Part shown: piece by piece, positions 1-64,000 of the stretch | Layout: every line of letters starts with the position of its first letter | Position numbering within the stretch: position 1 is the stretch's first letter | NCBI GenBank assembly: GCA_019746355.1 | Contig: JAIESC010000219.1 | Span: 25,166 to 89,165 of the forward strand | Origin: Xanthobacteraceae bacterium | Lineage (GTDB): Bacteria; Pseudomonadota; Alphaproteobacteria; Rhizobiales; Xanthobacteraceae | Direction: 5' to 3' | Length of the DNA: 64,000 bases | Notes under the pieces: generated by a model | The model's database searches: none | Seen by the model: the letters and a program-made list of their open reading frames with translations, nothing else | Told to the model about the DNA's origin: nothing | Position numbers and translations under genes: made by a program

Positions 1-307
1 CGGTCACGCCGTAACGGATCGCCTTGCCCTTCTCGAGCACGTAATAGAGATAGCGCGCATCCGAATCGACGACGATCGTGCCGGGCGATTCCTTGCGGTG
101 GAAATTGACGATGTGGCGCAGATACGGTTCAGGAATCTGCGCCCGCGCATAGGGCGGGTTGGCGAGCAGCTTTTTGTCGCGCGGCGTGAAGTTGGCTTCC
201 GACGCGGGCTCGACGGTCTGGTTCGTCATGCAGCCGGACACGAGCGCCCCCAGGCCCAGCACGAGCAGAGCCACTGCCTTCTTGCCGGCGCGTTCGTGAA
301 TTGCCAT
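1..307 (-). CDS. L,D-transpeptidase (YkuD family) lipoprotein, N-terminal part only
   Basis: Only the first 102 codons lie in the window; the gene runs off the left edge. The protein opens with a basic stretch, a hydrophobic run and a lipobox ending at Cys26 (LVSGC), so it should be lipid-anchored in the envelope. Residues 60-102 resemble the start of a YkuD catalytic domain (GTIVVDSDARYLYYV, then a strand ending in YGVT). This family cross-links peptidoglycan peptides or attaches proteins to them. The catalytic His/Cys motif would lie outside the window, so activity cannot be judged. The ATG at 307 follows an AGGTGAGAGG ribosome-binding stretch; a GTG three codons upstream is possible. Confidence 0.75.
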   Translation of the reverse strand, partial: MAIHERAGKKAVALLVLGLGALVSGCMTNQTVEPASEANFTPRDKKLLANPPYARAQIPEPYLRHIVNFHRKESPGTIVVDSDARYLYYVLEKGKAIRYGVT

Positions 308-698
308 GCCTCTCACCTTGGTTCCGAATCCATAGATACGCGACAATGCGGTCACGTTTCCACATTGCCCCGCATGGCGGCCCTCAGCGGCTGTGGAACT
401 GTTGCAGGGCCGCAACGCAAAATGGCGGCTTCGTGGCCTTAAGACGCCAGCCTGATGGCAGTCCTGGGCCGAAGCAAGTCCACTATTCCGCAAAGCCGTT
501 AATCCCGGGTTTACCATACCGGCCGTTTAATCGGTTCGACGGGTTTTGATGGAACCGGCGCGAAGTGCCCGATTTTAATGAACTTTTCGGCTTTCCGCCG
601 GGACCGGTGCCCCGATATGGCACGATTGGCTGCCCACTTTCGCCGCGAAAAGCGACTACGTCATGGTCCCAGAGGGACGAAACGACTTGGAGAAGAAA
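308..698. other. Intergenic region without a recognised gene
   Basis: These 391 bases separate the divergent transpeptidase gene from a small plus-strand gene. I saw no convincing coding frame, RNA gene or repeat. The stretch is more AT-rich around 480-620, as expected for promoters of the flanking genes, but no clear hexamer pair stood out. Confidence 0.5.
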
Positions 699-920
699 AT
701 GACCGACAAGAACACGAAGGCCGAAGGCCCGGCTGACCCGCAGACACCGCGACCGATGTCTTCGGAGCAACCCCGCGACAACACCGGACTGCAGCACCGC
801 TACGGCACCATCGGCATCGAGGCGGTGGCCGCCGCGGTCCGTTGCTCGAATTTCGGCAAGAAGGCCGCAGAGCCGCAGAAGGCGCCGCGCATCGACCAGC
901 GTTTCGAGCAGGCCGTCTGA
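699..920 (+). CDS. Small conserved-type hypothetical protein (73 aa)
   Basis: A short charged protein with no membrane segment and no recognised domain. The ATG at 699 is preferred over an ATG 12 codons upstream because GGAG (689-692) lies seven bases before it. The first half is rich in Lys, Pro and Gln and probably disordered. The centre (YGTIGIEAVAAAVR) could form one amphipathic helix. It stands alone between the divergent transpeptidase and corA. Its function is unknown; the ribosome-binding site and normal codon use argue that it is real. Confidence 0.5.
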   Translation: MTDKNTKAEGPADPQTPRPMSSEQPRDNTGLQHRYGTIGIEAVAAAVRCSNFGKKAAEPQKAPRIDQRFEQAV

Positions 921-1180
921 GGCGGACGGCGCGGTCGTCCGACAATCGATAGTCCGCCGTCTTTTGAGCGGCCGCAGCCTGCTGGGGCCGCTTTCATTTC
1001 GCTGTCACGTCGGGCCTCTCCTATGGCGCCAGAGTGAGCTTTAAGCTTCGGCTTTTCTGTTGCGGGGGTGCGCCGATCGGTCCAAAGAGTGGCGCGGGGG
1101 AATTCCTTCAAGGCGCATGGGGTCGGACGGTTCGCGCCGGCGGTGTCCGTCAGCGCCCCGTCCGGGGCAGGAAATTTCGC

Positions 1181-2158
1181 ATGCTGGCTGTCTACGTGCC
1201 CAAGGGGAATTCGCTCGAACGCCGCGTCGTGGTGTCGGGCGAGGAAATCCCCGACAACGCGATCTGGTTCGACCTGGTCAACCCCGCGCCCGGCGAGGAC
1301 AAGCTGATCGAAGGGCGGCTCGGCATTGCCATCCCGACCCGCGAGGAGATGCAGGAGATCGAGGTCTCGAGCCGGCTCTACACCGAGCATCACGCGCGCT
1401 TCATGACTGCGACCTTGATGTGCAACTCCGACACGCTGGTGCCGAAGACCACCGCGGTCACCTTCATCCTCGCCAAGCATTGCCTCGTTACCGTGCGCTA
1501 TGACGAGCCGCGGCCGTTCATGCTGGTCGGCAACAAGCTGACCCGCACCTGCCCGCAGACCGCGACCGGCGAGACCGTGCTGATGGAATTGCTCGACGCC
1601 GTGATCGACCGCGAAGCCGATCTCCTGGAGCGCATGGGCATGGACGTCGACCAGGTGTCACACGACATCTTCGATCCGCACGGCCGGGGACCGGAGCAGG
1701 GCGCAAGCTACATCGACACGCTGAAGGTGATCGGCACCAAGGGCGACCTCACGTCCAAGGTGCGCGAGAGCCTGGTCTCGCTCGGGCGGCTGCTTCTCTT
1801 CCTCGCCAACGAGGCCGAGGGCATGCGCTGGAGCAAGGACGTGCGGCTGCAGTTGCAGGCGATGCAGCGCGACGTGCTGTCGCTCTCCGACCATGCCACC
1901 TATCTCGCCAACAAGATCACCTTCCTGCTCGACGCGCTGCTGGGCGTTGTGACGCTCGAACAGAACAACGTCATCAAGATATTCTCGATCGCCGCGGTGG
2001 TCCTGCTGCCGCCGACGCTGGTCGCCACGGTCTACGGCATGAATTTCAAGAACATGCCGGAGCTGGAATGGCAGTACGGCTATCCGCTGGCGCTGCTCCT
2101 GATGGTGATCGCGGCGGTGCTGCCGTATTACTTCTTCAAGTGGAAGAAGTGGCTTTAG
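1181..2158 (+). CDS. corA: Magnesium/cobalt transporter CorA
   Basis: A 325-residue CorA-family channel for Mg2+ (also Co2+/Ni2+) in the inner membrane. The long N-terminal part is the cytoplasmic alpha/beta and helical funnel. Two C-terminal membrane helices follow, with the family signature GMN at residues 286-288 (YGMNFKNMPE) between them, and a basic tail (KWKKWL). The reading frame is open further upstream, but ATG 1181 gives the usual family length and follows GGGGCAGGAA. Family members form pentamers gated by intracellular Mg2+. It appears monocistronic; no M-box-like leader was recognised in the 260 bases upstream. Confidence 0.93.
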   Translation: MLAVYVPKGNSLERRVVVSGEEIPDNAIWFDLVNPAPGEDKLIEGRLGIAIPTREEMQEIEVSSRLYTEHHARFMTATLMCNSDTLVPKTTAVTFILAKHCLVTVRYDEPRPFMLVGNKLTRTCPQTATGETVLMELLDAVIDREADLLERMGMDVDQVSHDIFDPHGRGPEQGASYIDTLKVIGTKGDLTSKVRESLVSLGRLLLFLANEAEGMRWSKDVRLQLQAMQRDVLSLSDHATYLANKITFLLDALLGVVTLEQNNVIKIFSIAAVVLLPPTLVATVYGMNFKNMPELEWQYGYPLALLLMVIAAVLPYYFFKWKKWL

Positions 2159-2472
2159 GCGGCGCACGCCCCGCACAAGCGAGCATTCATCATTCGTTAA
2201 GAGCTGTGGCTCGCGCAAGGCGTCGAGCGGCACAACAAATTGTCACGAGAATCAGCTATATTGTCTCCTGCATGACGGTTCGTATTGTCGCGATCCGATG
2301 AAATGGCCTCGATATCCAGCAACCGGATATCTTCGCTTCTTCTCGCTCGCCCTGCCGTCTGCCGAACGTCTCCCGACCTCCCGCACGATTGCTCCCGTTC
2401 CGCGCCGCGACGCCCTGCGCCGCGGTCTGGCGCGTGTGCACATCATTCATCCTCCGGCAAAAGGAGTCTGCC
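2159..2472. other. Intergenic region without a recognised gene
   Basis: These 314 bases lie between corA and the PhoH-like gene. The open frames here look like chance readings with non-native composition. I saw no hairpin with a T-tract and no RNA gene. The end of the stretch carries the AAGGAG ribosome-binding site of the next gene. Confidence 0.45.
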
Positions 2473-3216
2473 TTGGGTAAGCATGCGAAGCACTTGAGCA
2501 AGAAGCAGCGTCGTCTTGTTCGTGAATTCGATACGGCTGAAATCATCCATCTCCAGGGAGGCAAATTCGACGAGGAGCGGACACTTCCGCCGATCAAGGC
2601 GCTGAATGCGACGCAAGCGGCCTATCTCGATGCGCTGCGCGTGTGCCCGCAGGTGATCGTGCTCGGGCCTGCCGGCACCGGCAAGACCTGGATGGCCGCG
2701 ACCTATGCCGCGGATCTCCTGCGCAACCGGCAGATCGGCAAGATCGTTCTCACCCGCCCGAACGTGCCGTGCGGACGTTCGCTCGGTTACTTCCCCGGCA
2801 CGCTGGAAGCCAAGTTCGGGCCGTGGGCTGCGCCGGTGATCGAGGCCATCAAGGAGCGCATCGGTGCGTCGTCTTGCGAGATTGCGATCAAGCGCGGCGA
2901 CATCGATCTGGTGCCGTTCGAGGTGATGCGCGGCCGCTCCTGGAAGAACGCCTTCGTGCTGCTCGACGAAGCGCAGAACGCCACGCCCGCCGAAATCAAG
3001 ACGTTTCTCACCCGCATCGGCGAGGACTGCACGGTTGTGGTCAACGGCGATGTCAGCCAGTGCGACATCGACCGCGGCAGCGGGCTTTCGACGGTGATCC
3101 ACCTGATCAAGTCGCAGAAGCTGCCGGTGCCGGTGATTGAATTCGGGGCGGACGACATCGTGCGCTCCGGCGTCTGCGCCATGTGGGTGAAGGCGTTCGG
3201 CGAGGCGAAGCCTTAG
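2473..3216 (+). CDS. PhoH-like P-loop ATPase
   Basis: A 247-residue PhoH-family ATPase, probably an RNA-associated NTPase of the cytoplasm; the exact role of this short form is not established. The Walker A motif is GPAGTGKT (residues 65-72) and a Walker B-like LLDEAQNAT lies near residue 165. The VVNGDVSQCD segment is typical of the superfamily-1-like PhoH core. The start is inferred to be TTG 2473 because AAGGAG at 2461-2466 sits six bases before it. The frame is open upstream to 2389, but those residues do not resemble the family. Confidence 0.88.
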   Translation: MGKHAKHLSKKQRRLVREFDTAEIIHLQGGKFDEERTLPPIKALNATQAAYLDALRVCPQVIVLGPAGTGKTWMAATYAADLLRNRQIGKIVLTRPNVPCGRSLGYFPGTLEAKFGPWAAPVIEAIKERIGASSCEIAIKRGDIDLVPFEVMRGRSWKNAFVLLDEAQNATPAEIKTFLTRIGEDCTVVVNGDVSQCDIDRGSGLSTVIHLIKSQKLPVPVIEFGADDIVRSGVCAMWVKAFGEAKP

Positions 3217-3238
3217 CGGCGACACGCTGTCGGCGGCA

Positions 3239-3937
3239 TTACGTCCGTTCCGCCGCCGGCATCGCGCCGCTGTGAATGCCGCACTCGGTCTTGCCACGGT
3301 CGCGCCAGCGTCCGGCGCGCACGTCTTCGCCGGGCGCGCGTGCGCTGGTGCAAGGCATACAGCCCACCGATGTGAAGCCGTGGCGCTCGATCGGGTGGCG
3401 GGGGAGGCCTGCTTCGTCGAACACGGCGGCAAGCTCGGCCGGGCTCGCCTGCGCGAGCGGATTGAATTTCAGCCGCGCGCCCTCGACCTCGACCACCGAC
3501 AGCGCGCTGCGTTCACCGCCGTGAAATCGCTTGCGGCCGTTGATCCAGCCGTCGAAGGATGAAAGTGCCGCGGCAAGCGGCGCGACCTTGCGCAGGTTGC
3601 AGCAGGCGTCGGGATCGCGCGACCAGAGATCGGCGTCGGGATCGCGCCTCGCGACCGCGCTGTCGTCCGGCCTGATGGTGCGCACGTCGGTCAGGCGGAG
3701 CCGCTCAATGAGCGTGTCGCGATAGGCAAGCGTCTCCGGAAACAGCCAGGCGGTGTCGAGAAACAGCACCGGCAGCGAGCGGTCGACGTCGGCGACATAT
3801 TTGAGCAGCACCGCGGACTCGGTGCCGAACGACGAGACCACCGCGAGCTTGCCGCGCGGCACCGCATGCACCGCGGCGTCGATGATCTCGGCGGGGGAGG
3901 CCGCGGCGAGCGCCCGGTTCAGCGCCATGGTGACCAT
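3239..3937 (-). CDS. cysH: Adenylyl-sulfate (APS) reductase, CysH family
   Basis: Reduces adenylyl sulfate to sulfite in assimilatory sulfate reduction. With the start at 3937 it has 232 residues. It carries both the Cys pair at 112-113 (ACCNLRK) and the CxxC at 193-196 (GCMPC), the four ligands of the [4Fe-4S] cluster found in APS reductases but absent from PAPS-specific enzymes. The redox Cys is in the C-terminal TECGIH (Cys219), and SSFGTES near residue 35-41 is the nucleotide-binding loop. The frame stays open to 4129, but the extra residues do not look like the family. The start is uncertain because no strong ribosome-binding site precedes it. No cysD/N or sulfite reductase gene lies nearby. 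Confidence 0.88.
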   Translation of the reverse strand: MVTMALNRALAAASPAEIIDAAVHAVPRGKLAVVSSFGTESAVLLKYVADVDRSLPVLFLDTAWLFPETLAYRDTLIERLRLTDVRTIRPDDSAVARRDPDADLWSRDPDACCNLRKVAPLAAALSSFDGWINGRKRFHGGERSALSVVEVEGARLKFNPLAQASPAELAAVFDEAGLPRHPIERHGFTSVGCMPCTSARAPGEDVRAGRWRDRGKTECGIHSGAMPAAERT

Positions 3938-4180
3938 CGGCAAGAGCCCCGCTTCGGTCGCGGGCGCGATGTTGCCGATGTTCTGGTGGACGCAAGGGTG
4001 CATGAGCCGCAAAGCAGGAATAGCGATTAGCTTCTCACCTATATGCAGGCCGTGTTTTCGGGGTAAAGAGAACAGGATTGCAAAGATGCGCACGGCAAAG
4101 GGCGTGCGTTCTTGAATCGCGACGCGCATAGAAGGGTCGCTTCGCGCGGCTGTTTTTCGCGGACTTTCGCCTGTTTTATT

Positions 4181-5167
4181 CTACGGCCGCCGGGCGAGAA
4201 CCAGTGCGCCGTTTTCCAGTCCGAGCAGCACCGCCGGACGCCCCGCACCATCCGTCAGCAGCGCGAAATCGGTCGTGGCGGGCGAGGGCAGCGCGACGCT
4301 GCCGATCTCCCGGACGCTTGGCGCAAAGGCGATCAGCCTGAGCCTTCTTCGGTCGAACGAGGCGATGGCGAGGTCGGGACGGCGATCGCCGTCGAAGTCG
4401 GCGACCGCACTCATGCGCTGGGCTCGCGAGCCGCTCACATGGTTCGACACGTCGCCGAGCTCCAGCGTCTTGTGCAAGGCGTTGTTGCGAAAGCTCCAGA
4501 GCTCCAGCCGGCCGACTGCATGCGGCATCCGCACCAGCGCAATGTTGGGGTGACCGTCGCCGTTGAAATCGGCAATGCCTGCCGGGTTGAGCCAGCGGTG
4601 CGGCGCGCCGATCGGCGGCGTCTCGGCGACGATCTGGTAGCGGCCGTCCCGCTCGCCGATCACGGCAAGTGCCGATCCGCGCGTGACGTAGGATTTCACC
4701 ACCACGACCTTGTCCGAACCGCCGAGCGGCGCGATGCGCGGCCGCAAGTCCTCGAATACCGCATTGGTGGAAAGCGCGACGACTTCGCGCCGCCCGTCGC
4801 GCCGTTCGACGACGACGCTCTCGGCCTCGATTGCATCTCCGAGCACGCCGTGGTCGTAGCGGTCTGTCGGGTCGGCGAGCCAGGCGCGCGCCACCTCGCG
4901 CGGCCCTTCGGCGATGAGGCCGTCGGGCAGCGCATGCAGCGGCAACGGCAGTTGCGAGGGGCCAGCGGTGGCCACGAGGCGATAGCGGTTGCCATCGGAA
5001 TGGACGCGGAACCAGCCTGCGCCGATCAGCACCACCGGCCCGTCGGCGAGCGTCTCGATGACCTTCACCGGTCCGGCCGCGGGGATGGCCTGGAGGATCC
5101 ACTCGGCCGCGCTGCCGGGAGCGGCGAAAATGAGGGCAGCAACGATCGCAACCAGCGCGCGGATCAC
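4181..5167 (-). CDS. Exported FG-GAP/VCBS-repeat protein
   Basis: A 328-residue protein with a Sec-type signal peptide (MIRALVAIVAALIFAAPGSA) and a likely beta-propeller body. Two segments match the calcium-binding loop of FG-GAP/VCBS repeats: DFNGDGHPN and DFDGDRRPD. It is probably periplasmic or surface-exposed; no enzymatic motif was seen. The GTG start at 5167 overlaps the stop of the upstream SDR gene by four bases (GTGA), so the two are probably translationally coupled. That pairing does not itself suggest a shared pathway. Confidence 0.7.
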   Translation of the reverse strand: MIRALVAIVAALIFAAPGSAAEWILQAIPAAGPVKVIETLADGPVVLIGAGWFRVHSDGNRYRLVATAGPSQLPLPLHALPDGLIAEGPREVARAWLADPTDRYDHGVLGDAIEAESVVVERRDGRREVVALSTNAVFEDLRPRIAPLGGSDKVVVVKSYVTRGSALAVIGERDGRYQIVAETPPIGAPHRWLNPAGIADFNGDGHPNIALVRMPHAVGRLELWSFRNNALHKTLELGDVSNHVSGSRAQRMSAVADFDGDRRPDLAIASFDRRRLRLIAFAPSVREIGSVALPSPATTDFALLTDGAGRPAVLLGLENGALVLARRP

Positions 5168-5919
5168 ACGTGCTGGCCGCCGTTGATGTGGATTTCCGCG
5201 CCGTTCACGTAGGACGAGGTCTCGGTGCACAGCACGTAGATGATCTTGGCCACCTCGTCGGTGGTGCCGAGCCGGTGCAGCGGAATGTGCGGGATGATCT
5301 GCTCGGTGCCGGGCGAAAGAATTGCGGTGTCGATCTCGCCCGGCGCAATGGCGTTGACGCGGATGCCGAGCGGGCCGAAGTCGGCGGCCATCTCGCGCGT
5401 GAGCGCTGCGAGCGCCGCCTTCGAGGTGCCGTAGGCCGAGCCGGCGAATGGATGCACGCGCGAGCCTGCGATCGAGGTGACGTTCACCACCGAGCCCTTG
5501 GTCGCGGCAAGCTCCTTGACCAGGCCGCGCGCCAGCATGATCGGGGCAAAGAAGTTCACCTGAAACACCTGCTGCCAGACGTCGAGCGTCGTGTCGATCG
5601 AGGAGAGCCGCTTGCCGCCCTCGGCCTTGGGCGAGATCGCCGCGTTGTTGACCAGCGCATGCAGCTCGCCGTCGGTCAGCCGCCGCTTGATCTCGTCGAT
5701 CGCGTGCCCGGTGTTCTTGGGATCCGCGAGGTCGACCTGGATGTGATCCTCGGGCCCCATCTCCCAGGGGCAGTTCTCGGGAAACGGATGGCGCGAGCAG
5801 GTGATGATGCGCCAGCCCGCCGCGGAGAAGCGCTTCACCGTCGCGTGCCCGATACCGCGGCTTGCTCCGGTGAGCAGCAGCGTGCGGCGAGGGTGATTGG
5901 TCTGCGTCGCGGTGGTCAT
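5164..5919 (-). CDS. Short-chain dehydrogenase/reductase (SDR)
   Basis: A classical SDR of 251 residues using NAD(P)H. The cofactor loop TGASRGIG is near residue 18, followed by NNAA, the catalytic Ser in the VTSIAGS segment, and the Tyr-x3-Lys pair in YGTSK. The C-terminal VNGAEIHINGGQHV is typical of the family. The substrate cannot be read from sequence; the closest general type is a 3-oxoacyl-ACP reductase-like SDR. ATG 5919 was chosen because it lies just before the Rossmann fold; no strong ribosome-binding site is visible. A dispersed palindromic repeat lies directly upstream. Confidence 0.85.
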   Translation of the reverse strand: MTTATQTNHPRRTLLLTGASRGIGHATVKRFSAAGWRIITCSRHPFPENCPWEMGPEDHIQVDLADPKNTGHAIDEIKRRLTDGELHALVNNAAISPKAEGGKRLSSIDTTLDVWQQVFQVNFFAPIMLARGLVKELAATKGSVVNVTSIAGSRVHPFAGSAYGTSKAALAALTREMAADFGPLGIRVNAIAPGEIDTAILSPGTEQIIPHIPLHRLGTTDEVAKIIYVLCTETSSYVNGAEIHINGGQHV

Positions 5920-5932
5920 GGGGCACACTAGA

Positions 5933-5975
5933 GCATTTTCCGGCGAAGTGTGCAGCGGTTCGCCGCAGAAAATGC
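5933..5975. repeat. Dispersed palindromic repeat, GCATTTTCCGGCGAAGTG type
   Basis: An imperfect inverted repeat whose outer arms read GCATTTTC and GAAAATGC and whose inner part is CCGGCGAAGTG / CGGTTCGCCG. It lies between the SDR and pdxH genes. I recognise it as one variant of a repeat family that is frequent in Bradyrhizobium-like genomes; the relation to the other variants in this window is by overall design rather than identity. Confidence 0.6.
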
Positions 5976-5990
5976 CACCGACGATGAGTC

Positions 5991-6632
5991 TTAGGGATAG
6001 AGCCGCGTCCTGCTCCAGGGCGCGCCAGCGCTGTCGCGGCGGAATTCGACGCGTTCGTGCAGCCGGAACGGGCGGTCTTCCCAGAACTCGATGCTCATTG
6101 GAATAACTCGAAAGCCCGACCAGTGCGGCGGCCGCGGCACCGAGCCGATCGCGAACTTGGCGGTGTAGCGCGCGATCGCCTTCTCGAAGGCAAGGCGGCT
6201 TTCCAGCGGTGCGGATTGCTTCGACGCCCACGCGCCGATCTGGGCCAGGCGCGCGCGGCTCGCGAAATAGGCATCGGCCTCAGCCTCGGACACCAGCTCG
6301 ACCGGACCGCGCAGCCGCACCTGTCGCCGCAGCGACTTCCAGTGGAACAGGAGCGCCGCCTTGGGCACGGCCGCGAGCTCCTTGGCCTTCTGGCTTTCCA
6401 TGTTGGTGTAGAAGACCGCGCCCTGCGCGTCGAAGCCCTTGAGCAGCACCATGCGCACGTCGGGCAGGCCATCGGCATCGACGGTCGCAACCGACATCGC
6501 GTTGGGATCGTTCGGTTCGGACTTGGTGGCTTCCTCGAGCCACTCCGCGAAAAGCCGCATGGGCGCTTCGGACGCGGTGAAATCACCAACCGTTAACCCC
6601 GCCGTGCAATCTATCGGAGCTGCATCGGACAT
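5991..6632 (-). CDS. pdxH: Pyridoxamine 5'-phosphate oxidase
   Basis: Oxidises pyridoxine or pyridoxamine phosphate to pyridoxal phosphate with FMN and O2, in vitamin B6 synthesis and salvage. The 213-residue length is typical. Family segments are visible: [50 protein letters not shown], and the C-terminal [13 protein letters not shown] with the ending RLYP. It is a cytoplasmic homodimer in the family. It is divergent from the surface lipoprotein gene, with only 17 bases between the two start codons, so their promoters must overlap the coding ends. Confidence 0.95.
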
Positions 6633-6649
6633 CTGTGCTGGAGTACCCT

Positions 6650-7210
6650 ATGGCCGGCCCGGTGGCAGGACGCGCGAACCGGCTGCCCCTATATAGTGGA
6701 ACCGCTGTGACAAGCCTACGGCTGGGCTCAAGCCTGGGCGTGGTCCTGGCATGCGGGCTGATGGCGTCCGGCTGCGCGGTATCCGGCGGAATGGGCAACC
6801 TGTTCGACAAGGGCAAGGCCTCGGATGGGCCGGTGCAGGCGAGCGCGCTCGCCCATGACGAGGTGACCGGCTCCACGGCTGCGCCGACCTTGCGCGCGTC
6901 GGCCGCAGCTGCAACCTCCGGTCTTCCCTCCGAGACCGACCTGGTGTTCGCACGCATGGCCATCGTCGAGGTGCTCAAGCGCGGCAGCAAAGAGGCGAGC
7001 GCGCCGTGGGAGAACCCGTCGAGCGGCGCGCGCGGCACCGTCACGCCGATCGCCAACGCCTATGCCCGCGACGGGGCGACCTGCCATGATTTCCTGGCGA
7101 GCTATGTCCGCCGCGGCAGTCCGGAAAGCTGGATGCAGGGCCAAGCCTGCCGCGCGGGCAAGCGCGACGCCTGGGAGGTCAGGAGCCTGCGTCCGTGGAC
7201 GCGCTCCTGA
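6650..7210 (+). CDS. RT0821/Lpp0805-type surface lipoprotein
   Basis: A 186-residue predicted lipoprotein. The signal segment (LGVVLACGLMASGC) ends in a lipobox Cys near residue 42. The C-terminal half (PWENPSSGARGTVTP, DGATCHDFLASYV, GQACRAGKRDAWEV) matches the RT0821/Lpp0805 family, which is related to the 17-kDa surface antigen. Its function is unknown, presumably in the envelope. ATG 6650 is favoured over GTG 6635 because GGAG (6640-6643) sits six bases before it. The order pdxH, this lipoprotein and DnaJ-like is one I associate with Hyphomicrobiales. Confidence 0.78.
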   Translation: MAGPVAGRANRLPLYSGTAVTSLRLGSSLGVVLACGLMASGCAVSGGMGNLFDKGKASDGPVQASALAHDEVTGSTAAPTLRASAAAATSGLPSETDLVFARMAIVEVLKRGSKEASAPWENPSSGARGTVTPIANAYARDGATCHDFLASYVRRGSPESWMQGQACRAGKRDAWEVRSLRPWTRS

Positions 7211-7337
7211 GAGACGCGGCCTTAAGCGGCATTTTGCCCAATATTGCGTCCTGACTGAATCGACACCACATAGGAGCCAGAATTAGGCTGGTGGCTGCGT
7301 GCAAACGCGGTCGGTGGGATTGTCTGGAGCTTTCAGG

Positions 7338-8378
7338 ATGCGCGACCCCTACGACGTGTTGGGGGTGCAGAAGAATGCGAGCGGGGCGACGATCAAGAGC
7401 GCCTTCCGCAAGCTCGCCAAGAAGCTGCATCCCGACGCGAACAAGAACGACCAGAAGGCGGCGGCGAAGTTTGCAGAGCTGAACGCCGCCTACGAGATCG
7501 TCGGCGACGAGGACAAACGCAAGGCGTTCGACCGCGGCGAGATCGACGCCGAGGGCAAGCCGCGCTTCCAGGGTTTCCCGGGCGGCGGCTTCGGCGGGCG
7601 TGGCGCGGGCGGCGGTCCGTGGGGCAACGCCGGCGGCCCGCAGGGCGACAGCCATTTCGAAAGCTTCACCTGGGGGCCGGGCGGCTTCCAGCGCCACAGC
7701 GGCGGTCCTGGCTCGGCCGGGGCCGGGGCTGGCGGCTTCGACGATATTCTGAAGGAGATGTTCGGCGGCATGGCCGGCGCGGGAACGCGCGGCCGACGCC
7801 GCACGCAGTTCGAGCCGGACGATTTCGGCCAAGGTGCGGCGGGGGCGGCGACCGGCCAGGATGTCTCCGGCACGGTGACCATCACACTCGAGGAGGTTGC
7901 GAGCGGCACCACGCGCCGCGTCCACCTGCCGACCGGCAAGGAGGTCGAGGCGAAAATTCCGGCGGGCCTGACCGACGGCCAGACCATCCGGCTGAAGGGG
8001 CAGGGGCTTCCGGGTATGGGCGGCGGTCCAGCGGGCGACGCGCTGATCACGGTTTCGGTTGCGCCCCATTCGAGGTTCGAGCGCGACGGCGCAAACCTGC
8101 GGCTGGAGCTGCCGGTGGCGCTCTACGAGGCGGTGCTCGGCGGCCGCGTGCGCGTGCCGACGCTCGACGGCGCAGTCGAGCTCGCCATCCCGGCCAACAC
8201 CAGCTCGGGCCGCACCCTGCGCGTGAAGGGCAAGGGGCTGCCGGGCAAGGACGGCACCGGCGATCTCTACGCGACGGTGCGGATCGTGCTGCCCGATCAG
8301 CCCGATCCCGAGCTCGAGGCGCTCATGAAAAAATGGCGCGACGGCAAGCCCTACGATCCGCGGCGCGACAGGAGCTGA
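7338..8378 (+). CDS. DnaJ-like chaperone without zinc finger (CbpA type)
   Basis: A 346-residue J-domain protein. The N-terminal J domain holds the HPD tripeptide that stimulates DnaK (KLHPDANKN). A Gly/Phe-rich linker follows (about residues 75-165), then the C-terminal client-binding domain (DVSGTVTITLEEV onward). The CxxCxGxG zinc-finger repeats of DnaJ are absent, which places it with CbpA/DjlA-like co-chaperones. ATG 7338 starts the J domain exactly and is preceded by GGAG. Its 3' end overlaps the convergent anti-sigma gene by 28 bases. Confidence 0.88.
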   Translation: MRDPYDVLGVQKNASGATIKSAFRKLAKKLHPDANKNDQKAAAKFAELNAAYEIVGDEDKRKAFDRGEIDAEGKPRFQGFPGGGFGGRGAGGGPWGNAGGPQGDSHFESFTWGPGGFQRHSGGPGSAGAGAGGFDDILKEMFGGMAGAGTRGRRRTQFEPDDFGQGAAGAATGQDVSGTVTITLEEVASGTTRRVHLPTGKEVEAKIPAGLTDGQTIRLKGQGLPGMGGGPAGDALITVSVAPHSRFERDGANLRLELPVALYEAVLGGRVRVPTLDGAVELAIPANTSSGRTLRVKGKGLPGKDGTGDLYATVRIVLPDQPDPELEALMKKWRDGKPYDPRRDRS

Positions 8379-9163
8379 GTGGACGAGCTGCGCTGCGGCC
8401 CGGCCCGGTTTTCCAGCTGCTCGTAGGCGGCACCGGCAATCGCCTTCAGCCGCGCCCGGTCCTTCGGGCCGCTGAGTGCCCAGCCGTAACTGCCCTCGAT
8501 CCAGCGCACCGAGCCGAAGTTGTTGCTGTCGTCGTAGCGGAACGCGCTCCGCTGCGCCTCCACCTTCGAGCAATAGATGGTGAAGCGTTCGCCGTTTGCG
8601 CCTTCGTACATGATCAGTGCCGCCGGACCGTTCGGGGCCGGCAGGAGCCTGCCGCCGAGAAGCTTCAGGCCGAAGGCGCTGAGGTCCGGGGCCCGCAGCG
8701 TCGTGCCGATGCGTCGCGACAGCCACGGCAGCAGATGGGCCTCTTCCGCCTTGACCTCGATCGGATGCCGCACCTCGCCGATGTAGAGCCTGTGCGCGCC
8801 GAGCGCGTCGCTGGTGAACACCTGCACCTGGTCCGGGGCCGCGGCCGACGCGCCATGCGCGAACCAGCCGGCGACGCCGCCGACCAGGAAGGCCAGCAGC
8901 GAGGCCGCGGCCGCGACCGCGCCCCAGGAGCGGCGGGTCCGCATGATGCTCTGAAGCTTCAGCCGGTTCGGCACCGTCTCGTCGCCGACATCGCCGAAGC
9001 GGGCGCGGATCTCCTCGGCCTGGGCGCGCCAGGCGGCGACGCGGGCTGCGTCTTCCGGATGAGTTGCGAGCCACGCCTCGACCGCTTCGCGGCGTCCGGC
9101 GGGCAACTCGCCGTCGACGTGCAGGTGAAGCTCGTACTCGGTCACAGGGGTCTGGTCGACCAT
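8351..9163 (-). CDS. Membrane-bound anti-sigma factor
   Basis: A 270-residue protein with a cytoplasmic N-terminal part (ELHLHVDGELPAGRR, a zinc-less anti-sigma-domain look), one membrane helix at about residues 81-100 (GAVAAAASLLAFLVGGVAGW) and a periplasmic sensor-like C-terminus. The gene follows an ECF sigma gene by 16 bases on the same strand. That is the usual arrangement for a cognate pair in which the anti-sigma factor holds the sigma factor until an envelope signal releases it. ATG 9163 has AAAGGTG upstream. The stimulus is unknown. Confidence 0.82.
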   Translation of the reverse strand: MVDQTPVTEYELHLHVDGELPAGRREAVEAWLATHPEDAARVAAWRAQAEEIRARFGDVGDETVPNRLKLQSIMRTRRSWGAVAAAASLLAFLVGGVAGWFAHGASAAAPDQVQVFTSDALGAHRLYIGEVRHPIEVKAEEAHLLPWLSRRIGTTLRAPDLSAFGLKLLGGRLLPAPNGPAALIMYEGANGERFTIYCSKVEAQRSAFRYDDSNNFGSVRWIEGSYGWALSGPKDRARLKAIAGAAYEQLENRAGPQRSSSTQLLSRRGS

Positions 9164-9179
9164 CGTTGCACCTTTCTTG

Positions 9180-9671
9180 TTATTTGATGCGGCGGAGCGC
9201 CGGGCGCTCGCCGTCGAGATAGGATTTGATCTGGGCACGCGCACGCGCCAGACGCGACATCACTGTGCCGATCGGCACGCCTTGGACCTCGGCAACCTCT
9301 CGATAGGTCAGGCCTTCGAGCACGACCAGCAGCAGCGCTTCGCGCTGCTCGTCGACCAGCAGCGCAAGCGCCCGCTCGATATCGCGCCCGCCGGCTTCGG
9401 GACCTGCCGCGTCGGCGGCGTCGTGGTCCTCGATCGGCGTGAGCGTCGGCCGCCGCGCGAGCGAGCGGAGCCGGTTGCGGTTGAGGTTGGTCAAAATCGT
9501 ATAGAGCCAGCTGCGGACGTCGCCGCCGTGAAACAGATGCTCGGAGCGCAGCGCCCGCACCAGCGTGTCCTGGACGAGGTCGTCGGCGGTCTCGGCGTCG
9601 CGCGTCAAGGCCCGCGCGTAGCGGCGCAGCGCCGGAATCGCCGCCTCGACGTCATGGTGAAATGTGCTCAA
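9180..9671 (-). CDS. ECF-type RNA polymerase sigma factor
   Basis: A 163-residue sigma factor with only regions 2 and 4. Region 2 carries DDLVQDTLVRAL and the RSWLYTILTNLNRNRLR promoter-melting stretch; region 4 carries LTYREVAEVQGVPIGTVMSRLARAR, a helix-turn-helix. The length is normal for ECF sigma factors. The start appears to be TTG 9671; no in-frame ATG lies nearby, so this start is less certain. It is transcribed ahead of its likely anti-sigma factor. I did not find a convincing autoregulated GGAAC-type promoter in the 247 bases shared with fabI. Confidence 0.88.
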   Translation of the reverse strand: MSTFHHDVEAAIPALRRYARALTRDAETADDLVQDTLVRALRSEHLFHGGDVRSWLYTILTNLNRNRLRSLARRPTLTPIEDHDAADAAGPEAGGRDIERALALLVDEQREALLLVVLEGLTYREVAEVQGVPIGTVMSRLARARAQIKSYLDGERPALRRIK

Positions 9672-9918
9672 CCGATGCCCCGCGATCTCTCGTCAGTTCG
9701 ACCGGAACAACACCGCTGGCGGGTCACATATTCCATTCACTGAAGGTGAATTGCCCGCGCGATTCGCATGTTAACGCTGGGCCGGCGCGTTGGGCAGGCG
9801 CGCTTGAAGGCCTTGGGAGCCTATGTCACAAGGACCTGTTGTTTGCGCATGGCCGTTTCCGAAAGCACCACGTCCGCTTTCGGGCTCGTGTCCCGGACGT
9901 CGGTGAAGTGGGCAGATC

Positions 9919-10743
9919 ATGGCGGAACTCGCAGGTCTGATGCGCGGCAAGCGCGGCCTCATTCTGGGGGTCGCCAACAACCGTTCGCTTGCCTGGGGCA
10001 TCGCCCGCGCCTGCCGCGCGCAGGGGGCCGAGCTCGGCCTGACCTACCAGGGCGATGCGCTGAAGAAGCGCGTGCTGCCGCTGGCGCAGGAGATCGGGGC
10101 GAAAATCTTCGGCCATTGCGATGTGCTGGATTCTTCGAGTATCGATGCCGTGTTCGCGGCGGCGGAGAAGGAATGGGGCACGCTCGATTTCGTGGTGCAT
10201 GCGATCGCGTTTTCCGACAAGCACGAGCTCGACGGCCGCTACGTCGACACCACGGCGGAGAACTTCAGCAGGACGCTCTCGATCTCCTGCTACTCGTTCG
10301 TGGCGATCGCCAAGCGCGCCGAGCGGTTGATGCCGGACGGCGGCTCGCTGCTGACGCTGACCTATTACGGCGCGGAGAAGTGGATCCCGCATTACAACGT
10401 CATGGGCGTGGCGAAGGCCGCGCTCGAAACGTCAGTGCGCTATCTCGCGGCCGACCTCGGCCAGCGGAAAATCCGCGTCAACGCCATCTCGTCGGGGCCG
10501 ATCAAGACGCTGGCCGCGGCGGGCATCGGCGACTTCCGCTACATCCTCGGCTGGACCGAGCACAACGCGCCGCTGCGGCGGACGGTGACGACCGAGGAGG
10601 TCGGCGATGCCGCGGTGTATCTCTTGTCGGACATGTCGCGTGGCGTGACCGCGGAAATCCTGCATGTCGACGCGGGCTACAACATCGTCGGCATGAAGCA
10701 TCCCGACGCGCCGGACATCGACATCACCATGTCCAAGGAATAG
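9919..10743 (+). CDS. fabI: Enoyl-[acyl-carrier-protein] reductase (NADH), FabI
   Basis: Catalyses the last reduction of each fatty-acid elongation cycle in the cytoplasm. The 274-residue protein has the divergent SDR cofactor loop of FabI (GVANNRSLAWGIA) and the catalytic Tyr-x6-Lys spacing in YNVMGVAK. The TYYGAEK and GPIKTLAAAGIGDF segments are typical of bacterial FabI, the triclosan target. It is followed after 25 bases by a histidine phosphatase gene on the same strand, so the two may be cotranscribed. Alphaproteobacteria often carry more than one fabI copy; only one lies here. Confidence 0.95.
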   Translation: MAELAGLMRGKRGLILGVANNRSLAWGIARACRAQGAELGLTYQGDALKKRVLPLAQEIGAKIFGHCDVLDSSSIDAVFAAAEKEWGTLDFVVHAIAFSDKHELDGRYVDTTAENFSRTLSISCYSFVAIAKRAERLMPDGGSLLTLTYYGAEKWIPHYNVMGVAKAALETSVRYLAADLGQRKIRVNAISSGPIKTLAAAGIGDFRYILGWTEHNAPLRRTVTTEEVGDAAVYLLSDMSRGVTAEILHVDAGYNIVGMKHPDAPDIDITMSKE

Positions 10744-10768
10744 GGCGGCAGGCCGGGACAAAACCACC

Positions 10769-11368
10769 ATGCCGCAGCCGATCCTGTATTTCGTCCGTCA
10801 CGGCGAGACGGACTGGAATCGCGAACGCCGGCTGCAGGGCCAGCACGACATTCCGCTCAATCCGCTCGGCCGGACCCAGGCGCAGCGCTGTGGCGCGCTG
10901 CTGCGGGAGCTGCTTGCGAAGGGCGATCTTGCGATCGCCGATTACGACTACGTGTCGAGCCCGCTCGGCCGCGCCCGCGAGACCATGGAGATCATGCGCG
11001 ACGCGATGGGGCTCGACCCGTGCGCCTATCGCACCGACGCGCGGCTGATGGAGATGTCGTTCGGCCGCTGGGAGGGCTTCACCTATGCCGAGCTGCAGCG
11101 GCGGGAGGCCGCGGCGCTTGCGGCGCGCGAGCGCGACAAGTGGGGCTTCGTGCTGCCGGGCGGGGAGAGTTACGCGCAGCTCGAGAAGCGGGTGCAGGTC
11201 TGGTACGAGGGCGTCGCCCGCGCGACGGTGGCCTCGGCCCATGGCGGGGTGTGCCGGGCGCTGATGGCGCTGCTCAGGGTCAAACAGCCGTCCGAGGCGT
11301 CGATAGGCGAAGTCGGGCAGGGCTGCGTCTACGTGTTCAACGGAACCGGGATGACCCGCCACGGCTGA
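10769..11368 (+). CDS. Histidine phosphatase (phosphoglycerate mutase-like)
   Basis: A 199-residue member of the histidine phosphatase superfamily. The catalytic RHGET motif starts at residue 10, with the second conserved Arg in SSPLGRARET and the second His in ASAHGGVCRAL. A phosphohistidine intermediate is formed in this family. The exact substrate cannot be told: broad-specificity phosphatase and phosphoglycerate mutase activities share these motifs. The spacing to fabI is 25 bases. Confidence 0.85.
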   Translation: MPQPILYFVRHGETDWNRERRLQGQHDIPLNPLGRTQAQRCGALLRELLAKGDLAIADYDYVSSPLGRARETMEIMRDAMGLDPCAYRTDARLMEMSFGRWEGFTYAELQRREAAALAARERDKWGFVLPGGESYAQLEKRVQVWYEGVARATVASAHGGVCRALMALLRVKQPSEASIGEVGQGCVYVFNGTGMTRHG

Positions 11369-11392
11369 CGCGTTGCTGAAGCGGCAAAAAAT

Positions 11393-11424
11393 CAAAACGG
11401 CCAGACTTTCGTCCGGCCGTTTTG
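11393..11424 (-). terminator. Rho-independent terminator for the small minus-strand gene, possibly bidirectional
   Basis: A 14-bp stem with one mismatch (arms CAAAACGGCCAGAC and GTCCGGCCGTTTTG) and a four-base loop. Read on the minus strand it is followed by TTTTGATTTTTTG, a good U-tract. It therefore fits best as the end of the transcript of the lysine-rich small gene at 11500-11547. It could also stop transcription from the histidine phosphatase gene, with a poorer tract on that side. Confidence 0.75.
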
Positions 11425-11499
11425 GCGAAACACCGCTCGGGCATCTCGCGAATTCTGAAGGTGATGACATCTCGCACGAGATGGCATCAAGGCTCGAAA

Positions 11500-11547
11500 T
11501 TACTTCTTCGAAGCCTTCTTGCCCTTCTTCTTCTTCTTCATCGCCAT
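11500..11547 (-). CDS. Tiny lysine-rich protein (15 aa)
   Basis: The frame MAMKKKKKGKKASKK ends in TAA and is preceded by AAAGGAA nine bases upstream of the ATG. A strong intrinsic terminator lies 75 bases downstream on the same strand. Nine of its 15 residues are lysine, so it would bind nucleic acid or acidic surfaces; any function is a guess. The ribosome-binding site, start, stop and terminator together make it more than a chance frame. The stretch 11369-11794 holds only this gene, its terminator and a palindrome upstream of aroC. The transcript might instead act as a small RNA. Confidence 0.5.
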   Translation of the reverse strand: MAMKKKKKGKKASKK

Positions 11548-11703
11548 GGTCGGTTTCCTTTGCGTGAGCGTTAATCGCTAGACAGGTGGTTCAGCCCCTG
11601 ACCGCAATGACGATGGCACAGCGGCGCTCTGCGTGCAACTGAAAAGTCGAAAAAACCGTTATATTTCCGTAGCTTAATGGCCATTCAGGTTGATATTAAC
11701 CGC

Positions 11704-11721
11704 CGTTCAGACATCTGAACG
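11704..11721. promoter_or_regulatory. 18-bp perfect palindrome upstream of aroC
   Basis: The site reads CGTTCAGA-CA-TCTGAACG, a perfect dyad 73 bases before the aroC start and 156 bases before the divergent small gene. It could be an operator for a dimeric regulator. No T-tract follows, so it is not a terminator. The regulator is unknown. Confidence 0.35.
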
Positions 11722-11794
11722 GGCATTCATTTCGCCGCGCCGCTTTGACCCCGAATGAGGCGCGGGCTACCACACCGCCTCAAGCAGAACCCTC

Positions 11795-12910
11795 ATGTCG
11801 TTCAATACCTTCGGCCATCTCTTCCGCGTCACCACCTTCGGCGAAAGCCACGGGCCGGCAATCGGCTGCGTGGTCGACGGCTGTCCGCCGCGCATCCCGC
11901 TGACCGAGGCCGATATCCAGCCCTATCTCGACAAACGGCGGCCCGGCCAATCGCGCTTCACCACCCAGCGGCAGGAACCGGACACCGTCAAAATCCTCTC
12001 CGGCGTGTTCGCCGACGCGGACACCGGCGGCCAGCTCACGACCGGCACGCCCATTGCGCTGCTGATCGAAAACGTAGATCAGCGCTCCAAGGACTATTCC
12101 GCGATCAAGGACACCTATCGGCCGGGGCACGCGGGCTACGCCTACGACGTCAAATACGGCATCCAGGATTATCGCGGCGGCGGCAGAGCGTCCGCGCGTG
12201 AGACCGCGATGCGGGTCGCCGCCGGCGCGATTGCGCGAAAGATCGTGCCGGGTCTCAGCGTGCGCGGCGCGCTCATTCAGATGGGCGACCAGAAAATCGA
12301 TCGCGCCGCCTGGGACTGGGCTGAAGTCGAGCGCAATCCGTTCTTCTGCCCCGACGCCAAGGCCGCGGCGCGCTTCGTCGACTATCTCGACGGCGTGCGC
12401 AAGCAGGGCTCGTCGGTCGGCGCGATCATCGAGGTGGTCGCCGAAGGCGTGCCGCCGGGGCTTGGCGCGCCGATTTATGCCAAGCTCGACGGCGATCTCG
12501 CCGGCGCGATCATGGGCATCAACGCTGTGAAGGGCGTCGAGATCGGCGCGGGCTTTGCCGCGGCCACGCTTTCCGGCGAGGACAATGCCGACGAGATGCG
12601 TATGGGCAACGACGGCAGGCCGCGGTTTCTCTCCAACAACGCCGGCGGCGTCCTCGGCGGCATCTCGACCGGGCAGCCGGTGGTGGTGCGGTTTGCGGTG
12701 AAGCCGACCTCGTCGATCCTCACGCCACGCCAGACGGTCGATCGCTACGGCAACGAGACCGAGGTGGTCACCAAGGGCCGCCACGACCCATGCGTCGGCA
12801 TCCGGGCAGTGCCCATCGGCGAGGCGATGGTGGCGTGCGTCATTGCCGATCATTATCTGCGACAGAGGGCCCAGGTCGGGGAATTCCCCGCTTGGCCCTT
12901 CACGAAGTAG
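11795..12910 (+). CDS. aroC: Chorismate synthase
   Basis: Converts EPSP to chorismate, the last step of the shikimate pathway, using reduced FMN. The 371-residue protein begins with the family's FGESHG signature region ([13 protein letters not shown]). It also contains [20 protein letters not shown] and the C-terminal signature around SILTPRQTV and [14 protein letters not shown]. Length and motifs are complete. It is followed after 34 bases by ribB, so a two-gene transcript is likely. Confidence 0.97.
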
Positions 12911-12944
12911 TTGGCCGTTCAAGAAATAAGAAAGTCGGGGACGA

Positions 12945-14039
12945 ATGTCGGTGCTGGAAAGTCAGGAACGCGTTGAAGCCGCGGTGGCAGCCTTTGCCCG
13001 CGGCGAGCTGGTGGTCGTGACCGACGACGACGACCGCGAGAACGAGGGCGACCTGTTCGTCGCCGCCTCGCTCTGCACCCCGGAGAAGATGGCGTTCATA
13101 ATCCGTCACACCTCGGGCATCGTCTGCGCGCCGCTGTCGGCTGCGGAGGCGCGCAGGCTGCATCTCGATCCGATGGTGGCGGCCAACGACGCGCCGCTCG
13201 GCACGGCCTTCACCATCACCGTCGACGTGCGCCACGGCCTCACCACCGGCATCTCCGCCGAGGAGCGCACCAACACCGTCCGGGCGCTGGCCAACGGCAA
13301 CAGCGGCGCGTCCGACTTCGTGCGCCCCGGCCACGTGTTTCCGCTGGTGGCGAAAGAGGGCGGCGTGCTGATGCGCTCGGGGCACACCGAAGCCTGCATC
13401 GACCTCTGCAAGCTCGCGGGCCTGCCGCCGGTCGGCGTGCTCTCGGAGCTGATGAACGACGACGGCACGGTGATGCGCGGGCCTGCGGTCGCAGCCTTCG
13501 CGGAGAAGCACAAGCTCACGCAGATCTCGATCGCCGACATTATCGCCTACCGGCAAGTGCGCGAGAAGCTCGTCAAGCGCGTCGCCGAGTTTCCGGTGAA
13601 AAGCGAGATCGGCACGCTCGCGGGCTTTGCCTATGTGACGCCGTTCGACGAGGTCAACCACATGGCCGTGGTCTACGGCAAGATCGGCGACGGCAAGAAT
13701 GTGCTGGCGCGGCTGCACCGCGCCGACCTCATCCGTGACGTGTTCGGCGGGGCGAACCCCGTGCACAACGCGCTGCAGCGCATCAAGCAGGAGGGCCGTG
13801 GCGTGATCGTCATCCTGCGCGACGGCACGGCGGGCGTTCCCTCGCACGGTCTTCCCTCGACCGACACCAATTCGGAGGCGGCCCGCACCCGGCAGTGGCG
13901 CGAGGTCGGGCTTGGCGCGCAGATCCTCAAGGATCTCGGCATTTCCTCGATCCGGCTGCTCGCCGGCGCGCGGTTTACGTATGTCGGCCTCGGCGGCTTC
14001 GGCATCGAGATCACCGAGACCGAGACGACCGACGCGTAG
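12945..14039 (+). CDS. ribB: 3,4-dihydroxy-2-butanone-4-phosphate synthase with a degenerate GTP cyclohydrolase II-like domain
   Basis: The first ~205 residues form an intact RibB domain (DDDDRENEGDLFVAA, RPGHVFPL, HTEACIDL), making the four-carbon unit of riboflavin from ribulose 5-phosphate. The remaining ~155 residues resemble GTP cyclohydrolase II, but the zinc-binding Cys cluster is gone: where active enzymes have ECLTGDVFGSxRCDCG, this protein has RADLIRDVFGGANPV. The second half is therefore probably catalytically dead, as described for RibBX-type proteins, and a separate ribA is expected elsewhere. No FMN riboswitch was recognised upstream. Confidence 0.9.
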   Translation: MSVLESQERVEAAVAAFARGELVVVTDDDDRENEGDLFVAASLCTPEKMAFIIRHTSGIVCAPLSAAEARRLHLDPMVAANDAPLGTAFTITVDVRHGLTTGISAEERTNTVRALANGNSGASDFVRPGHVFPLVAKEGGVLMRSGHTEACIDLCKLAGLPPVGVLSELMNDDGTVMRGPAVAAFAEKHKLTQISIADIIAYRQVREKLVKRVAEFPVKSEIGTLAGFAYVTPFDEVNHMAVVYGKIGDGKNVLARLHRADLIRDVFGGANPVHNALQRIKQEGRGVIVILRDGTAGVPSHGLPSTDTNSEAARTRQWREVGLGAQILKDLGISSIRLLAGARFTYVGLGGFGIEITETETTDA

Positions 14040-14062
14040 GTCAATCCACGTCGAGGATATTC

Positions 14063-14977
14063 ATGAGTGTCGATCCGGAGCACGTCGCGATCGTCGAAGC
14101 GGTGCGCGGCTCGGAGCATCCGGTACACCTCATGTATATCGAGATGATCGATGGGCTTTATGCCCCGATCGGACTGCGCAAGCCTGCAGGCCCGGGTCCG
14201 TTTCCGATCGTCGTATTCGCATCGGGCAACGGCGGCGGCGGAATGGCCGTCATCCGCGACCATACGCAAAACCGAAGCTGGACCCAGGAGCAGTTCCTGG
14301 CTGCCGGCTATGCCGTGGCGTGGCTGCGCTATCGTGCCGAGGTCGACTACGCCTACGACAAGATCGGCAAGCTCGTCGAGGATATCCGCCAGAGGCGGCA
14401 GCTGCTCAATCGTGGACCGTTGGAGTACGAAGACGCCATAACCGTCGTGAAATATCTCAAGACGTTGCCTTTCATCGATGCCGATCGCGTCGGCTATTGC
14501 GGCATGAGTCACGGCGGCGAGATGGCGTTCAAGATCGCGTCCGAATACGACGGCATCCGGGCGATGGTCGCAAGCGAACCAGCCACGCACGAATTCCTGC
14601 GGCTGCGGCCCGACGAAACGGCGAAGATCAATCCGGAGACCGGTCTGCTCAATGTCGAGCGCATGCTGATGCGCGAGCCGGCCAAGGTCCGAAGCCGGAT
14701 CACGGAGGATGTCGCCAGCAAGCGCATCAGCACGATCAAGACGCCGATTTTCGTGCACGGCCGCGATCGCGACGAGTTGCAGGGGATCTTCCGCGTGTCC
14801 TACGACCTGCTCAAGGAGGCGGGCAAGGACGCGCGCTGGGAAACCTACGATCACGACGAGCACGGCTTCATATACGTGCGGCGCAACGACCGCGGCGAAT
14901 ACAAGCCCGACGCCGTGCAGATCAGGGCGGTGGGGGATTCGATCGCGTTCTTCGATCGCTATCTCAAGGCCGGCTGA
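14063..14977 (+). CDS. Alpha/beta hydrolase (dienelactone hydrolase / S9 peptidase-like)
   Basis: A 304-residue cytoplasmic-looking hydrolase. The nucleophile elbow is GMSHGG, the acidic residue probably lies in HGRDRDEL, and the His in DHDEHGF completes a Ser-Asp-His triad. The oxyanion segment is FASGNGGGGM. The ATG at 14063 has GAGGA six bases upstream; an open frame further upstream overlaps ribB and is not used. The substrate is unknown. It follows ribB by 23 bases but is not a known partner in riboflavin synthesis. Confidence 0.78.
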   Translation: MSVDPEHVAIVEAVRGSEHPVHLMYIEMIDGLYAPIGLRKPAGPGPFPIVVFASGNGGGGMAVIRDHTQNRSWTQEQFLAAGYAVAWLRYRAEVDYAYDKIGKLVEDIRQRRQLLNRGPLEYEDAITVVKYLKTLPFIDADRVGYCGMSHGGEMAFKIASEYDGIRAMVASEPATHEFLRLRPDETAKINPETGLLNVERMLMREPAKVRSRITEDVASKRISTIKTPIFVHGRDRDELQGIFRVSYDLLKEAGKDARWETYDHDEHGFIYVRRNDRGEYKPDAVQIRAVGDSIAFFDRYLKAG

Positions 14978-15115
14978 CGCCACATCGACAGCCGAAGCGG
15001 CCGGGTTATCTCGCGCCGGTTGTGGGACAGGTCCCTTTGGGCAGGTCGCTGGCGCCGCTTCCCCTCGACCTTGACGCATGTCACCATTGCCGGCCGGTCA
15101 CAGCAGGAGACTCGC

Positions 15116-15967
15116 ATGCGAGGACGTCTTGGAGTCCTGGCCCTCGTCGCGGCCGCTGCCGGCGTGCTCGCAGCCGCCGTGCTTGCCGGCATCGCCGCGC
15201 CGACCGGACCCCAGAGCCTGGCGCAGCGCGGCGCGGGCGGGGCCGTGCCGGTCGATGCCGAGGTCGTGCTTGCGGTCGACGTGTCCTACTCGATGGACCC
15301 GGAGGAGCAGCAGCTTCAGCGCGAAGGCTACATGGCGGCCATCACCTCGCGCGAGTTCATGCAGGCGCTGAAGGCCGGGATGCACGGCAAAATCGCGCTC
15401 ACCTATTTCGAGTGGGCCGGCTCGCACCACCAGCAGATCATCGTGCCGTGGCAACTCATCGACGGGCCGGAATCGGCCGACGCGTTTTCCGCTGCGATCG
15501 GCCGGGCGCGCTACACGCGGCAGTCGCGCACCTCGATCTCCTCGGCGCTCCTGTTCGGCGCGCCGTTGTTCGAGGGCAGCGGCTTTCGCGGCATTCGGCG
15601 CGTGATCGATGTGTCGGGCGACGGCGTCAACAACAATGGCCCGCTGGTCACCGTCGCGCGCGACGAGGTGGTCGCGAAAGGCATCACCATCAACGGCCTG
15701 CCGATCGTGATCAAGCGGCCGAATGCCAGCACGATGGACATCGACCAGCTCGACATTTATTTCGAGGATTGCGTGATCGGCGGCCCGGGCGCGTTCGTCA
15801 TTGCGATCCGCGACCGCAACCAGTTTCGCGATGCGATCCGCACCAAGCTCGTGCTGGAGATCGCCGGCCGCCAGCCGGAAGCGCGGGTGATCCCCGCCCA
15901 GGCGCGTGCCCCGCGTGTTTCCTGCACCATCGGCGAGCGGCTTTGGCAGGAGCGCTGGGGCAACTAG
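15116..15967 (+). CDS. Exported DUF1194 protein with a von Willebrand A-like fold
   Basis: A 283-residue protein with an N-terminal signal or anchor helix (GVLALVAAAAGVLAAAVLAGIA) and a VWA-like body. The MIDAS-type DxSxS is DVSYS, and DVSGDGVNNNG is a hallmark of the DUF1194 family. It is probably a periplasmic metal-dependent adhesion or scaffold protein with no known enzyme activity. ATG 15116 follows AGGAG. A 53-bp dispersed repeat begins at the very next base after the stop codon, followed by a strong terminator. Confidence 0.8.
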   Translation: MRGRLGVLALVAAAAGVLAAAVLAGIAAPTGPQSLAQRGAGGAVPVDAEVVLAVDVSYSMDPEEQQLQREGYMAAITSREFMQALKAGMHGKIALTYFEWAGSHHQQIIVPWQLIDGPESADAFSAAIGRARYTRQSRTSISSALLFGAPLFEGSGFRGIRRVIDVSGDGVNNNGPLVTVARDEVVAKGITINGLPIVIKRPNASTMDIDQLDIYFEDCVIGGPGAFVIAIRDRNQFRDAIRTKLVLEIAGRQPEARVIPAQARAPRVSCTIGERLWQERWGN

Positions 15968-16020
15968 GCATGATCCCGAAAAGTGTGAAGCGGTTTTCGG
16001 AAAAGATCATGCCCAAACAG
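15968..16020. repeat. 53-bp dispersed repeat, GCATGATCCCGAAAAGTG type
   Basis: An imperfect palindrome with GCATGATC at one end and GATCATGC near the other, plus CCGAAAA / TTTTCGG inner arms and the tail CCAAACAG. The same unit occurs twice in tandem at 18621-18726 with one base difference in one copy. It starts immediately after the stop codon of the DUF1194 gene. Confidence 0.8.
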
Positions 16021-16033
16021 GAAGATGAGCGAC

Positions 16034-16077
16034 GGGCCTGATTCAACGAAGTTGAATCAGGCCCTAGCCGTTTTTTT
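16034..16077 (+). terminator. Rho-independent terminator
   Basis: A perfect 14-bp stem (GGGCCTGATTCAAC / GTTGAATCAGGCCC) with a GAA loop is followed after six bases by seven T residues. It should end transcripts of the DUF1194 gene. It lies only six bases before the next start codon, so the FAD monooxygenase needs its own promoter or read-through. Confidence 0.75.
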
Positions 16078-16082
16078 AGGGA

Positions 16083-17210
16083 ATGACCAACGTCCATCGC
16101 GTCTTGATCGTCGGCGGCGGCATCGCCGGGATGTCGCTTGCGATTGCGCTTTCGCGCAAGGGCATCGCCAGCGAGATCGTCGAGGCTGATCCCGACTGGC
16201 GCATCTATGGTGCTGGCATCACCATCACCGGGCCGACGCTGCGTGCTTTCGAGGCGCTGGGCCTGCTCGACCGGATCGAGGCCGAGGGCTTCTGCTACGA
16301 CGTCACGCGAATCTGCGATGCCGATGGCCGGGTCATCATCCCCTCGCGCGTGGCCGGGAGGCCGCTCGGCGCGCGGATCCCGAACAGCGGCGGCATCATG
16401 CGTCCGGTGCTGCACAGGATCCTTTCCGAGGCGACGCGCGCGAGCGGCGCGCAGGTGCGGCTGGGCGTCACGGCGGCGGCGATCGGGCAGAACGGGCAGG
16501 GCGTGTCCGCCACGCTGACCGACGGCAGCGAAGCTGCCGCTGATCTCGTGGTCGGCGCGGACGGCATCCACTCATGCGTGCGGGTGATGCTGTTTCCCGA
16601 CGCGCCGGTGCCGGTGTTGACTGGGCAGGGCTGCTGGCGGGCGGTCGCGCCACGGCCGCCGGAGATCGAGGGCGCACAGGTCTATGTCGGCGGTCCGGTG
16701 AAGGCCGGCATCGTGCCGGTGTCGCAGGCGGAAATGTACCTCTTCCTGCTGCAGCACGTGCCGGACAATCCGCGCATGCCGGAGGAGCGGTTTCCGGAGC
16801 TTCTCGCCGCGCAGCTCATCGGCTTCGGCGGCGCGCTCGGCGCGATCCGCGACGGGCTTTCGCCTGCGTCGCGGATCAACTACCGGCCTCTGGAGAAGCT
16901 CCTGCTGCCCCCGCCGTGGCACCGCGGGCGGGCGATCCTGATGGGTGACGCCGCGCACGCCACCACGCCGCATCTGGCGTCAGGCGCGGGGCTGGCGGTC
17001 GAGGACGCCTTGGTGCTGGCCGACCTGCTCGCATCCGATCGGCCGCTGCAGGACGCGCTCGGAGCGTTCACCGCGCGGCGCTACGAGCGCTGCCGGATGG
17101 TGGTGGAGAACTCGGTGCGGCTCGGCGAGCTGGAAATGCGGCTTGCGCCCGGCGGGGAGCAGGCCGAGCTGCAACGTGCATCCATGCTGGCGCTGAACGC
17201 GGCGATCTAG
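16083..17210 (+). CDS. FAD-dependent monooxygenase (aromatic hydroxylase type)
   Basis: A 375-residue group A flavoprotein monooxygenase. The FAD-binding Rossmann motif GGGIAGMSLA lies near residue 11, the DG motif is VGADGIHS, and the second FAD motif is RAILMGDAAHATTPHLASGAG. Such enzymes use NAD(P)H and O2 to hydroxylate aromatic or similar rings; the substrate is unknown. The ATG is directly behind an intrinsic terminator, which leaves little room for a promoter or ribosome-binding site. The start may therefore be a few codons downstream. Confidence 0.85.
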   Translation: MTNVHRVLIVGGGIAGMSLAIALSRKGIASEIVEADPDWRIYGAGITITGPTLRAFEALGLLDRIEAEGFCYDVTRICDADGRVIIPSRVAGRPLGARIPNSGGIMRPVLHRILSEATRASGAQVRLGVTAAAIGQNGQGVSATLTDGSEAAADLVVGADGIHSCVRVMLFPDAPVPVLTGQGCWRAVAPRPPEIEGAQVYVGGPVKAGIVPVSQAEMYLFLLQHVPDNPRMPEERFPELLAAQLIGFGGALGAIRDGLSPASRINYRPLEKLLLPPPWHRGRAILMGDAAHATTPHLASGAGLAVEDALVLADLLASDRPLQDALGAFTARRYERCRMVVENSVRLGELEMRLAPGGEQAELQRASMLALNAAI

Positions 17211-17216
17211 CGCATA

Positions 17217-17259
17217 GCCGTCCGAAGGACGGCGTCGCCATAGCGCGTCGAAGACGCGC
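17217..17259. repeat. Pair of small perfect hairpins (GCCGTCC / GCGCGTC units)
   Basis: Two adjacent 7-bp perfect hairpins with GAA loops: GCCGTCC-GAA-GGACGGC (17217-17233) and GCGCGTC-GAA-GACGCGC (17243-17259). The second can also pair in part with the following CGCGC. They lie between the convergent FAD monooxygenase and methyltransferase genes and look like part of a composite dispersed repeat, though they could also block transcription. Confidence 0.6.
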
Positions 17260-17282
17260 GTAAACGCGCTTATGGCTCGCCT

Positions 17283-17348
17283 ATGTCCCGGAAAAAGCCT
17301 GCCCCGCACTTGATGCGGGGTGGGAACCGGTTTTCCGAAAAGGACATG
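17283..17348. repeat. Dispersed repeat (ATGTCCCGGAAAA type) carrying a second palindrome inside it
   Basis: The outer arms (ATGTCCCGGAAAA and GGTTTTCCGAAAAGGACAT) match the repeat unit at 22823-22870. Here about 24 bases interrupt it: AGCCTGCCCCGCACTTGATG and four further bases, holding a 7-bp hairpin CCCCGCA-CTTGA-TGCGGGG at 17302-17320. The other copy has only a short centre at this point. This looks like one palindromic element inserted into, or grown inside, another. Confidence 0.7.
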
Positions 17349-17364
17349 CGCCAATGCAAGGGCT

Positions 17365-18606
17365 TCAGCGGCGCGACAGCCGCGCCACGATCTCCACGTG
17401 CGCCGAATGGCGGAACTGATCGACCGGCGTCACCGCGGTGAGCCGGTAGCCGCCGTCCACGAGAATCCCCGCGTCGCGGGCAAACGTCGCCGGGTTGCAC
17501 GACACCGCGATCACGGCCGGCACGGCGCTCTTGGCGAGTTCGCGCGACTGCGCCTCCGCGCCCTGGCGGGGCGGATCGAACACCACGGCGTCGAACCGCT
17601 TGAGCTCCGGCCCGACCAGGGGCCGCCGGAACAGGTCGCGCGCCTCGGCCTCGACCGGCTTGAGTCCGGACGTGGCGGCCGCGGCAGCCTTGAGCGCTGC
17701 GACCGAAGCCTGGTCCGAATCGAATGCCGCGACGCGGGCGCGCTCGGCAAGCCGCAGGGCGAACGGGCCGAGCCCGCAGAACAGGTCGGCCACGACCTTC
17801 GCCTTGTCGATGTGGCTGGCAACGAGTTGCGCCAGCGTTGCTTCGCCCGCTGCGGTCGCCTGCAGGAACGAGCCCGGCGGCAGCGCGATCCGCGTCTTTC
17901 CCATCGTCACGGTCGGCACCGCCCGCTGCGCAATCAGCTCGCCGTGGCGGGTGAGCCGCGCCAGCCGCTGCGCGCCGGCAATCTGCGCCAGCGCGCTCAT
18001 CCGTGCCGCGCTAAGCGGCCCCGAGCCGCGCACGTCCATGTCGATGCCGGATTCCGACGCCGTGACCTGGATATCGAGCGGTTTGCGTTCCGGGGCCAGC
18101 GCTTCGGCCACCGCCCAGGCCGCCTTGATCGCGCCGTCGAGCGAGGGCGCGAGCACCGGACAGCGGTCGATGCCGACGATGTGATGCGCGCGCAGCGTCG
18201 CAAAGCCGACCTCGAGAACGTCGCGCGGGCCGCGCCGGGCATGAAACACCGCGCGGCGGCGGCCTTCGCCGTGGGCGTCGATCAGGTCGCCGACTGGGGC
18301 GTCGAGGCCGGCCTGCCGCAGCGCACCGGCAACGAGCTCGCGCTTCCATTCGCGGTAGCGCGCCTCGGTCCAGTGCTGGATCGCGCAGCCGCCGCAGACA
18401 CCGAAATGCGGGCAGATCGGCGCGATGCGCTCCGGGCTCGGCGTGTCGATCCGCAGAAGATGCCGGCGGTCCGGATGGCCGGGCACGCGCTCGGCCTCGA
18501 CGGTTTCGCCGGGCAGCGTATAGGGCACGAACACCGGCCCGCCGGGCGTGTCAGCGACGCCGTCGCCGCGGTGGGCGAGGCGGTCGATCGTGAGGCGTTC
18601 GGTCAT
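17365..18606 (-). CDS. Class I SAM-dependent RNA methyltransferase (RlmD/RumA-like, uracil-C5)
   Basis: A 413-residue member of the RNA m5U methyltransferase family. The N-terminal TRAM-like segment includes [11 protein letters not shown]. The iron-sulfur Cys cluster region reads [15 protein letters not shown], with another Cys at IDRCPVL. The methyltransferase core has [15 protein letters not shown] and [10 protein letters not shown], and the catalytic Cys is in [10 protein letters not shown]. The most likely target is 23S rRNA U1939 or U747, but tRNA-specific relatives share these motifs. Two tandem 53-bp repeats lie between it and the MATE gene. Confidence 0.88.
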
Positions 18607-18620
18607 CGCGCTGTCTTAGG

Positions 18621-18726
18621 GCATGATCCCGAAAAGTGTGAAGCGGTTTTCGGAAAAGATCATGCCCAAACAGGCATGATCCCGAAAAGTGCGAAGCGGT
18701 TTTCGGAAAAGATCATGCCCAAACAG
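18621..18726. repeat. Two tandem copies of the 53-bp GCATGATCCCG repeat
   Basis: Copy 1 is 18621-18673 and copy 2 is 18674-18726, with no bases between them. They differ at one position (GTGTGAAG versus GTGCGAAG), and copy 1 equals the copy at 15968-16020. Each can fold into a long imperfect hairpin. They fill the space between the starting methyltransferase gene and the 3' end of the MATE gene, both on the minus strand. Confidence 0.85.
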
Positions 18727-18738
18727 GACAGCGCTTTT

Positions 18739-20160
18739 TCAGGCCGGGGTGGCGACGTCCGGAAGATAGCCGCGCTTGGTGAGCCGGTGGAAGCGCCGGA
18801 TCAGCAGCAGGGCATAGAACGCAAGCCCGATCGACAGCCCGATCCAGATGCCCGGTGCGCCATAACCCAGCGGAAAGCCGAGCGCGTAGCAGACGCTGAA
18901 GCCGATCACCCAGAAGCAGATCGCGGCATAGACCAGCGTCATGCGGGTGTCGTTCAGCCCGCGCAGCGCGCCGGCCGCCACCGTCTGCACGCCGTCGGCG
19001 ATGAAGAAGCTCGCACCGAGCAGCAGCAGCGTCGCCGCCAGCAGCAGCGTCGGGTCGGTCGGCGCGGTGCCGAAGCCCATGAACACCAGCGGGATGTGAT
19101 GGCGGAACAGCGCCGCAAGCAGCGTCATCAGCGCCATGAAGCCCGCGCCGAGCGCGATCGCCGTCATGCCGGCGCGCCGCGTGCCCTCGGTGTCGCGGCG
19201 GCCGACCGCGTGGCCGACGCGCACGGTCGCCGCCATCGACACGCCGAACGGCACCATGAACATGATCGACGCGGTGGTGATGGCGATCTGGTGCGCGGCG
19301 AGCGCCGCGGTGCCAATCCAGCCCATCAGCAGCGCTGCCGCCGCGAACACGCCGAACTCCAGCAGCATGGTCGCCGAGATTGGCGCGCCGATCGCGAGCA
19401 ACTGTCTGAACAGCGTCCAGTCGGGCACCCAGAAGCGGCCGAGCACGCGGTACTTCTTGAACGGCCGGCAGGCATAGCAGACCCACACGCCGGCGGCGCA
19501 CATGCCGAGGTTGACGATGGTGGTCGCAAGCCCCGCGCCGAACATCTCCAGCCGCGGCAGGCCGAACTCCCCGTAAATGAGCGCATAGGCCAGCACGCCG
19601 TTCGCCGGGATCGCCGCGAGCGTGATCCACAGTCCCGGCTCGGGCCGGTTGACCGACTGCATGAAGCCGCGTAGCGCGATGAACCACCACGCCGGCACGA
19701 GACACCAGGCGAGGCCTTTCAGGTATTCGGCTGCGAGCTTGGCCTCGACCGGGGTCTGGCCGAGCGCAAGCAGGATCCGTTCGCCCTCGAGCTGCGTCAG
19801 GCTCAAAGGAATCCCGAGCAGCGTCGCCGCCCAGAGGCCGACCCGCAGCGCCCGCCGCACCATGCGCGGCTGCCGCGCGCCGAACGCCTGCGCGGCGAGC
19901 GGCGAGACCGCGGACACGAGCCCCATGCCGACCACGAAGGCCCCGAACAGCACGGTGTGTGCGAGCGCCGACGCCGCCACGACCTCCTGGCCGAGCCGGC
20001 CGAGGAGGGCGAGGTCGCTCGTCATCATCGCGACCTGGCCGAGTTGGGTGAGTGCAATGGGGAGCGCGAGCCTGATCGTCTCGATCAGCTCATCGCGCCA
20101 GTCCGACCGGCTCGCAGGAGAAGGCGCCTCGCCTGCGAGGATTTGTCCCGGCATTGTCAT
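18739..20160 (-). CDS. MATE family efflux transporter (NorM-like)
   Basis: A 473-residue inner-membrane protein with about twelve hydrophobic helices in two homologous halves, as expected for MATE exporters driven by Na+ or H+. Typical segments are PIALTQLGQVAMMTSDLALLGRLG in helix 1 and AAHQIAITTASIMFMVPFGVSMAATVRVG in the start of the second half. The family exports cationic drugs and metabolites. The substrate is unknown. No regulator gene adjoins it. Confidence 0.9.
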   Translation of the reverse strand: MTMPGQILAGEAPSPASRSDWRDELIETIRLALPIALTQLGQVAMMTSDLALLGRLGQEVVAASALAHTVLFGAFVVGMGLVSAVSPLAAQAFGARQPRMVRRALRVGLWAATLLGIPLSLTQLEGERILLALGQTPVEAKLAAEYLKGLAWCLVPAWWFIALRGFMQSVNRPEPGLWITLAAIPANGVLAYALIYGEFGLPRLEMFGAGLATTIVNLGMCAAGVWVCYACRPFKKYRVLGRFWVPDWTLFRQLLAIGAPISATMLLEFGVFAAAALLMGWIGTAALAAHQIAITTASIMFMVPFGVSMAATVRVGHAVGRRDTEGTRRAGMTAIALGAGFMALMTLLAALFRHHIPLVFMGFGTAPTDPTLLLAATLLLLGASFFIADGVQTVAAGALRGLNDTRMTLVYAAICFWVIGFSVCYALGFPLGYGAPGIWIGLSIGLAFYALLLIRRFHRLTKRGYLPDVATPA

Positions 20161-20339
20161 GGGAGATATTTCGATTCACATCTCGCCTCGATACGGAGCG
20201 CGGTGGATTAAGTGTGGATCGTGGAGAAAATGAGAGGGCCGCGCGGCGATGTGGCGCGGGCTTGATTGAATTGTTCTGATATGGGGATCACCGGTTCTGA
20301 TGATTGCGCCGATGCTTGGCTGGCTGACCCAGCGCGCGG

Positions 20340-20774
20340 CTATTCGGTCCTCGATACGAGTCGTGCCGCACCGCTGCGAGCGAGCGCCACAAAGCGCTGC
20401 CGCACGATATTGAACAGGCGTGGTGGCGGCAGGCCGTAAGCGACCGTGCCTAGATCGCCGCCCGGCAGCGGGCGTAGATCAGTCCTGGCCAGATGAATCG
20501 TTGCATTCGCCAAGCACGATCCAGGAGCGCTCAGCGTCGAGACCGAGACGCTGTTTCGTCTGCGGCGGAATTTCGATTGAGCGCGCAGGGCATCCGGAGG
20601 GCTGTACGTGATCGGCAGCACCGTCACACGCTTGTCCCCTTCATCGTCCGTCAGGGCGAGGACGACGGCGCAGGGCCGATCCTTCACGCCCTCTTCGCGC
20701 CCCTCGCGGTGTTCGCGGAGCCAAAGATAGGAATAGCGGATGACCGGACCCGGCTCCGGCGCGGGCAGTGTCAC
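20340..20774 (-). CDS. PemK/MazF-like toxin of a type II TA pair, with an out-of-frame middle segment
   Basis: The 144-residue frame begins and ends like the PemK-like growth inhibitors paired with Phd antitoxins in alphaproteobacteria: PGPVIRYSYLWLREH, EGVKDRPCAVVLAL and VTVLPITYSPP, then DLRPLPGGDLGTVAYGLPPP and RLFNIVRQRFVALAR. The middle (about residues 66-93) is unlike the family. In another frame of the same strand, bases 20577-20497 encode a stretch containing EIPPQTKQRLGLD and RSWIVLGECND, which is what the family has here. Small indels have thus shifted the frame out and back. The toxin is probably inactive unless these are sequencing errors. The GTG start overlaps the antitoxin stop by four bases. 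Confidence 0.7.
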   Translation of the reverse strand: MTLPAPEPGPVIRYSYLWLREHREGREEGVKDRPCAVVLALTDDEGDKRVTVLPITYSPPDALRAQSKFRRRRNSVSVSTLSAPGSCLANATIHLARTDLRPLPGGDLGTVAYGLPPPRLFNIVRQRFVALARSGAARLVSRTE

Positions 20775-21037
20775 GGAGTCCAGTCTTTAAGTTCGGCGTC
20801 CAGATGCGTGTGCCGTTCGTCCATCCGCACGGCTTCAATGGCGTCGATCTTTTCAGCGGCGAGTTCCTCGGCGGCAAACACGCTGCGGTCGCGCCGCTTG
20901 AGACGCTGGAACTCATCGATCGACATCAGCACAAGCCTCTCACGGCCGTTTTTCGTGATGGTGACGGGCTCCGTCAGCGCCTTGTCCTGGTACAGGCCGA
21001 GATTGCGCTGAAATTCCGCAGAGGTGATGGAAGCCAT
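20771..21037 (-). CDS. Phd/YefM-family antitoxin
   Basis: An 88-residue antitoxin. The N-terminal half (MASITSAEFQRNLGLYQDKAL, EPVTITKNGRERLVLMSIDEF) is the Phd/YefM DNA-binding fold. The acidic C-terminal half (DAIEAVRMDERHTHLDAEL) should bind the toxin. It is translated ahead of the toxin with a four-base GTGA overlap, the usual order. A 22-bp near-perfect palindrome lies ten bases before its start and is its likely autoregulatory operator. Confidence 0.85.
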   Translation of the reverse strand: MASITSAEFQRNLGLYQDKALTEPVTITKNGRERLVLMSIDEFQRLKRRDRSVFAAEELAAEKIDAIEAVRMDERHTHLDAELKDWTP

Positions 21038-21046
21038 AAGTGACGT

Positions 21047-21068
21047 CCGGATAATCAGGATTATGCGG
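21047..21068 (-). promoter_or_regulatory. Probable operator of the Phd/PemK-like module
   Basis: The palindrome CCGGATAATC-AG-GATTATGCGG has one mismatched pair, with a perfect ATAATC/GATTAT core. It lies ten bases before the antitoxin ATG. Phd-type antitoxins repress their own operons by binding such dyads. Confidence 0.6.
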
Positions 21069-21174
21069 AATATACGGATCTAGGGGCACGTCGGCTATAC
21101 CGCTTTCGCGAACTATGGCCTGAAAAGAGAACAGGCCGTGCAAGCGGCCCGTATTCCTCCGTCTCATGAATGTT

Positions 21175-21235
21175 ATCGATCGATTACATTACTAATTGTC
21201 ATCGATCGTTGACATTGATAATATGTTATCGATCG
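21175..21235 (+). promoter_or_regulatory. Three evenly spaced ATCGATCG operator sites before hipB
   Basis: The 8-bp dyad ATCGATCG occurs at 21175, 21201 and 21228, spaced 26 and 27 bases, each with flanks of the form TTATCGATCGA or TCATCGATCGT. The last site ends 16 bases before the hipB start. HipB dimers bind repeated palindromes in front of hipBA in other bacteria, so these are probably the autoregulatory sites. The local DNA is also AT-rich, consistent with a promoter. Confidence 0.65.
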
Positions 21236-21251
21236 AAGACATGAGGCTTCC

Positions 21252-21536
21252 ATGCTGATCCGGACTCCATCCGACCTTGGCGCGGCCATCCGCGACCGGC
21301 GGCGGCATTTGAAGCTCGATCAGGCGACCCTTGCCAAACGTATCGGCGTCAGCCGCCAGTGGGTCATTGCCATCGAGCGGGGCCGGAGCCGCGCCGAGCT
21401 CGGGTTGGTGCTGCACGCACTCGACGCGCTCGGCATTGGTCTCAATGCCGAGGTCACGGAGCCGTCCAGGAGTGCAGGAAAAACGAAGGTCGATATCGAC
21501 GACATCGTGGCTTCGGCGCGGCAGTACAAGCGATGA
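21252..21536 (+). CDS. hipB: HipB-type antitoxin, XRE-family repressor
   Basis: A 94-residue helix-turn-helix protein (LGAAIRDRRRHLKLDQATLAKRIGVSRQWVIAIERGR), the DNA-binding antitoxin of a HipBA pair. A charged C-terminal tail follows (KTKVDIDDIVASARQYKR). Its stop overlaps the hipA start (ATGA), so translation is coupled. Three regular operator sites precede it. Known HipB proteins both neutralise HipA and repress the operon. Confidence 0.88.
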   Translation: MLIRTPSDLGAAIRDRRRHLKLDQATLAKRIGVSRQWVIAIERGRSRAELGLVLHALDALGIGLNAEVTEPSRSAGKTKVDIDDIVASARQYKR

Positions 21537-22822
21537 CCGACGAATTGATCGCCCTGCTCGGCGGCCAGGTCGCTGGTCGCGTCCGGCGCGACAAGCGGGG
21601 CAGGCTGTCGTTCGCCTACGACAAGGCATGGCGCGAAGCGCGCGATACCTACCCCTTGTCGCTCTCCATGCCCTTGGCAGCCGAGACGCACGGCTCGAAT
21701 GCGGTCGAAGCGTTCTTGTGGGGGCTGCTTCCCGACAACGAAATCGTCCTGCAACGATGGGGCAGGAGGTTCCAGGTCTCGCCGCGAAGCGCCTTTGCGC
21801 TGATCGCCCATGTCGGAGAGGACTGCGCCGGGGCTGTGCAATTCGTTCCGCCCGAGCGTCTCGAAGCGGTGCAGAAGGGTGGTCAGGGCGAGGTCGAATG
21901 GCTAGGCGAGAGCGACATCGCCGACCGGCTGCGCACCTTGCGGGAGGATCACGCTGCGTGGCGTCTGCAGCGCGACATAGGACAGTTCAGCCTGGCCGGT
22001 GCCCAGCCAAAAACCGCACTGCTGTGGCACAACGGCCGTTGGGGGATACCCTCGGGCCGAACGCCGACCTCCCACATCTTGAAGCCTCCGACCGGCGGCT
22101 TCGAGGGCCATGCCGAGAACGAGCACATCTGTCTTGCGCTGGCGCGTGCTGTCGGTTTGCCCGCCGCGTCCTCACAAGTGTTGCGCTTCAAGGACGAGAT
22201 CGCGATCGCGGTGGAACGCTATGATCGCGTCCGTTCCGGCAAAGAGATTCTGCGCGTCCATCAGGAGGACGCATGTCAGGCGCTCGCCGTCATGCCGACC
22301 GAAAAATATCAGAACGAAGGTGGACCGGGTGTCTCCGAGATCATCGATTTGCTGCGCACGCATTCCAGCGACCGCCAAGAAGATGTACGCAGCTTTGTTG
22401 GCGCGGTGGGCTTCAACTGGCTGATCGCCGGAACCGACGCCCACGCGAAAAATTACTCGATGTTGATCGCCGCGGGCAGGCGCGTCAGGCTTGCTCCGCT
22501 TTACGACCTGGCAAGCGTGCTTCCCTACGACGATATCGATCAGCACAAAGCCAAACTGGCGATGAAGGTCGGCGGTGAATATCAGTTGCCTCTGATCAGC
22601 CTGCGGCATTGGCAAAAGTTGGCGCGTGAAGTGAGGTTGAGCGCCGACGAGGTGACCGCCCAGCTTCGCGAGATGGCGACACAGCTTCCCGATGCCGTCA
22701 GCGACGCCCGCAATCGCGCAGCGGAGGAAGGCTTGGATCACGCGATCGTCAGTCGTCTTGCCAAGCGGTTGACCAAGCGTGCCGCCGACTGCTTGCGCCT
22801 GCTCACCGCGGCAAATGTCTAG
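21533..22822 (+). CDS. hipA: HipA-type serine/threonine kinase toxin
   Basis: A 429-residue HipA-fold kinase. The Gly-rich loop FSLAGAQPKTALL carries Ser153, matching the autophosphorylated Ser150 of E. coli HipA. The catalytic Asp302 is in GTDAHAKNYS, and the metal-binding APLYDLAS follows. In E. coli HipA phosphorylates glutamyl-tRNA synthetase and induces persistence; the target here could differ. All catalytic features are intact. ATG 21533 overlaps the hipB stop by four bases. A dispersed repeat begins directly after the stop codon. Confidence 0.9.
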   Translation: MTDELIALLGGQVAGRVRRDKRGRLSFAYDKAWREARDTYPLSLSMPLAAETHGSNAVEAFLWGLLPDNEIVLQRWGRRFQVSPRSAFALIAHVGEDCAGAVQFVPPERLEAVQKGGQGEVEWLGESDIADRLRTLREDHAAWRLQRDIGQFSLAGAQPKTALLWHNGRWGIPSGRTPTSHILKPPTGGFEGHAENEHICLALARAVGLPAASSQVLRFKDEIAIAVERYDRVRSGKEILRVHQEDACQALAVMPTEKYQNEGGPGVSEIIDLLRTHSSDRQEDVRSFVGAVGFNWLIAGTDAHAKNYSMLIAAGRRVRLAPLYDLASVLPYDDIDQHKAKLAMKVGGEYQLPLISLRHWQKLAREVRLSADEVTAQLREMATQLPDAVSDARNRAAEEGLDHAIVSRLAKRLTKRAADCLRLLTAANV

Positions 22823-22870
22823 CGCATGTCCCGGAAAAGTGGGCACCGGTTTTCCGCAAAGGACATGCGC
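22823..22870. repeat. Dispersed repeat, GCATGTCCCGGAAAAGTG type
   Basis: An imperfect palindrome with arms CGCATGTCC and GGACATGCG and inner CCGGAAAA / TTTTCCG. It is the uninterrupted version of the repeat at 17283-17348 and related in design to the 53-bp repeat. It starts right at the end of hipA. Confidence 0.75.
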
Positions 22871-22882
22871 AAAAGCAAGAAT

Positions 22883-22924
22883 CTAGAGCGTATCCCGGTT
22901 CAACTTAACCGGGATGCGCTCTAG
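22883..22924. repeat. 42-bp palindrome (CTAGAGCG type)
   Basis: The arms CTAGAGCGTATCCCGGTT and AACCGGGATGCGCTCTAG pair over 18 bp with one G-T-type mismatch around a six-base loop. No T-tract follows on either strand, so it is more likely a dispersed REP-like element than an intrinsic terminator, although it lies between the convergent hipA and dxs genes. Confidence 0.7.
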
Positions 22925-22975
22925 CCGCGCACCGTGCGACTGGCCGATTGATTTCGCGGGAATGGAGCGCCGCGC

Positions 22976-24901
22976 CTACGCGAGCCGCCCCGTCTCGATC
23001 TTAGCGGCGTCCTTGCCGAGCGCCTCGAACACCTTCTTGACGATGCCCTTCGCGTCGAGGCCGGCCCTGGCATACATCGCGTTGGGCGAGTCCTGATCGA
23101 TGAAGGTGTCGGGCAGCACCATCGAGCGGATCTTCACGCCGCGGTCGAGCGCGCCGTGCTCGGACAGCGTCTGGTACACCTGCGCGGCAAAGCCGCCGAT
23201 CGCGCCTTCCTCGATGGTGATCAGCACCTCGTGCTCGGCGGCAAGCCGCAGCACCAGGTCGGTGTCGAGCGGCTTGGCAAAGCGCGCGTCGGCCACGGTG
23301 GTCGAGAGGCCGAAGGCTGCCAGCTCCTCGGCGGCCTTGAGCGCTTCCGAAAGCCGGGTGCCGAGCGACAGGATCGCGACCTTGCTGCCTTCGCGGATGA
23401 TGCGGCCCTTGCCGATCTCGAGCGGCTTGCCTTCGGCCGGCATCTCGACGCCGACGCCTTCGCCGCGCGGATAACGCAGTGCCGAGGGGCAATCGTTGAG
23501 CGCGACCTGCGTCGCAACCATGTGGACGAGATCGGCCTCGTCGCCCGCCGCCATGATGACGAAGCCCGGCAGGCAGCCGAGATAGGCGAGGTCGAACGAG
23601 CCGGCATGGGTCGGGCCGTCGGCCCCGACCAGGCCGGCGCGGTCCATGGCAAAGCGCACCGGCAGCTTCTGGATCGCGACGTCGTGCACCACCTGGTCGT
23701 AGCCGCGCTGCAGGAAGGTCGAGTAGATCGCGCAGAACGGCTTGTAGCCTTCGGTCGCAAGCCCGGCGGCGAAGGTCACCGCGTGCTGCTCGGCGATGCC
23801 GACATCGAACGTGCGCTGCGGGAACACCTTCTCGAACAGGTCGATGCCGGTGCCCGACGGCATCGCCGCGGTGATGCCGATGATCTTGTCGTCCTTCTGC
23901 GCCTCCTTGATAAGGCTCTCGCCGAACACCTTCTGGTAGGCTGGCGCGTTGGACTTGGCCTTGGCCTGGACGCCGGTCGCGACGTCGAACTTGACCACGC
24001 CGTGATACTTGTCGGCGGACTTCTCCGCCGGCTCGTAGCCTTTGCCCTTTTGCGTGCGGCAGTGGACGATGATCGGGCCGGTCTTGCTGTCGCGCACGTT
24101 CTTCAGCACGGGCAGCAGCTGATCCATGTTGTGGCCGTCGATCGGGCCGACGTAGTAGAAGCCGAGCTCCTCGAACATCGTGCCGCCGGTGATCATGCCG
24201 CGGCTGAACTCCTCGGCGCGCAACGCGCCGATTTCCAGCGCCTTCGGGAGCTTGGTCGCGAGCTGCTTGCCGACCTCGCGCAGCGAGCGGTAGGTCTTGC
24301 CGGAGAACAGCCGCGCCAGATAGCCCGCCATCGCGCCGACCGGCGGCGCAATCGACATGTCGTTGTCGTTGAGGATGACGATCAGCCGCGATTCCATCGC
24401 GCCGGCATTGTTCATCGCCTCATAGGCCATGCCGGCGGTCATCGCGCCGTCGCCGATCACGGCGATCACGTTGTTGTTCTTGCCCGAAAGGTCGCGCGCC
24501 ACGGCCATGCCGAGCGAGGACGAGATCGAAGTGGACGAATGGGCCGCGCCAAACGGGTCGTATTCGCTCTCGGCGCGCTTGGTGAAACCGGACAGGCCGT
24601 TGCCCTGGCGCAGCGTGCGGATGCGGTCGCGGCGGCCGGTGAGGATCTTGTGCGGATAGGCCTGGTGGCCGACGTCCCAGACGAGGCGATCCTCCGGCGT
24701 GTTGAACACGTAGTGCAGCGCGACGGTCAGCTCGACGACGCCGAGGCCCGCGCCCAAGTGGCCGCCGGTGACGGCGACCGCATCGATCGTCTCGGTGCGC
24801 AATTCGTCGGCAACCTGACGGAGCTGGCTCTCGGGCAGCTTGCGCAAGTCGTCGGGCGTTTTAATCCGATCAAGAAGGGGCGTCTTGGACGGCTGGGACA
24901 C
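22976..24901 (-). CDS. dxs: 1-deoxy-D-xylulose-5-phosphate synthase
   Basis: Condenses pyruvate and glyceraldehyde 3-phosphate with thiamine diphosphate, the first step of the MEP isoprenoid pathway. It also feeds thiamine and B6 synthesis. The protein has 641 residues from GTG 24901, preceded by GGAG six bases upstream; TTG 24937 is possible but longer than usual. The ThDP motif is [18 protein letters not shown], the transketolase segment is [15 protein letters not shown], and [13 protein letters not shown] is characteristic. Downstream of xseB on the same strand, as in related genomes. Confidence 0.96.
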
Positions 24902-25126
24902 CAAATGCTCCACAAACAAGCTTGATACGACGCTCAATCAGGCCACTTCCCGACCCTGCCGGGAGAACCTTTGCAAGGGGCTTAGAGTAGTGTGGAACCA
25001 CCCTGCATTCAACCAATCCTTTGGAATTGCATCGGTTCCGCCGTCCAATGGTCAATAAAAGCCCGGACCCGTGGCAGGCAGGGCACAAGTTTGGCGGTAT
25101 GGCAGTACGGTGACGCAAAGGCCGTC

Positions 25127-25378
25127 TTATTTGACGTCCAGCGGCTCGGTTCCGGCCGGCTTGCCCGATGAATCCAGGGTGATTTTCTCGACCCGGGCCT
25201 CGGCCTGGCGCAGGAGCTCCTCGCAGCGGCGCTTGAGCGCCTCGCCCCGCTCGTAGATCGCGACCGACTCCTCGAGCGGGACTTTGCCCTCCTCGAGCCG
25301 CTTGACGATGGTTTCCAGCTCCTCGATGGCCCGCTCGAACGTCAGTTTCTTGATGTCGGCGTTGTCGGTTTCAACCAT
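25127..25378 (-). CDS. xseB: Exodeoxyribonuclease VII small subunit
   Basis: An 83-residue helical protein with the family pattern LTFERAIEELETIVKRLEEGKVPLEESVAIYERG. XseB coats the large subunit XseA in the single-strand-specific exonuclease VII. Length and motif are standard. It lies between the HDAC-like gene and dxs, an order common in Hyphomicrobiales. xseA is not in the window. Confidence 0.93.
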   Translation of the reverse strand: MVETDNADIKKLTFERAIEELETIVKRLEEGKVPLEESVAIYERGEALKRRCEELLRQAEARVEKITLDSSGKPAGTEPLDVK

Positions 25379-25425
25379 GGTCGGTTCTTTCGGACGGGGG
25401 CGGTGGGGCAGGCGTTACCCTGTTT

Positions 25426-26355
25426 CTACCCCCGCAGCAACGCGGTCACGTGGGCGGCGGTGGATTGCGACAGGCCCTGCAGGTCGTAGCCGCCCTCTAG
25501 CACCGAGATCACGCGCCCCTGCGCGGTCTTGTCGGCAACCTCCATGATCTTGCGCGTGGCCCAGCCGAAATCCTCCTCGGTGAACTCCAGGTTGGCGAGT
25601 GGGTCGCGTGCGTGCGCGTCGAAGCCCGCGGAGATGATGACGAGCTCCGGTCCGAACGAGGCGAGGCGAGGGAGGATGCGGCTCTCCATCGCCTGCCTGA
25701 ACTCCCTGCCGCCGTCGCCGGCGCGCAGCGGCGCGTTGACGATGTTGTCATGGTCGCCGCGCTCGGACATCGCGCCGGTGCCGGGATAAAGCGGCATCTG
25801 GTGCGTCGAGCAGTACATCAGCGTCGGGTCGCTCCAGAAGATCTCCTGCGTGCCGTTGCCGTGATGCACGTCGAAGTCGACCACCGCGACGCGATGGAGC
25901 CCGTGCTTCTTCTGCGCGTGGCGCGCGGCGATCGCCGCCTGGTTGAAGATGCAGAAGCCCATCGGCCGCACCGTCTCGGCATGGTGCCCGGGCGGCCGGT
26001 GGCAGACGAAGGCGTTGTCGGCCTTCCTGGTGACAACCTCGTCGACCGCGAGCATTGCGCCGCCGACCGCGCGCAGCGCCGCCTCGAAGCTTCCCGGCGA
26101 CATCGAGGTGTCGGCGTCGAGCTGGACCATTCCCTCCTGGGGCGAGGCGTTCTTGATCGCCTCGACGTAGTCCATCGGATGGCAGAGCGCGACAGCCTCG
26201 AGCGGCGCGGCGTCCGGCTCGACGCGGATGAGATCCTGGTACTTCTCCTGCTCCAGAACGCCGGCGATCGCGCGCAGCCGGTCCGGCCGTTCGGGATGGC
26301 CCGGCCCGTTGCTGTGGTTGAGCGAGGCGGGATGCGAAATGAGGAGCGTGGTCAT
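25426..26355 (-). CDS. Histone deacetylase-family amidohydrolase
   Basis: A 309-residue class II HDAC-like enzyme (acetoin-utilisation / acetylpolyamine amidohydrolase group). The substrate-loop His pair is in RPPGHHAE. The zinc ligands are Asp and His of DFDVHHGNGTQ and Asp of AGFDAHARDPL, and the transition-state Tyr is in EGGYDL. Bacterial members remove acetyl or similar acyl groups from small amines or proteins. The true substrate here is unknown. It begins the block that runs into xseB and dxs. Confidence 0.9.
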   Translation of the reverse strand: MTTLLISHPASLNHSNGPGHPERPDRLRAIAGVLEQEKYQDLIRVEPDAAPLEAVALCHPMDYVEAIKNASPQEGMVQLDADTSMSPGSFEAALRAVGGAMLAVDEVVTRKADNAFVCHRPPGHHAETVRPMGFCIFNQAAIAARHAQKKHGLHRVAVVDFDVHHGNGTQEIFWSDPTLMYCSTHQMPLYPGTGAMSERGDHDNIVNAPLRAGDGGREFRQAMESRILPRLASFGPELVIISAGFDAHARDPLANLEFTEEDFGWATRKIMEVADKTAQGRVISVLEGGYDLQGLSQSTAAHVTALLRG

Positions 26356-26418
26356 GCGGCGATCCGTGGGAGGGGGAGTTTCAAGGTTTATGCTTTTGTC
26401 ACGGTCGAATAAAGGCGC

Positions 26419-27288
26419 TCATTCCCATCTCTTCCCGGAAATGCTGACGCCGGGCGGTGGCGGCGGGCTGTCCGGCACGAAGAACGTGCCCGCCAGCGGC
26501 TCTCCCGGTACGGCGCGATACTTCTCGAAATCGGTGACGCCTTCGCCCGCAAGGAACGTGTCGTCGATCAGGAAATGGCCGGTGAAGCTTGTCGCTGGCT
26601 TTTGAAAAATCGCATAGGCCGCATCCGCCATGATCTCGGGCGTCCGCGACATGCGCATCACGCGTTCGCCGCCGAGCAGGTTCTTGATCGCGGCGGTGGC
26701 GATGGTGACGCGCGGCCACAAGGCGTTGACCGCGATCCTGCCGCGCAGCTCGCCGGCCAGCCCCAGCGCCACGAGGCTCATGCCGTACTTGGCGATCGAA
26801 TAGCCGGTGGAGCCGGAAAACCACTTCTCCTGCATGTCGAGCGGCGGCGAGTTCATCAGGATGTGCGGATTTGCGGCCTTCTCCAGATGCGGGATGGCGT
26901 ATTTCGACACCATGAAAGTGCCGCGCGTGTTGATCGCCTGCATCAGGTCGTAGCGCTTCATGTCGGTCTCGGCGACCGGGGTGCGCGAGACCGCGCTGGC
27001 ATTGTTGACGACGATGTCGATGCCGCCGAATTTTTCCGCCGTCTTGTCGATCGCGCTTTTCACCGCTTCCTCGTCGCGTACGTCGACGACGAGGGGCAGG
27101 GCGCGCCCGCCGGCCTTCTCGATCTCCTCCGCTGCGGTGTAGATCGTGCCTTCGAGCTTGGGATGCGGCGTCTCGGTCTTGGCGGCAATCGCGATGTTGG
27201 CGCCGTCGCGCGCGGCGCGGAGCGCAATGGCAAGCCCAATGCCCCGTGACGCGCCGGTGATGAACAGCGTCTTGCCTTTGAGCGACAT
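26419..27288 (-). CDS. SDR family oxidoreductase, HSDL2-like
   Basis: A 289-residue SDR. The cofactor motif is TGASRGIG near residue 11, followed by NNAS. The MNSPPLDMQEKWF segment and the YSIAK active site (Tyr-x3-Lys) place it with hydroxysteroid-dehydrogenase-like protein 2 types, whose substrates are poorly known but lipid-related. The C-terminus ends in a proline-rich tail. The frame is open upstream, but the ATG at 27288 starts the Rossmann fold. It lies in a same-strand set with the VOC protein and the acyl-CoA dehydrogenase. Confidence 0.85.
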   Translation of the reverse strand: MSLKGKTLFITGASRGIGLAIALRAARDGANIAIAAKTETPHPKLEGTIYTAAEEIEKAGGRALPLVVDVRDEEAVKSAIDKTAEKFGGIDIVVNNASAVSRTPVAETDMKRYDLMQAINTRGTFMVSKYAIPHLEKAANPHILMNSPPLDMQEKWFSGSTGYSIAKYGMSLVALGLAGELRGRIAVNALWPRVTIATAAIKNLLGGERVMRMSRTPEIMADAAYAIFQKPATSFTGHFLIDDTFLAGEGVTDFEKYRAVPGEPLAGTFFVPDSPPPPPGVSISGKRWE

Positions 27289-27305
27289 GGATTGCCTCAA
27301 ATGTC

Positions 27306-27707
27306 CTATGCGTAGGGCAGCGTCAGCTTGCCTTCGGCCGACAGCTCGTTCTGGCCGATGCCGATGACATGGCCATCTGGATCGCGGATGTCGAAGTCGC
27401 GGCAGCCGTACGGTTGGTCTTCCGGCTCGCGCTCGATGGTGACGCCGCGGGCGGAGAGCTCCGCGGCCATGGCATTCACGTCGTCGACGTAGAGATAGGT
27501 CGCCCAATACTGGTTGAGCGGCGCGGCACGCGGCGTCCGCGCAAGGTCGAGAAACAGCGTAACGCTGTCGCGGCTGACGATGCAGAAGGTCGGCGGCTCG
27601 CCGAAGAACAGCCCAGGCCGGAAGCCGAGCTTCTCGCGGTAGAATGCCTCGCTGCGCTTGATGTCCTTGACTTCAAGGACGGTGACGCTTTGCACGAGCC
27701 TCGCCAT
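27306..27707 (-). CDS. VOC family (glyoxalase/bleomycin-resistance fold) protein
   Basis: A 133-residue single-module VOC protein (VTVLEVKDIKRSEAFYREKLGF, ending in FDIRDPDGHVIGIGQNE). The fold usually binds a metal through His and Glu and serves glyoxalases, dioxygenases or drug-binding proteins. The specific role is unknown. It sits 14 bases downstream of the acyl-CoA dehydrogenase gene and 17 bases upstream of the SDR, so the three form a likely operon. Confidence 0.8.
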   Translation of the reverse strand: MARLVQSVTVLEVKDIKRSEAFYREKLGFRPGLFFGEPPTFCIVSRDSVTLFLDLARTPRAAPLNQYWATYLYVDDVNAMAAELSARGVTIEREPEDQPYGCRDFDIRDPDGHVIGIGQNELSAEGKLTLPYA

Positions 27708-27721
27708 GGCAGCGCTCCGTC

Positions 27722-29485
27722 TCAGCCGGCCAGCGCGGCGTCCGCAGTGTTGACGCTGTCGGCGCTTTCGGTGACGGCGCGCTCCAGCCCCGAGGCCTGC
27801 ACCGCGATGTTCTCGGCGAAGAAACGCGCGACGGCAACGCGCGCTGCAGGCTCGCCGGCGCTGACCCGCAGCGCCGCGAGCGCCTCGTCGGCCAGCATGC
27901 AGCCGCCGGCGGCCGTGCCGAACAGGCGCAAATAAGGTGTCGCGCCGGCAAGCGCGGCCTGCGGAGCCTCGTTGACCTTGCCGAGAAGCCATGTCGTGGC
28001 GCGATCAAGGCTCTCGACCGCTTCACCGAGCCGTGCGCCGGTTGCGCCGAGCGCCGGATCGTTGTTCGCCTGCACCACCTTCACGGTGTTGCGCAGCTCG
28101 TCGATATAGGCGCGCACCACCGCGCCGCCCTCGAGCGGCACCTTGCGCATCGCAAGATCCAGCGCCTGGATGCCGTTGGTGCCCTCATAGATCGCGGCAA
28201 TGCGCGAGTCGCGCAGATGCTGCGCAGCTCCGGTCTCCTCGATGAAACCCATGCCACCGTGCACCTGCACGCCCATCGACGCGACCTCGATGCCGATGTC
28301 GGTGGAGAAGGCTTTCGCAACCGGGGTCAGCAGTGCGGCACGGGCGTCGGCAGCCTTGGCCTTGTCGCCGCCGCCATGGCTCATGTCGATCGCACCGGCG
28401 GTGGCGTAGCAGATCGCGCGCGCGGCGCGGGTCAGCGCCCGCATGGTCATCAGCATGCGCTTGACGTCGGGATGCTCGATGATCGCGCTCGAGCCTTCCT
28501 TGGCTCCGTTGGCGCGTCCCTGCCTGCGCTCACGCGCGTAAGCCAGCGCCTGCTGCGTCGCGCGCTCGGCGATGCCGACGCCCTGCAGCCCGACCGCAAG
28601 CCGGGCAAGATTCATCATCGTGAACATGCAGGCGAGACCGCGGTTCTCCTCGCCGACCAGGTAGCCCACAGCGCCGCCCTTATCGCCATAGACCATGGTG
28701 CAGGTCGGCGAGCCGTGGATGCCCAGCTTGTGCTCGATCGAATGCGCGCGCAGGTCGTTGCGCGCGCCGAGCGAGCCGTCCCCGTTCACGAGAAATTTGG
28801 GAACGAGAAAGAGTGAAATGCCTTTGTTGCCCGCGGGCGCATCGGGCAGCCGCGCCAGCACGAAGTGGATGATGTTGTCGGTGAGGTCGTGCTCGCCGTA
28901 GGTGATGAAGATCTTCTGGCCGGTGATGCGGTAGCTGCCGTCGCCTGCGCGCTCGGCCTTGGTGCGCAAGGCACCGACGTCGGAGCCGGCCTGCGGCTCG
29001 GTGAGCTGCATCGTGCCCATCCATTCGCCGGATACGAGCTTGCCGAGATAGATCCGTTTCAATTCGTCGGAGCCGTGGGCCGCGAGCGCCTCGGCCGCGC
29101 CCATGGTCAGCACCGGGCCGATGCCGAAGGCCATCGACGCCGAATTCCACATCTCGATGCAGGCGGCGTTCAGCGCATGCGGCAGCGCCTGGCCGCCGAA
29201 CGCATCGGGCAGCGACACCGCGTTCCAGCCGGCCGCAGACCAGGCGCGATAGGCGTCCTTCCAGCCGGGCGGCATGGTGACGTTGCCGTCCTTCAGCGGC
29301 GTGCCGTGCTTGTCGCCCACCGTGTTGAGCGGCGCGATCACCTCGGTCGCGAACCTCCCGGCTTCCTCCAGGATGGCGTCGACGTCGTCGGCGGCGAGCG
29401 CGCCGTCCTGTGCGAGCGTCGGCGCAAGTCCCGCGCCGTGCTTGAGCGTGAAGACGATGTCGGCGACCGGGGCGCGGTATGTCAT
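27722..29485 (-). CDS. Acyl-CoA dehydrogenase (DmdC/FadE-like)
   Basis: A 587-residue FAD enzyme that oxidises acyl-CoA to trans-2-enoyl-CoA. The N-terminal, middle (QLTEPQAGSDVGAL, FITYGEHDL) and C-terminal domains are followed by the ~150-residue extension typical of the AcdB/DmdC-like group. The catalytic Glu is in AIYEGTNGIQALDL. Members include 3-methylmercaptopropionyl-CoA dehydrogenases and general long acyl-CoA dehydrogenases; sequence alone does not choose. It is first in the ACAD-VOC-SDR set and divergent from a TctC gene. Confidence 0.9.
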   Translation of the reverse strand: MTYRAPVADIVFTLKHGAGLAPTLAQDGALAADDVDAILEEAGRFATEVIAPLNTVGDKHGTPLKDGNVTMPPGWKDAYRAWSAAGWNAVSLPDAFGGQALPHALNAACIEMWNSASMAFGIGPVLTMGAAEALAAHGSDELKRIYLGKLVSGEWMGTMQLTEPQAGSDVGALRTKAERAGDGSYRITGQKIFITYGEHDLTDNIIHFVLARLPDAPAGNKGISLFLVPKFLVNGDGSLGARNDLRAHSIEHKLGIHGSPTCTMVYGDKGGAVGYLVGEENRGLACMFTMMNLARLAVGLQGVGIAERATQQALAYARERRQGRANGAKEGSSAIIEHPDVKRMLMTMRALTRAARAICYATAGAIDMSHGGGDKAKAADARAALLTPVAKAFSTDIGIEVASMGVQVHGGMGFIEETGAAQHLRDSRIAAIYEGTNGIQALDLAMRKVPLEGGAVVRAYIDELRNTVKVVQANNDPALGATGARLGEAVESLDRATTWLLGKVNEAPQAALAGATPYLRLFGTAAGGCMLADEALAALRVSAGEPAARVAVARFFAENIAVQASGLERAVTESADSVNTADAALAG

Positions 29486-29560
29486 GACATGATCCTAGTC
29501 CTGGGGCATGCTGCGTCAACGTGCCGAACCATGGTGCGATACCGGACGAAGGTGCAACAC

Positions 29561-30538
29561 ATGATTGCCGCGCGTTCAGCGACCCTGATCGTCAGCCTCG
29601 TCATGCTCATGGGAGCGCCGGCGCACGGGCAGGATTACCCGAGCCGACCGGTGACGGTCGTGGTCCCGACCGGTCCGGGGGGCGGCATGGAGATGGTCGC
29701 GCGCCTGCTCGCGCCGCGGCTGGAGCAGAAATTCGGCAAGCCGTTCGTGATCGAGAACCGGCCGGGCGCGGGCACCAACATCGGGGCCGCGGCGGTCGCG
29801 CGCTCCGCGCCGGACGGCCACACCCTGCTGATGGCGACGTCGTCGACCATGGCGATCAACGCGACGATCTACAAAACCCTGCCGTTCGATCCGCAGAAGG
29901 ATCTCGTCCCGGTCGTGCTCTACGCCCGCGTGCCGTTTGTGCTGGTGGTCAACCCCGCGTCGCCCGCGCGAACCGCCGCCGATCTGGTCAAGCTTGCCAA
30001 GGAAAAGCCCGGCACGCTGAGCTTCGGCAGCTCGGGCACCGGGACGGCCTCGCACCTGTTCGCCGAGCTGTTCAAGATGCAGACCGGCATCGAGGTCGCG
30101 CACGTGCCGTACAAGAGCATGACTCAGCCGCTGAACGACGTGCTCGGCGGCCACCTCCATTACATGTTCAGCGATCTGTCCCCGGCGCTGCCGCTGGTGC
30201 GCGAGGGCAAGCTGCGGGCGCTCGGTGTCACGTCGGCCACTCGCGTGCCGACCGCAGACGAGATCGCAACGCTCGCCGAGGCGGGCGTGCCGGGTTACGA
30301 GGCCGTAGCGTGGCTGATGATCGTGACGCGCGCCGGTACGCCGGCCGATATTCTCGGCAAGCTGCATGGCGAGATGAAAGCGATCCTGGCGCTGCCAGAG
30401 GTCCGCAGCACCATCGCGCGCTACGGCATGATCCCGCAGGACAGCGCGTCGCCGGAGGAACTGTCGCGCTATGTCGCCACCGAGACGGTTCGCTGGAGCG
30501 ACATCGTCCGCAAGGCCGGCGCGGCGGGGATCGAATAG
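29561..30538 (+). CDS. TctC (Bug) family extracytoplasmic solute-binding protein
   Basis: A 325-residue periplasmic binding protein with signal peptide (ATLIVSLVMLMGAPAHG). Bug-family hallmarks are YPSRPVTVVVP, PGGGMEMVARLLA, ENRPGAGTNIGAAAVARSAPDG and HVPYKSMTQPL. These proteins bind carboxylates, amino acids or nicotinate-like compounds. No TctA/TctB membrane genes are in the window, so it is an orphan receptor. ATG 29561 follows GAAGGTG; ATG 29531 is an alternative. It stands alone on the plus strand. Confidence 0.88.
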   Translation: MIAARSATLIVSLVMLMGAPAHGQDYPSRPVTVVVPTGPGGGMEMVARLLAPRLEQKFGKPFVIENRPGAGTNIGAAAVARSAPDGHTLLMATSSTMAINATIYKTLPFDPQKDLVPVVLYARVPFVLVVNPASPARTAADLVKLAKEKPGTLSFGSSGTGTASHLFAELFKMQTGIEVAHVPYKSMTQPLNDVLGGHLHYMFSDLSPALPLVREGKLRALGVTSATRVPTADEIATLAEAGVPGYEAVAWLMIVTRAGTPADILGKLHGEMKAILALPEVRSTIARYGMIPQDSASPEELSRYVATETVRWSDIVRKAGAAGIE

Positions 30539-30543
30539 GGCAG

Positions 30544-30641
30544 GCGTAGCCCGGATGGAGCGAAGCGAAATCCGGGACACCCCCGCATTTCGCTGCGCTT
30601 CATGCGGGCTACGGCTCGCTGTCGCTCCATGCGGGCTACGC
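30544..30641. repeat. Composite inverted repeat, GCGTAGCCCGGAT type
   Basis: The outer arms GCGTAGCCCGGAT and ATGCGGGCTACGC pair with one mismatch, and an inner ATGCGGGCTACG copy gives alternative pairing. The unit CCCGGATGGAGCGAAGCGAAATCCGGG inside forms its own hairpin. I recognise this as a REP-like element found widely in alphaproteobacteria. It lies between the convergent TctC and MmgE/PrpD genes and might help separate their transcripts. Confidence 0.75.
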
Positions 30642-30650
30642 CTCGGCAGG

Positions 30651-32159
30651 CTATCCACGCAACGAAAGCTTGCCGAGCAGAGTTGGAAGGCGCTCCGTCT
30701 GGTCGAGCGCCCACAGCGCCTTCAGGACGTCATCCGTCTGCTTTTTCGGCCAGCGTTCCCCTACATTGCCTCTGAATTTCCGTTCCACCTCATCTCGGGT
30801 CATCGGCCGTTCGGCAAAGCCCGGCGCGTGGTCCACTTCGCGTGAAATCCGTCGCCCATCGCTCAAGATCGCTGTCACGCGCGTCGGCACTGCTCCACCG
30901 GTGCGCGCCGTCAGCGCGGGGTCTTCGGCAACCTTGATTTTCTTCATGAACGCGAGAATCGCGGGCTCGCGAAACTTCTGCGGCTCGAAGCTTTGATTGG
31001 TGATGTCGCCATCGAACATCGCCCGCGCTGTAATGTAGGGGAGGCTATGGTCGGCGGTTTCCCGGGTGTCTGGCTTCCATTTCTCCGGTTCGCTTCCGGT
31101 GCGCTGATAGCCCCTGCGCGTCGTCGCTATCTCGATTGCCGAAATGCGGTCGAGTGAGCCCACCTCCTTCGCGACTTCGATGCCGGCGACGATGGCGGTC
31201 TGGGTGTAGATCACGGCCGGGTAGGGCTTCAGGCTGCATCGATGGATGCGAAATTGAACGCCGCGGCGGCCGAATGCGTCGACGTCGACCTGCGCCTCGC
31301 CCGACACCTGCTGGAAGAAGCCGGAGCGCCCTTCAAAAATCGGTGCAGGTCCGGTCAGACCAGCAGCCGCCAGCCGCGCCGCAAACACGGCGTTGCGTCC
31401 AGCTTCCGGAGCCGCAAGGCCTTTCCAGTCCGACAGCGCACCGACGCGGGTCTGCGCCATCGGAATGTGATCGTTGATGGCGATGCTGACCGCGTGCGAA
31501 AGCTTCTCCGGCGGTAGCTTCATCAATCGGCCCGCGGCGAGCGCAACTGCCGGAAGACCGAATATCGGCGGGTCCCAGCCGCGGTTTGAAATATCGAAGG
31601 CATCGACCAGCCGGCAGTTCACCTCATAGGCGATCACGATCGCGGTGATCAGCTCCCGCACGCTGGCGCGTTCGGCTTCGGCAACGGCGAGGCATGCCGC
31701 GATGTTGTCGCTCGGATGAACCGCAAACCGCCCGACATAGGTGTCGTTGAAGTCGAGGTAGCGGATCGCGGCGGCGTTCGCGAACGCGGCGAGCTCGGCC
31801 GTTGTGCGCCGATCCGTGCCAATGACCGTGGCGGGACCGGCCGTGACAAGCGCCAGCTCGCGGCAGATGCGGACCGGCTTCTCGTCCCACGCACCGATGC
31901 CGCAGCCGATGCTGTCGATCAGGAACGTCTTCACGCGTTCGATCGTCGTCTCGTCGATATCCTCGTAGGTCAGGCCGTGCGCATAGGCGGCGAGCCGCTC
32001 CGCCAGCGGTCGTTCGCCCCCGCTCGATGCGGATGCAGTTGGATGGTTTTCTGCCATGGCAATTCGCGAAACGGTTTGTGCTGCGAGCGCGCCAAGAGAC
32101 AAGGAGCCAAGAGACAAGGACAGGAATTCTCTGCGTGGCAGGTTCATTATGACACCCAT
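30651..32159 (-). CDS. MmgE/PrpD family protein with a twin-arginine-like signal
   Basis: A 502-residue MmgE/PrpD-fold protein, a family that includes 2-methylcitrate dehydratase, cis-aconitate decarboxylase and related lyases. Core segments are visible (DSIGCGIGAW, RYLDFNDTY, HPSDNIAACLAVAEA, SLKPYPAVIYTQ). Unusually, it begins with a twin-arginine-like signal (RREFLSLSLGSLSLGALAAQT), suggesting export of a folded enzyme. ATG 32159 follows GAGGG. It is last in a probable operon after a ThDP enzyme and two TctC genes, so it may act on the same carboxylate. The substrate is unknown. Confidence 0.85.
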   Translation of the reverse strand: MGVIMNLPRREFLSLSLGSLSLGALAAQTVSRIAMAENHPTASASSGGERPLAERLAAYAHGLTYEDIDETTIERVKTFLIDSIGCGIGAWDEKPVRICRELALVTAGPATVIGTDRRTTAELAAFANAAAIRYLDFNDTYVGRFAVHPSDNIAACLAVAEAERASVRELITAIVIAYEVNCRLVDAFDISNRGWDPPIFGLPAVALAAGRLMKLPPEKLSHAVSIAINDHIPMAQTRVGALSDWKGLAAPEAGRNAVFAARLAAAGLTGPAPIFEGRSGFFQQVSGEAQVDVDAFGRRGVQFRIHRCSLKPYPAVIYTQTAIVAGIEVAKEVGSLDRISAIEIATTRRGYQRTGSEPEKWKPDTRETADHSLPYITARAMFDGDITNQSFEPQKFREPAILAFMKKIKVAEDPALTARTGGAVPTRVTAILSDGRRISREVDHAPGFAERPMTRDEVERKFRGNVGERWPKKQTDDVLKALWALDQTERLPTLLGKLSLRG

Positions 32160-32189
32160 GACGCCCTCGCAACGGCCCCGCCGATTGGC

Positions 32190-33170
32190 CTATTCCAGCC
32201 TCAGCTTGGCTGCGCGTACCACCTTGCCCCATTTCTCGGTTTCGTCGGCCAGCAGCTTTCCGAATTCGTTCGGCGAAAGCGCAAGCACCGCGCCGCCCAG
32301 ATCGGCAAAGCGCGACTTCATTTTTGCATCCGCCAGCGCGGCGTTGATCTCGGCGTTGAGCCGTTTGATGATGTCGGCGGGCGTACCCTTGGGCGCGCCC
32401 ATTCCAAGCCAGTCATTGGCCTCGAAGCCGGGCAGGGAGTCCCCAACAGTCGGCACGTCGGGCAGCGCCTCGATCCGCTGCGCCGTCGACACCGCCAGCG
32501 CACGCAGTTGTCCGGTCTTGATGTACGCCATCGACCCGGCGATTCCGGCAAATGAGGCCGAGACCTGTCCCGCCATCAGGTCGGTCAAAGCCGGGCCAGC
32601 GCCGCGATAGGGCACGTGAACCACGTCCACGCCGGCCGTGAGCTTGAACAGTTCGCCGGTCAAATGGCCCATGGATCCAATCCCGGCCGATGCCAGCGTC
32701 GTCTTGCCCGGGTTTGATCTGGCGTAAGCGATCAGTTCGGGAACGGTACGCGCCGTGACCGACGGACCGATGAGCAAAATCTGCGGCTGCCGGACGAGAC
32801 TGCCGACCGGCGCGATATCGCGAAGAAACACAAAATTGAGTTTGCTGTAGAGCGTCGCGTTCACCGCGCTTGAAGGACCGACCATCAGCAGCGTGTAGCC
32901 ATCGGGCTGTGCATTGACGGCCGCTTCGGTTGCAATGTTGGTGCCTGCGCCGGGCCGATTTTCAATGACGAACGGCTGTCCGAGCCGCTCCTGGAGCCAT
33001 TGTCCGATCAACCGCGCACCGATATCGGTCGAGCCGCCGGCGGTGAAGCCAACCACAATTCGCACCGGCCGCGCCGGGTAGGACTGCGCGGAGGCAAAGC
33101 GCGGAGCTGCGTGCAACGAGGCAGCGCCAATACCCGAGCACAGGAAGGTACGCCGGGTGATCCTGTTCAT
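32190..33170 (-). CDS. TctC (Bug) family solute-binding protein with Tat-like signal
   Basis: A 326-residue Bug-family receptor. The leader has twin arginines (RRTFLCSGIGAASLHAAPRFASA), so export may go by Tat. Family motifs are YPARPVRIVVGF, GGSTDIGARLIGQWL, ENRPGAGTNIATEAAVNAQPDG and HVPYRGAGPALTDL. It follows another TctC gene by 20 bases and precedes MmgE/PrpD by 30. The frame continues upstream to 33263 but that would overlap the preceding gene; ATG 33170 begins the signal. Confidence 0.88.
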   Translation of the reverse strand: MNRITRRTFLCSGIGAASLHAAPRFASAQSYPARPVRIVVGFTAGGSTDIGARLIGQWLQERLGQPFVIENRPGAGTNIATEAAVNAQPDGYTLLMVGPSSAVNATLYSKLNFVFLRDIAPVGSLVRQPQILLIGPSVTARTVPELIAYARSNPGKTTLASAGIGSMGHLTGELFKLTAGVDVVHVPYRGAGPALTDLMAGQVSASFAGIAGSMAYIKTGQLRALAVSTAQRIEALPDVPTVGDSLPGFEANDWLGMGAPKGTPADIIKRLNAEINAALADAKMKSRFADLGGAVLALSPNEFGKLLADETEKWGKVVRAAKLRLE

Positions 33171-33190
33171 ATGCGGACCCCGGAGCGCTT

Positions 33191-34153
33191 CTAATTCTGC
33201 TGCGGCAGCGTCTTCAAAAGCTCCTTCCACTTGTTCGAGTCGGCCTGCAGCATTGCGCTCCATCTTGCCTCGTTCTCGTAGGCCGGCTCGACCGAGAGCT
33301 GCGCGACCTTCGCCTGCACGTCGGGCTTCGCCATGATCGCCGCCACCATCTGCGACAGCTCTCTGACCTTGGCAGCCGGCGTCGTCGCCGGCGCTAGAAC
33401 GCCGATGAAGCCCGCCGAGCCGTTGAAGCCTGGAACGCCGCCCTCGGCGATGGTCGGGATCTCCGGTGCGGTCTTGGCGCGCTCGGCGCTGGTGACGCCG
33501 AGCGCGTTGAGCGTGCCGGCCTTGACGTGCTGATGCGCCGAGGTGAGATCGACCGAGGCCATCGGGATCTGCCCGCCGAGAACGTCGGTCACCGCCGGCG
33601 CGCTGCCGCGATAGGGCACGTGCACGAAGTTCGCCCCGGTCATCTTCTTGAGAAGCTCCACCGCCATGTGCTGCGCCGAATTGGCCCCGGTGGTGCCGTA
33701 GGTGACGCCGCCCGGCGCGGACTTTGCCCGTTCGATCACCGCCTTGATGGTTTTGAGGTCGCCTTTGGGGCTCGAGACCATGACGATCGGGATGTCGATC
33801 AGCTTGGCGACGGGCGTGAGCTCCTTCAGCGTATCGAAGCTGTTCGACGACGGAATATGGGGATTAATCACCAGCGCCGCAGTCGCCGCCACCGCCAGCG
33901 TATCGCCATCGCCCGGCTGCCGCGCCGCGGTGACCAGGGCCATCGTTCCGGATGCACCCGGCTGGTTGATCACCACCACCTGCCGGCCCAAGCTCGCTCC
34001 GATCTCGTTCGAGAGAATGCGGGCGATGCCGTCGGCCGATCCGCCGGGCGCGAACGGCACGTAGATCTGGATCGGCTTCTGCGCGGACTGCCCCAGCGCA
34101 GTGGCGGGCGACAGTACCAGCGTGACAAGCAGCATAACGTCCCTGAACCGCAT
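33191..34153 (-). CDS. TctC (Bug) family solute-binding protein
   Basis: A 320-residue Bug receptor with Sec signal (MLLVTLVLSPATALGQS). Motifs are IQIYVPFAPGGSADGIARIL, INQPGASGTMALVTAA, YGTTGANSAQHM and HVPYRGSAPAVTDVLGGQ. ATG 34153 has a strong GGGAGGAAAGCC ribosome-binding stretch. It lies between the ThDP enzyme gene and a second TctC gene, so the operon encodes two different receptors, perhaps for related carboxylates or for sensing as well as uptake. Confidence 0.88.
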   Translation of the reverse strand: MRFRDVMLLVTLVLSPATALGQSAQKPIQIYVPFAPGGSADGIARILSNEIGASLGRQVVVINQPGASGTMALVTAARQPGDGDTLAVAATAALVINPHIPSSNSFDTLKELTPVAKLIDIPIVMVSSPKGDLKTIKAVIERAKSAPGGVTYGTTGANSAQHMAVELLKKMTGANFVHVPYRGSAPAVTDVLGGQIPMASVDLTSAHQHVKAGTLNALGVTSAERAKTAPEIPTIAEGGVPGFNGSAGFIGVLAPATTPAAKVRELSQMVAAIMAKPDVQAKVAQLSVEPAYENEARWSAMLQADSNKWKELLKTLPQQN

Positions 34154-34295
34154 GGCTTTCCTCCCGCCGATGATACGCCAACAGCGTATCGTCATCGCCT
34201 GCGCGGATAAAGCCGCGGTCAGCCTCTTGCTGCTCGCGATCGCCGGCCCGCTCGCCTGCCGCGGGGCCTGAACGCCGGGCGCCTCCGCGAAAGGC

Positions 34296-35978
34296 TCACA
34301 TATTGCCGTGCCCACGCTTGATGGTCTGGCGGATCACCGGGGCCGTGACCTGGTCGGAAATCTGGATGTTCCAGATTTCGCTTTCGCCCTGCGCGGCAAA
34401 GTCGGCGAACAGCTTCGGGATGACCGACACATCGCGGATCTCGTGGCCGCGCAGGTCGAAGCCGCGCGCGATTTTTTCGAGCGCGGGCCGGCCGAACACA
34501 GCCAGGCTGTCGTCGAGGCCATCGGCGCGCAGCTTGTGAAACTCCGAGCCGTACCCGCCGTCGTTCATCGCGCAGATCAGGATGCGATATCCTTGGCGCT
34601 TGAGCGTCTCGAGCTCCTGAATATGGAACAGGAGCCCGCCGTCGCCTTCGAACAGCACGACCTTGCCCTCGCGGCCCTGCCGGCGCGCAGCCGCAACGCC
34701 AAGTGCATAGGACAGGCCGTTGCCGACCGCGCCGAATTCACGGATCGTCGTGTAGCGTTCCGCCGGCCTGCCGCGCATCTGGGCGTTGAAATAGGCCTGA
34801 TGACCGCCGCCGACGACGATGTCCCAGTCTTTTGGAACGACGGCGTCGATGGCCCGGATCGCCTCGCGTGGATCCAGCACCCCGGGCTCGATGTCGAACT
34901 GCATCGAGTCCGCCGGCTCGGTCGCGATGCGATGCTCGAGCTCTTTCGTGCGGATCGCCGCCGCGGTCGGCTTGCCGGCGCCCAGCTTCTTGTCGAGGCC
35001 GGCCAGGATCGCCTCAACGCCGATGCGCGCATCTGATTTGACGTAGAGGTCGGCGGCCTTCAGCCCATCGCGCAAGCCGCGGGGGGCATCATCCAGCTGG
35101 ATCTTGTAGGCCTTTGGCCAGAAGTGCCCGCCGCCGACGTAGTAGGACAGGCTCGTGCCAACCGCGAGCACGACGTCCGCAGACTCGTACATTTCCCGGC
35201 CCAGCGCCGTGAAGTAGCTGCCGGTGATGCCGAGTCCGAACGGATGGTCGTGGAACAGGCCGCGCGCGGGCAGTGTGTTGGAGAGCAAGGCACCGCAGCG
35301 ATCGGCGAGCTTGATCGCCGCATCCCGCGCGCCGGACCATAACACGCCGCGGCCGCCGAGGACGATCGGCCGCTTGGCCGCGGCCAGCCGCTCGACGGCC
35401 TCGGCCACGAGCTCGGGATCAGGGTACATGCGCCCGACCTTGGGCTCATACATCGCCGAGGTCTCGTAGGGCTGGTTGGACATGTGCTCGACCTTTTGCA
35501 GATCGTAGGGAATGCCCAGCACCGCCGGCCGCCGCTCGTGCTTGGCGACGTGGAAGGCCTCGCGCACGTAGTCCATCATGCGCGGCACGCTGTGCGCGGC
35601 GATGTAATGCGCCCCGGTCGCCGTCACCAAAGGGGCCTGGTCGATGTTCTGATTGTAGAACTTGGCGTTGATCGGCGACTCGCCGGCGAACACCACCATC
35701 GGCAGGCGGGCGCGGACCGCGGCCGGCAGGGCCGTCATCAACTGGGTCACGCCAGGGCCGCAGGTGACGGAGGCAACGGCGACCTTGTTGGTGGCTACAT
35801 TGTAGGCTGTCGCCGCCGCAACGGTGGCGTGCTCGTGCCTGACGTGGACGGTATGGACGCCCGGCAGTTTGGCAAAGGCGGTGGACCAATGCATGTTGCC
35901 GTCGCCCATCAAGACGAACTGCGTGTCGACTCCCTCCGCAAGGAAGGCTTCTGCGAGGGCTTCGTAGAGCTTTGGCAT
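34296..35978 (-). CDS. Thiamine diphosphate-dependent enzyme (acetolactate synthase/benzoylformate decarboxylase type)
   Basis: A 560-residue three-domain ThDP enzyme. The catalytic Glu49 lies in RHEHATVAAATAYN. The middle domain resembles the FAD/nucleotide domain of the IlvB family (RPIVLGGRGVLWSGA), and the ThDP-Mg motif is GDGGLLFHIQELETLKRQG with NDGG. It could be a decarboxylase, lyase or synthase acting on a 2-oxo acid; a biosynthetic acetolactate synthase is unlikely because no IlvN subunit is present. It leads a probable operon with two TctC receptors and an MmgE/PrpD enzyme. Confidence 0.87.
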   Translation of the reverse strand: MPKLYEALAEAFLAEGVDTQFVLMGDGNMHWSTAFAKLPGVHTVHVRHEHATVAAATAYNVATNKVAVASVTCGPGVTQLMTALPAAVRARLPMVVFAGESPINAKFYNQNIDQAPLVTATGAHYIAAHSVPRMMDYVREAFHVAKHERRPAVLGIPYDLQKVEHMSNQPYETSAMYEPKVGRMYPDPELVAEAVERLAAAKRPIVLGGRGVLWSGARDAAIKLADRCGALLSNTLPARGLFHDHPFGLGITGSYFTALGREMYESADVVLAVGTSLSYYVGGGHFWPKAYKIQLDDAPRGLRDGLKAADLYVKSDARIGVEAILAGLDKKLGAGKPTAAAIRTKELEHRIATEPADSMQFDIEPGVLDPREAIRAIDAVVPKDWDIVVGGGHQAYFNAQMRGRPAERYTTIREFGAVGNGLSYALGVAAARRQGREGKVVLFEGDGGLLFHIQELETLKRQGYRILICAMNDGGYGSEFHKLRADGLDDSLAVFGRPALEKIARGFDLRGHEIRDVSVIPKLFADFAAQGESEIWNIQISDQVTAPVIRQTIKRGHGNM

Positions 35979-36454
35979 GGACGCGGCACCCTTCGGTCGA
36001 GGCCCGCCGCGGGCACCCTTGCCGCCATTCCAACAGTTGGGATTCGGCACTTCCCGCTGGCGGCTTCAAGGGCACGCTACATCAGGCTTGCGCGCAGGCG
36101 GAAGGGGGCATCATTTTATTCTTGCCGCGCAAGACTCCGCTCCGAGCTGCACCAGCCTTGCATCTATCGGGGCCGCGACGCCGCGGTTTCAACACTCGAT
36201 CTCGCGCAGTTTTCATCGCGCGCCGGGTGCTCGAAACGGCGGTCCAGCACGAAAGGCTTTGTCGCGGAGCAACCGCGTTCCCAGGCCCCATGGACATCGC
36301 GGCCATCGACCGGTGCCTGGTGTCTTTGCGGCGGCGGCCGAAGTTACAACGCTCTATAACGGGCCGGCCGGACAGGCTTTTCGTTGCCTGGGGCGACCGC
36401 CGCCGCTATACGGTGCGGGCCTGCACGGTTCCGTAGACGGGCATCCCGAGGCAT
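35979..36454. other. Intergenic region without a recognised gene
   Basis: These 476 bases lie between the divergent start of the ThDP enzyme and tRNA-Gln. Several open frames exist on both strands but none has a ribosome-binding site or a recognisable domain. I saw no repeat of the dispersed families here. Promoters for the minus-strand operon and the tRNA must lie within it. Confidence 0.45.
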
Positions 36455-36529
36455 TGGGGCGTAGCCAAGTGGTAAGGCAGCGGATTTTGATTCCGCCATT
36501 CCCAGGTTCGAATCCTGGCGCCCCAGCCA
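36455..36529 (+). tRNA. tRNA-Gln (anticodon TTG)
   Basis: The cloverleaf can be drawn by hand. The acceptor arms are TGGGGCG / CGCCCCA, the D-arm holds GCCAAGTGGTAAGGC, and the anticodon stem GCGGA / TCCGC encloses loop TTTTGAT with anticodon TTG at 36487-36489. The T-arm is CCAGG-TTCGAAT-CCTGG, and the encoded CCA end follows discriminator G. It decodes CAA (and CAG by wobble). No duplicated 3' fragment that would mark an integration site was seen in the window. Confidence 0.95.
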
Positions 36530-36901
36530 ACCAGCAACGGTCTATTCCGACCACATGGGTCGCGCACCGCCGGTCCGCGCCGACGAGGCGCATTGCCGAA
36601 AGCTACGATTTTGCCCATTTGCGTTGATCAGATTGCACAATTCATAAACGGCCAGCGGCCGGTGCCTTTTGTCGTGGGACAACTCGCAGTTTACAATCTG
36701 CCCGTGCGTGATGAGCATCGGGCATTAGATCATGTGCTTCCAAATCACAGTCATCGTCGGTCAGATGACAGTATTCGATCGTCGGGGGCCAAATAATTCA
36801 GTCCCCATCGGTTGCGTCAAAGCCATGGGTATCCTATGGCGACAATCGCGAGCCGCGCCGTCATCAGCCGCGGCGCGCTCCGAAAACGGATGCGTCGTGT
36901 C
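36530..36901. other. Intergenic region without a recognised gene
   Basis: About 370 bases between tRNA-Gln and the MarR gene. It is more AT-rich than the flanks around 36600-36800. No integrase fragment, repeat or RNA fold was recognised. Upstream alternative starts of the MarR frame (36812, 36836, 36890) fall in this stretch. Confidence 0.4.
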
Positions 36902-37402
36902 ATGCCCGCCAGGCCCGCCCGAAAGAAAAGCGCTGCCGTTCCTGCTCCCGACATTGAAGCCGCGATCGACCTGGGCTTCCTCGGCGACGCGGTCGGCTTC
37001 TATCTGCGGACCGCCCACGAGGCCGCGTTTCGTGCATTCCTCAAGCGGGTCGGCGACTCGAATACGCCGCCGTGGCGATTTGCAATCCTCGCCCTCATCG
37101 ACGCCAATCCGGGCCTGACCCAGGTTGCGCTGGCCGGCGCGACGCGGCGCGACACGTCGAGCCTGACGCCGGCGCTCGACGACCTGTGCGACCGCGGCCT
37201 GGTGACCAGGATACGGCAGGTGCATGACCGCAGAAGCTACGCCCTGAAGCTCACGCCGCTCGGCAAGAAGGCGATGCGGCAGCTGAAGGCCAGTGCCTTG
37301 GCTCATGAACGCGAGCTGGATCGTCTCGTCGGGCGCGAGCAGCGCGCGCAGTTCATTCAAACCCTGAAGCGGATCGCTGCCGGCCTTGCGGTCGACGACT
37401 AG
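36902..37402 (+). CDS. MarR family transcriptional regulator
   Basis: A winged helix-turn-helix regulator of about 166 residues. The recognition region reads LTQVALAGATRRDTSSLTPALDDLCDRGLVTRIR, followed by the wing DRRSYALKLTPLGKKAM and a C-terminal dimer helix. The start is uncertain: the frame is open from 36812, and ATG 36902 begins the usual length. The next gene on the strand is a luciferase-like monooxygenase, and a dyad between the two may be its binding site. MarR proteins usually release DNA on binding phenolic ligands or on oxidation. Confidence 0.82.
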   Translation: MPARPARKKSAAVPAPDIEAAIDLGFLGDAVGFYLRTAHEAAFRAFLKRVGDSNTPPWRFAILALIDANPGLTQVALAGATRRDTSSLTPALDDLCDRGLVTRIRQVHDRRSYALKLTPLGKKAMRQLKASALAHERELDRLVGREQRAQFIQTLKRIAAGLAVDD

Positions 37403-37420
37403 TCGCGCGTGCAGGGCCGT

Positions 37421-37444
37421 AAATAGATTGACATCAAACTATTT
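37421..37444 (+). promoter_or_regulatory. Dyad and possible -35 element between the MarR and monooxygenase genes
   Basis: AAATAG and CTATTT form an inverted pair 12 bases apart. The space contains TTGACATCAAA, which includes a TTGAyATCAA dyad of the kind bound by several MarR regulators and also a TTGACA -35-like hexamer. It lies 42 bases before the monooxygenase start. Confidence 0.45.
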
Positions 37445-37485
37445 GAGGCCATACGTTAATTGCTCTTGATCAGGGCGAGAGCGAC

Positions 37486-38520
37486 ATGATCCGGCCGTGG
37501 GTTTTCGAATTCTTCCCCGAATTGAAAAACGAAGGCGGCAGCGCCGCGGCACCAGACGCCGGTGACTACTGCGCGCGATATCTCGACCTCTGGAAGCGCG
37601 ACGAGGAGCTTGGGTTCGAGGGCATCTTTTTCAGCGAGCACCATTTCGGCGGCTCGTTCAGTCCCTCGCCGAATTTGCTGATTGCCGCGACGGCGGCGCG
37701 GACCTCGAGGATCCGGCTGGGCGTCATGGCGCTGGTCGTGCCGTACTACACGCCCGCGCGCATCATCGAAGAGATCGGAATGCTCGATCACATCTCGGGC
37801 GGGCGGCTGGAGATCGGCACCGGCATCGGTGTGCCGCAGGAGCTGGCGCGGCTCAATATCGGCATGGATGAGGCGCGCGCGCTCAGCGCTGAAGCTGTTG
37901 AAATCCTCGACGCGGCCCTCGCGGCCGGCGTTGTCAGCTATCAGGGCAAATATTTCAACTATGACAAGCTGCGGCTCCTGCCGCGCCCGGTCCAGGTCCC
38001 TCATCCGCCGAAATGGACCACCATCGTCAGCGCCGACTCGGCGCGGAAATCTGCCCGCCGCGGCAGCAAGATTTGCACCGGGTTCAATCCGACGGAGCAG
38101 ATCAAGGCGCTATTCGACGCCTATCGCGACGAGGCGGCGAGCTGCGGCTTCCGTGCCGGGGCCGAGCATCTGGCGCTCCGCCGCCGCGTGGTGGTCGCGC
38201 GAACGGATTCGGAGGCCCGCGAGCTCACACACGCCGTCAGGGAGCGCTACAAGGAATTCGTGGCGCAGGATCCCCGGATCAAATTGACGCCGGTCCCCGA
38301 CGCGCCAAAACAACAGGGAGACTTCACCGTCAGTGACGACGAGTTCATCGCCGGCACGTCCGGGCATGTGGCGGAGACGATCATCGATCAGTGCCGTCGA
38401 ACCGGCGCGGGCCATTTCCTGGCGGTGCTGCATTGGGGAGCGGGTCTCGACGAGGTGGTCGCCGCGCACGAACTTTTCGGGCGGGAGGTCGTTCCGGCGC
38501 TGCGCAAGGCCGCCCTTTGA
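37486..38520 (+). CDS. LLM-class flavin-dependent monooxygenase
   Basis: A 344-residue bacterial luciferase-like protein with a TIM-barrel pattern (FFSEHHFGGSFSPSPNLLIAA, HISGGRLEIGTGIG, PPKWTTIVSADSARKSARRG). Such enzymes use reduced FMN and O2 on aldehydes, ketones, sulfonates or amines; some reduce F420 instead. The substrate is unknown. It lies 83 bases after a MarR gene on the same strand and is probably its regulated target. Confidence 0.87.
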   Translation: MIRPWVFEFFPELKNEGGSAAAPDAGDYCARYLDLWKRDEELGFEGIFFSEHHFGGSFSPSPNLLIAATAARTSRIRLGVMALVVPYYTPARIIEEIGMLDHISGGRLEIGTGIGVPQELARLNIGMDEARALSAEAVEILDAALAAGVVSYQGKYFNYDKLRLLPRPVQVPHPPKWTTIVSADSARKSARRGSKICTGFNPTEQIKALFDAYRDEAASCGFRAGAEHLALRRRVVVARTDSEARELTHAVRERYKEFVAQDPRIKLTPVPDAPKQQGDFTVSDDEFIAGTSGHVAETIIDQCRRTGAGHFLAVLHWGAGLDEVVAAHELFGREVVPALRKAAL

Positions 38521-38608
38521 ACGGCCTCATGCGCCGGATCGGTAGCGCCGTGGTCTGACGGCCGCTGTTCGGAGACGTTCGGCCTGCCCCCAGGCCCGAA
38601 CCAGCTTG

Positions 38609-40012
38609 TCAGAACCGCCAGATCGACCTGCCGCCGACCACCAGCGCATTGGGCCAGTCGCCGCCGCTGGGATGCCAGACGTAGGTGAGCATCGGCTGCA
38701 CAGTCCAGCCCGGGACGATCTGCGCGCTGTAGGTGAGCTCCAGGTTCATCTCATAGTCGTGGACCACGCCGAACATTCCGGAAAACGCGATCCGGTCGGA
38801 ATCGAATGCTCGGACGCCGTCGGATAGGCGCGCGTAGAGGATGCTCGCGCCGAACTTGTCGTCGGGGCGGCCCGGAACCATTCCGGCAAAGATGATCCCG
38901 CCGTCGGCGAAGAAATTGGTCGGATTGCGGTCGCTCGGGCTGTATGAGACCCGGCCGAACAGCGAGATGCCGCTCTCCGCATCGCCACCCTTCGGCCGGT
39001 AGATCTGCTGCTCAACGACGCCGTAGATGCCGAAGTTTCCGCTCCGCGCGATCGGTTCGCCGGAGCCCGTAGGGTCCGCCAGCAACGTGCCGTCGTTGGC
39101 GTGTCTCTGGTCGTCGAACTTGCCGAAATGCGCCCAGCCGCCGAGCTTGATGGTGCGGGCAAGTCCGGTGTCGTCCCTCCTCTGATTGGTGCGAAGCTGC
39201 GCCTCCGCCATCACCAGCGGCGGATCGGCGATCCGGAAGTTCAGGCCGTGCCGGTTGCGGAATTGCTCGTCGCCGTCGCCGGGTCCGGCCGGGTCGCCGT
39301 TGAACACCGCCGCGAGCAACGACAGATTGTCCGTCGGATCGATCTTCAGACGAACGCCCGGGGTCGAGAGCGGGTAGGCCGGTCCGCCGCTCGGCAGATT
39401 GGCCGCCGTGATCGTCGCCCAGTCGCTTTGCAGGAACAGGCTGCTGATGGTGCTGCAGAAGAATTCGGTGTCGGCCGCGAGCTGTCCGATCTTGATGCTC
39501 GCTTGGCCGTTCCAGAATTTCTGCTCCAGCCAAAGCTCCCAGAGGCGGGTCGTCGGAACGGCTTCGATCGCGGCAATCGTGTTGATCCCGCCGACGTAGT
39601 CGCGCCGGATGCGGCCGGTGTTGTGAATCTGGAAGAAGTTTCCGTAGACGCTCAGCCCGGACAGGCCCGCGAGCTTCTCCAGGTCGAGCGTGAGCCCCCC
39701 GTCAAGCCGGCCCTGGTCGACGACGCCGCGGCGCGCCCCGCCGCGCACATTGGCGAGAACGTCGTTGATATAGGTCAGGTTGTAGGTGACGCCGCGATCG
39801 GCCAGCGACTTGCGGATGCCGGCCGGGTCGCCGTTGGCGGGGAGGCTCGATGCGATCGAGGGGCCCGCAGTGTACTGCAGCGGATTGGCCGTCGCAGGCG
39901 TGGTGGTCAGCAGCAGCAGAGCTGCAACCCATACGCCGGGAACGAGCCTGGATAAATGCAATTGCTTCTGATTTGCAGATAGGCGTCCGCCCCGCACGCT
40001 CAACCCACGCAT
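38609..40012 (-). CDS. OprB-type outer-membrane porin
   Basis: A 467-residue porin with a signal sequence (VPGVWVAALLLLTTTPATA) and a beta-barrel pattern ending in an aromatic C-terminal residue (GGRSIWRF). Family segments include GVTYNLTYINDVLANVRGG, LWELWLEQKFWNGQASIKIGQLAAD and FFADGGIIFAGMVPGR. OprB proteins pass sugars and other small solutes. It starts 151 bases from divergent sitA, and the shared interval carries two Fur/Mur-like boxes. A manganese-linked role, like that of MnoP in Bradyrhizobium, is therefore conceivable. The start could instead be ATG 40075. Confidence 0.83.
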   Translation of the reverse strand: MRGLSVRGGRLSANQKQLHLSRLVPGVWVAALLLLTTTPATANPLQYTAGPSIASSLPANGDPAGIRKSLADRGVTYNLTYINDVLANVRGGARRGVVDQGRLDGGLTLDLEKLAGLSGLSVYGNFFQIHNTGRIRRDYVGGINTIAAIEAVPTTRLWELWLEQKFWNGQASIKIGQLAADTEFFCSTISSLFLQSDWATITAANLPSGGPAYPLSTPGVRLKIDPTDNLSLLAAVFNGDPAGPGDGDEQFRNRHGLNFRIADPPLVMAEAQLRTNQRRDDTGLARTIKLGGWAHFGKFDDQRHANDGTLLADPTGSGEPIARSGNFGIYGVVEQQIYRPKGGDAESGISLFGRVSYSPSDRNPTNFFADGGIIFAGMVPGRPDDKFGASILYARLSDGVRAFDSDRIAFSGMFGVVHDYEMNLELTYSAQIVPGWTVQPMLTYVWHPSGGDWPNALVVGGRSIWRF

Positions 40013-40036
40013 TACTCCGCGCCGCCCCCGCAGTAC

Positions 40037-40093
40037 TTGCAACTCATTCGCAACAAAGTTGACACAGGAAACCATCTCGCGCAAGCTAATTGC
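40037..40093. promoter_or_regulatory. Two Fur/Mur-like boxes around a -35 hexamer in the sitA-porin control region
   Basis: Box 1 (40039-40051) is GCAACTCATTCGC within TTGCAACTCATTCGCAA; box 2 (40081-40093) is GCAAGCTAATTGC. On the minus strand both fit GCRAnTnAnnTTGC, and their starts are 42 bases apart, about four helical turns. A perfect TTGACA (40059-40064) for sitA lies between them, and box 2 covers the place of its -10. This is a repression geometry expected of Mur (manganese-responsive Fur) in Hyphomicrobiales. The assignment to Mur is inference. Confidence 0.6.
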
Positions 40094-40163
40094 TAGTAAG
40101 TCGCAATTGCAGACCACTGCGGCGCGGTCTGGTGGCCGCCCGCAACGGAGGGGTTCGGAGAAA

Positions 40164-41078
40164 ATGAAGCTGAAATTGATCGGCCGGCGCTTCGCCGCAG
40201 CGGCGGCGCTGTTGGCCGTAGCCTTCCTTCCGGCCTCCGCGCAGGCGCAATCGCGTGCCAAGCCGTTCCGCGTCGTGACCACGTTCACCGTGATTCAGGA
40301 CATCGCGCAGAACGTCGCGGGCGACAAAGCGATCGTGGAGTCGATCACCAAGCCCGGCGCGGAAATTCACGACTATCAGCCGACACCGCTCGACATCGTG
40401 CGCGCGCAGGCGGCGGACCTGGTGCTGTGGAACGGGTTCAACCTCGAGCGCTGGTTCGAGAGGTTCTTCCAGGAGGTGAAGGAGGTGCCGGGCGTCGTCG
40501 TCACCGAAGGCATCGCGCCCATGGGCATCACCGAGGGGCCCTACAGCGGCAAGCCCAATCCGCACGCCTGGATGTCGCCGTCCAACGCGCTGAGCTACGT
40601 CGAGAACATCCGCAAGGCGCTGGTGAAATACGATCCCGCGAACGCGGATGCCTACAACCGCAACGCCGCGAGCTATTCCGCGAAGATCAAGGCGCTGGAC
40701 GAGCCGCTGCGCAAGCGCCTTGCGGCGATCCCGGAAAACCAGCGCTGGCTCGTTTCGAGCGAGGGCGCCTTCAGCTATCTCACCCGCGACTACCAGATGA
40801 AGGAGGCCTATCTCTGGCCGATCAACGCCGACGAGCAGGGCACGCCGAAGCAGGTGCGCAAGGTGATCGACATCGTCCGCAAGAACAAGATTCCCGTGCT
40901 GTTCAGCGAAAGCACGATCTCCGACCGGGCCGCAAAGCAGGTCGCGCGCGAGACCGGGGCCCGCTATGGCGGCGTGCTCTATGTCGACTCGCTCAGCGCC
41001 GCGGGCGGGCCGGTGCCGACCTATCTCGACCTGCTGCAGGTGACGGTCGAGACCATCGCCAAAGGTTTCGGCAAGTGA
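40164..41078 (+). CDS. sitA: Manganese/iron ABC transporter, periplasmic binding protein SitA
   Basis: A 304-residue cluster A-I metal-binding protein with signal peptide ([19 protein letters not shown]). Likely ligands are visible: His in [11 protein letters not shown], His in [11 protein letters not shown], Glu near SSEGAFSYL and Asp in YVDSLS. The sequence is of the SitA/YfeA type rather than ZnuA, as it lacks the His-rich loop. It delivers Mn2+ or Fe2+ to the SitCD channel. It leads the four-gene operon, with GGAG shortly before ATG 40164. Confidence 0.93.
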
Positions 41079-41992
41079 CCGCATCGGCGACGATCGCGCG
41101 CGCGCCCGGCCCGCTCACCGCGAACGGGGCCAGCATCGCGGTGCGCCAGCTCGACGTCACCTATGCCAACGGCCTGACCGCCGTGCGCGACGCCTCGTTC
41201 GAGCTCGATCCCGGCACGATCTGCGGGCTGGTCGGGGTCAACGGCAGCGGCAAGTCGACGATCTTCAAGGCGATCATGGGCTTCGTGCAGCCGTCGGCCG
41301 GCGAGGTGAGGCTGTGCGGGCTCCCGGTCCGCGAGGCGCTGAAGAAGAACATCGTCGCCTACGTGCCGCAGAGCGAGGACGTCGACTGGAACTTTCCGGT
41401 GCTGGTGGAAACCGTGGTGATGATGGGCCGCTACGGGCACATGAATTTCCTGCGCATGCCCTCGCGCGCCGATCGCTACAAAGTCGACGAGGCGCTGGAG
41501 CGCGTCGGCATGAGCGAATACCGCCAGCGGCAGATCGGCGAGCTCTCCGGCGGCCAGAAGAAGCGCGTGTTCCTGGCGCGGTCGCTGGCGCAGGAGGGTC
41601 GGATCATCCTGCTCGACGAGCCGTTTACCGGCATCGACGTGAAAACCGAAACCGCGATCATCTCGCTGCTGCGCGAGCTGCGCGCGTCCGGTCATCTGAT
41701 CCTGGTTTCGACCCACAATCTCGGCAGCGTGCCGGAGTTCTGCGACCGCGTCGTGCTGATCAACCGCACCGTGCTGGCCGCGGGGCCGACCGCCGAGGTC
41801 TTCACCCAGGCCAACCTGGAGCGCGCGTTCGGCGGCGTGCTGCGCAACTTCCAGCTTGGCGGCCGCGCGCTGCATGACGACGACGACACCCGCCGCATCA
41901 CCGTGCTGACCGACGATGAGCGGCCGGTCGTGTTCTATGGCGAGCCCCAAGGTGATCGCAAGCCAGGCGGCCGCAAGGACGAAGGATCGTGA
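41075..41992 (+). CDS. sitB: Manganese/iron ABC transporter, ATP-binding protein SitB
   Basis: A 305-residue ABC ATPase. Walker A is GVNGSGKST, the signature is LSGGQKKR, Walker B is IILLDEPF and the switch His is in STHNLG. The C-terminal ~45 residues, acidic and charged ([15 protein letters not shown]), extend beyond the core. The GTG start overlaps the sitA stop by four bases, so translation is coupled. It powers metal uptake through SitC and SitD. Confidence 0.93.
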
Positions 41993-42867
41993 GCGGGATG
42001 GAGCACCTTCTCGCCGAACTGATGGTGCCATTCAGCTACGGCTACATGCTGAAGGCCATGTGGGTGAGTGCGCTGGTTGGCGGCGTCTGCGCCTTCCTGT
42101 CCGCCTATCTGATGCTCAAAGGCTGGTCGCTGATGGGCGACGCGCTGGCGCATTCGATCGTGCCGGGTGTCGCCGCCGCTTATATCCTGGGTGCGCCGTT
42201 CGCGGTCGGGGCCTTCTTCGCCGGCATTCTGGCCGCCGCGGGCATGCAATTCGTCAAGCAGAAGTCGCAACTGCGCGAGGACGCGGTGATCGGCCTTGTG
42301 TTCACTTCGCTGTTCGCGCTCGGGCTTCTGATGGCGTCGATCTGGCCCACGTCCGTGAGCATCCAGACCATCGTGCTCGGCAATATCCTCGCGATCTCCG
42401 ACGAAGACGTGGTGCAGGTCGCGATCATTGCCGCGGTGTCGCTCGCGGTACTGGGGCTGTTGTGGAAGGACCTGATGGTCACGTTTTTCGACGAGAACCA
42501 TGCCCGCAGTGTCGGCCTGAACACCCGCCTGCTGAAGGTCGTGTTCTTCACGCTGCTCAGCGCTTGCACGGTCGCGGCGCTGCAGACCGTCGGCGCATGC
42601 CTCGTCATCGCCATGGTGGTGACGCCCGGTGCCACCGCTTACCTCCTGACCGACCGGTTCGGCTGGCTGATCGTGATCAGCGTTGCGCTCGGCGTCGTCA
42701 CCAGCTTCGTCGGGGCCTATATCAGCTACTTCCTCGACGGCGCGACCGGCGGCGTGATCGTCAGCCTGCAGACGCTGTTGTTCCTCGCCGCGTTCCATTT
42801 GGCGCCCAAGCACGGCGTCGTCGCCGCGCGGCGCAGACGGCAGGCGAGCCCGGAGCCCGCGGCATGA
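41989..42867 (+). CDS. sitC: Manganese/iron ABC transporter, permease SitC
   Basis: A 292-residue ABC-3 family permease with about eight membrane helices. Family segments are [21 protein letters not shown] (the ATPase-coupling loop region), GIVFTSLF-like [13 protein letters not shown] and [16 protein letters not shown]. The GTG start at 41989 overlaps the sitB stop; ATG 41998 is an alternative. It pairs with SitD to form the channel. Confidence 0.92.
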
Positions 42868-43748
42868 ACGCCGTGCTTGATTGGGTCATGGTACCGCTCG
42901 CCTATCCGTTCATGCAGCGGGCGCTGCTCGTGTCGGTGATGGTGGCGGCGGTCTGCGCGGTGCTGTCCTGCTACCTGGTGCTGAAGGGATGGTCGCTGAT
43001 GGGCGATGCCATCTCGCACGCGGTGCTGCCGGGGATCGTGCTCGCCTACGTTCTCAATCTGCCGCTGGCGGTCGGCGCATTCGCCGCAGGCCTCTCCTGT
43101 GCGCTGTTCACCGGCTATCTGAAGGCGAACAGCCGCGTCAAGGAAGACACCGTGATGGGCATCGTGTTCTCCGGGATGTTCGGCCTGGGCCTGGTGATTT
43201 TCACCAAGGTGGAGACCGATCAGCACCTGCTGCATATTCTGTTCGGCAATGTGCTGGGCGTCAGCGTCGGCGACCTGGTCGAAACTGCGGTCGTGGCCTG
43301 CGGCGTGCTGCTCGTCGTCCTGCTCAAGTGGCGCGATCTCTTGCTCTACTGCTTCGATCCAAACCACGCGCGTTCGATCGGCTTGCCGGTGCGGGCGCTG
43401 CACTATGGCTTTCTGGTCCTGCTGTCGCTCGCCATTGTCGCGTCGCTGAAGACCGTCGGCATTATTCTTGTCATCGCCATGCTGATAGCCCCCGGCGCCA
43501 CCGCCTTCTTTCTGACCGGCAGCTTCGGACGCATGCTGCCGATTGCCGCGGCCTCGGCCATGGTCTCCGCCGCGATCGGCACGCTCGTCAGCTTCCATAT
43601 CGACGGCGCGACCGGAGCCTGCATCGTGCTGACGCAGGCGATGTTCTTCGTCCTGGCATTCCTGTTCTCGCCGCGCCGCGGGATATTGCGATTCCGCAAG
43701 GACCCCGGGCCGGCGCAGAGTTACGAGGACGGCGCGCGGGCGCGATAA
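42864..43748 (+). CDS. sitD: Manganese/iron ABC transporter, permease SitD
   Basis: A 294-residue ABC-3 permease, paralogous to SitC ([41 protein letters not shown]). Having two different permeases is typical of the Sit/Yfe systems. ATG 42864 overlaps the sitC stop by four bases. It ends the operon; a GC-rich hairpin without a T-tract lies 58 bases downstream. Confidence 0.92.
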   Translation: MNAVLDWVMVPLAYPFMQRALLVSVMVAAVCAVLSCYLVLKGWSLMGDAISHAVLPGIVLAYVLNLPLAVGAFAAGLSCALFTGYLKANSRVKEDTVMGIVFSGMFGLGLVIFTKVETDQHLLHILFGNVLGVSVGDLVETAVVACGVLLVVLLKWRDLLLYCFDPNHARSIGLPVRALHYGFLVLLSLAIVASLKTVGIILVIAMLIAPGATAFFLTGSFGRMLPIAAASAMVSAAIGTLVSFHIDGATGACIVLTQAMFFVLAFLFSPRRGILRFRKDPGPAQSYEDGARAR

Positions 43749-43805
43749 CCTGGTGGGCACGATGCGGTCAGCCCGACAAGTCTATCCGGAAAGCGACGGC
43801 CTCGC

Positions 43806-43825
43806 GCGCGCACGGCGGTGCGCGC
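43806..43825 (+). terminator. GC hairpin between the convergent sitD and flavoprotein genes
   Basis: An 8-bp perfect stem GCGCGCAC-GGCG-GTGCGCGC in the 189-base gap. There is no T-tract, so it may be only a pause site or part of a Rho-dependent end. Nothing else was recognised in the gap. Confidence 0.35.
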
Positions 43826-43937
43826 CTCCCAGATGTGGTCGGCGAAGCCGGCAGATCGATGTGCTAGATGTCTCGGCTTGGCCAAGCGGCGGGATTGTGT
43901 TTTCGATCAGTGCGAGTTGTCGTGGCGGATCGTCCGG

Positions 43938-45386
43938 CTACACGTCCTTTGCGTTGTGACGGCGGCAAGCATCCGATTCCATCGCTACAACGATGTTCCG
44001 TTGCCCAAGCCATTGCACGATCTGCCAGCATAGATCGGGTGGATGCCGTTGTCCCCATTCCGCAAGAATGGCCCGCACCGTGCGAGGCCGTTGCATATGT
44101 TCCAGCAATGGTGCGATCTCGATGCTCCCGACAAACGCAACCGGTCGGTCCAGCGCCGGATGACACAGCGCCGGCCGGCCTTCGATGAAATCATCAACGA
44201 CCGCGGGAGCGGGCTTGATCGAAACCAGATGCGAGAGGGCAACGCGACAATCCGGATTCAGCGGTCCTTTCGGGTCGTCGGGCGCTGGATCGCTTGTCGA
44301 GTTGGCCGCGCGCTTCGCCCAGAACGGCGTATGCGATCGTTCGGCCATCAAGCGATACAGGTTGGCCGCCTTGGCCATGTGCCGGCGGGCCGTGTCCGCG
44401 TGGTGCGTGTTGTAGAAGTCCAACGCGAGACCGGCATTCGCCGGACGGCGCTTTATCGTGTTGATCACGACCGCCGCTTGCAGGGACGATACGATTGCGG
44501 TTTGCACGCCTTGTGACGATAGCGGATCGAGGGTGACGCCGGCGTCGCCGACACGAACGAAATTCTTGCCCGCTGCCGGCGATGTAGTCCATTCCGAGGC
44601 GTCGCACGTGGCGATATCGGCCGCGGTCCCGCCCGACAGGCGAGGGCCGATCAGGGGAGAGGCGAGCAACGACGCGCGATACCACGCGGAGATCTGTTGC
44701 GGGCTCCAGCCCGACACCCTGTGCGGGTCGACAAAGATCGCCGCGATGCTCGCGCGTTCGCCCAGCGGCGCGCACCACATCCAGTCCTGCCGGCCTGCCT
44801 CGATGCAGGCAACCGATCCGGCCGGGCGGCCGACCTCCCACCTTGCATAGAGCGCGAGCGTCGGAGCCGACGTGCGTCTTCGCTGTCCTGCACCGAGGCG
44901 GCGGCCGCCGGATGCATCGACCACGATATCCGACCGGACTTCCGTCACGGCGGGATGCCCGCGCACGCGCGTCAGCCATCTGCCGTCTTCGCGGCAGGTG
45001 GGCCGGTCCGCGCGCGCCGGCCGAAGGAGTCTGGCTCCCGAGACTTGCGCGTGAGACCGCAGCAGCGCGTCCAGCCGGCCGCGCTCGACATGGAAGCCCT
45101 TCGGCCCGGGCCGATAGCGGCTTTCCGGACAATCGTTGTCCCACCGGACGATGATGTTGTCGAAGCGAACAAAGCCTGCGGCTTCGATCTGGTCCCGCAC
45201 CCCGAGCCGCTCCAGCAGGGGAATGATGCTGGCGGGCAGCGAAGCGCCGAACACCGGTGCGGCCTGTTGCGCGTCCACCACCACCACGTCGTGACCGAGC
45301 GCCGCGAGCCGAGCGGCGGTCGCCGCGCCGGCCGGTCCGCCGCCGATGACGCAGACGCCGGCGTCGACGCGGCCGGCGGACGTCAT
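43938..45386 (-). CDS. FAD-dependent oxidoreductase, LodB/QhpG-like (tryptophan-halogenase-related)
   Basis: A 482-residue flavoprotein. The FAD motif is VIGGGPAGAATAARL, starting near residue 13. Further conserved segments are VERGRLDALL, IVVDASGG and VGDAGVTLDPLSSQG, as in the halogenase/geranylgeranyl-reductase superfamily that includes LodB and QhpG. These proteins oxidise a protein tryptophan during cysteine tryptophylquinone formation in LodA and QHNDH. Here the gene is last in the operon containing a LodA-like protein and overlaps the radical SAM gene by four bases (ATGA). A quinone-cofactor maturation role is therefore a reasonable inference. A halogenase role is less likely because the WxWxIP motif was not seen. 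Confidence 0.72.
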   Translation of the reverse strand: MTSAGRVDAGVCVIGGGPAGAATAARLAALGHDVVVVDAQQAAPVFGASLPASIIPLLERLGVRDQIEAAGFVRFDNIIVRWDNDCPESRYRPGPKGFHVERGRLDALLRSHAQVSGARLLRPARADRPTCREDGRWLTRVRGHPAVTEVRSDIVVDASGGRRLGAGQRRRTSAPTLALYARWEVGRPAGSVACIEAGRQDWMWCAPLGERASIAAIFVDPHRVSGWSPQQISAWYRASLLASPLIGPRLSGGTAADIATCDASEWTTSPAAGKNFVRVGDAGVTLDPLSSQGVQTAIVSSLQAAVVINTIKRRPANAGLALDFYNTHHADTARRHMAKAANLYRLMAERSHTPFWAKRAANSTSDPAPDDPKGPLNPDCRVALSHLVSIKPAPAVVDDFIEGRPALCHPALDRPVAFVGSIEIAPLLEHMQRPRTVRAILAEWGQRHPPDLCWQIVQWLGQRNIVVAMESDACRRHNAKDV

Positions 45387-46747
45387 GCGGGACGCGGCGC
45401 GCCGAGCAGTTCGTCGAGCCGCGACGGGCGCTGTTTCAGCAGGCGGACATAGGCGCCCAGGCAATAGTGCAGCCAGCCGCGAATATAGTCGCAGGCCTCG
45501 CGGCCCGCGTTGATCGCCTCATAGTGACAGGAACCGCCGCACAGGTTCCGCGCCCAGCAGCCCGTGCAGGGAAGCTGCTGCTGGACATGGCGCGCCGCGA
45601 GCCAGGCCGACTGCCTGGCCGGATCGACGCCGGTCTCCGCATTTCCCATCGACGCCCGCTCGTCGCCGACGAACCGATGGCACGCATAAAGGTCGCCGTC
45701 CGCCGAGACGCCCATGTAGCTGCCGCCGGCGCCGCAGGGGTAGGCCTCCCGGCCGCCGCCATGGATGTGCCTGAGCGTCGATATCACGTTGGCGAACGGA
45801 AGCAGGCGGTCTTCAGCAATCTGCTCCTCGAACTTGCGCCCGCACTCGATCATCTGCTGCAGCATCACGTCGAGCGCGCCGCGGTCGAGCTTGCCGCGGC
45901 CGGACGGCGAGCTGAGCATCGGCGAGAACTGGATCGCATCGAAGCCGAAATCGGCGAGGCCGAGCAACGTGTCGGCCAGGCAGAGATTGTCGGGCGTTAC
46001 GGTGACGCGCGCGGTGACGCGAATGCCGCGGCTCGCGCGGGACAGCAAGGGCCGGATCCGCTCCGCCACGCGGTCGAAGCTGCCGCGTCCGGAGCGGAAC
46101 GGCCGAAGCCGGTCGTGCGCCGGCCCGATGCCGTCGATGCTGACCGTGACCGAAAACCCGTATCGCTCGAAAAATTCGATATCGCTTGCCGTCAGCAGGG
46201 TGGCGTTCGTCGTCAGCGAAAAGCCCACGCCGATTCCGGCCGCCGACGCCCGAGCGGTCGCGTATTCCACCACCAGCATCAAGGTGTCACGATTGGCCAG
46301 CGGCTCGCCGCCGAGGAACACGAGGTCGATCTTCTGTCCGCTCGCCGCGCCCGCGAGCAGGCGGTCGACCGCATCCCGCGCGGTCTGCGCCGGCATGTTC
46401 TTGGCGTCGCCGCCGAACGAGCCCTGCTCCGCGTAGCAATAGGTGCAGCCGAGATTGCATTTCTGCGCGATCGCGAGGGAGAACGTGCGAACGGCAACCG
46501 TCTCGGGTGGCGGCTCGGCGGCGCGCGCCGTTCCGCCGAACCCGAGGCCCGTCATCATCAGACGCAGCCGTTCGGAATCCCTCGTCGACAAGCACTGCTC
46601 CAACGCCCCGGCGACATGCGGTTGGAGCGGGTAGATGCGCCCGCTGTCGACGTTCAGCAGCGCCGGCCCCGCCCCGTCGTCGAACAGGTGCGCTTCCGGG
46701 CAGCGCGGCGCGCTGGGGGCTGTCCCGGCCGGAATGCGGTCGCTCAT
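45383..46747 (-). CDS. Radical SAM/SPASM protein maturase (QhpD/anSME-like)
   Basis: A 454-residue radical SAM enzyme. Residues 1-60 resemble a peptide-engaging N-terminal segment (LLNVDSGRIYPLQPHVAGAL). The [4Fe-4S]-SAM motif is Cys97-x3-Cys101-x2-Cys104 (KCNLGCTYC), followed by LGGEPLAN. The SPASM domain provides auxiliary-cluster cysteines (YPCGAGGSYMG, ACHRFVG, PCTGCWARNLCGGSCHYEAI, ACDYIR and HYCLG). Such enzymes modify peptides or proteins, for example by thioether cross-links in QhpC or formylglycine formation. It lies 25 bases downstream of the LodA-like gene, its probable substrate. Confidence 0.88.
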   Translation of the reverse strand: MSDRIPAGTAPSAPRCPEAHLFDDGAGPALLNVDSGRIYPLQPHVAGALEQCLSTRDSERLRLMMTGLGFGGTARAAEPPPETVAVRTFSLAIAQKCNLGCTYCYAEQGSFGGDAKNMPAQTARDAVDRLLAGAASGQKIDLVFLGGEPLANRDTLMLVVEYATARASAAGIGVGFSLTTNATLLTASDIEFFERYGFSVTVSIDGIGPAHDRLRPFRSGRGSFDRVAERIRPLLSRASRGIRVTARVTVTPDNLCLADTLLGLADFGFDAIQFSPMLSSPSGRGKLDRGALDVMLQQMIECGRKFEEQIAEDRLLPFANVISTLRHIHGGGREAYPCGAGGSYMGVSADGDLYACHRFVGDERASMGNAETGVDPARQSAWLAARHVQQQLPCTGCWARNLCGGSCHYEAINAGREACDYIRGWLHYCLGAYVRLLKQRPSRLDELLGAPRPA

Positions 46748-46772
46748 GTCACGCCTCGGGCCGGCAACCGGC

Positions 46773-47972
46773 TCACGGGATGTCGTCGCCCGGACCGCGC
46801 TCGGTTTCGATCAGCTTTCCGTTGCGGAGGCGTGCGATGCCGATCTTGTCCTGATGGAGTTCGTAGTCGTCCCCGGTCCTCAACCGGGGCGGGGACACAG
46901 CGTGGTTCGCGTATTGCTTGCGATAGACGTTGACGTTCACATTGTCGCTTTCGTCGAGGTAAGCCCGGACCGGCAGGTTTTCAGACCAGTAACCGGTGCA
47001 TGCCGTGAAATCGGTTTGCCACGGCGAGCAGCAACCGCTGGTGAGCTGACCGCGCACCGCGCCGGGTTCTCCAGCCGCGTTCTTGTACCGCACCCGGATG
47101 TCGCGCGGATCGATATGCGGGTCCACGCCAGGCCGGTAGAACAGTGCCTTGATGTCAGGCACCTCTCCTTCGAAACCGAACGACACCTCAAACCCGGGAC
47201 TGAAGTCGCCGGTGCACGAGCGCAACGCCAATTCATCGATGCTCCGTGCAGTTGCGTTGTGCAGAGTGCCGGTTGCGCCGCCGCTGTCTGGGGCGACGTC
47301 CTGGCGCAGCCGTAGAAGCAGGGATGCTTTCGCGTTCGGCTCCGGGTCGACCTCCGGCGAATAGTCGCCCGGCGCAACGATGATGCATGCTTCCAGCATC
47401 GGCAGCTGCGCGGCCGCCCCGTTGAGCTGGCACGTCACGGTCCCGTCGCAGCTTCCGTCCGCGATTTCGGCGGTGTGCTCGGGAAACGAAGGAACCGGCA
47501 GTCCGTTCTGCTTGCGGTGAACCGTGGACTTCGGCGGGATGAAGGTCCCGTCCGCGGTGATCTGGCCAAGCGGAATTTGCGCGCCTTCGGCGAAGTCGGG
47601 GAGCGTGCCGATCAGCTGCCCGCCGTTGGTATCGGAGGATGCCCTCGCCGCGATCACATGGGTCTGGTCACCAAGCGGGCGTTCTTCCCGGTATCGGATC
47701 TTCTGGTTGGCCACATTGGCCGACCAGACGGGGGTGATCCCGAGCTGTCCCATGATCGCGGGCGTCAACTCGCCCAATCCAACGTGATTGGCTCCATAAG
47801 CGAAGATGCGGAACTTGACCGCCTGACGCTTCATCAGGCCGTTAGACTTGTAGTTCTGCTGCGGGTCTCCGAACACGAAGTGATCGTCGTTCTTTGCCAT
47901 GCGCGCAATACCGATGGCCGGATGAATCTTGAAAGCAACGACATCGCCGAGATCGTTTGGAAAGGCCATCAT
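46773..47972 (-). CDS. Half-length LodA/GoxA-like (putative CTQ) oxidase
   Basis: A 399-residue protein resembling LodA/GoxA, the cysteine-tryptophylquinone (CTQ) amino-acid oxidases that make H2O2, ammonia and an aldehyde or oxo acid. The N-terminus has the family opening FKIHPAIGIARM; the C-terminal part has RSCTGDFSPGFEV and CCSPWQTDFTAC. Cys253 and Trp318 lie 65 residues apart, the same spacing I recall for the CTQ residues Cys516 and Trp581 of LodA. Full LodA is about 726 residues, so a large central part is missing. No signal peptide is seen. Extra Cys (175, 181, 196, 314, 315, 325) could be radical SAM targets. ATG 47972 or the next ATG follows AGGAG. The substrate is unknown. Confidence 0.75.
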   Translation of the reverse strand: MMAFPNDLGDVVAFKIHPAIGIARMAKNDDHFVFGDPQQNYKSNGLMKRQAVKFRIFAYGANHVGLGELTPAIMGQLGITPVWSANVANQKIRYREERPLGDQTHVIAARASSDTNGGQLIGTLPDFAEGAQIPLGQITADGTFIPPKSTVHRKQNGLPVPSFPEHTAEIADGSCDGTVTCQLNGAAAQLPMLEACIIVAPGDYSPEVDPEPNAKASLLLRLRQDVAPDSGGATGTLHNATARSIDELALRSCTGDFSPGFEVSFGFEGEVPDIKALFYRPGVDPHIDPRDIRVRYKNAAGEPGAVRGQLTSGCCSPWQTDFTACTGYWSENLPVRAYLDESDNVNVNVYRKQYANHAVSPPRLRTGDDYELHQDKIGIARLRNGKLIETERGPGDDIP

Positions 47973-48005
47973 CTCTCTCCTGGGGACTGCGCGGTTCTCC
48001 GGTGC

Positions 48006-49076
48006 CTAGCTGGTGAGTGCGGGCATGTATTCGAAAGTCAGGCCCGCCTGTTTGTTGGTGTTCGGATCGACGAAGCTGACCACGTCGACGGCCGACGTTC
48101 GCATTTGCACCATCAGAGTCTGAGCACGCGCGATCTTGTTGGGTTCGCCGTTGAATGCGAGGTGCAGCGCGCGAAGCATGTCCGAATAGAGCATGTTGAA
48201 TTCGTCCACGAGCTGCCGCGCGTCGGTGCCTACGGCGTAGTCGGACGCCTTCGGGTTGTCCGGCAGGTCGTAGACTTTCGACGCAACGAAAGGGATGGCC
48301 GCGCCGCCATAGGAGAATCCGAGCGGAGAATTGTCCTGGATCAGGCGGCGGCCGTGATAGACCTCGGCGAACCGGTAATAATGAGCGAACTCACCGCTGC
48401 CGTCGAACGGTTCGTTGGTCGTGCCTTCGCCGTCCTGCACGATCCATTCCAGCGCCGCGACCGCGTCCACGACACCTGTGATCGGCTTGAGGCGCTGCCA
48501 CAGCCCCGGCCGGTTGACCGTGACCTGGGGATTGGAGGGGGTGGCGAAGAGCGGGTCGCCAAGGTCGATGATCTTCTCGATGATCGCCTTGTAGAACTGC
48601 CCGATGGTGGCGAATGCCGGCTGATCGTCCGCGGCCAGAGGAATGACCGGAAAATTCAGCGGTGTCTCCGGCTTCTCGATCTCCATGAAGACGTCCTTCA
48701 CCAACGCGGGCGTGAACTTCTTCAGGCCGACGACCAGGCCGTTGCTGATCGACATCGGCAGCGGCCCTGGATACTGCGGAGTGAAATTGGGATCGGCGAT
48801 GTTCGGCGTCCCGCCGATGGCGTTGAGCACGTTGCCCACCATCGCCATGTGGAGCATTTCCTCCTCGGCGATTTCTTCAAGCGTCCGGAAGATCTCGGTA
48901 TTGGCGTTGCGGTGGATGCTATAGGCCGCCGTCAGATAGGGCGGAATGGTCGAATGCTCGAGGCGCAACGCACGCTGTAGCAGGTCATGCAAATGGGACG
49001 CGCTGCCGGCGTTCTTCGCCGCAGAGAGAAATTTTGTTTCGATAAGAAGCAACGCATCCCCCACGCGACAGCGCAA
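48006..49076 (-). CDS. Ferritin-like protein of the VioB/RebD (iminophenyl-pyruvate dimer synthase) type
   Basis: A 356-residue protein with the ferritin-like domain found in VioB, RebD and StaD, which join two oxidised amino-acid imines in bisindole synthesis. Helix 1 carries LRLEHSTIPPYLTAAYSI (Glu40) and helix 2 EEIAEEEMLHMAMVGN (Glu73, His76). Further conserved parts are AIGGTPNI and GEFAHYYRFAEVYHGR. Unlike VioB (about 1000 residues) it consists of little else. It precedes the LodA-like gene by 33 bases, so it may act on an oxidised product or on peroxide. The start is uncertain: TTG 49076 or GTG 49064. Confidence 0.75.
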   Translation of the reverse strand: MRCRVGDALLLIETKFLSAAKNAGSASHLHDLLQRALRLEHSTIPPYLTAAYSIHRNANTEIFRTLEEIAEEEMLHMAMVGNVLNAIGGTPNIADPNFTPQYPGPLPMSISNGLVVGLKKFTPALVKDVFMEIEKPETPLNFPVIPLAADDQPAFATIGQFYKAIIEKIIDLGDPLFATPSNPQVTVNRPGLWQRLKPITGVVDAVAALEWIVQDGEGTTNEPFDGSGEFAHYYRFAEVYHGRRLIQDNSPLGFSYGGAAIPFVASKVYDLPDNPKASDYAVGTDARQLVDEFNMLYSDMLRALHLAFNGEPNKIARAQTLMVQMRTSAVDVVSFVDPNTNKQAGLTFEYMPALTS

Positions 49077-49166
49077 TTGCGTTTTTTCTCATTGCAATCA
49101 TAGATAGATTATCCCTCCGGCAGGGACAGTGCAACGTGGAATTGTATTGCTCTTGGCAGCTCGGGC

Positions 49167-49928
49167 TCAGCCGATGAACCAGCGATCGTCGCGCAGGAAA
49201 ATGAAGTTGAACGCGGCCGGGCCGGCGATGGTGACGGTGGGCGGATCTTCTTGGCAGATCACCCGCTGCATGACCGAGCTATAGACGGCGGTCGCCGAAG
49301 GCACGGCTGCGCTCAAGTCGAACGCCGCTCCCGGCGCGGCCCGGTGGTTCCAGAGCACGACGAATTCCTCCGACAGGGCGACGATGCATTGGTCGATGCC
49401 GGCCGCCGCCATCGCGCCGGAGCTGGCCGCGACTTCGCTGCGTACGGCGGCGCGGAACGCATCGGCCGTCTGTGCGGCGTCGCGCTTCACGCCAAAATGA
49501 ATCGAGGTCTCGCCGCTCTGCCAGTCCGTCGCGCGGTCCCATAGAAAAAAAGCAATCGCGGTGTCGTTGGCGGGGTCGAGCAGGATCGGAAACGCGGCGC
49601 GGCTGCGGCCGCGCTGATAGACGCCGCCGTGCGACTGCGCGTAGACGCGCCCGCGCAGCGTATCGTTCATGATGCGGCGATAGTCATCCGGCGACCGGTA
49701 GGCGATCACCGCGACCTCGTGCGGGCAGGGGACCCCCTCCTGCTCCGGCACGGCAGCGGGAAGATACGCGGCAAGTCCGAGCGGCTGGAGCATGTACGGC
49801 GTGCCGGGCATGAAGGTCTGGCCGAGCTCTCGCTGGAAGCGCTCCTGCGTGAGATCGGGATGCCGAAAGCCGACAAAGACCCGAAGCCCCGCGGGCGGGA
49901 CGTCGAAATTCGGTGTGCCGCCGTTCAT
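49167..49928 (-). CDS. Uncharacterised protein of the LodA-like operon (253 aa)
   Basis: No domain was recognised. It is soluble, without a signal peptide, and appears as two alpha/beta halves: FRHPDLTQERFQRELGQTFMPG, then HEVAVIAYRSPDDYRRIM in the first, and FFLWDRATDWQSGETSIHFGVKRDAAQT in the second. The alternation resembles a stress-response barrel or DUF fold, but this is only an impression. ATG 49928 has GGAGAAGG just before it. It lies 17 bases behind the GMC gene, so it is cotranscribed. Confidence 0.6.
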   Translation of the reverse strand: MNGGTPNFDVPPAGLRVFVGFRHPDLTQERFQRELGQTFMPGTPYMLQPLGLAAYLPAAVPEQEGVPCPHEVAVIAYRSPDDYRRIMNDTLRGRVYAQSHGGVYQRGRSRAAFPILLDPANDTAIAFFLWDRATDWQSGETSIHFGVKRDAAQTADAFRAAVRSEVAASSGAMAAAGIDQCIVALSEEFVVLWNHRAAPGAAFDLSAAVPSATAVYSSVMQRVICQEDPPTVTIAGPAAFNFIFLRDDRWFIG

Positions 49929-49945
49929 AACCTTCTCCAATCCGG

Positions 49946-51394
49946 CTAGCCAAGATCGAGCGCGAGCTGCTGCGCATGACGCCGGGATGTCGCAGCGATG
50001 GTCAGATGCGGATTGGCCGCGCCGATGGCCGGCCAGCAGGACGCATCGGCCACGACGATCCGCGGTGAACCATGCACCCGCCCGAACGGATCGGTGACGG
50101 AGCTCGCCGGTTCGGTGCCCATCGGCAGGCCGCCGGCTTCGTGGAAGCTCGCGCCCGGCGGCAGGACCGTCACGTCGGCCGGATCGGCCTTGAGCGCTTC
50201 GCCGACGCGCTTCAGCGCCGCGACCATCGTGTCGCGTAGCGCCTCCTCCTCGGGCGTGTAGGCGAAGTGCACGGTGTAGCTCCCGGGAGTGCCCGGCGGG
50301 CCCGGCTCGATGAAGGTCGTATCTCGTCCGCCCACCGGTCCGAACGCGCGCACCATGGCCGCATACTCGGCGGTGCGCACAGGCTTCCAGTTGGTCGGGT
50401 CCTGGAGCAGGAACAGATTGTTGCCGGGAAGGTGGAGCTCGATCTGGTGCTTGATGCCGCCGCCGGCCGGAACGTAGACGATCGCGGCCTCCGGCCTTGT
50501 CGCGTCGAAGATCTCCGGCGGAACGTTGAAATAGACTCGGCAGAACAAATGGTCGGCGATGCGCTTTCCCATTAATCCGCTGGCGTTCGGCAGCCCGGAC
50601 GCCATTGCCAACTGAACGGATTCGAACGCGCCGGCGGCGAGAACGACGCTCCCTGCCAGGACCTCGTGCGTGGTCCCGGTCGAACGATCGAGCGCGGCCA
50701 CCCCGCGCACCTTGTCCTTGCTCGCGCCAAACAGGACCTGCGTCGCAAGGCTGCCGGTCGCAATCTTCAAGAGTTCGGCCGGCAAGCCCAGCACTGCGCT
50801 GCGAAGCAGGATGGCCACGGCGTTGGCCACCGTTCCGCCGATCCAGCCGTCGGCGGTGGGGCGCGTGTCGATCGCGAAGGGGCCGGGCTCGGCCGCCATG
50901 CCCGCCATCCGAAGCAGCCGGCAGACCGCCTGGGTCAGGGTCGGGCCGCCGTAGTTGCTCGAAACGCGGAAATGACGCTCGGCCCATTGATAGACCGGAT
51001 CGAGTTCAGCTGGTCCGAACGGCCAGGCGGTGAAGTCCTCGTTGCGGAAGCGCGGCGCTGCGCCGTTCCAGAACAGGCCGCGCCCGCCCAGGCAGCCGAT
51101 CAGTGTTCCGAAATCGCCGCCTCCCGCGAGCTTCGGCCGGTAATCGATGGCGGCGCGCAGCTTGCGGACCGTTGCGCGGTCGAACCGCAGGTCCGTGGTG
51201 GCCGAATGCGTCAGCAACGCCATCGGGCCCGCTTCGAGGAGCGCGACGCGCTTTCCTTTTTCGACCAGGGTCAGGGCCGCGGTGATTCCGGCGGTGCCGC
51301 CGCCGACCACCACGCAGTCGAACGCTGTCGCGCTCGACGCGGCGGCAATGTCGGCCAGCGGCCGCGTGAGCGTGCGTTCGAGCAGCGAACTCAT
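49946..51394 (-). CDS. GMC family FAD-dependent oxidoreductase
   Basis: A 482-residue GMC-type flavoprotein. The FAD Rossmann motif is GGGTAG at residues 31-36 (VVVGGGTAGITAAL), with LLEAG after it. The middle has SVVLAAGAFESVQLA, and the C-terminal active-site region reads HEAGGLPMGTEP and DASCWPAIGAANPHLTIAA, with a His in the expected place. The family oxidises alcohols or sugars and passes electrons to O2 or acceptors. The substrate is unknown. Its start overlaps the upstream gene's stop by four bases (ATGA). Confidence 0.83.
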   Translation of the reverse strand: MSSLLERTLTRPLADIAAASSATAFDCVVVGGGTAGITAALTLVEKGKRVALLEAGPMALLTHSATTDLRFDRATVRKLRAAIDYRPKLAGGGDFGTLIGCLGGRGLFWNGAAPRFRNEDFTAWPFGPAELDPVYQWAERHFRVSSNYGGPTLTQAVCRLLRMAGMAAEPGPFAIDTRPTADGWIGGTVANAVAILLRSAVLGLPAELLKIATGSLATQVLFGASKDKVRGVAALDRSTGTTHEVLAGSVVLAAGAFESVQLAMASGLPNASGLMGKRIADHLFCRVYFNVPPEIFDATRPEAAIVYVPAGGGIKHQIELHLPGNNLFLLQDPTNWKPVRTAEYAAMVRAFGPVGGRDTTFIEPGPPGTPGSYTVHFAYTPEEEALRDTMVAALKRVGEALKADPADVTVLPPGASFHEAGGLPMGTEPASSVTDPFGRVHGSPRIVVADASCWPAIGAANPHLTIAATSRRHAQQLALDLG

Positions 51395-52965
51395 GCGTCC
51401 TCCGATGCGTCCGCACCGGACACCAGGACGCGGATCCGATGAAATACGAAATGATTGGGGACGATGGGAAAATAGCCGCCGTTCGGGTCGGCCTTGCGCC
51501 ATCGCTTGCCGGCGCATCGCAAATAGACCTGGCGCGCCAGCGCATCGTTGCGGACCGCGCCGACGCAGATCCAGTCGAGATCGTTTTCCAGGTCCGGCCG
51601 CCGGAAGTAAGCCGAGAAGAACGACCCGCGGCGTTCGAGCCGCAGCCACGCGTCGAGCAACAGGCCGTCGCCCAAGGCCGGCCCGTAATGGTTGTCGTCG
51701 TAGACCGTGCTGGCGTTCCAGTTGATCCGGTAGCCGTCGTTCTCGTCGTGCTCGCATCCCGCATAGGGCCGCGCGCCGTGCGGATCGTAGAAGGAGTGTT
51801 TGTCGTGGTGTCCCTGCGGCAGCCGCGGCGTGCCGTCCGGCTTCCAGGGCTCGATGTGCCGGCCCGGGTCGCCGTTCACGACGGCGATCTCGAGTGTGCT
51901 GGCCTGGGTCGCCTGCGCGCTCGAAACTTTCGCCTCGCTGATGAAGTCGCCGACGATTCCGCGACGAAGACCCGCACCGCCTCCCGAATAATAGGGCGTC
52001 TCTTCGAGCGCCTGCAGCACCTGCGCTTCGAGACGCCGCAGCCTGCGTTCCACGTCGTCTGGAGCGGGCGGCCGCGCGGCCGGCTCGAACGGCAGGATAT
52101 CGATGTGCACGCCGTCATCCTGGTAGACGTGGCAATAGCGGTTGGCTCGTGCGTAGCCGAATGCCCAATTGTCGGTGTCGATGTCGCGTCCGCGGAACGT
52201 TTCGTCGCAAAGCGTGCGATAGGGCAGGAGCGCCTGCTGGCAGGCCAGCACCGATCGCGTCAGCGCCGCATGCATGCCGGGCCGGGCGGCAAGCTCCTTT
52301 AGTTGCGCGGGATCGAGCAACCCGCCGTCCGGCACGACGATGGCCCCGAGCGCGAGCGATCCCGAACGGATGGCCGGCTCGACGCGGGTGAGGCCGGCTT
52401 TGTCGACCACGATCGCATCGAGACCGAGCCTGATACCGTCGGCCAGTGCCTGCTCGGGATCGGCCCCGGTCATCGCTATTGCGGCGCGCGGCGTTGCGGC
52501 GCGCAGCGCGGCTACGTCCTCGGTCTGCCGAACGACAAACAGGATGCTGCGGAAGCGCGGCCCGCCGGCGATCGCGGCGGCCGCTCTTTCAATCAGTTGA
52601 GGCTTGGCGGCCTGATCCGCCTGCGTGAGATCGATGACAATGTCGAGCTGCGAAGGCAGATCTTCGAGGAGCACGCTGAGCAGCGTAGCGCGGGCGCGGT
52701 GGCGCACCGGCTTGCCGTGCCGGTCGGAAAAGGTCGCGCCGATTTCGGCAAGCCTGAGCTCGGCGGCGGTCGAACTGCTGACGCGGCCGGGTTGTCCGGT
52801 CAGCGGTGCCAGGTCATCGCTGGGACAGCAGACAACGCGGCCGTCCTTGCTGAGATGGACGACGAGCATCACGCCGTCGGCACCTGCGGTGTACGCGGAA
52901 ATCAATGCCGCGGATGACTGGGAGGGGGCCTGCAGACATCCGGAACCGCTCTGCCAGATCCGCAT
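51391..52965 (-). CDS. Degenerate GDPD-like barrel fused to a DUF1349/concanavalin-like sandwich
   Basis: A 524-residue protein that begins the minus-strand operon. Residues 10-240 follow the glycerophosphodiester phosphodiesterase pattern (SAYTAGADGVMLVVHLSKDGRVV, then SSSTAAELRLAEIG). However, the metal-binding Glu and Asp of the usual GVELDV are Met and Val here (GVMLVV), and the His of the HDD loop is lost (PSDDL). Catalysis is therefore unlikely. Residues 310-510 look like a carbohydrate- or ligand-binding sandwich (LLLDAWLRLERRGSFFSAYFRR, LDWICVGAVRN). No signal peptide is seen. ATG 52965 was chosen over an upstream start because of the GGGCGAG stretch before it. Confidence 0.6.
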   Translation of the reverse strand: MRIWQSGSGCLQAPSQSSAALISAYTAGADGVMLVVHLSKDGRVVCCPSDDLAPLTGQPGRVSSSTAAELRLAEIGATFSDRHGKPVRHRARATLLSVLLEDLPSQLDIVIDLTQADQAAKPQLIERAAAAIAGGPRFRSILFVVRQTEDVAALRAATPRAAIAMTGADPEQALADGIRLGLDAIVVDKAGLTRVEPAIRSGSLALGAIVVPDGGLLDPAQLKELAARPGMHAALTRSVLACQQALLPYRTLCDETFRGRDIDTDNWAFGYARANRYCHVYQDDGVHIDILPFEPAARPPAPDDVERRLRRLEAQVLQALEETPYYSGGGAGLRRGIVGDFISEAKVSSAQATQASTLEIAVVNGDPGRHIEPWKPDGTPRLPQGHHDKHSFYDPHGARPYAGCEHDENDGYRINWNASTVYDDNHYGPALGDGLLLDAWLRLERRGSFFSAYFRRPDLENDLDWICVGAVRNDALARQVYLRCAGKRWRKADPNGGYFPIVPNHFVFHRIRVLVSGADASEDA

Positions 52966-53029
52966 CACTCGCCCACCCCCGTGACACACTCCCCGCGGCG
53001 AAAACGCCTTTAGCGTGCATATTACGCTA

Positions 53030-53058
53030 TTGCGACCTTACATAGGCGCGCCTAGTAT
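53030..53058 (+). promoter_or_regulatory. Predicted sigma-70-type promoter of the plus-strand operon
   Basis: TTGCGA (53030-53035) and TAGTAT (53053-53058) are separated by 17 bases, and the first gene of the operon starts 68 bases downstream of the -10. The 161-base interval between the two divergent operons must also hold the promoter of the minus-strand operon; an ATATTA (TAATAT on that strand) at 53019-53024 is a candidate -10 there, with a poor -35. Confidence 0.5.
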
Positions 53059-53126
53059 TACAACCGTTCCGTGCGTTTAACGCGACTGCCTTGCGGCGCG
53101 GTCGCTGGGGCGTTGAGAGCCGAGCA

Positions 53127-53984
53127 ATGAGCTTGCGTGCGGCGCTGACGGATTTCCTGACGGACTGGCGCCAGGATCTGGCGCCTGCTTGGCACGTGGC
53201 GTTACAGAATGTCGATCCGGCACTGGCCGCCGTCCGCAGCGACCTGCAGTTCGATCCCGCCGTTCCGATCTTTCCGTCACGGCGCAACGTGCCGCTGAGC
53301 GGCGCGCGTGCAGATGCGCATGTGCTCCGCGCATTCGATGGGACCAAGCCTTCGGACATCCGATGCGTCCTGCTCGGTCAGGATCCTTATCCCCGGATCT
53401 CGCGTGCGACCGGCCGCTCCTTTGAACAGGGCGATCTCGCAGCCTGGAATGACGGGGCCGTTGCGACGAGCCTCAAGCGGCTTGTGCAGATGATCGCCAA
53501 TGCGCGCACCGGCACCAATCGCTTCACGAAGCCGAACGGATGGAACGCCGTTCTCGGCGCGATTGCGGACGGCGAGCTCGATTTCCAGTCGCCGCGCGAC
53601 CTGTTCGACCGCCTGCAGGAGCAGGAGGGGCTGTTGTTTCTCAATGCGAGCCTCACGATCACGCGTTATGCCCCCGGCGGCGCGTCGGAACAATTGTTCG
53701 GCCATATCCCGCTTTGGGCACCGGTCGTCGGAGCGGTGTTGAACGGGCTCGCCCGGCGCCAGACAGGCCAGGTCGTCTATCTGCTGCTCGGGACCCCAGC
53801 TCATGCGCTGGCAGATCGCGCCGGAATTCGACAGGCCGCCGAGCAGGCCGGCACATGGCAGAGGCGCGTCGACGAAGTCAGGCTGTCGCACCCGGCATCC
53901 AACGGCTTTCTGGGCGACCGCAATCCATTTCTCGAAGTCAATGCGAGGCTTGCGTCGATGGGTGCGACGCACATCCGCTGGTGA
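53127..53984 (+). CDS. Uracil-DNA glycosylase-like protein (family 1 related)
   Basis: A 285-residue protein with the layout of family 1 UDG. The catalytic-loop motif is GQDPYP (residues 84-89), with Asp86 and Tyr88 kept but the usual His after Tyr replaced by Pro. The core strand is GLLFLNASLTI, and HPASNGFLGDRNPF holds His255 in the place of the HPSPLS His. Such proteins flip bases and cut the N-glycosidic bond in DNA. The altered loops suggest another base or substrate, or a non-repair role. It opens a four-gene operon divergent from the LodA-like operon. ATG 53127 starts the domain. Confidence 0.72.
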   Translation: MSLRAALTDFLTDWRQDLAPAWHVALQNVDPALAAVRSDLQFDPAVPIFPSRRNVPLSGARADAHVLRAFDGTKPSDIRCVLLGQDPYPRISRATGRSFEQGDLAAWNDGAVATSLKRLVQMIANARTGTNRFTKPNGWNAVLGAIADGELDFQSPRDLFDRLQEQEGLLFLNASLTITRYAPGGASEQLFGHIPLWAPVVGAVLNGLARRQTGQVVYLLLGTPAHALADRAGIRQAAEQAGTWQRRVDEVRLSHPASNGFLGDRNPFLEVNARLASMGATHIRW

Positions 53985-54009
53985 TTTTTCCAAGAGAGGG
54001 ACCGACGCA

Positions 54010-55221
54010 ATGCCATTCGACCCCGAACCGAGTTTCGCCCGGCGGATCATCGACTATGGGCTGACCGAGGACGACCTCGCGCAGCGCCAGCCTGCGCCGC
54101 CCGTTCCGTTTGCCGCGTTGCCGTTGCCATGGCCGAGCGGCGCTGCGCCCAATCCGCGGCCCTTTGATGTGGAGCCGGCGATGGATGATGAGTTGCCGAA
54201 AGCGGACGTTCTGGTGGTGACGTGGACCGTAGCCGAGGTCGAGGCTCTGGCCGACACGCTGACTCCGGGTTTCGGTCGCAACACCTGGTATCGGTATGGG
54301 CGGCGCTTCCAGGATCACTATGTGCCGCTGATCCGGCGCGGCGCGCCCTCGCTGCGCGCCAATCGTCTGGGCTCGTATTTCCTCACCCGGATCGCCAACA
54401 AGGATGTCCTCTGCTTCAAGTCGGAGCTGCATCTGAACCAGGACGGTAAACGCACCGGGGAGGGCAAGGCCACGCTGCCAGTCAAGGATCTGTTTCATCA
54501 GATGATCAGGGAGGTGCGTCCCTCGCTGGTGATCACAGTCGGCACCGCGGGCGCGACGTTTCCGCCGGACCGGGACGTGCAGATCGGCGGGATGAAATGC
54601 CGGCCGCACGAGCTCGGAGACGTGATGATAACGCGCGGCGCGAAATTCAGGCTTTCCCAGGAGTTCGCACAGGAGCCGTTCGCCAATTCGTCATACCGCT
54701 GCCAGTCGTTCAATATTCCGACGCAACGGCTGGAAGACGCCAAGCGGCTGTTGCGGGACAACGCCGAGAAGCTTTCCGAACCCGCGTTTGGTCCTCCTCA
54801 CGCGAAGTATCAATGGCCGATTCAAGGGCTGGTGCCCGGCTTCAGGAATCAGCCGAACCTGTGGATCGACGGTCGCGACTTCCCGGAATTTCACCCGATC
54901 CTGACGACGGACTTTTTCGAGTTCGGCACGTCCACCAACGGGCTGGAGCTTCAGGGCTGCGGTGTTGAAATGGGCGACGCCGTGCTCGGCATGGTGGTCG
55001 ACGAGTTGCCCGCCCAGGACCGTCCGGATTGGCTCGTGATCCGCAACGCCTCGGATCCGCAGATCAACGGCGCGCTGCCCGCGGGCGGAGCTTCGTCTCT
55101 TCCGAGCCCGCTGCGACGCGCGCTCAACATGCAGGCCCATTGGGCGGTCTGGTACTATGAAACATACGGATACTGGACCAGTGTCAACAGCGCGATCGGC
55201 GTCTGGGCGATGGCGGCCTGA
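54010..55221 (+). CDS. Nucleoside phosphorylase/nucleosidase-like protein
   Basis: A 403-residue protein of the PNP/UDP phosphorylase fold. The glycine loop is ITVGTAGATF (from about residue 175), followed by ELGDVMITRGAKF. The C-terminal part has GVEMGDAVLGMVVDEL and NASDPQING with Asp349 at the position of the purine-binding Asp. The first 65 residues are Pro-rich and probably flexible. It may split nucleosides or nucleotides; the substrate is unknown. It lies 25 bases after the UDG-like gene and three bases before the fusion gene. Confidence 0.7.
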   Translation: MPFDPEPSFARRIIDYGLTEDDLAQRQPAPPVPFAALPLPWPSGAAPNPRPFDVEPAMDDELPKADVLVVTWTVAEVEALADTLTPGFGRNTWYRYGRRFQDHYVPLIRRGAPSLRANRLGSYFLTRIANKDVLCFKSELHLNQDGKRTGEGKATLPVKDLFHQMIREVRPSLVITVGTAGATFPPDRDVQIGGMKCRPHELGDVMITRGAKFRLSQEFAQEPFANSSYRCQSFNIPTQRLEDAKRLLRDNAEKLSEPAFGPPHAKYQWPIQGLVPGFRNQPNLWIDGRDFPEFHPILTTDFFEFGTSTNGLELQGCGVEMGDAVLGMVVDELPAQDRPDWLVIRNASDPQINGALPAGGASSLPSPLRRALNMQAHWAVWYYETYGYWTSVNSAIGVWAMAA

Positions 55222-55223
55222 GC

Positions 55224-58079
55224 ATGGCCGATCCCGTCACATCCACGCTGCCGACCGAGGTCCAGCTCGCACTCGAAGTGATGCCTTGCCAGGCGATGCG
55301 CCGCTCGTATGATTCAGCGGAACAGCCGCACCCCTGCAGCTATTTTTCCGAATGGGGCTACTACCATTCCTTCGACTACGCCGACGCGGGGCCGCCGCCC
55401 CGCGAAGGCATCGAACAGCCATCGAGCTATCGCGGCAAACGGCATCTGGTGCCGGAGCTGCTCTCGGGGTGCCGCAAGGCCCCGATCATGTGCGTCGGCA
55501 TCAATCCGAACCTGCCGGGCTGGAGCGAAGCGAGCCGGAATGCGGTCCATCCGTATTTCGACGACTATCTGCAGTACGCGCATTATTTCCGCTACCGCAG
55601 CACGGCGAAGCTGCGGATTCCCCGGAACGACTATCGCCGCCTGCTGGGTGGGCGGACCGACACGCCAAACGACCCGCGGCCGCTCGTGACCGAAGGCGAT
55701 ACCGTCGCGCTTGAGCTCGATCCCGTGACGATGTATCGCGCGTATCAGTCCTTGCTCGAAGGCCTCGCCGAGGCGGAAGGCTGGCAGAACCACAAGCTCG
55801 CCGTTGGCGAGGATCTGAGCTATGCCAACATGGTGGCCTGCGGATCGGCGCGTTGGGTGGTCAACCCGAACCCCGACGATCCGTCCATGCCGGCGATGGG
55901 AGCCGAGCGGGCGCGCGGCATCGTCGATGCATGCTTCGTCAAGCGCCGCTACTTCCTGCGGCAGCTGACGCAGAGCTTGCCGAACGTGCTGCTGGTGTTC
56001 AGCGCCACCACGGCCGATCCCTTCATCCGCGTCATGCAGAACCGCTTCCGGCCCGAAGGCGCGCCGCGCCCGGGCGAGCGGCTTGACCAGTTGCTGCAGC
56101 GGGAGATCAGACTTGAATATGGCACGCTGCCGGACGGGACGCCGCTCGACGCGCGCGTCATCTTCCTGCCTCACGCGTCTGCGCGCCCGCAGGACTTCGA
56201 GCGAGCGAGGGCCGCGGCGATCCGGCACATGCGCGACGAGGTGGCGGCCGGCCGTCTCGTCTATCGTACCGCGACCGGACATCTCGGTCGGCCGCGGGGC
56301 GGCTGCTTCTTCTGCACCAACGAGCTCTATCGCATCGGGCCCTGCGACTACAAAGATGAGCTGACGGCGCTGGCCGCGGGCGCGGTGCAGCCTCTGGCCG
56401 CCGACGGTGCGTCGTCGCCCGATCCGCTTGCCGAGCGGCAGGAGCAGCTGCGGCTGCTCGAACGGTTCGCCGGACCGACGGTCGAAGCCCGGGCGCGCGC
56501 GGAAAGGACCGACGCGACCGCCGCACCCGTCATCGTGCCGCTCGACGCGGCCGCGCCTTCGTCGCCGGCCATGGTGCTGTTCGGCAAGGTCGTTACCATG
56601 ACCGGAACGGTGCTGAACGACGGCGCGCTCTATCTGCGCCAGGGCCGGATCGTCGCCGTGCGAAGGCGGATGGACGGTGCGCCCTCGGGCTTCGAGGCAG
56701 CGCCGCGCATCGAGACGCAGGGCGTGATCTATCCGGGGCTGCTCGATCTGCACAACCACCTTGCCTACAATATTCTGCCGCTCTGGATTCCGCCGCGGAA
56801 GTTCGACAACCGAAGCGGCTGGCTGCGCAATCCGGATTATAGCCGCCGGGTCGGGCGGCCGATGACCATCCTGACGCAACGCCGCCGCGACCTGATCAAG
56901 GCGATCGTCAGATATATTGAGGCCAAGCTGCTGATCGGCGGCGTCACGTCCGGTCAGGGCATGATCAGCAGGTTCGGCGGCAACGCCAACTACCAGGGCC
57001 TGGTCCGCAACTTTGAGGTTTCCGCCGACACGGAGCTTCCGTCGGCACACCATCGGATTCCAGACCTGGAAGAGGATCAGGAACAGATCGATGGGTTCCG
57101 TGACGACCTCGCCAGCGGCCGTCCGTTCTTTTTCCATCTTGCGGAAGGCACCGATGACGAGGCCCGTGCGCAGTTCCGTTTGCTTGAACGTGAAGAGTTG
57201 CTCGCCGGGAATCTGATCGCGATTCACTGCGCGGGCCTCGAGCGCGCGGATTTCCAGGTGCTGAAGCAGAAGCAGGTCCGGGCGGTCTGGTCCCCGCTGA
57301 GCAACATGCTGCTTTACGGCAGGTCGCTGAAGCTCGCAGAGATGCTCGATACCGGTGTGCCGTTCTCATTCGGCAGCGACTGGACGCCGTCCGGGAGCCG
57401 GAATCTCTTGCTTGAATTGAAGGTGGCCCGGCTCGCCGCTGCCGCCGCCGGCGTGTCGCTGAGCGATCAGAAGATCGCGGAGGCGGCGACGGTCGTGGCG
57501 GCGCGCTCGGCTGGCTGGGGCGACAAGCTCGGCAGCATCGCCGAGAACAAGTATGCGGACCTGCTTGTGCTCGACGACAGCCAGCAGGACCCTTACGAAA
57601 ATCTGGTGTGCGCCACCGAGCGAAACATCCGTCTGGTCGTGATCGCCGGTCATGTCAGGCACGGCGACGAAAGCCTTGTTCGCAGCGCGGGGCTTGCGGA
57701 CGACAGGACCGAGGCCTTGCAGGTCGGCGGCCGAGCCAAGCGGCTCAATCTCAATCATCCTTCGTCGCCCATCAATCACATCAGCCTGTCGATGGCGGCA
57801 GAGGTTCTGCGCGATGAGATGTCCGACCTGCAGCGCGCGGAATCGCGCGGCCTGTTTCGCCCCTTGAGCAGCGAGCCGGAGGACAGCATCGAACTCGACC
57901 TTCAGCCGATCGAGGGGCCGGATGCGATCGAGCCGTTGGCGGCGCTGCCACCGATCACGTCGGTGCCGCTCGACGGACTGACGGTGATCGACGATGCGGC
58001 CTATTTGGAGCAGTTCGACACGATCCCTCATCTGCCGGAATTCCTGAAGGGAGCGACGGGGCTGAAATCCTTCTATTGA
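55224..58079 (+). CDS. UDG-superfamily-like domain fused to a TRZ/ATZ-type amidohydrolase
   Basis: A 951-residue two-part protein. Residues 80-340 resemble the UDG superfamily (IMCVGINPNLPGW, DLSYANMVACGSA, LPNVLLVFSATTADPF), followed by a Cys-containing segment (GCFFCTNELYRIGPC) that could bind metal. Residues 450-790 form an amidohydrolase: VLFGKVVTMTG, metal ligands His510 and His512 (LHNHLAYN), His638 (FFHLAEG), His668 (AIHCAG) and Asp719 (FGSDWTP), as in deaminases and chlorohydrolases of nucleobase-like rings. The last ~150 residues are unassigned. An N-glycosidase-like domain joined to a base-deaminase-like domain is unusual. Confidence 0.7.
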   Translation: MADPVTSTLPTEVQLALEVMPCQAMRRSYDSAEQPHPCSYFSEWGYYHSFDYADAGPPPREGIEQPSSYRGKRHLVPELLSGCRKAPIMCVGINPNLPGWSEASRNAVHPYFDDYLQYAHYFRYRSTAKLRIPRNDYRRLLGGRTDTPNDPRPLVTEGDTVALELDPVTMYRAYQSLLEGLAEAEGWQNHKLAVGEDLSYANMVACGSARWVVNPNPDDPSMPAMGAERARGIVDACFVKRRYFLRQLTQSLPNVLLVFSATTADPFIRVMQNRFRPEGAPRPGERLDQLLQREIRLEYGTLPDGTPLDARVIFLPHASARPQDFERARAAAIRHMRDEVAAGRLVYRTATGHLGRPRGGCFFCTNELYRIGPCDYKDELTALAAGAVQPLAADGASSPDPLAERQEQLRLLERFAGPTVEARARAERTDATAAPVIVPLDAAAPSSPAMVLFGKVVTMTGTVLNDGALYLRQGRIVAVRRRMDGAPSGFEAAPRIETQGVIYPGLLDLHNHLAYNILPLWIPPRKFDNRSGWLRNPDYSRRVGRPMTILTQRRRDLIKAIVRYIEAKLLIGGVTSGQGMISRFGGNANYQGLVRNFEVSADTELPSAHHRIPDLEEDQEQIDGFRDDLASGRPFFFHLAEGTDDEARAQFRLLEREELLAGNLIAIHCAGLERADFQVLKQKQVRAVWSPLSNMLLYGRSLKLAEMLDTGVPFSFGSDWTPSGSRNLLLELKVARLAAAAAGVSLSDQKIAEAATVVAARSAGWGDKLGSIAENKYADLLVLDDSQQDPYENLVCATERNIRLVVIAGHVRHGDESLVRSAGLADDRTEALQVGGRAKRLNLNHPSSPINHISLSMAAEVLRDEMSDLQRAESRGLFRPLSSEPEDSIELDLQPIEGPDAIEPLAALPPITSVPLDGLTVIDDAAYLEQFDTIPHLPEFLKGATGLKSFY

Positions 58080-58109
58080 CGGAGGCTTGGGGCACAGCGA
58101 GGCGCAGCG

Positions 58110-60605
58110 ATGTCAGACTTCGATACGAGGCGGCGGCCCGAATTTCGCGACCGGGCCCGGGCCGCTGCACGGCGCATGGTGCGGCGGGCCAAGTCTGCCG
58201 CCAACCGGGTCGCTGGTCTGGTTGGCGGGCTGATCGAGAAGGTTTGGTCGACCGCCGAGCCCGCGGCGCGGCAGGCGGCGATCACGCAGGCCGGGCTCGC
58301 GCAGGCCGTGACGCGCCGTGTCATCGCTTATGGAATGGACGAGGGCGAGATCAGGTTCGCAAGCAGCCTGCTGACCGACGCGGCCGTGACGCCCGCGTTC
58401 GTTGCCGGCAACGCCGATGATGCCACGATCGAGCGGCTTCGCCAGCGGGGTCTGTTTGTCGAGACCGTGTACGATCTCGACGATGGCGGACGCCCGAAAG
58501 GGTTGCGTCCCGAAACTCCGGGATTGGGCGTGGCGATTCCGTGGCTCGGCACGACGCTGCGGCGTAACGTCATCTTCACACGCTCGGTCAGCATCGAGCG
58601 TCCGGAAACGCCACCCGATCCGTCCTCGCCCCAGGTCTATCTCGTTCAAGTGCAGCAGCCGCTCCTCGACCGCTATCTGACGGACTTGTCGGGCGTGGGG
58701 GTCGCGTTGATGGACTCGTTCCAGAACGGGTTCTATTCGGCGTTCCTGACGCCGGCGCAGGTTGACGACGTCCACAAGCTCGACTTCGTCGTCGGCGTCG
58801 AGCGCTATGACCGCGGCCATACCGCGCCGCGCCAACTGCGTTCGACCTCCGCGCTCGCCGCCCCGGCCGCCGCAAGTTCGCGTCTCGTCAGCTACGACAT
58901 CATTCTGCATCGCGTCGAGGACCGGGAGAAGGTCCGGGCGTGGCTGGTCGAGCGAAACGTCGAGATCGAAGCGATGGGCCGGCGTAAGGTTCGCGTTCGG
59001 CTGCACGAGAATTCGGAGATGCGGACCGAGATACTCGACCTCAGCGAAGTCAAGGCGCAGGAGGAGTATGTCGAGCCCAAGCTCGCCAACGACTCCGCGC
59101 GGCTGTTGTTGAACGCCGAGAAATTTCCGGGCTTCAACGCTCCGCTCGACGGCCGCGGCCAGATCATTGCCGTGGCCGACACCGGGCTTGACCGCCAGCA
59201 TCCGGACTTTGTCGACCGCATCGTTGCGGCGGTCGGGCTCGGGGCGGCGGGGGAGATCGACGACACCCATGGACACGGTACGCACGTCGCGGGATCGGTC
59301 CTTGGCAGTGGGGCCGCGTCCGGCGGACAGTTTCGCGGTGTTGCGCCGGGAGCGAAGCTGTATTTCCAGTCGCTTCAGGATGCGGGCCGCCCCTTCGGCG
59401 GATTGCCGGCCGATCTGAACGATCTGCTCGAGCCGGCGTACAACGCCGGTGCGCGCATTCACAACAACAGCTGGGGTGCCGACACGCCGTCGATTTACAC
59501 CGCCCACGCGTCGGAGGTCGATGAGTTTGTGTCCAAGCACCGCGACATGCTGGTGGTCGTTGCCGCGGGAAACTTCGCTCACGCCGATTTGCGCGAGAGC
59601 ACGCCGGCCGGCGTGGTCGACTGGATGTCGGTGGCCTCGCCCGCGACCGCCAAGAACGTGCTGACGGTGGGGGCGAGCCGGAGCAGCCGGACCGCGGGCG
59701 GACGGAGCGCGCTCACCTGGCGCGAGTACTCGCCGAAGTTTCCCGATGCGCCGATCGGCGACGAGTCGACCTCGGGCGATGCCGAGTCGCTCGCCGCGTT
59801 CAGCGGCCGCGGTCCTTCGGACGACTCGCGGATCAAGCCCGACGTCGTCGCGCCCGGCACCAACATCGTATCGACCCGGTCCGCCGCGGCCGCCAATGAC
59901 TTCTGGGGAAAGGTCGACGCCAATCCGCTCTACGTCTTCAACAGCGGCACCAGCATGGCAGCCCCGCTGGTGGCCGGCTGCGCCGCGATCGTGCGGCAGT
60001 ATTATCAGGAGTTGCGCGGTCACAAGCCGTCGGCTGCCTTGATGCGCGCGACCATCGTCAACGGCACGCGCTGGCTCAAGGGCCGCGACGCGAACGAGAG
60101 CAATGCGCCGGATGCGCCGGTGGTGCCGCCGCCGGCCAACTACGATCAGGGCTTCGGTTGCGTGGACATGACGAACACACTTCCGAATTCCGACAATCCG
60201 AATCTCTCGCTTGCGTTCTTCGACGATTGGGAAACCCGGCAGCACCTGCTGAGAGCAACCGGCCGCGAGCAGCGCTTCAGCGTGAAGGTCGAGAAGGCGG
60301 GCATGATGTTGCGGGTCTGCCTCGCCTACACGGACGACCATCCGGCGCGCAGCGTGCAGAATCAGGTTGTGCTGTTCGTGAAGCGGTCTGGTGGGGGCGA
60401 ACCGTTGGCCGGCAACTTCAAGCTGCGGAGGGCGGATAGAAACGTCGATATCTACAACAACGTGCAGATCGTGCGGATCGCGGATGCGCCCGCCGGGGAC
60501 TATTTCATTTCGGTGGTGGCGCGAAACGTGCTCCTGCCGCAGGACTTTGCGCTGGTCGTGACCGGCTATCTCGGCCAGGCGACGCTTCGCCCGCTGACTT
60601 TGTAG
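58110..60605 (+). CDS. S8 (subtilisin-like) serine protease without a Sec signal
   Basis: An 831-residue subtilase. The triad is Asp357 (AVADTGLDRQHPDF), His389 (HGHGTHVAGS) and Ser615 (SGTSMAAPLVAG); the oxyanion Asn is in VVAAGNFAH. About 340 residues precede the catalytic domain: an Arg/Ala-rich start and a region that may be an inhibitory prodomain. About 170 residues of beta-rich sequence follow. No signal peptide is present, so it probably acts inside the cell. The Qhp amine dehydrogenase system also encodes a cytoplasmic subtilase (QhpE) for leader cleavage; a similar job here is a hypothesis. It ends the plus-strand operon. Confidence 0.88.
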   Translation: MSDFDTRRRPEFRDRARAAARRMVRRAKSAANRVAGLVGGLIEKVWSTAEPAARQAAITQAGLAQAVTRRVIAYGMDEGEIRFASSLLTDAAVTPAFVAGNADDATIERLRQRGLFVETVYDLDDGGRPKGLRPETPGLGVAIPWLGTTLRRNVIFTRSVSIERPETPPDPSSPQVYLVQVQQPLLDRYLTDLSGVGVALMDSFQNGFYSAFLTPAQVDDVHKLDFVVGVERYDRGHTAPRQLRSTSALAAPAAASSRLVSYDIILHRVEDREKVRAWLVERNVEIEAMGRRKVRVRLHENSEMRTEILDLSEVKAQEEYVEPKLANDSARLLLNAEKFPGFNAPLDGRGQIIAVADTGLDRQHPDFVDRIVAAVGLGAAGEIDDTHGHGTHVAGSVLGSGAASGGQFRGVAPGAKLYFQSLQDAGRPFGGLPADLNDLLEPAYNAGARIHNNSWGADTPSIYTAHASEVDEFVSKHRDMLVVVAAGNFAHADLRESTPAGVVDWMSVASPATAKNVLTVGASRSSRTAGGRSALTWREYSPKFPDAPIGDESTSGDAESLAAFSGRGPSDDSRIKPDVVAPGTNIVSTRSAAAANDFWGKVDANPLYVFNSGTSMAAPLVAGCAAIVRQYYQELRGHKPSAALMRATIVNGTRWLKGRDANESNAPDAPVVPPPANYDQGFGCVDMTNTLPNSDNPNLSLAFFDDWETRQHLLRATGREQRFSVKVEKAGMMLRVCLAYTDDHPARSVQNQVVLFVKRSGGGEPLAGNFKLRRADRNVDIYNNVQIVRIADAPAGDYFISVVARNVLLPQDFALVVTGYLGQATLRPLTL

Positions 60606-60836
60606 AATGGTGCGCGCATCTGCCGGTAAATCGGGCATTTCAGGCAGCCGTCTCGCCGCGCGGCGGTGAATGGTTCGCCCTCGCACCGTCGGCGAAACAG
60701 GCCATTGGGGCCGGCCACCGGGCGACGTAACGCAGCGCGCTTGTCCTCCTCCTCGACCTGCGCGAACATGAGCGGAGGCGGAGCGACGACATCGCGGCCG
60801 GTCAGCCAGTCGCATTCCGTCGATGAGGAGGATCAC

Positions 60837-62015
60837 ATGCATCCGTTCGGAAAAGCTTGCCTTTCAGCCGGACTTGTCGCGGTCGCCGCGTTTGTCGCAG
60901 GGGCTCAACCCGCAACCGCCAAGGATAAGGTGAAGGTCGGCTTCATCGGGCCGCTCACCGGCGGCGTCTCGGCCAACGGGCTCGGCGGGCGCAACTCTGC
61001 CGATCTTGCGGTCAAGCTCCGCAACGCCGACGCCAAGGCGAAATACACCTACGAGATGGTCGTGTTCGACGACGAGTGCAAACCGAACGTCGCCGTTCAG
61101 GTGGCGACCAAGATGGCGGCGGACCGCGAGATCATCGGCGGTGCCACGCACTACTGCTCGGCCGCGGCGATCGCGACGGTCGACACCTACCACAAGTTCG
61201 GCTTCCCGGTGATCGTCTGGGGCGCGGTCCTGCCCGACATCACCTATCGCAACAAATATGCCGAGATCCATCGCGTCAACGGCACGATGATCAACCAGAA
61301 CGATGCCAATGCGGAGCTGATTTCGAAGCTCGGCTACACCACCGTGGCGGTGATCCACGACACCACCGACTACGGCAAGGGCCACAACGAATACTTCAGC
61401 AAGGCGCTGGCCAAGATCGGCAAGGCGAAGATCGTCGGCACGTTCGGCGTCACCGCCGACCAGCAGGACTTCACCGCCGAGCTGACCAGGATCAAGTCGC
61501 TCAATCCCGAAGTGATTTACTTTGGCGGACTGACGCCGATCGGCGTGCGCATCCGCTCGCAGATGGACAAGCTCGGCATCAAGGCGGTGTTCGACGGCAC
61601 CTCCGGCATCGTTTCCGATGCGTTCATCCAGGGGCTCGGCCCGCTCGCCGAAGGGGTGCTCGCGTTCCGCGAGGGCGCGCCGACCGAGAAGCTGCCAGGC
61701 GGCAAGTTCTTCATGGAGAAATACACCGAGCAGAAATACGACCAGCCGCCGGAGGCCTACGGCGCGTTTGCCTATGCGGCGATGAGCATGCTGCTCGACT
61801 CGATTGAAAAGGTCGGTCCCGACCGCAAGAAGGTGATCGCTGACCTCGCCAACGTGAAGGATCGCGACACCATCGTCGGCAAGGTCACCTTCGACGATCA
61901 TGGCCAGAACACCGTGCCGGTGATCACCAAATATGTGGTCCAGGACGGCAGGTTCGTCGAATGGGACGACAGCGAATACGCCGGCGGCAAGCGCAAGCTG
62001 CCCGGCCAGAAGTGA
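60837..62015 (+). CDS. Branched-chain amino acid ABC transporter, substrate-binding protein (LivK-like)
   Basis: A 392-residue periplasmic binding protein of the Leu/Ile/Val family. The signal peptide is ACLSAGLVAVAAFVAGAQPATA, then DKVKVGFIGPLTGGVSANG. Further family segments are VVFDDECKPNVAVQVATKM and VIHDTTDYGKGHNEYFSKAL. The family binds hydrophobic amino acids, amides, urea or aromatic acids; the ligand is not evident. ATG 60837 has GAGGAGG upstream. A GC-rich hairpin between it and the permease gene probably lowers downstream expression. Confidence 0.9.
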   Translation: MHPFGKACLSAGLVAVAAFVAGAQPATAKDKVKVGFIGPLTGGVSANGLGGRNSADLAVKLRNADAKAKYTYEMVVFDDECKPNVAVQVATKMAADREIIGGATHYCSAAAIATVDTYHKFGFPVIVWGAVLPDITYRNKYAEIHRVNGTMINQNDANAELISKLGYTTVAVIHDTTDYGKGHNEYFSKALAKIGKAKIVGTFGVTADQQDFTAELTRIKSLNPEVIYFGGLTPIGVRIRSQMDKLGIKAVFDGTSGIVSDAFIQGLGPLAEGVLAFREGAPTEKLPGGKFFMEKYTEQKYDQPPEAYGAFAYAAMSMLLDSIEKVGPDRKKVIADLANVKDRDTIVGKVTFDDHGQNTVPVITKYVVQDGRFVEWDDSEYAGGKRKLPGQK

Positions 62016-62023
62016 CCACGCGG

Positions 62024-62050
62024 CTCGCGCCGGCGTGCGGCCGGCGCGAG
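62024..62050 (+). terminator. Intercistronic hairpin between the binding protein and permease genes
   Basis: A perfect 11-bp stem CTCGCGCCGGC-GTGCG-GCCGGCGCGAG, followed by TATTTCCCGTT, eight bases after the binding-protein stop. It could protect the upstream mRNA and attenuate the permease genes, giving more binding protein than membrane components, as in other ABC operons. Confidence 0.6.
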
Positions 62051-62079
62051 TATTTCCCGTTGCGGCAAATCTTTAAGTC

Positions 62080-63000
62080 ATGAGCGCAGGGCTTCTCGCC
62101 CAATACGTCATGAACGGGCTGATGCTCGGCATGATGTATGCGCTGGTCGCCGTGGGCTTCACGCTGTTCTTCGGTGTGCTCGACGTCATCAAGTTCTCGC
62201 ACGGCGACGTGCTGACTGTCGGCGCGTTCACCGCGCTTGCCACCTATGTCGGGCTGCAGACCGTAGGCTTGAAGTCCGACTGGCTCGACCTTCTGGTCAT
62301 TCTCGTCGTCGCGACGCTGCTGATGGCGTTTCTCGGCATTCTGATTGCGCGCTACCTCGTGCTGCCGCTGCGCTCGGCGCCTGCGCTCAACACGCTGCTG
62401 ATCACCTTGATGCTCGGGACGGTGCTGCGTGAGTCCGTGCGGCTGTTCTACCCGCAGGGGGCCAATCCCAAGCCGTTTCCGGCGCTGCTGCCGAAAGGCT
62501 CGGTCGAGATCGGCGGCTTCAACCTGCGCTACGACAACACGCTGATGCTTCTTGCCGGCGTCGCGGTGATCGTCGGCCTGCAATTCCTGCTCAACCGCAC
62601 CAAGCTCGGACTGGCCATCCGCGCCGTGGCGCAGGACGAGGAGACCGCCCGTACCATGGGCGTCAACTTCACCGCCATCGTGCTCATCACCTTTGCGATC
62701 GGCTCGGGGCTCGCCGCCTTCGCCGGCGTGATGAATGGGCTCTACTACAACGAGATCAATTTCGGCATCGGGCTTTATCTCGGCGTGATCGGCTTTTCCG
62801 CGGCGATCATCGGCGGGCTCGGCAGCATCTACGGTGCGATCCTCGGCGGCTTCCTGTTCGCAGGCCTGCAGATCATCGGCACGGTGCTCCTGCCGTTCGC
62901 CAGCGCCTACAAGGACGTGTTCGCCTTCGCTGTGGTCATCGCCATCATGGCCTGGCGGCCGACCGGGCTCATCCAGGAAAAGATCAGCGAGAGGGTATGA
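62080..63000 (+). CDS. Branched-chain amino acid ABC transporter permease, LivH-like
   Basis: A 306-residue membrane protein with eight or so helices. It opens with MNGLMLGMMYALVAVGFTLFFGVLDVIKFSHGD and has the ATPase-contact region AVAQDEETARTMGVN. The GLYLGVIGFSAAIIGGLGSIYGAILGG segment is typical of LivH. Its stop overlaps the start of the next permease gene (ATGA). It forms the channel with the LivM partner. Confidence 0.92.
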   Translation: MSAGLLAQYVMNGLMLGMMYALVAVGFTLFFGVLDVIKFSHGDVLTVGAFTALATYVGLQTVGLKSDWLDLLVILVVATLLMAFLGILIARYLVLPLRSAPALNTLLITLMLGTVLRESVRLFYPQGANPKPFPALLPKGSVEIGGFNLRYDNTLMLLAGVAVIVGLQFLLNRTKLGLAIRAVAQDEETARTMGVNFTAIVLITFAIGSGLAAFAGVMNGLYYNEINFGIGLYLGVIGFSAAIIGGLGSIYGAILGGFLFAGLQIIGTVLLPFASAYKDVFAFAVVIAIMAWRPTGLIQEKISERV

Positions 63001-64000
63001 CTTCGCGCAAACCGCACAACAGCACCACACTGCTGCCGGGTCTCATCGCCCTCGCGCTGGGCACGGCCTATGTGATCGCGCTGCTCGCGGTCGAGAAGCA
63101 GGCCATCGTGCTGGCGGTGCTGGCGGCCGGCATCGTCGCGGTGCTGGCGGCGCACTGGCTCGGCCTGCTCGGCGGGGCGGCGCGCTCGTTTGCCGCGCAC
63201 GAGGACGCGCTCGGCGCATTTGCGGTCGTCGCGGCGCTTGCGCTCGGCCTCTATTTCCACGAGGACCACTTCGTCCTGCTGCTGGTCATCACGGTGATGC
63301 TCACCACCGTGGCGACGCTGGGGCTGAACATCCAGTTCGGCTATGCCGGCGTGCTGAACTTTGCCGGCGCGTCGTTCTTCGGAATCGGGGCCTACACCTC
63401 CGCGGTGCTCAACACCCACACCGCGATCCCGCATCTCCTGGTGCTGCTGGCGGGCGGCGTGATTGCCGCGCTGATCGGATCGCTGCTGCTGCTTCCGGTG
63501 CTGCGCACCCGCGGGCACTACGCCGCGGTGGTGACCATCGCCTTTGCGCTGCTGCTCAAGACCTTTCTTGAGGTCAACGACGTCCTCGGCGGCCCGCAGG
63601 GCATGCAGGTGCCGGGAATGAAAATTCTCGGCTGGTCGTTCAACGACAATGTCGATCTCGGCTGGATCACGCTGTCGTTCTACATGAACTACTTCATGGT
63701 CGCGCTCCTGCTCCTGGTCGCGGCCTTCGTCCTGGTGCGGCGGCTGGAGCGCTCCTGGATCGGGCTCAACCTCGACGCCATCCGGCTCGACGAAACCGCG
63801 GCCGGCTGCTTCGGCCTCGACGTCGTGCGCTGGAAGATCACGGCGTTTCTCGTCGGAAATTTCCTGATCGGCATCGCCGGCGCGCTGTTCGGCATGGTCG
63901 GCAGCTTCGTTGCGCCGAACAACTACACCTTTGCCGACTCGCTCATTCTCGTCTCGATCCTGCTGCTCGGCGGCATCGGCAACCCCTGGGGCCTGATCGT
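62997..64000 (+). CDS. Branched-chain amino acid ABC transporter permease, LivM-like (truncated by window end)
   Basis: Open from ATG 62997 to the end of the window, 334 complete codons with no stop. Family segments are LGLNIQFGYAGVLNFAGASFFGIGAYTSA, GHYAAVVTIAFALLLKTFLEV and LDAIRLDETAAGCFGLDVVRWKI, followed by the GSFVAPNNYTF stretch and LLLGGIGNPWG. LivF/LivG ATPase genes are expected to follow. The four-base overlap with LivH indicates coupled translation. Confidence 0.92.
   Translation, partial: MTSRKPHNSTTLLPGLIALALGTAYVIALLAVEKQAIVLAVLAAGIVAVLAAHWLGLLGGAARSFAAHEDALGAFAVVAALALGLYFHEDHFVLLLVITVMLTTVATLGLNIQFGYAGVLNFAGASFFGIGAYTSAVLNTHTAIPHLLVLLAGGVIAALIGSLLLLPVLRTRGHYAAVVTIAFALLLKTFLEVNDVLGGPQGMQVPGMKILGWSFNDNVDLGWITLSFYMNYFMVALLLLVAAFVLVRRLERSWIGLNLDAIRLDETAAGCFGLDVVRWKITAFLVGNFLIGIAGALFGMVGSFVAPNNYTFADSLILVSILLLGGIGNPWGLI

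Follow-up and report, generated by a model that had tools for sequence, protein, structure and literature searches.

The closest described relatives of the locus reported here include two CTQ enzyme systems. In the maturation of quinohemoprotein amine dehydrogenase (QHNDH), the radical SAM enzyme (rSAM) QhpD makes Cys-Asp/Glu thioethers; the passages of PMC8172795 on these bonds give the links in QhpC as Cys7-Glu16, Cys27-Asp33 and Cys41-Asp49. Cys27 is joined to Asp33 by QhpD. The second system comprises LodA and GoxA, and in LodA the CTQ Cys and Trp are 65 residues apart, as given in the relevant passage of PMC4417212. In passages of PMC7876137, tryptophylquinones are presented as generated convergently by divergent strategies. 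The rSAM PapB makes non-alpha thioethers between Cys and Asp/Glu and tolerates C-x(0-6)-D, according to passages of PMC9413430. In the portions of the literature searched, we found no description of a radical SAM gene adjoining a LodA-like one. Here we analysed such a locus in a 64,000-nucleotide stretch of DNA from a Xanthobacteraceae bacterium, the whole of which is called the window.

Gene organization of the locus

A preliminary description of this DNA had reported three tightly spaced minus-strand genes, and their positions and spacing were confirmed. The stop of the LodA gene is separated from the rSAM start by 25 bases, and the rSAM stop and the flavoprotein start have ATGA in common, giving a 4-base overlap. 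Because of this overlap, the flavoprotein start was placed at 45386 and not at the mechanical TTG at 45464. A ferritin-like gene, which the preliminary description had not mentioned, ends 33 bases upstream of the LodA gene. The features of the locus are as follows.

46773..47972, minus strand: short LodA-fold protein, 399 aa (PF17990 LodA_N and PF18417 LodA_C)
45383..46747, minus strand: SPASM radical SAM enzyme with an N-terminal RRE-like domain (Radical_SAM match)
43938..45386, minus strand: QhpG-like FAD monooxygenase, predicted to oxidise Trp (NF049967 QhpG match)
48006..49076, minus strand: ferritin-like protein (PF12902, 208 bits)
58110-60605, strand opposite to the LodA operon: subtilase (PF00082, 171 bits)
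46986..47030, minus strand: CSPWQTDFTACTGYW, read from the translation as Cys315-x5-Asp321-x3-Cys325-x3-Trp329, with a predicted Cys315-Asp321 thioether and Cys325-Trp329 CTQ
47187..47216, minus strand: CTGDFSPGFE, read from the translation as Cys253-x8-Glu262, an optional second thioether (predicted) with the spacing of QhpC Cys7/Glu16

Several other genes of the window were recorded. ORFs at 40059-43867, which by eye resemble a metal ABC transporter (binding protein, ATPase and permeases), converge on the LodA operon. The subtilase is preceded by two divergent genes without a Pfam match (53091-53984 and 53803-55221) and by an amidohydrolase-domain protein of 951 aa (window region 53091-58079). 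A GMC oxidoreductase with an adjacent Pfam-less protein lies near the short LodA both in the window (49167-51757) and in a Methylocystaceae MAG (L001:3-1913).

The LodA-fold protein

The half-length LodA-like protein of the preliminary description was borne out: at 399 aa, it scored above both curated cut-offs, with 40 bits for LodA_N (cut-off 26.3) and 29.7 bits for LodA_C (cut-off 25). Its scores on the NCBIfam equivalogs were 21 bits for LodA (cut-off 600) and 26 bits for GoxA (cut-off 750). By these profile scores, the window protein has the fold of the LodA family but is neither LodA nor GoxA proper. Alignment with LodA around the CTQ residues had been set beforehand as a refuting test. 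In the profile alignment to 2ymw and 3weu, the Asp, Cys and Trp of the window protein aligned with the CTQ region of LodA and GoxA, the Cys and Trp corresponding to LodA Cys516 and Trp581. Cys315, Asp321, Cys325 and Trp329 were kept in all 96 aligned short LodAs, and in the window protein a distance of only 4 residues separates the CTQ Cys from the Trp. The structure model of the window LodA aligned with GoxA and LodA from residue 12-13 onward only. The N-terminal extension had a median of 15 residues before the string HPAIG, which is present in 94 of the 96 short LodAs. This extension is a candidate recognition tag; no cleaved leader was evident on the LodA protein.

The radical SAM enzyme

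The preliminary description had called the second gene a SPASM radical SAM enzyme. The radical SAM part of this assignment held, with a Radical_SAM match of 64 bits, and the Pfam SPASM match (18 bits) fell under its cut-off of 21.5. The cluster cysteines were nevertheless invariant in 14 aligned rSAM rows, both those of CxxxCxxC (97/101/104) and, in the SPASM region, Cys 338, 356, 394, 397, 403, 407 and 419. The structure model (pLDDT 81.4) matched CteB over residues 17-437, the N-terminal RRE-like region included.

The two best NCBIfam models for the window rSAM were QhpD (306 bits, cut-off 453) and PapB (265 bits, cut-off 340). On the QhpD model, all eight other LodA-linked rSAMs tested scored 251-326 bits and two QhpD proteins scored 744 and 481; the rSAM of L009 scored slightly higher for PapB than for QhpD. 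In a tree of 26 rSAMs, 17 LodA-linked sequences were split from 8 QhpD with support of 100/99, under midpoint rooting and with a long-branch warning for one outgroup row. We rejected the identification of the enzyme as QhpD, as it scored below the TIGR03906 cut-off and fell in a clade of its own.

Gene context in other genomes

A genome scan, in which one of the two DNA patterns contained the extra Cys discussed below, gave 153 LodA relatives, of which the best 80 were examined. Ten short-LodA loci from four phyla were present among these 80, and in all ten the rSAM and flavoprotein genes lay directly downstream, in the same order as in the window. The order of the trio is therefore more than chance, since it is repeated in ten of ten loci from four phyla. 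The co-occurrence of LodA, rSAM and flavoprotein, for which the preliminary description had proposed a survey, was thus found throughout the short-LodA loci. None of the other 70 of the best 80 loci had such an rSAM in flanks of up to 9 kb (phmmer, E 1e-5), and the profile gave the same result.

A ferritin-like gene stood directly upstream in eight of the ten short-LodA loci. It was not found by phmmer at L003 and L004, where the rSAM is present. These two loci have a common upstream gene without a Pfam match (L003:7797-8990 and L004:2543-4162) at the position that the ferritin-like gene occupies elsewhere.

We clustered the neighbouring ORFs with a length of at least 100 aa from 13 short or split loci and the window. 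LodA and the rSAM were present in every locus, as was a flavoprotein, although the one at L117 is the partner of an ordinary LodA several kilobases off. A free ferritin-like gene was present in nine loci, the window counted. Two more clusters (10 and 8 loci) are located opposite to the rSAM gene, of which they seem to be an antisense shadow. The Qhp alpha or beta subunit, a Qhp-type protease and an ABC transporter were absent from the recurring neighbours of the 13 loci and the window.

The preliminary description had also placed a subtilase in the facing operon. The gene is real and on the other strand, about 10 kb from the LodA trio, but it is not part of the system: among the 80 LodA loci, the sole subtilase match was at a long-LodA locus (L059), and the ORF clustering gave no recurring subtilase in the 13 loci and the window.

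We then considered other substrates for the rSAM. QhpC (PF08992) was found in only one of the ten short-LodA genomes, several of which are MAGs; given its absence from the matches in the other nine, the rSAM is unlikely to serve QhpC. The window contained no second QhpC-like motif. The related rSAM models (PapB, SCIFF and nif11 maturases) have peptide substrates, and the target of the enzyme might be a distinct small peptide, or else the ferritin-like protein, with the position beside LodA reflecting a shared pathway. However, the 33- and 25-base gaps around the LodA gene leave no room for a peptide gene there, the ORFs clustered further out being of at least 100 aa, and the rSAM is kept in L003 and L004 despite the lack of a phmmer match for a ferritin-like gene. 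We consider such a substrate quite unlikely.

Split LodA genes and reverse search

A profile search of 397 genomes gave 18 with LodA-like matches. At L117, L118 and L119, an rSAM of the same kind adjoins a LodA encoded by two genes, of which the C-half carries a fused ferritin-like domain. We also searched in reverse with the rSAM profile through 591 genomes (248 + 194 + 149; E up to 1e-80), which gave 12 places. Each of the eight matches that scored at least 469 bits adjoined a LodA with C-x5-D-x3-C; five were already known, and L121, L122 and L127 were added. The other four, at 276-339 bits, comprised three QhpD beside QhpC (L123, L128 and L129) and one other rSAM (L124). An rSAM gene missing next to close homologues would have counted against the locus as first described; the gene adjoined LodA in all ten short LodAs with readable context and in these eight reverse matches.

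In total, six split-LodA loci (L117, L118, L119, L121, L122 and L127) stand beside the same rSAM clade. The split-form LodA parts score below the Pfam cut-offs, and their identity as LodA comes from profile comparison. The PF12902 ferritin-like domain is fused to the LodA C-half, above the Pfam cut-off, in five of the six, L121 being the exception. The rSAM precedes the fused C-half in three split loci: L117, L142 (L122) and L143 (L127). A QhpG-like flavoprotein lies next to the rSAM in three of the six (L118, L119 and L121). None was found next to it in the sequence examined at L117, L122 and L127, where the only trace was a weak opposite-strand match of 36 bits near L127. The wider clade thus does not always have an adjoining flavoprotein, and how the Trp is oxidised at these three loci becomes a question. 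Two genomes carry more than one LodA locus. Near the split rSAM-linked LodA of L117, an ordinary LodA with its own flavoprotein lies a few kilobases away (3503-5632; 8646-11872). One Bradyrhizobium genome (G003) has the short two-Cys LodA locus L003 and the split locus L118, each with its own rSAM and flavoprotein.

Adjacency of the rSAM to LodA was thus recorded in 17 loci, the window included. Judged by its sequence relationships, the LodA-linked rSAM clade is specific to LodA. These observations bear on the alternative that the enzyme is of the ordinary LodA/GoxA type and needs only the flavoprotein for its maturation, with the rSAM as a neighbour without effect. LodA and GoxA are indeed described with LodB and GoxB alone in passages of PMC4417212 and PMC7876137. 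Nevertheless, an adjacency that extends over both short and split forms, in a clade confined to LodA, makes this alternative very improbable.

Cysteine at D-6 and presence of the rSAM

An extra Cys six residues before the CTQ Asp (D-6; Cys315 in the window protein) was present in all 113 short relatives covering the site (95 and 18 more). We compared this position with the presence of the rSAM in 91 distinct motif-bearing LodA ORFs from the genome scan and the profile search, a gene fetched twice being counted once; seven of 108 loci were dropped for lack of a motif ORF (L064, L066, L072, L076, L087, L089 and L102). All 13 rSAM-linked LodAs had Cys at D-6 and none of the 78 rSAM-less LodAs did (63 Ala, 12 Gly and 3 Ser), where absence of the rSAM is local for some loci with flanks of about 1.5 kb. 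As one scan pattern included the Cys, cases of Cys without rSAM are fairly tested, those of rSAM without Cys less so. The three loci found from the rSAM side (L121, L122 and L127) all had the Cys. The correlation may reflect a single evolutionary event, because the LodA-linked rSAMs form one clade, probably one lineage, and the individual correlations are not independent.

The short distance between the CTQ Cys and Trp suggests another role for the rSAM. With the two 4 residues apart, against 65 in LodA (PMC4417212, in the passage cited above), maturation may need a different catalyst, and the rSAM itself could form or complete the Cys325-Trp329 thioether, leaving Cys315 for a disulphide, a metal site or another purpose. 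However, the passages of PMC7876137 concerned describe CTQ formation in LodA and GoxA with a flavoprotein, name no rSAM for them, and assign Cys-Asp/Glu links to the rSAM of QHNDH. Furthermore, Cys315 shows the same invariance as the CTQ residues and, among the loci examined, occurs only together with the rSAM. This role is unlikely.

Comparison with QhpC

QhpC from a qhp operon reads LC27QPMEAD33LYGC37SDPC41WW43PAQVPD49, in a numbering that agrees with the passages of PMC8172795 and PMC7876137 that give it. QhpC Cys27-Asp33-Cys37 corresponds to window Cys315-Asp321-Cys325, with the same C-x5-D-x3-C before the CTQ Trp. The QhpC pair Cys7/Glu16 is matched in the window by Cys253/Glu262 at the same spacing. 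A Cys nine residues before the Glu of PGxE was found in 10 of 10 QhpC (three near-identical), in 17 of 96 short LodAs (the window and 16 others; 18 in a looser count of the pair) and in one of the 88 ORFs for long LodAs, which comprise 75 distinct motif sequences. The putative Cys253/Glu262 thioether would thus be optional. A pair like Cys41-Asp49, with Cys at CTQ Cys+2 and Asp at Trp+6, occurred in 11 of 96 short LodAs and in all six split forms. None of the 96 aligned short LodAs had all three Cys-Asp/Glu pairs together.

Flavoprotein and ferritin-like protein

The best NCBIfam model for the window flavoprotein was QhpG (NF049967; 279 bits, cut-off 240), on which Stappia QhpG scored 433. Its PDB sequence matches were the halogenase CmlS (3i3l, E 1.1e-22) and then QhpG (7ctq, E 7.6e-22). 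QhpG outscored LodB and GoxB for the window flavoprotein and for all ten other rSAM-linked flavoproteins tested (of 13), and seven of these ten reached the QhpG cut-off. In all nine controls from rSAM-less loci, LodB or GoxB scored higher, and none was over the QhpG cut-off. Of the Qhp-type maturation genes named in the preliminary description, the flavoprotein exceeds the QhpG cut-off, and the rSAM stays below that of QhpD and in a separate clade. NF049967 also catches, above its cut-off, flavoproteins of LodA-type loci; a QhpG annotation therefore does not imply a qhp operon.

The ferritin-like protein showed an E / ExxH / E / (E or D)..H pattern when its alignment was read by eye, the residues of which we take to be ligands. 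VioB-type partners of amino-acid oxidases use the imine or the peroxide. The match of the ferritin-like protein to the VioB model was only 15.6 bits.

Proposed maturation pathway

The order of the trio, its conservation, the family identity, the residue correlation and the predicted fold stand. The locus probably specifies a CTQ oxidase of the LodA type whose maturation follows Qhp-type chemistry; from these observations we infer the covalent bonds, the sequence of the steps, the substrate and what the ferritin-like protein does. The undescribed class proposed at first, with CTQ and rSAM thioether links, is thereby supported as the best reading, and the candidate crosslink residues can be named.

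Through its N-terminal RRE-like domain, the rSAM would bind LodA as a nascent chain, and it would link Cys315 to Asp321 (S to C-beta); in the window protein, it would probably also link Cys253 to Glu262 (S to C-gamma). By analogy with QHNDH, as treated in passages of PMC7876137, it would crosslink the unfolded chain. As the LodA substrate is far larger than QhpC, the action of the rSAM would have to precede folding. The QhpG-like flavoprotein would then hydroxylate Trp329, which would join Cys325 to give CTQ. The short loop between Cys and Trp could be made more rigid by a thioether on the Asp close to CTQ. Once mature, the enzyme would use O2 to oxidise a primary amine or an amino acid, and the ferritin-like partner may act on the product (imine or H2O2) or help maturation.

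If this is true, the protein is an rSAM-crosslinked, oxidase-type quinoprotein, a kind not found in our literature searches, and the rSAM target is a full-size folded enzyme, not a small subunit or peptide. Single-residue predictions follow for the LodA crosslinks. With its 400 residues, its use of O2 and its small maturation set, such a CTQ enzyme would be of practical interest for amine biosensing and protein crosslink engineering.

Comparison with known systems

Compared with LodA/GoxA and their partners LodB/GoxB, the window protein is of about 400 aa against about 700, carries Cys at D-6 and has its CTQ Cys and Trp 4 residues apart. The locus adds an rSAM gene in between, and its flavoprotein is nearer to the QhpG model than to LodB/GoxB. 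Fungal LodA-like loci resemble it in having a PF12902 gene beside the LodA-like gene (PMC4417212), but they are described with a LodB-like gene, and the word 'radical' is absent from the main text of that source. PapB, a ranthipeptide maturase, is the second-best model for the window rSAM and the best for that of L009; however, the substrate of PapB is a short RiPP precursor, and the window rSAM is under the PapB cut-off.

The maturation of QHNDH (QhpC, QhpD, QhpG and QhpE) shares with the locus an rSAM, a QhpG-like flavoprotein and the C-x5-D-x3-C motif. It differs in that the window substrate has a LodA fold and that no alpha or beta subunit, subtilase or ABC transporter recurs. Profile and fold comparisons suggest that QHNDH and LodA share an ancestor. 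We lean towards a single family for QHNDH and LodA/GoxA, in which the last domain of the alpha subunit would correspond to the N-terminal part of LodA and QhpC to a shrunken C-terminal part. CTQ would then have arisen once, the short and split LodAs would keep an ancestral rSAM maturation lost by LodA/GoxA, and the links C7-E16, C27-D33 and C41-D49 would have been gained and lost as modules. As a bridge between the two CTQ enzymes, the rSAM-linked family suggests their common descent, in contrast to the convergence proposed in PMC7876137, and makes the origin of CTQ testable.
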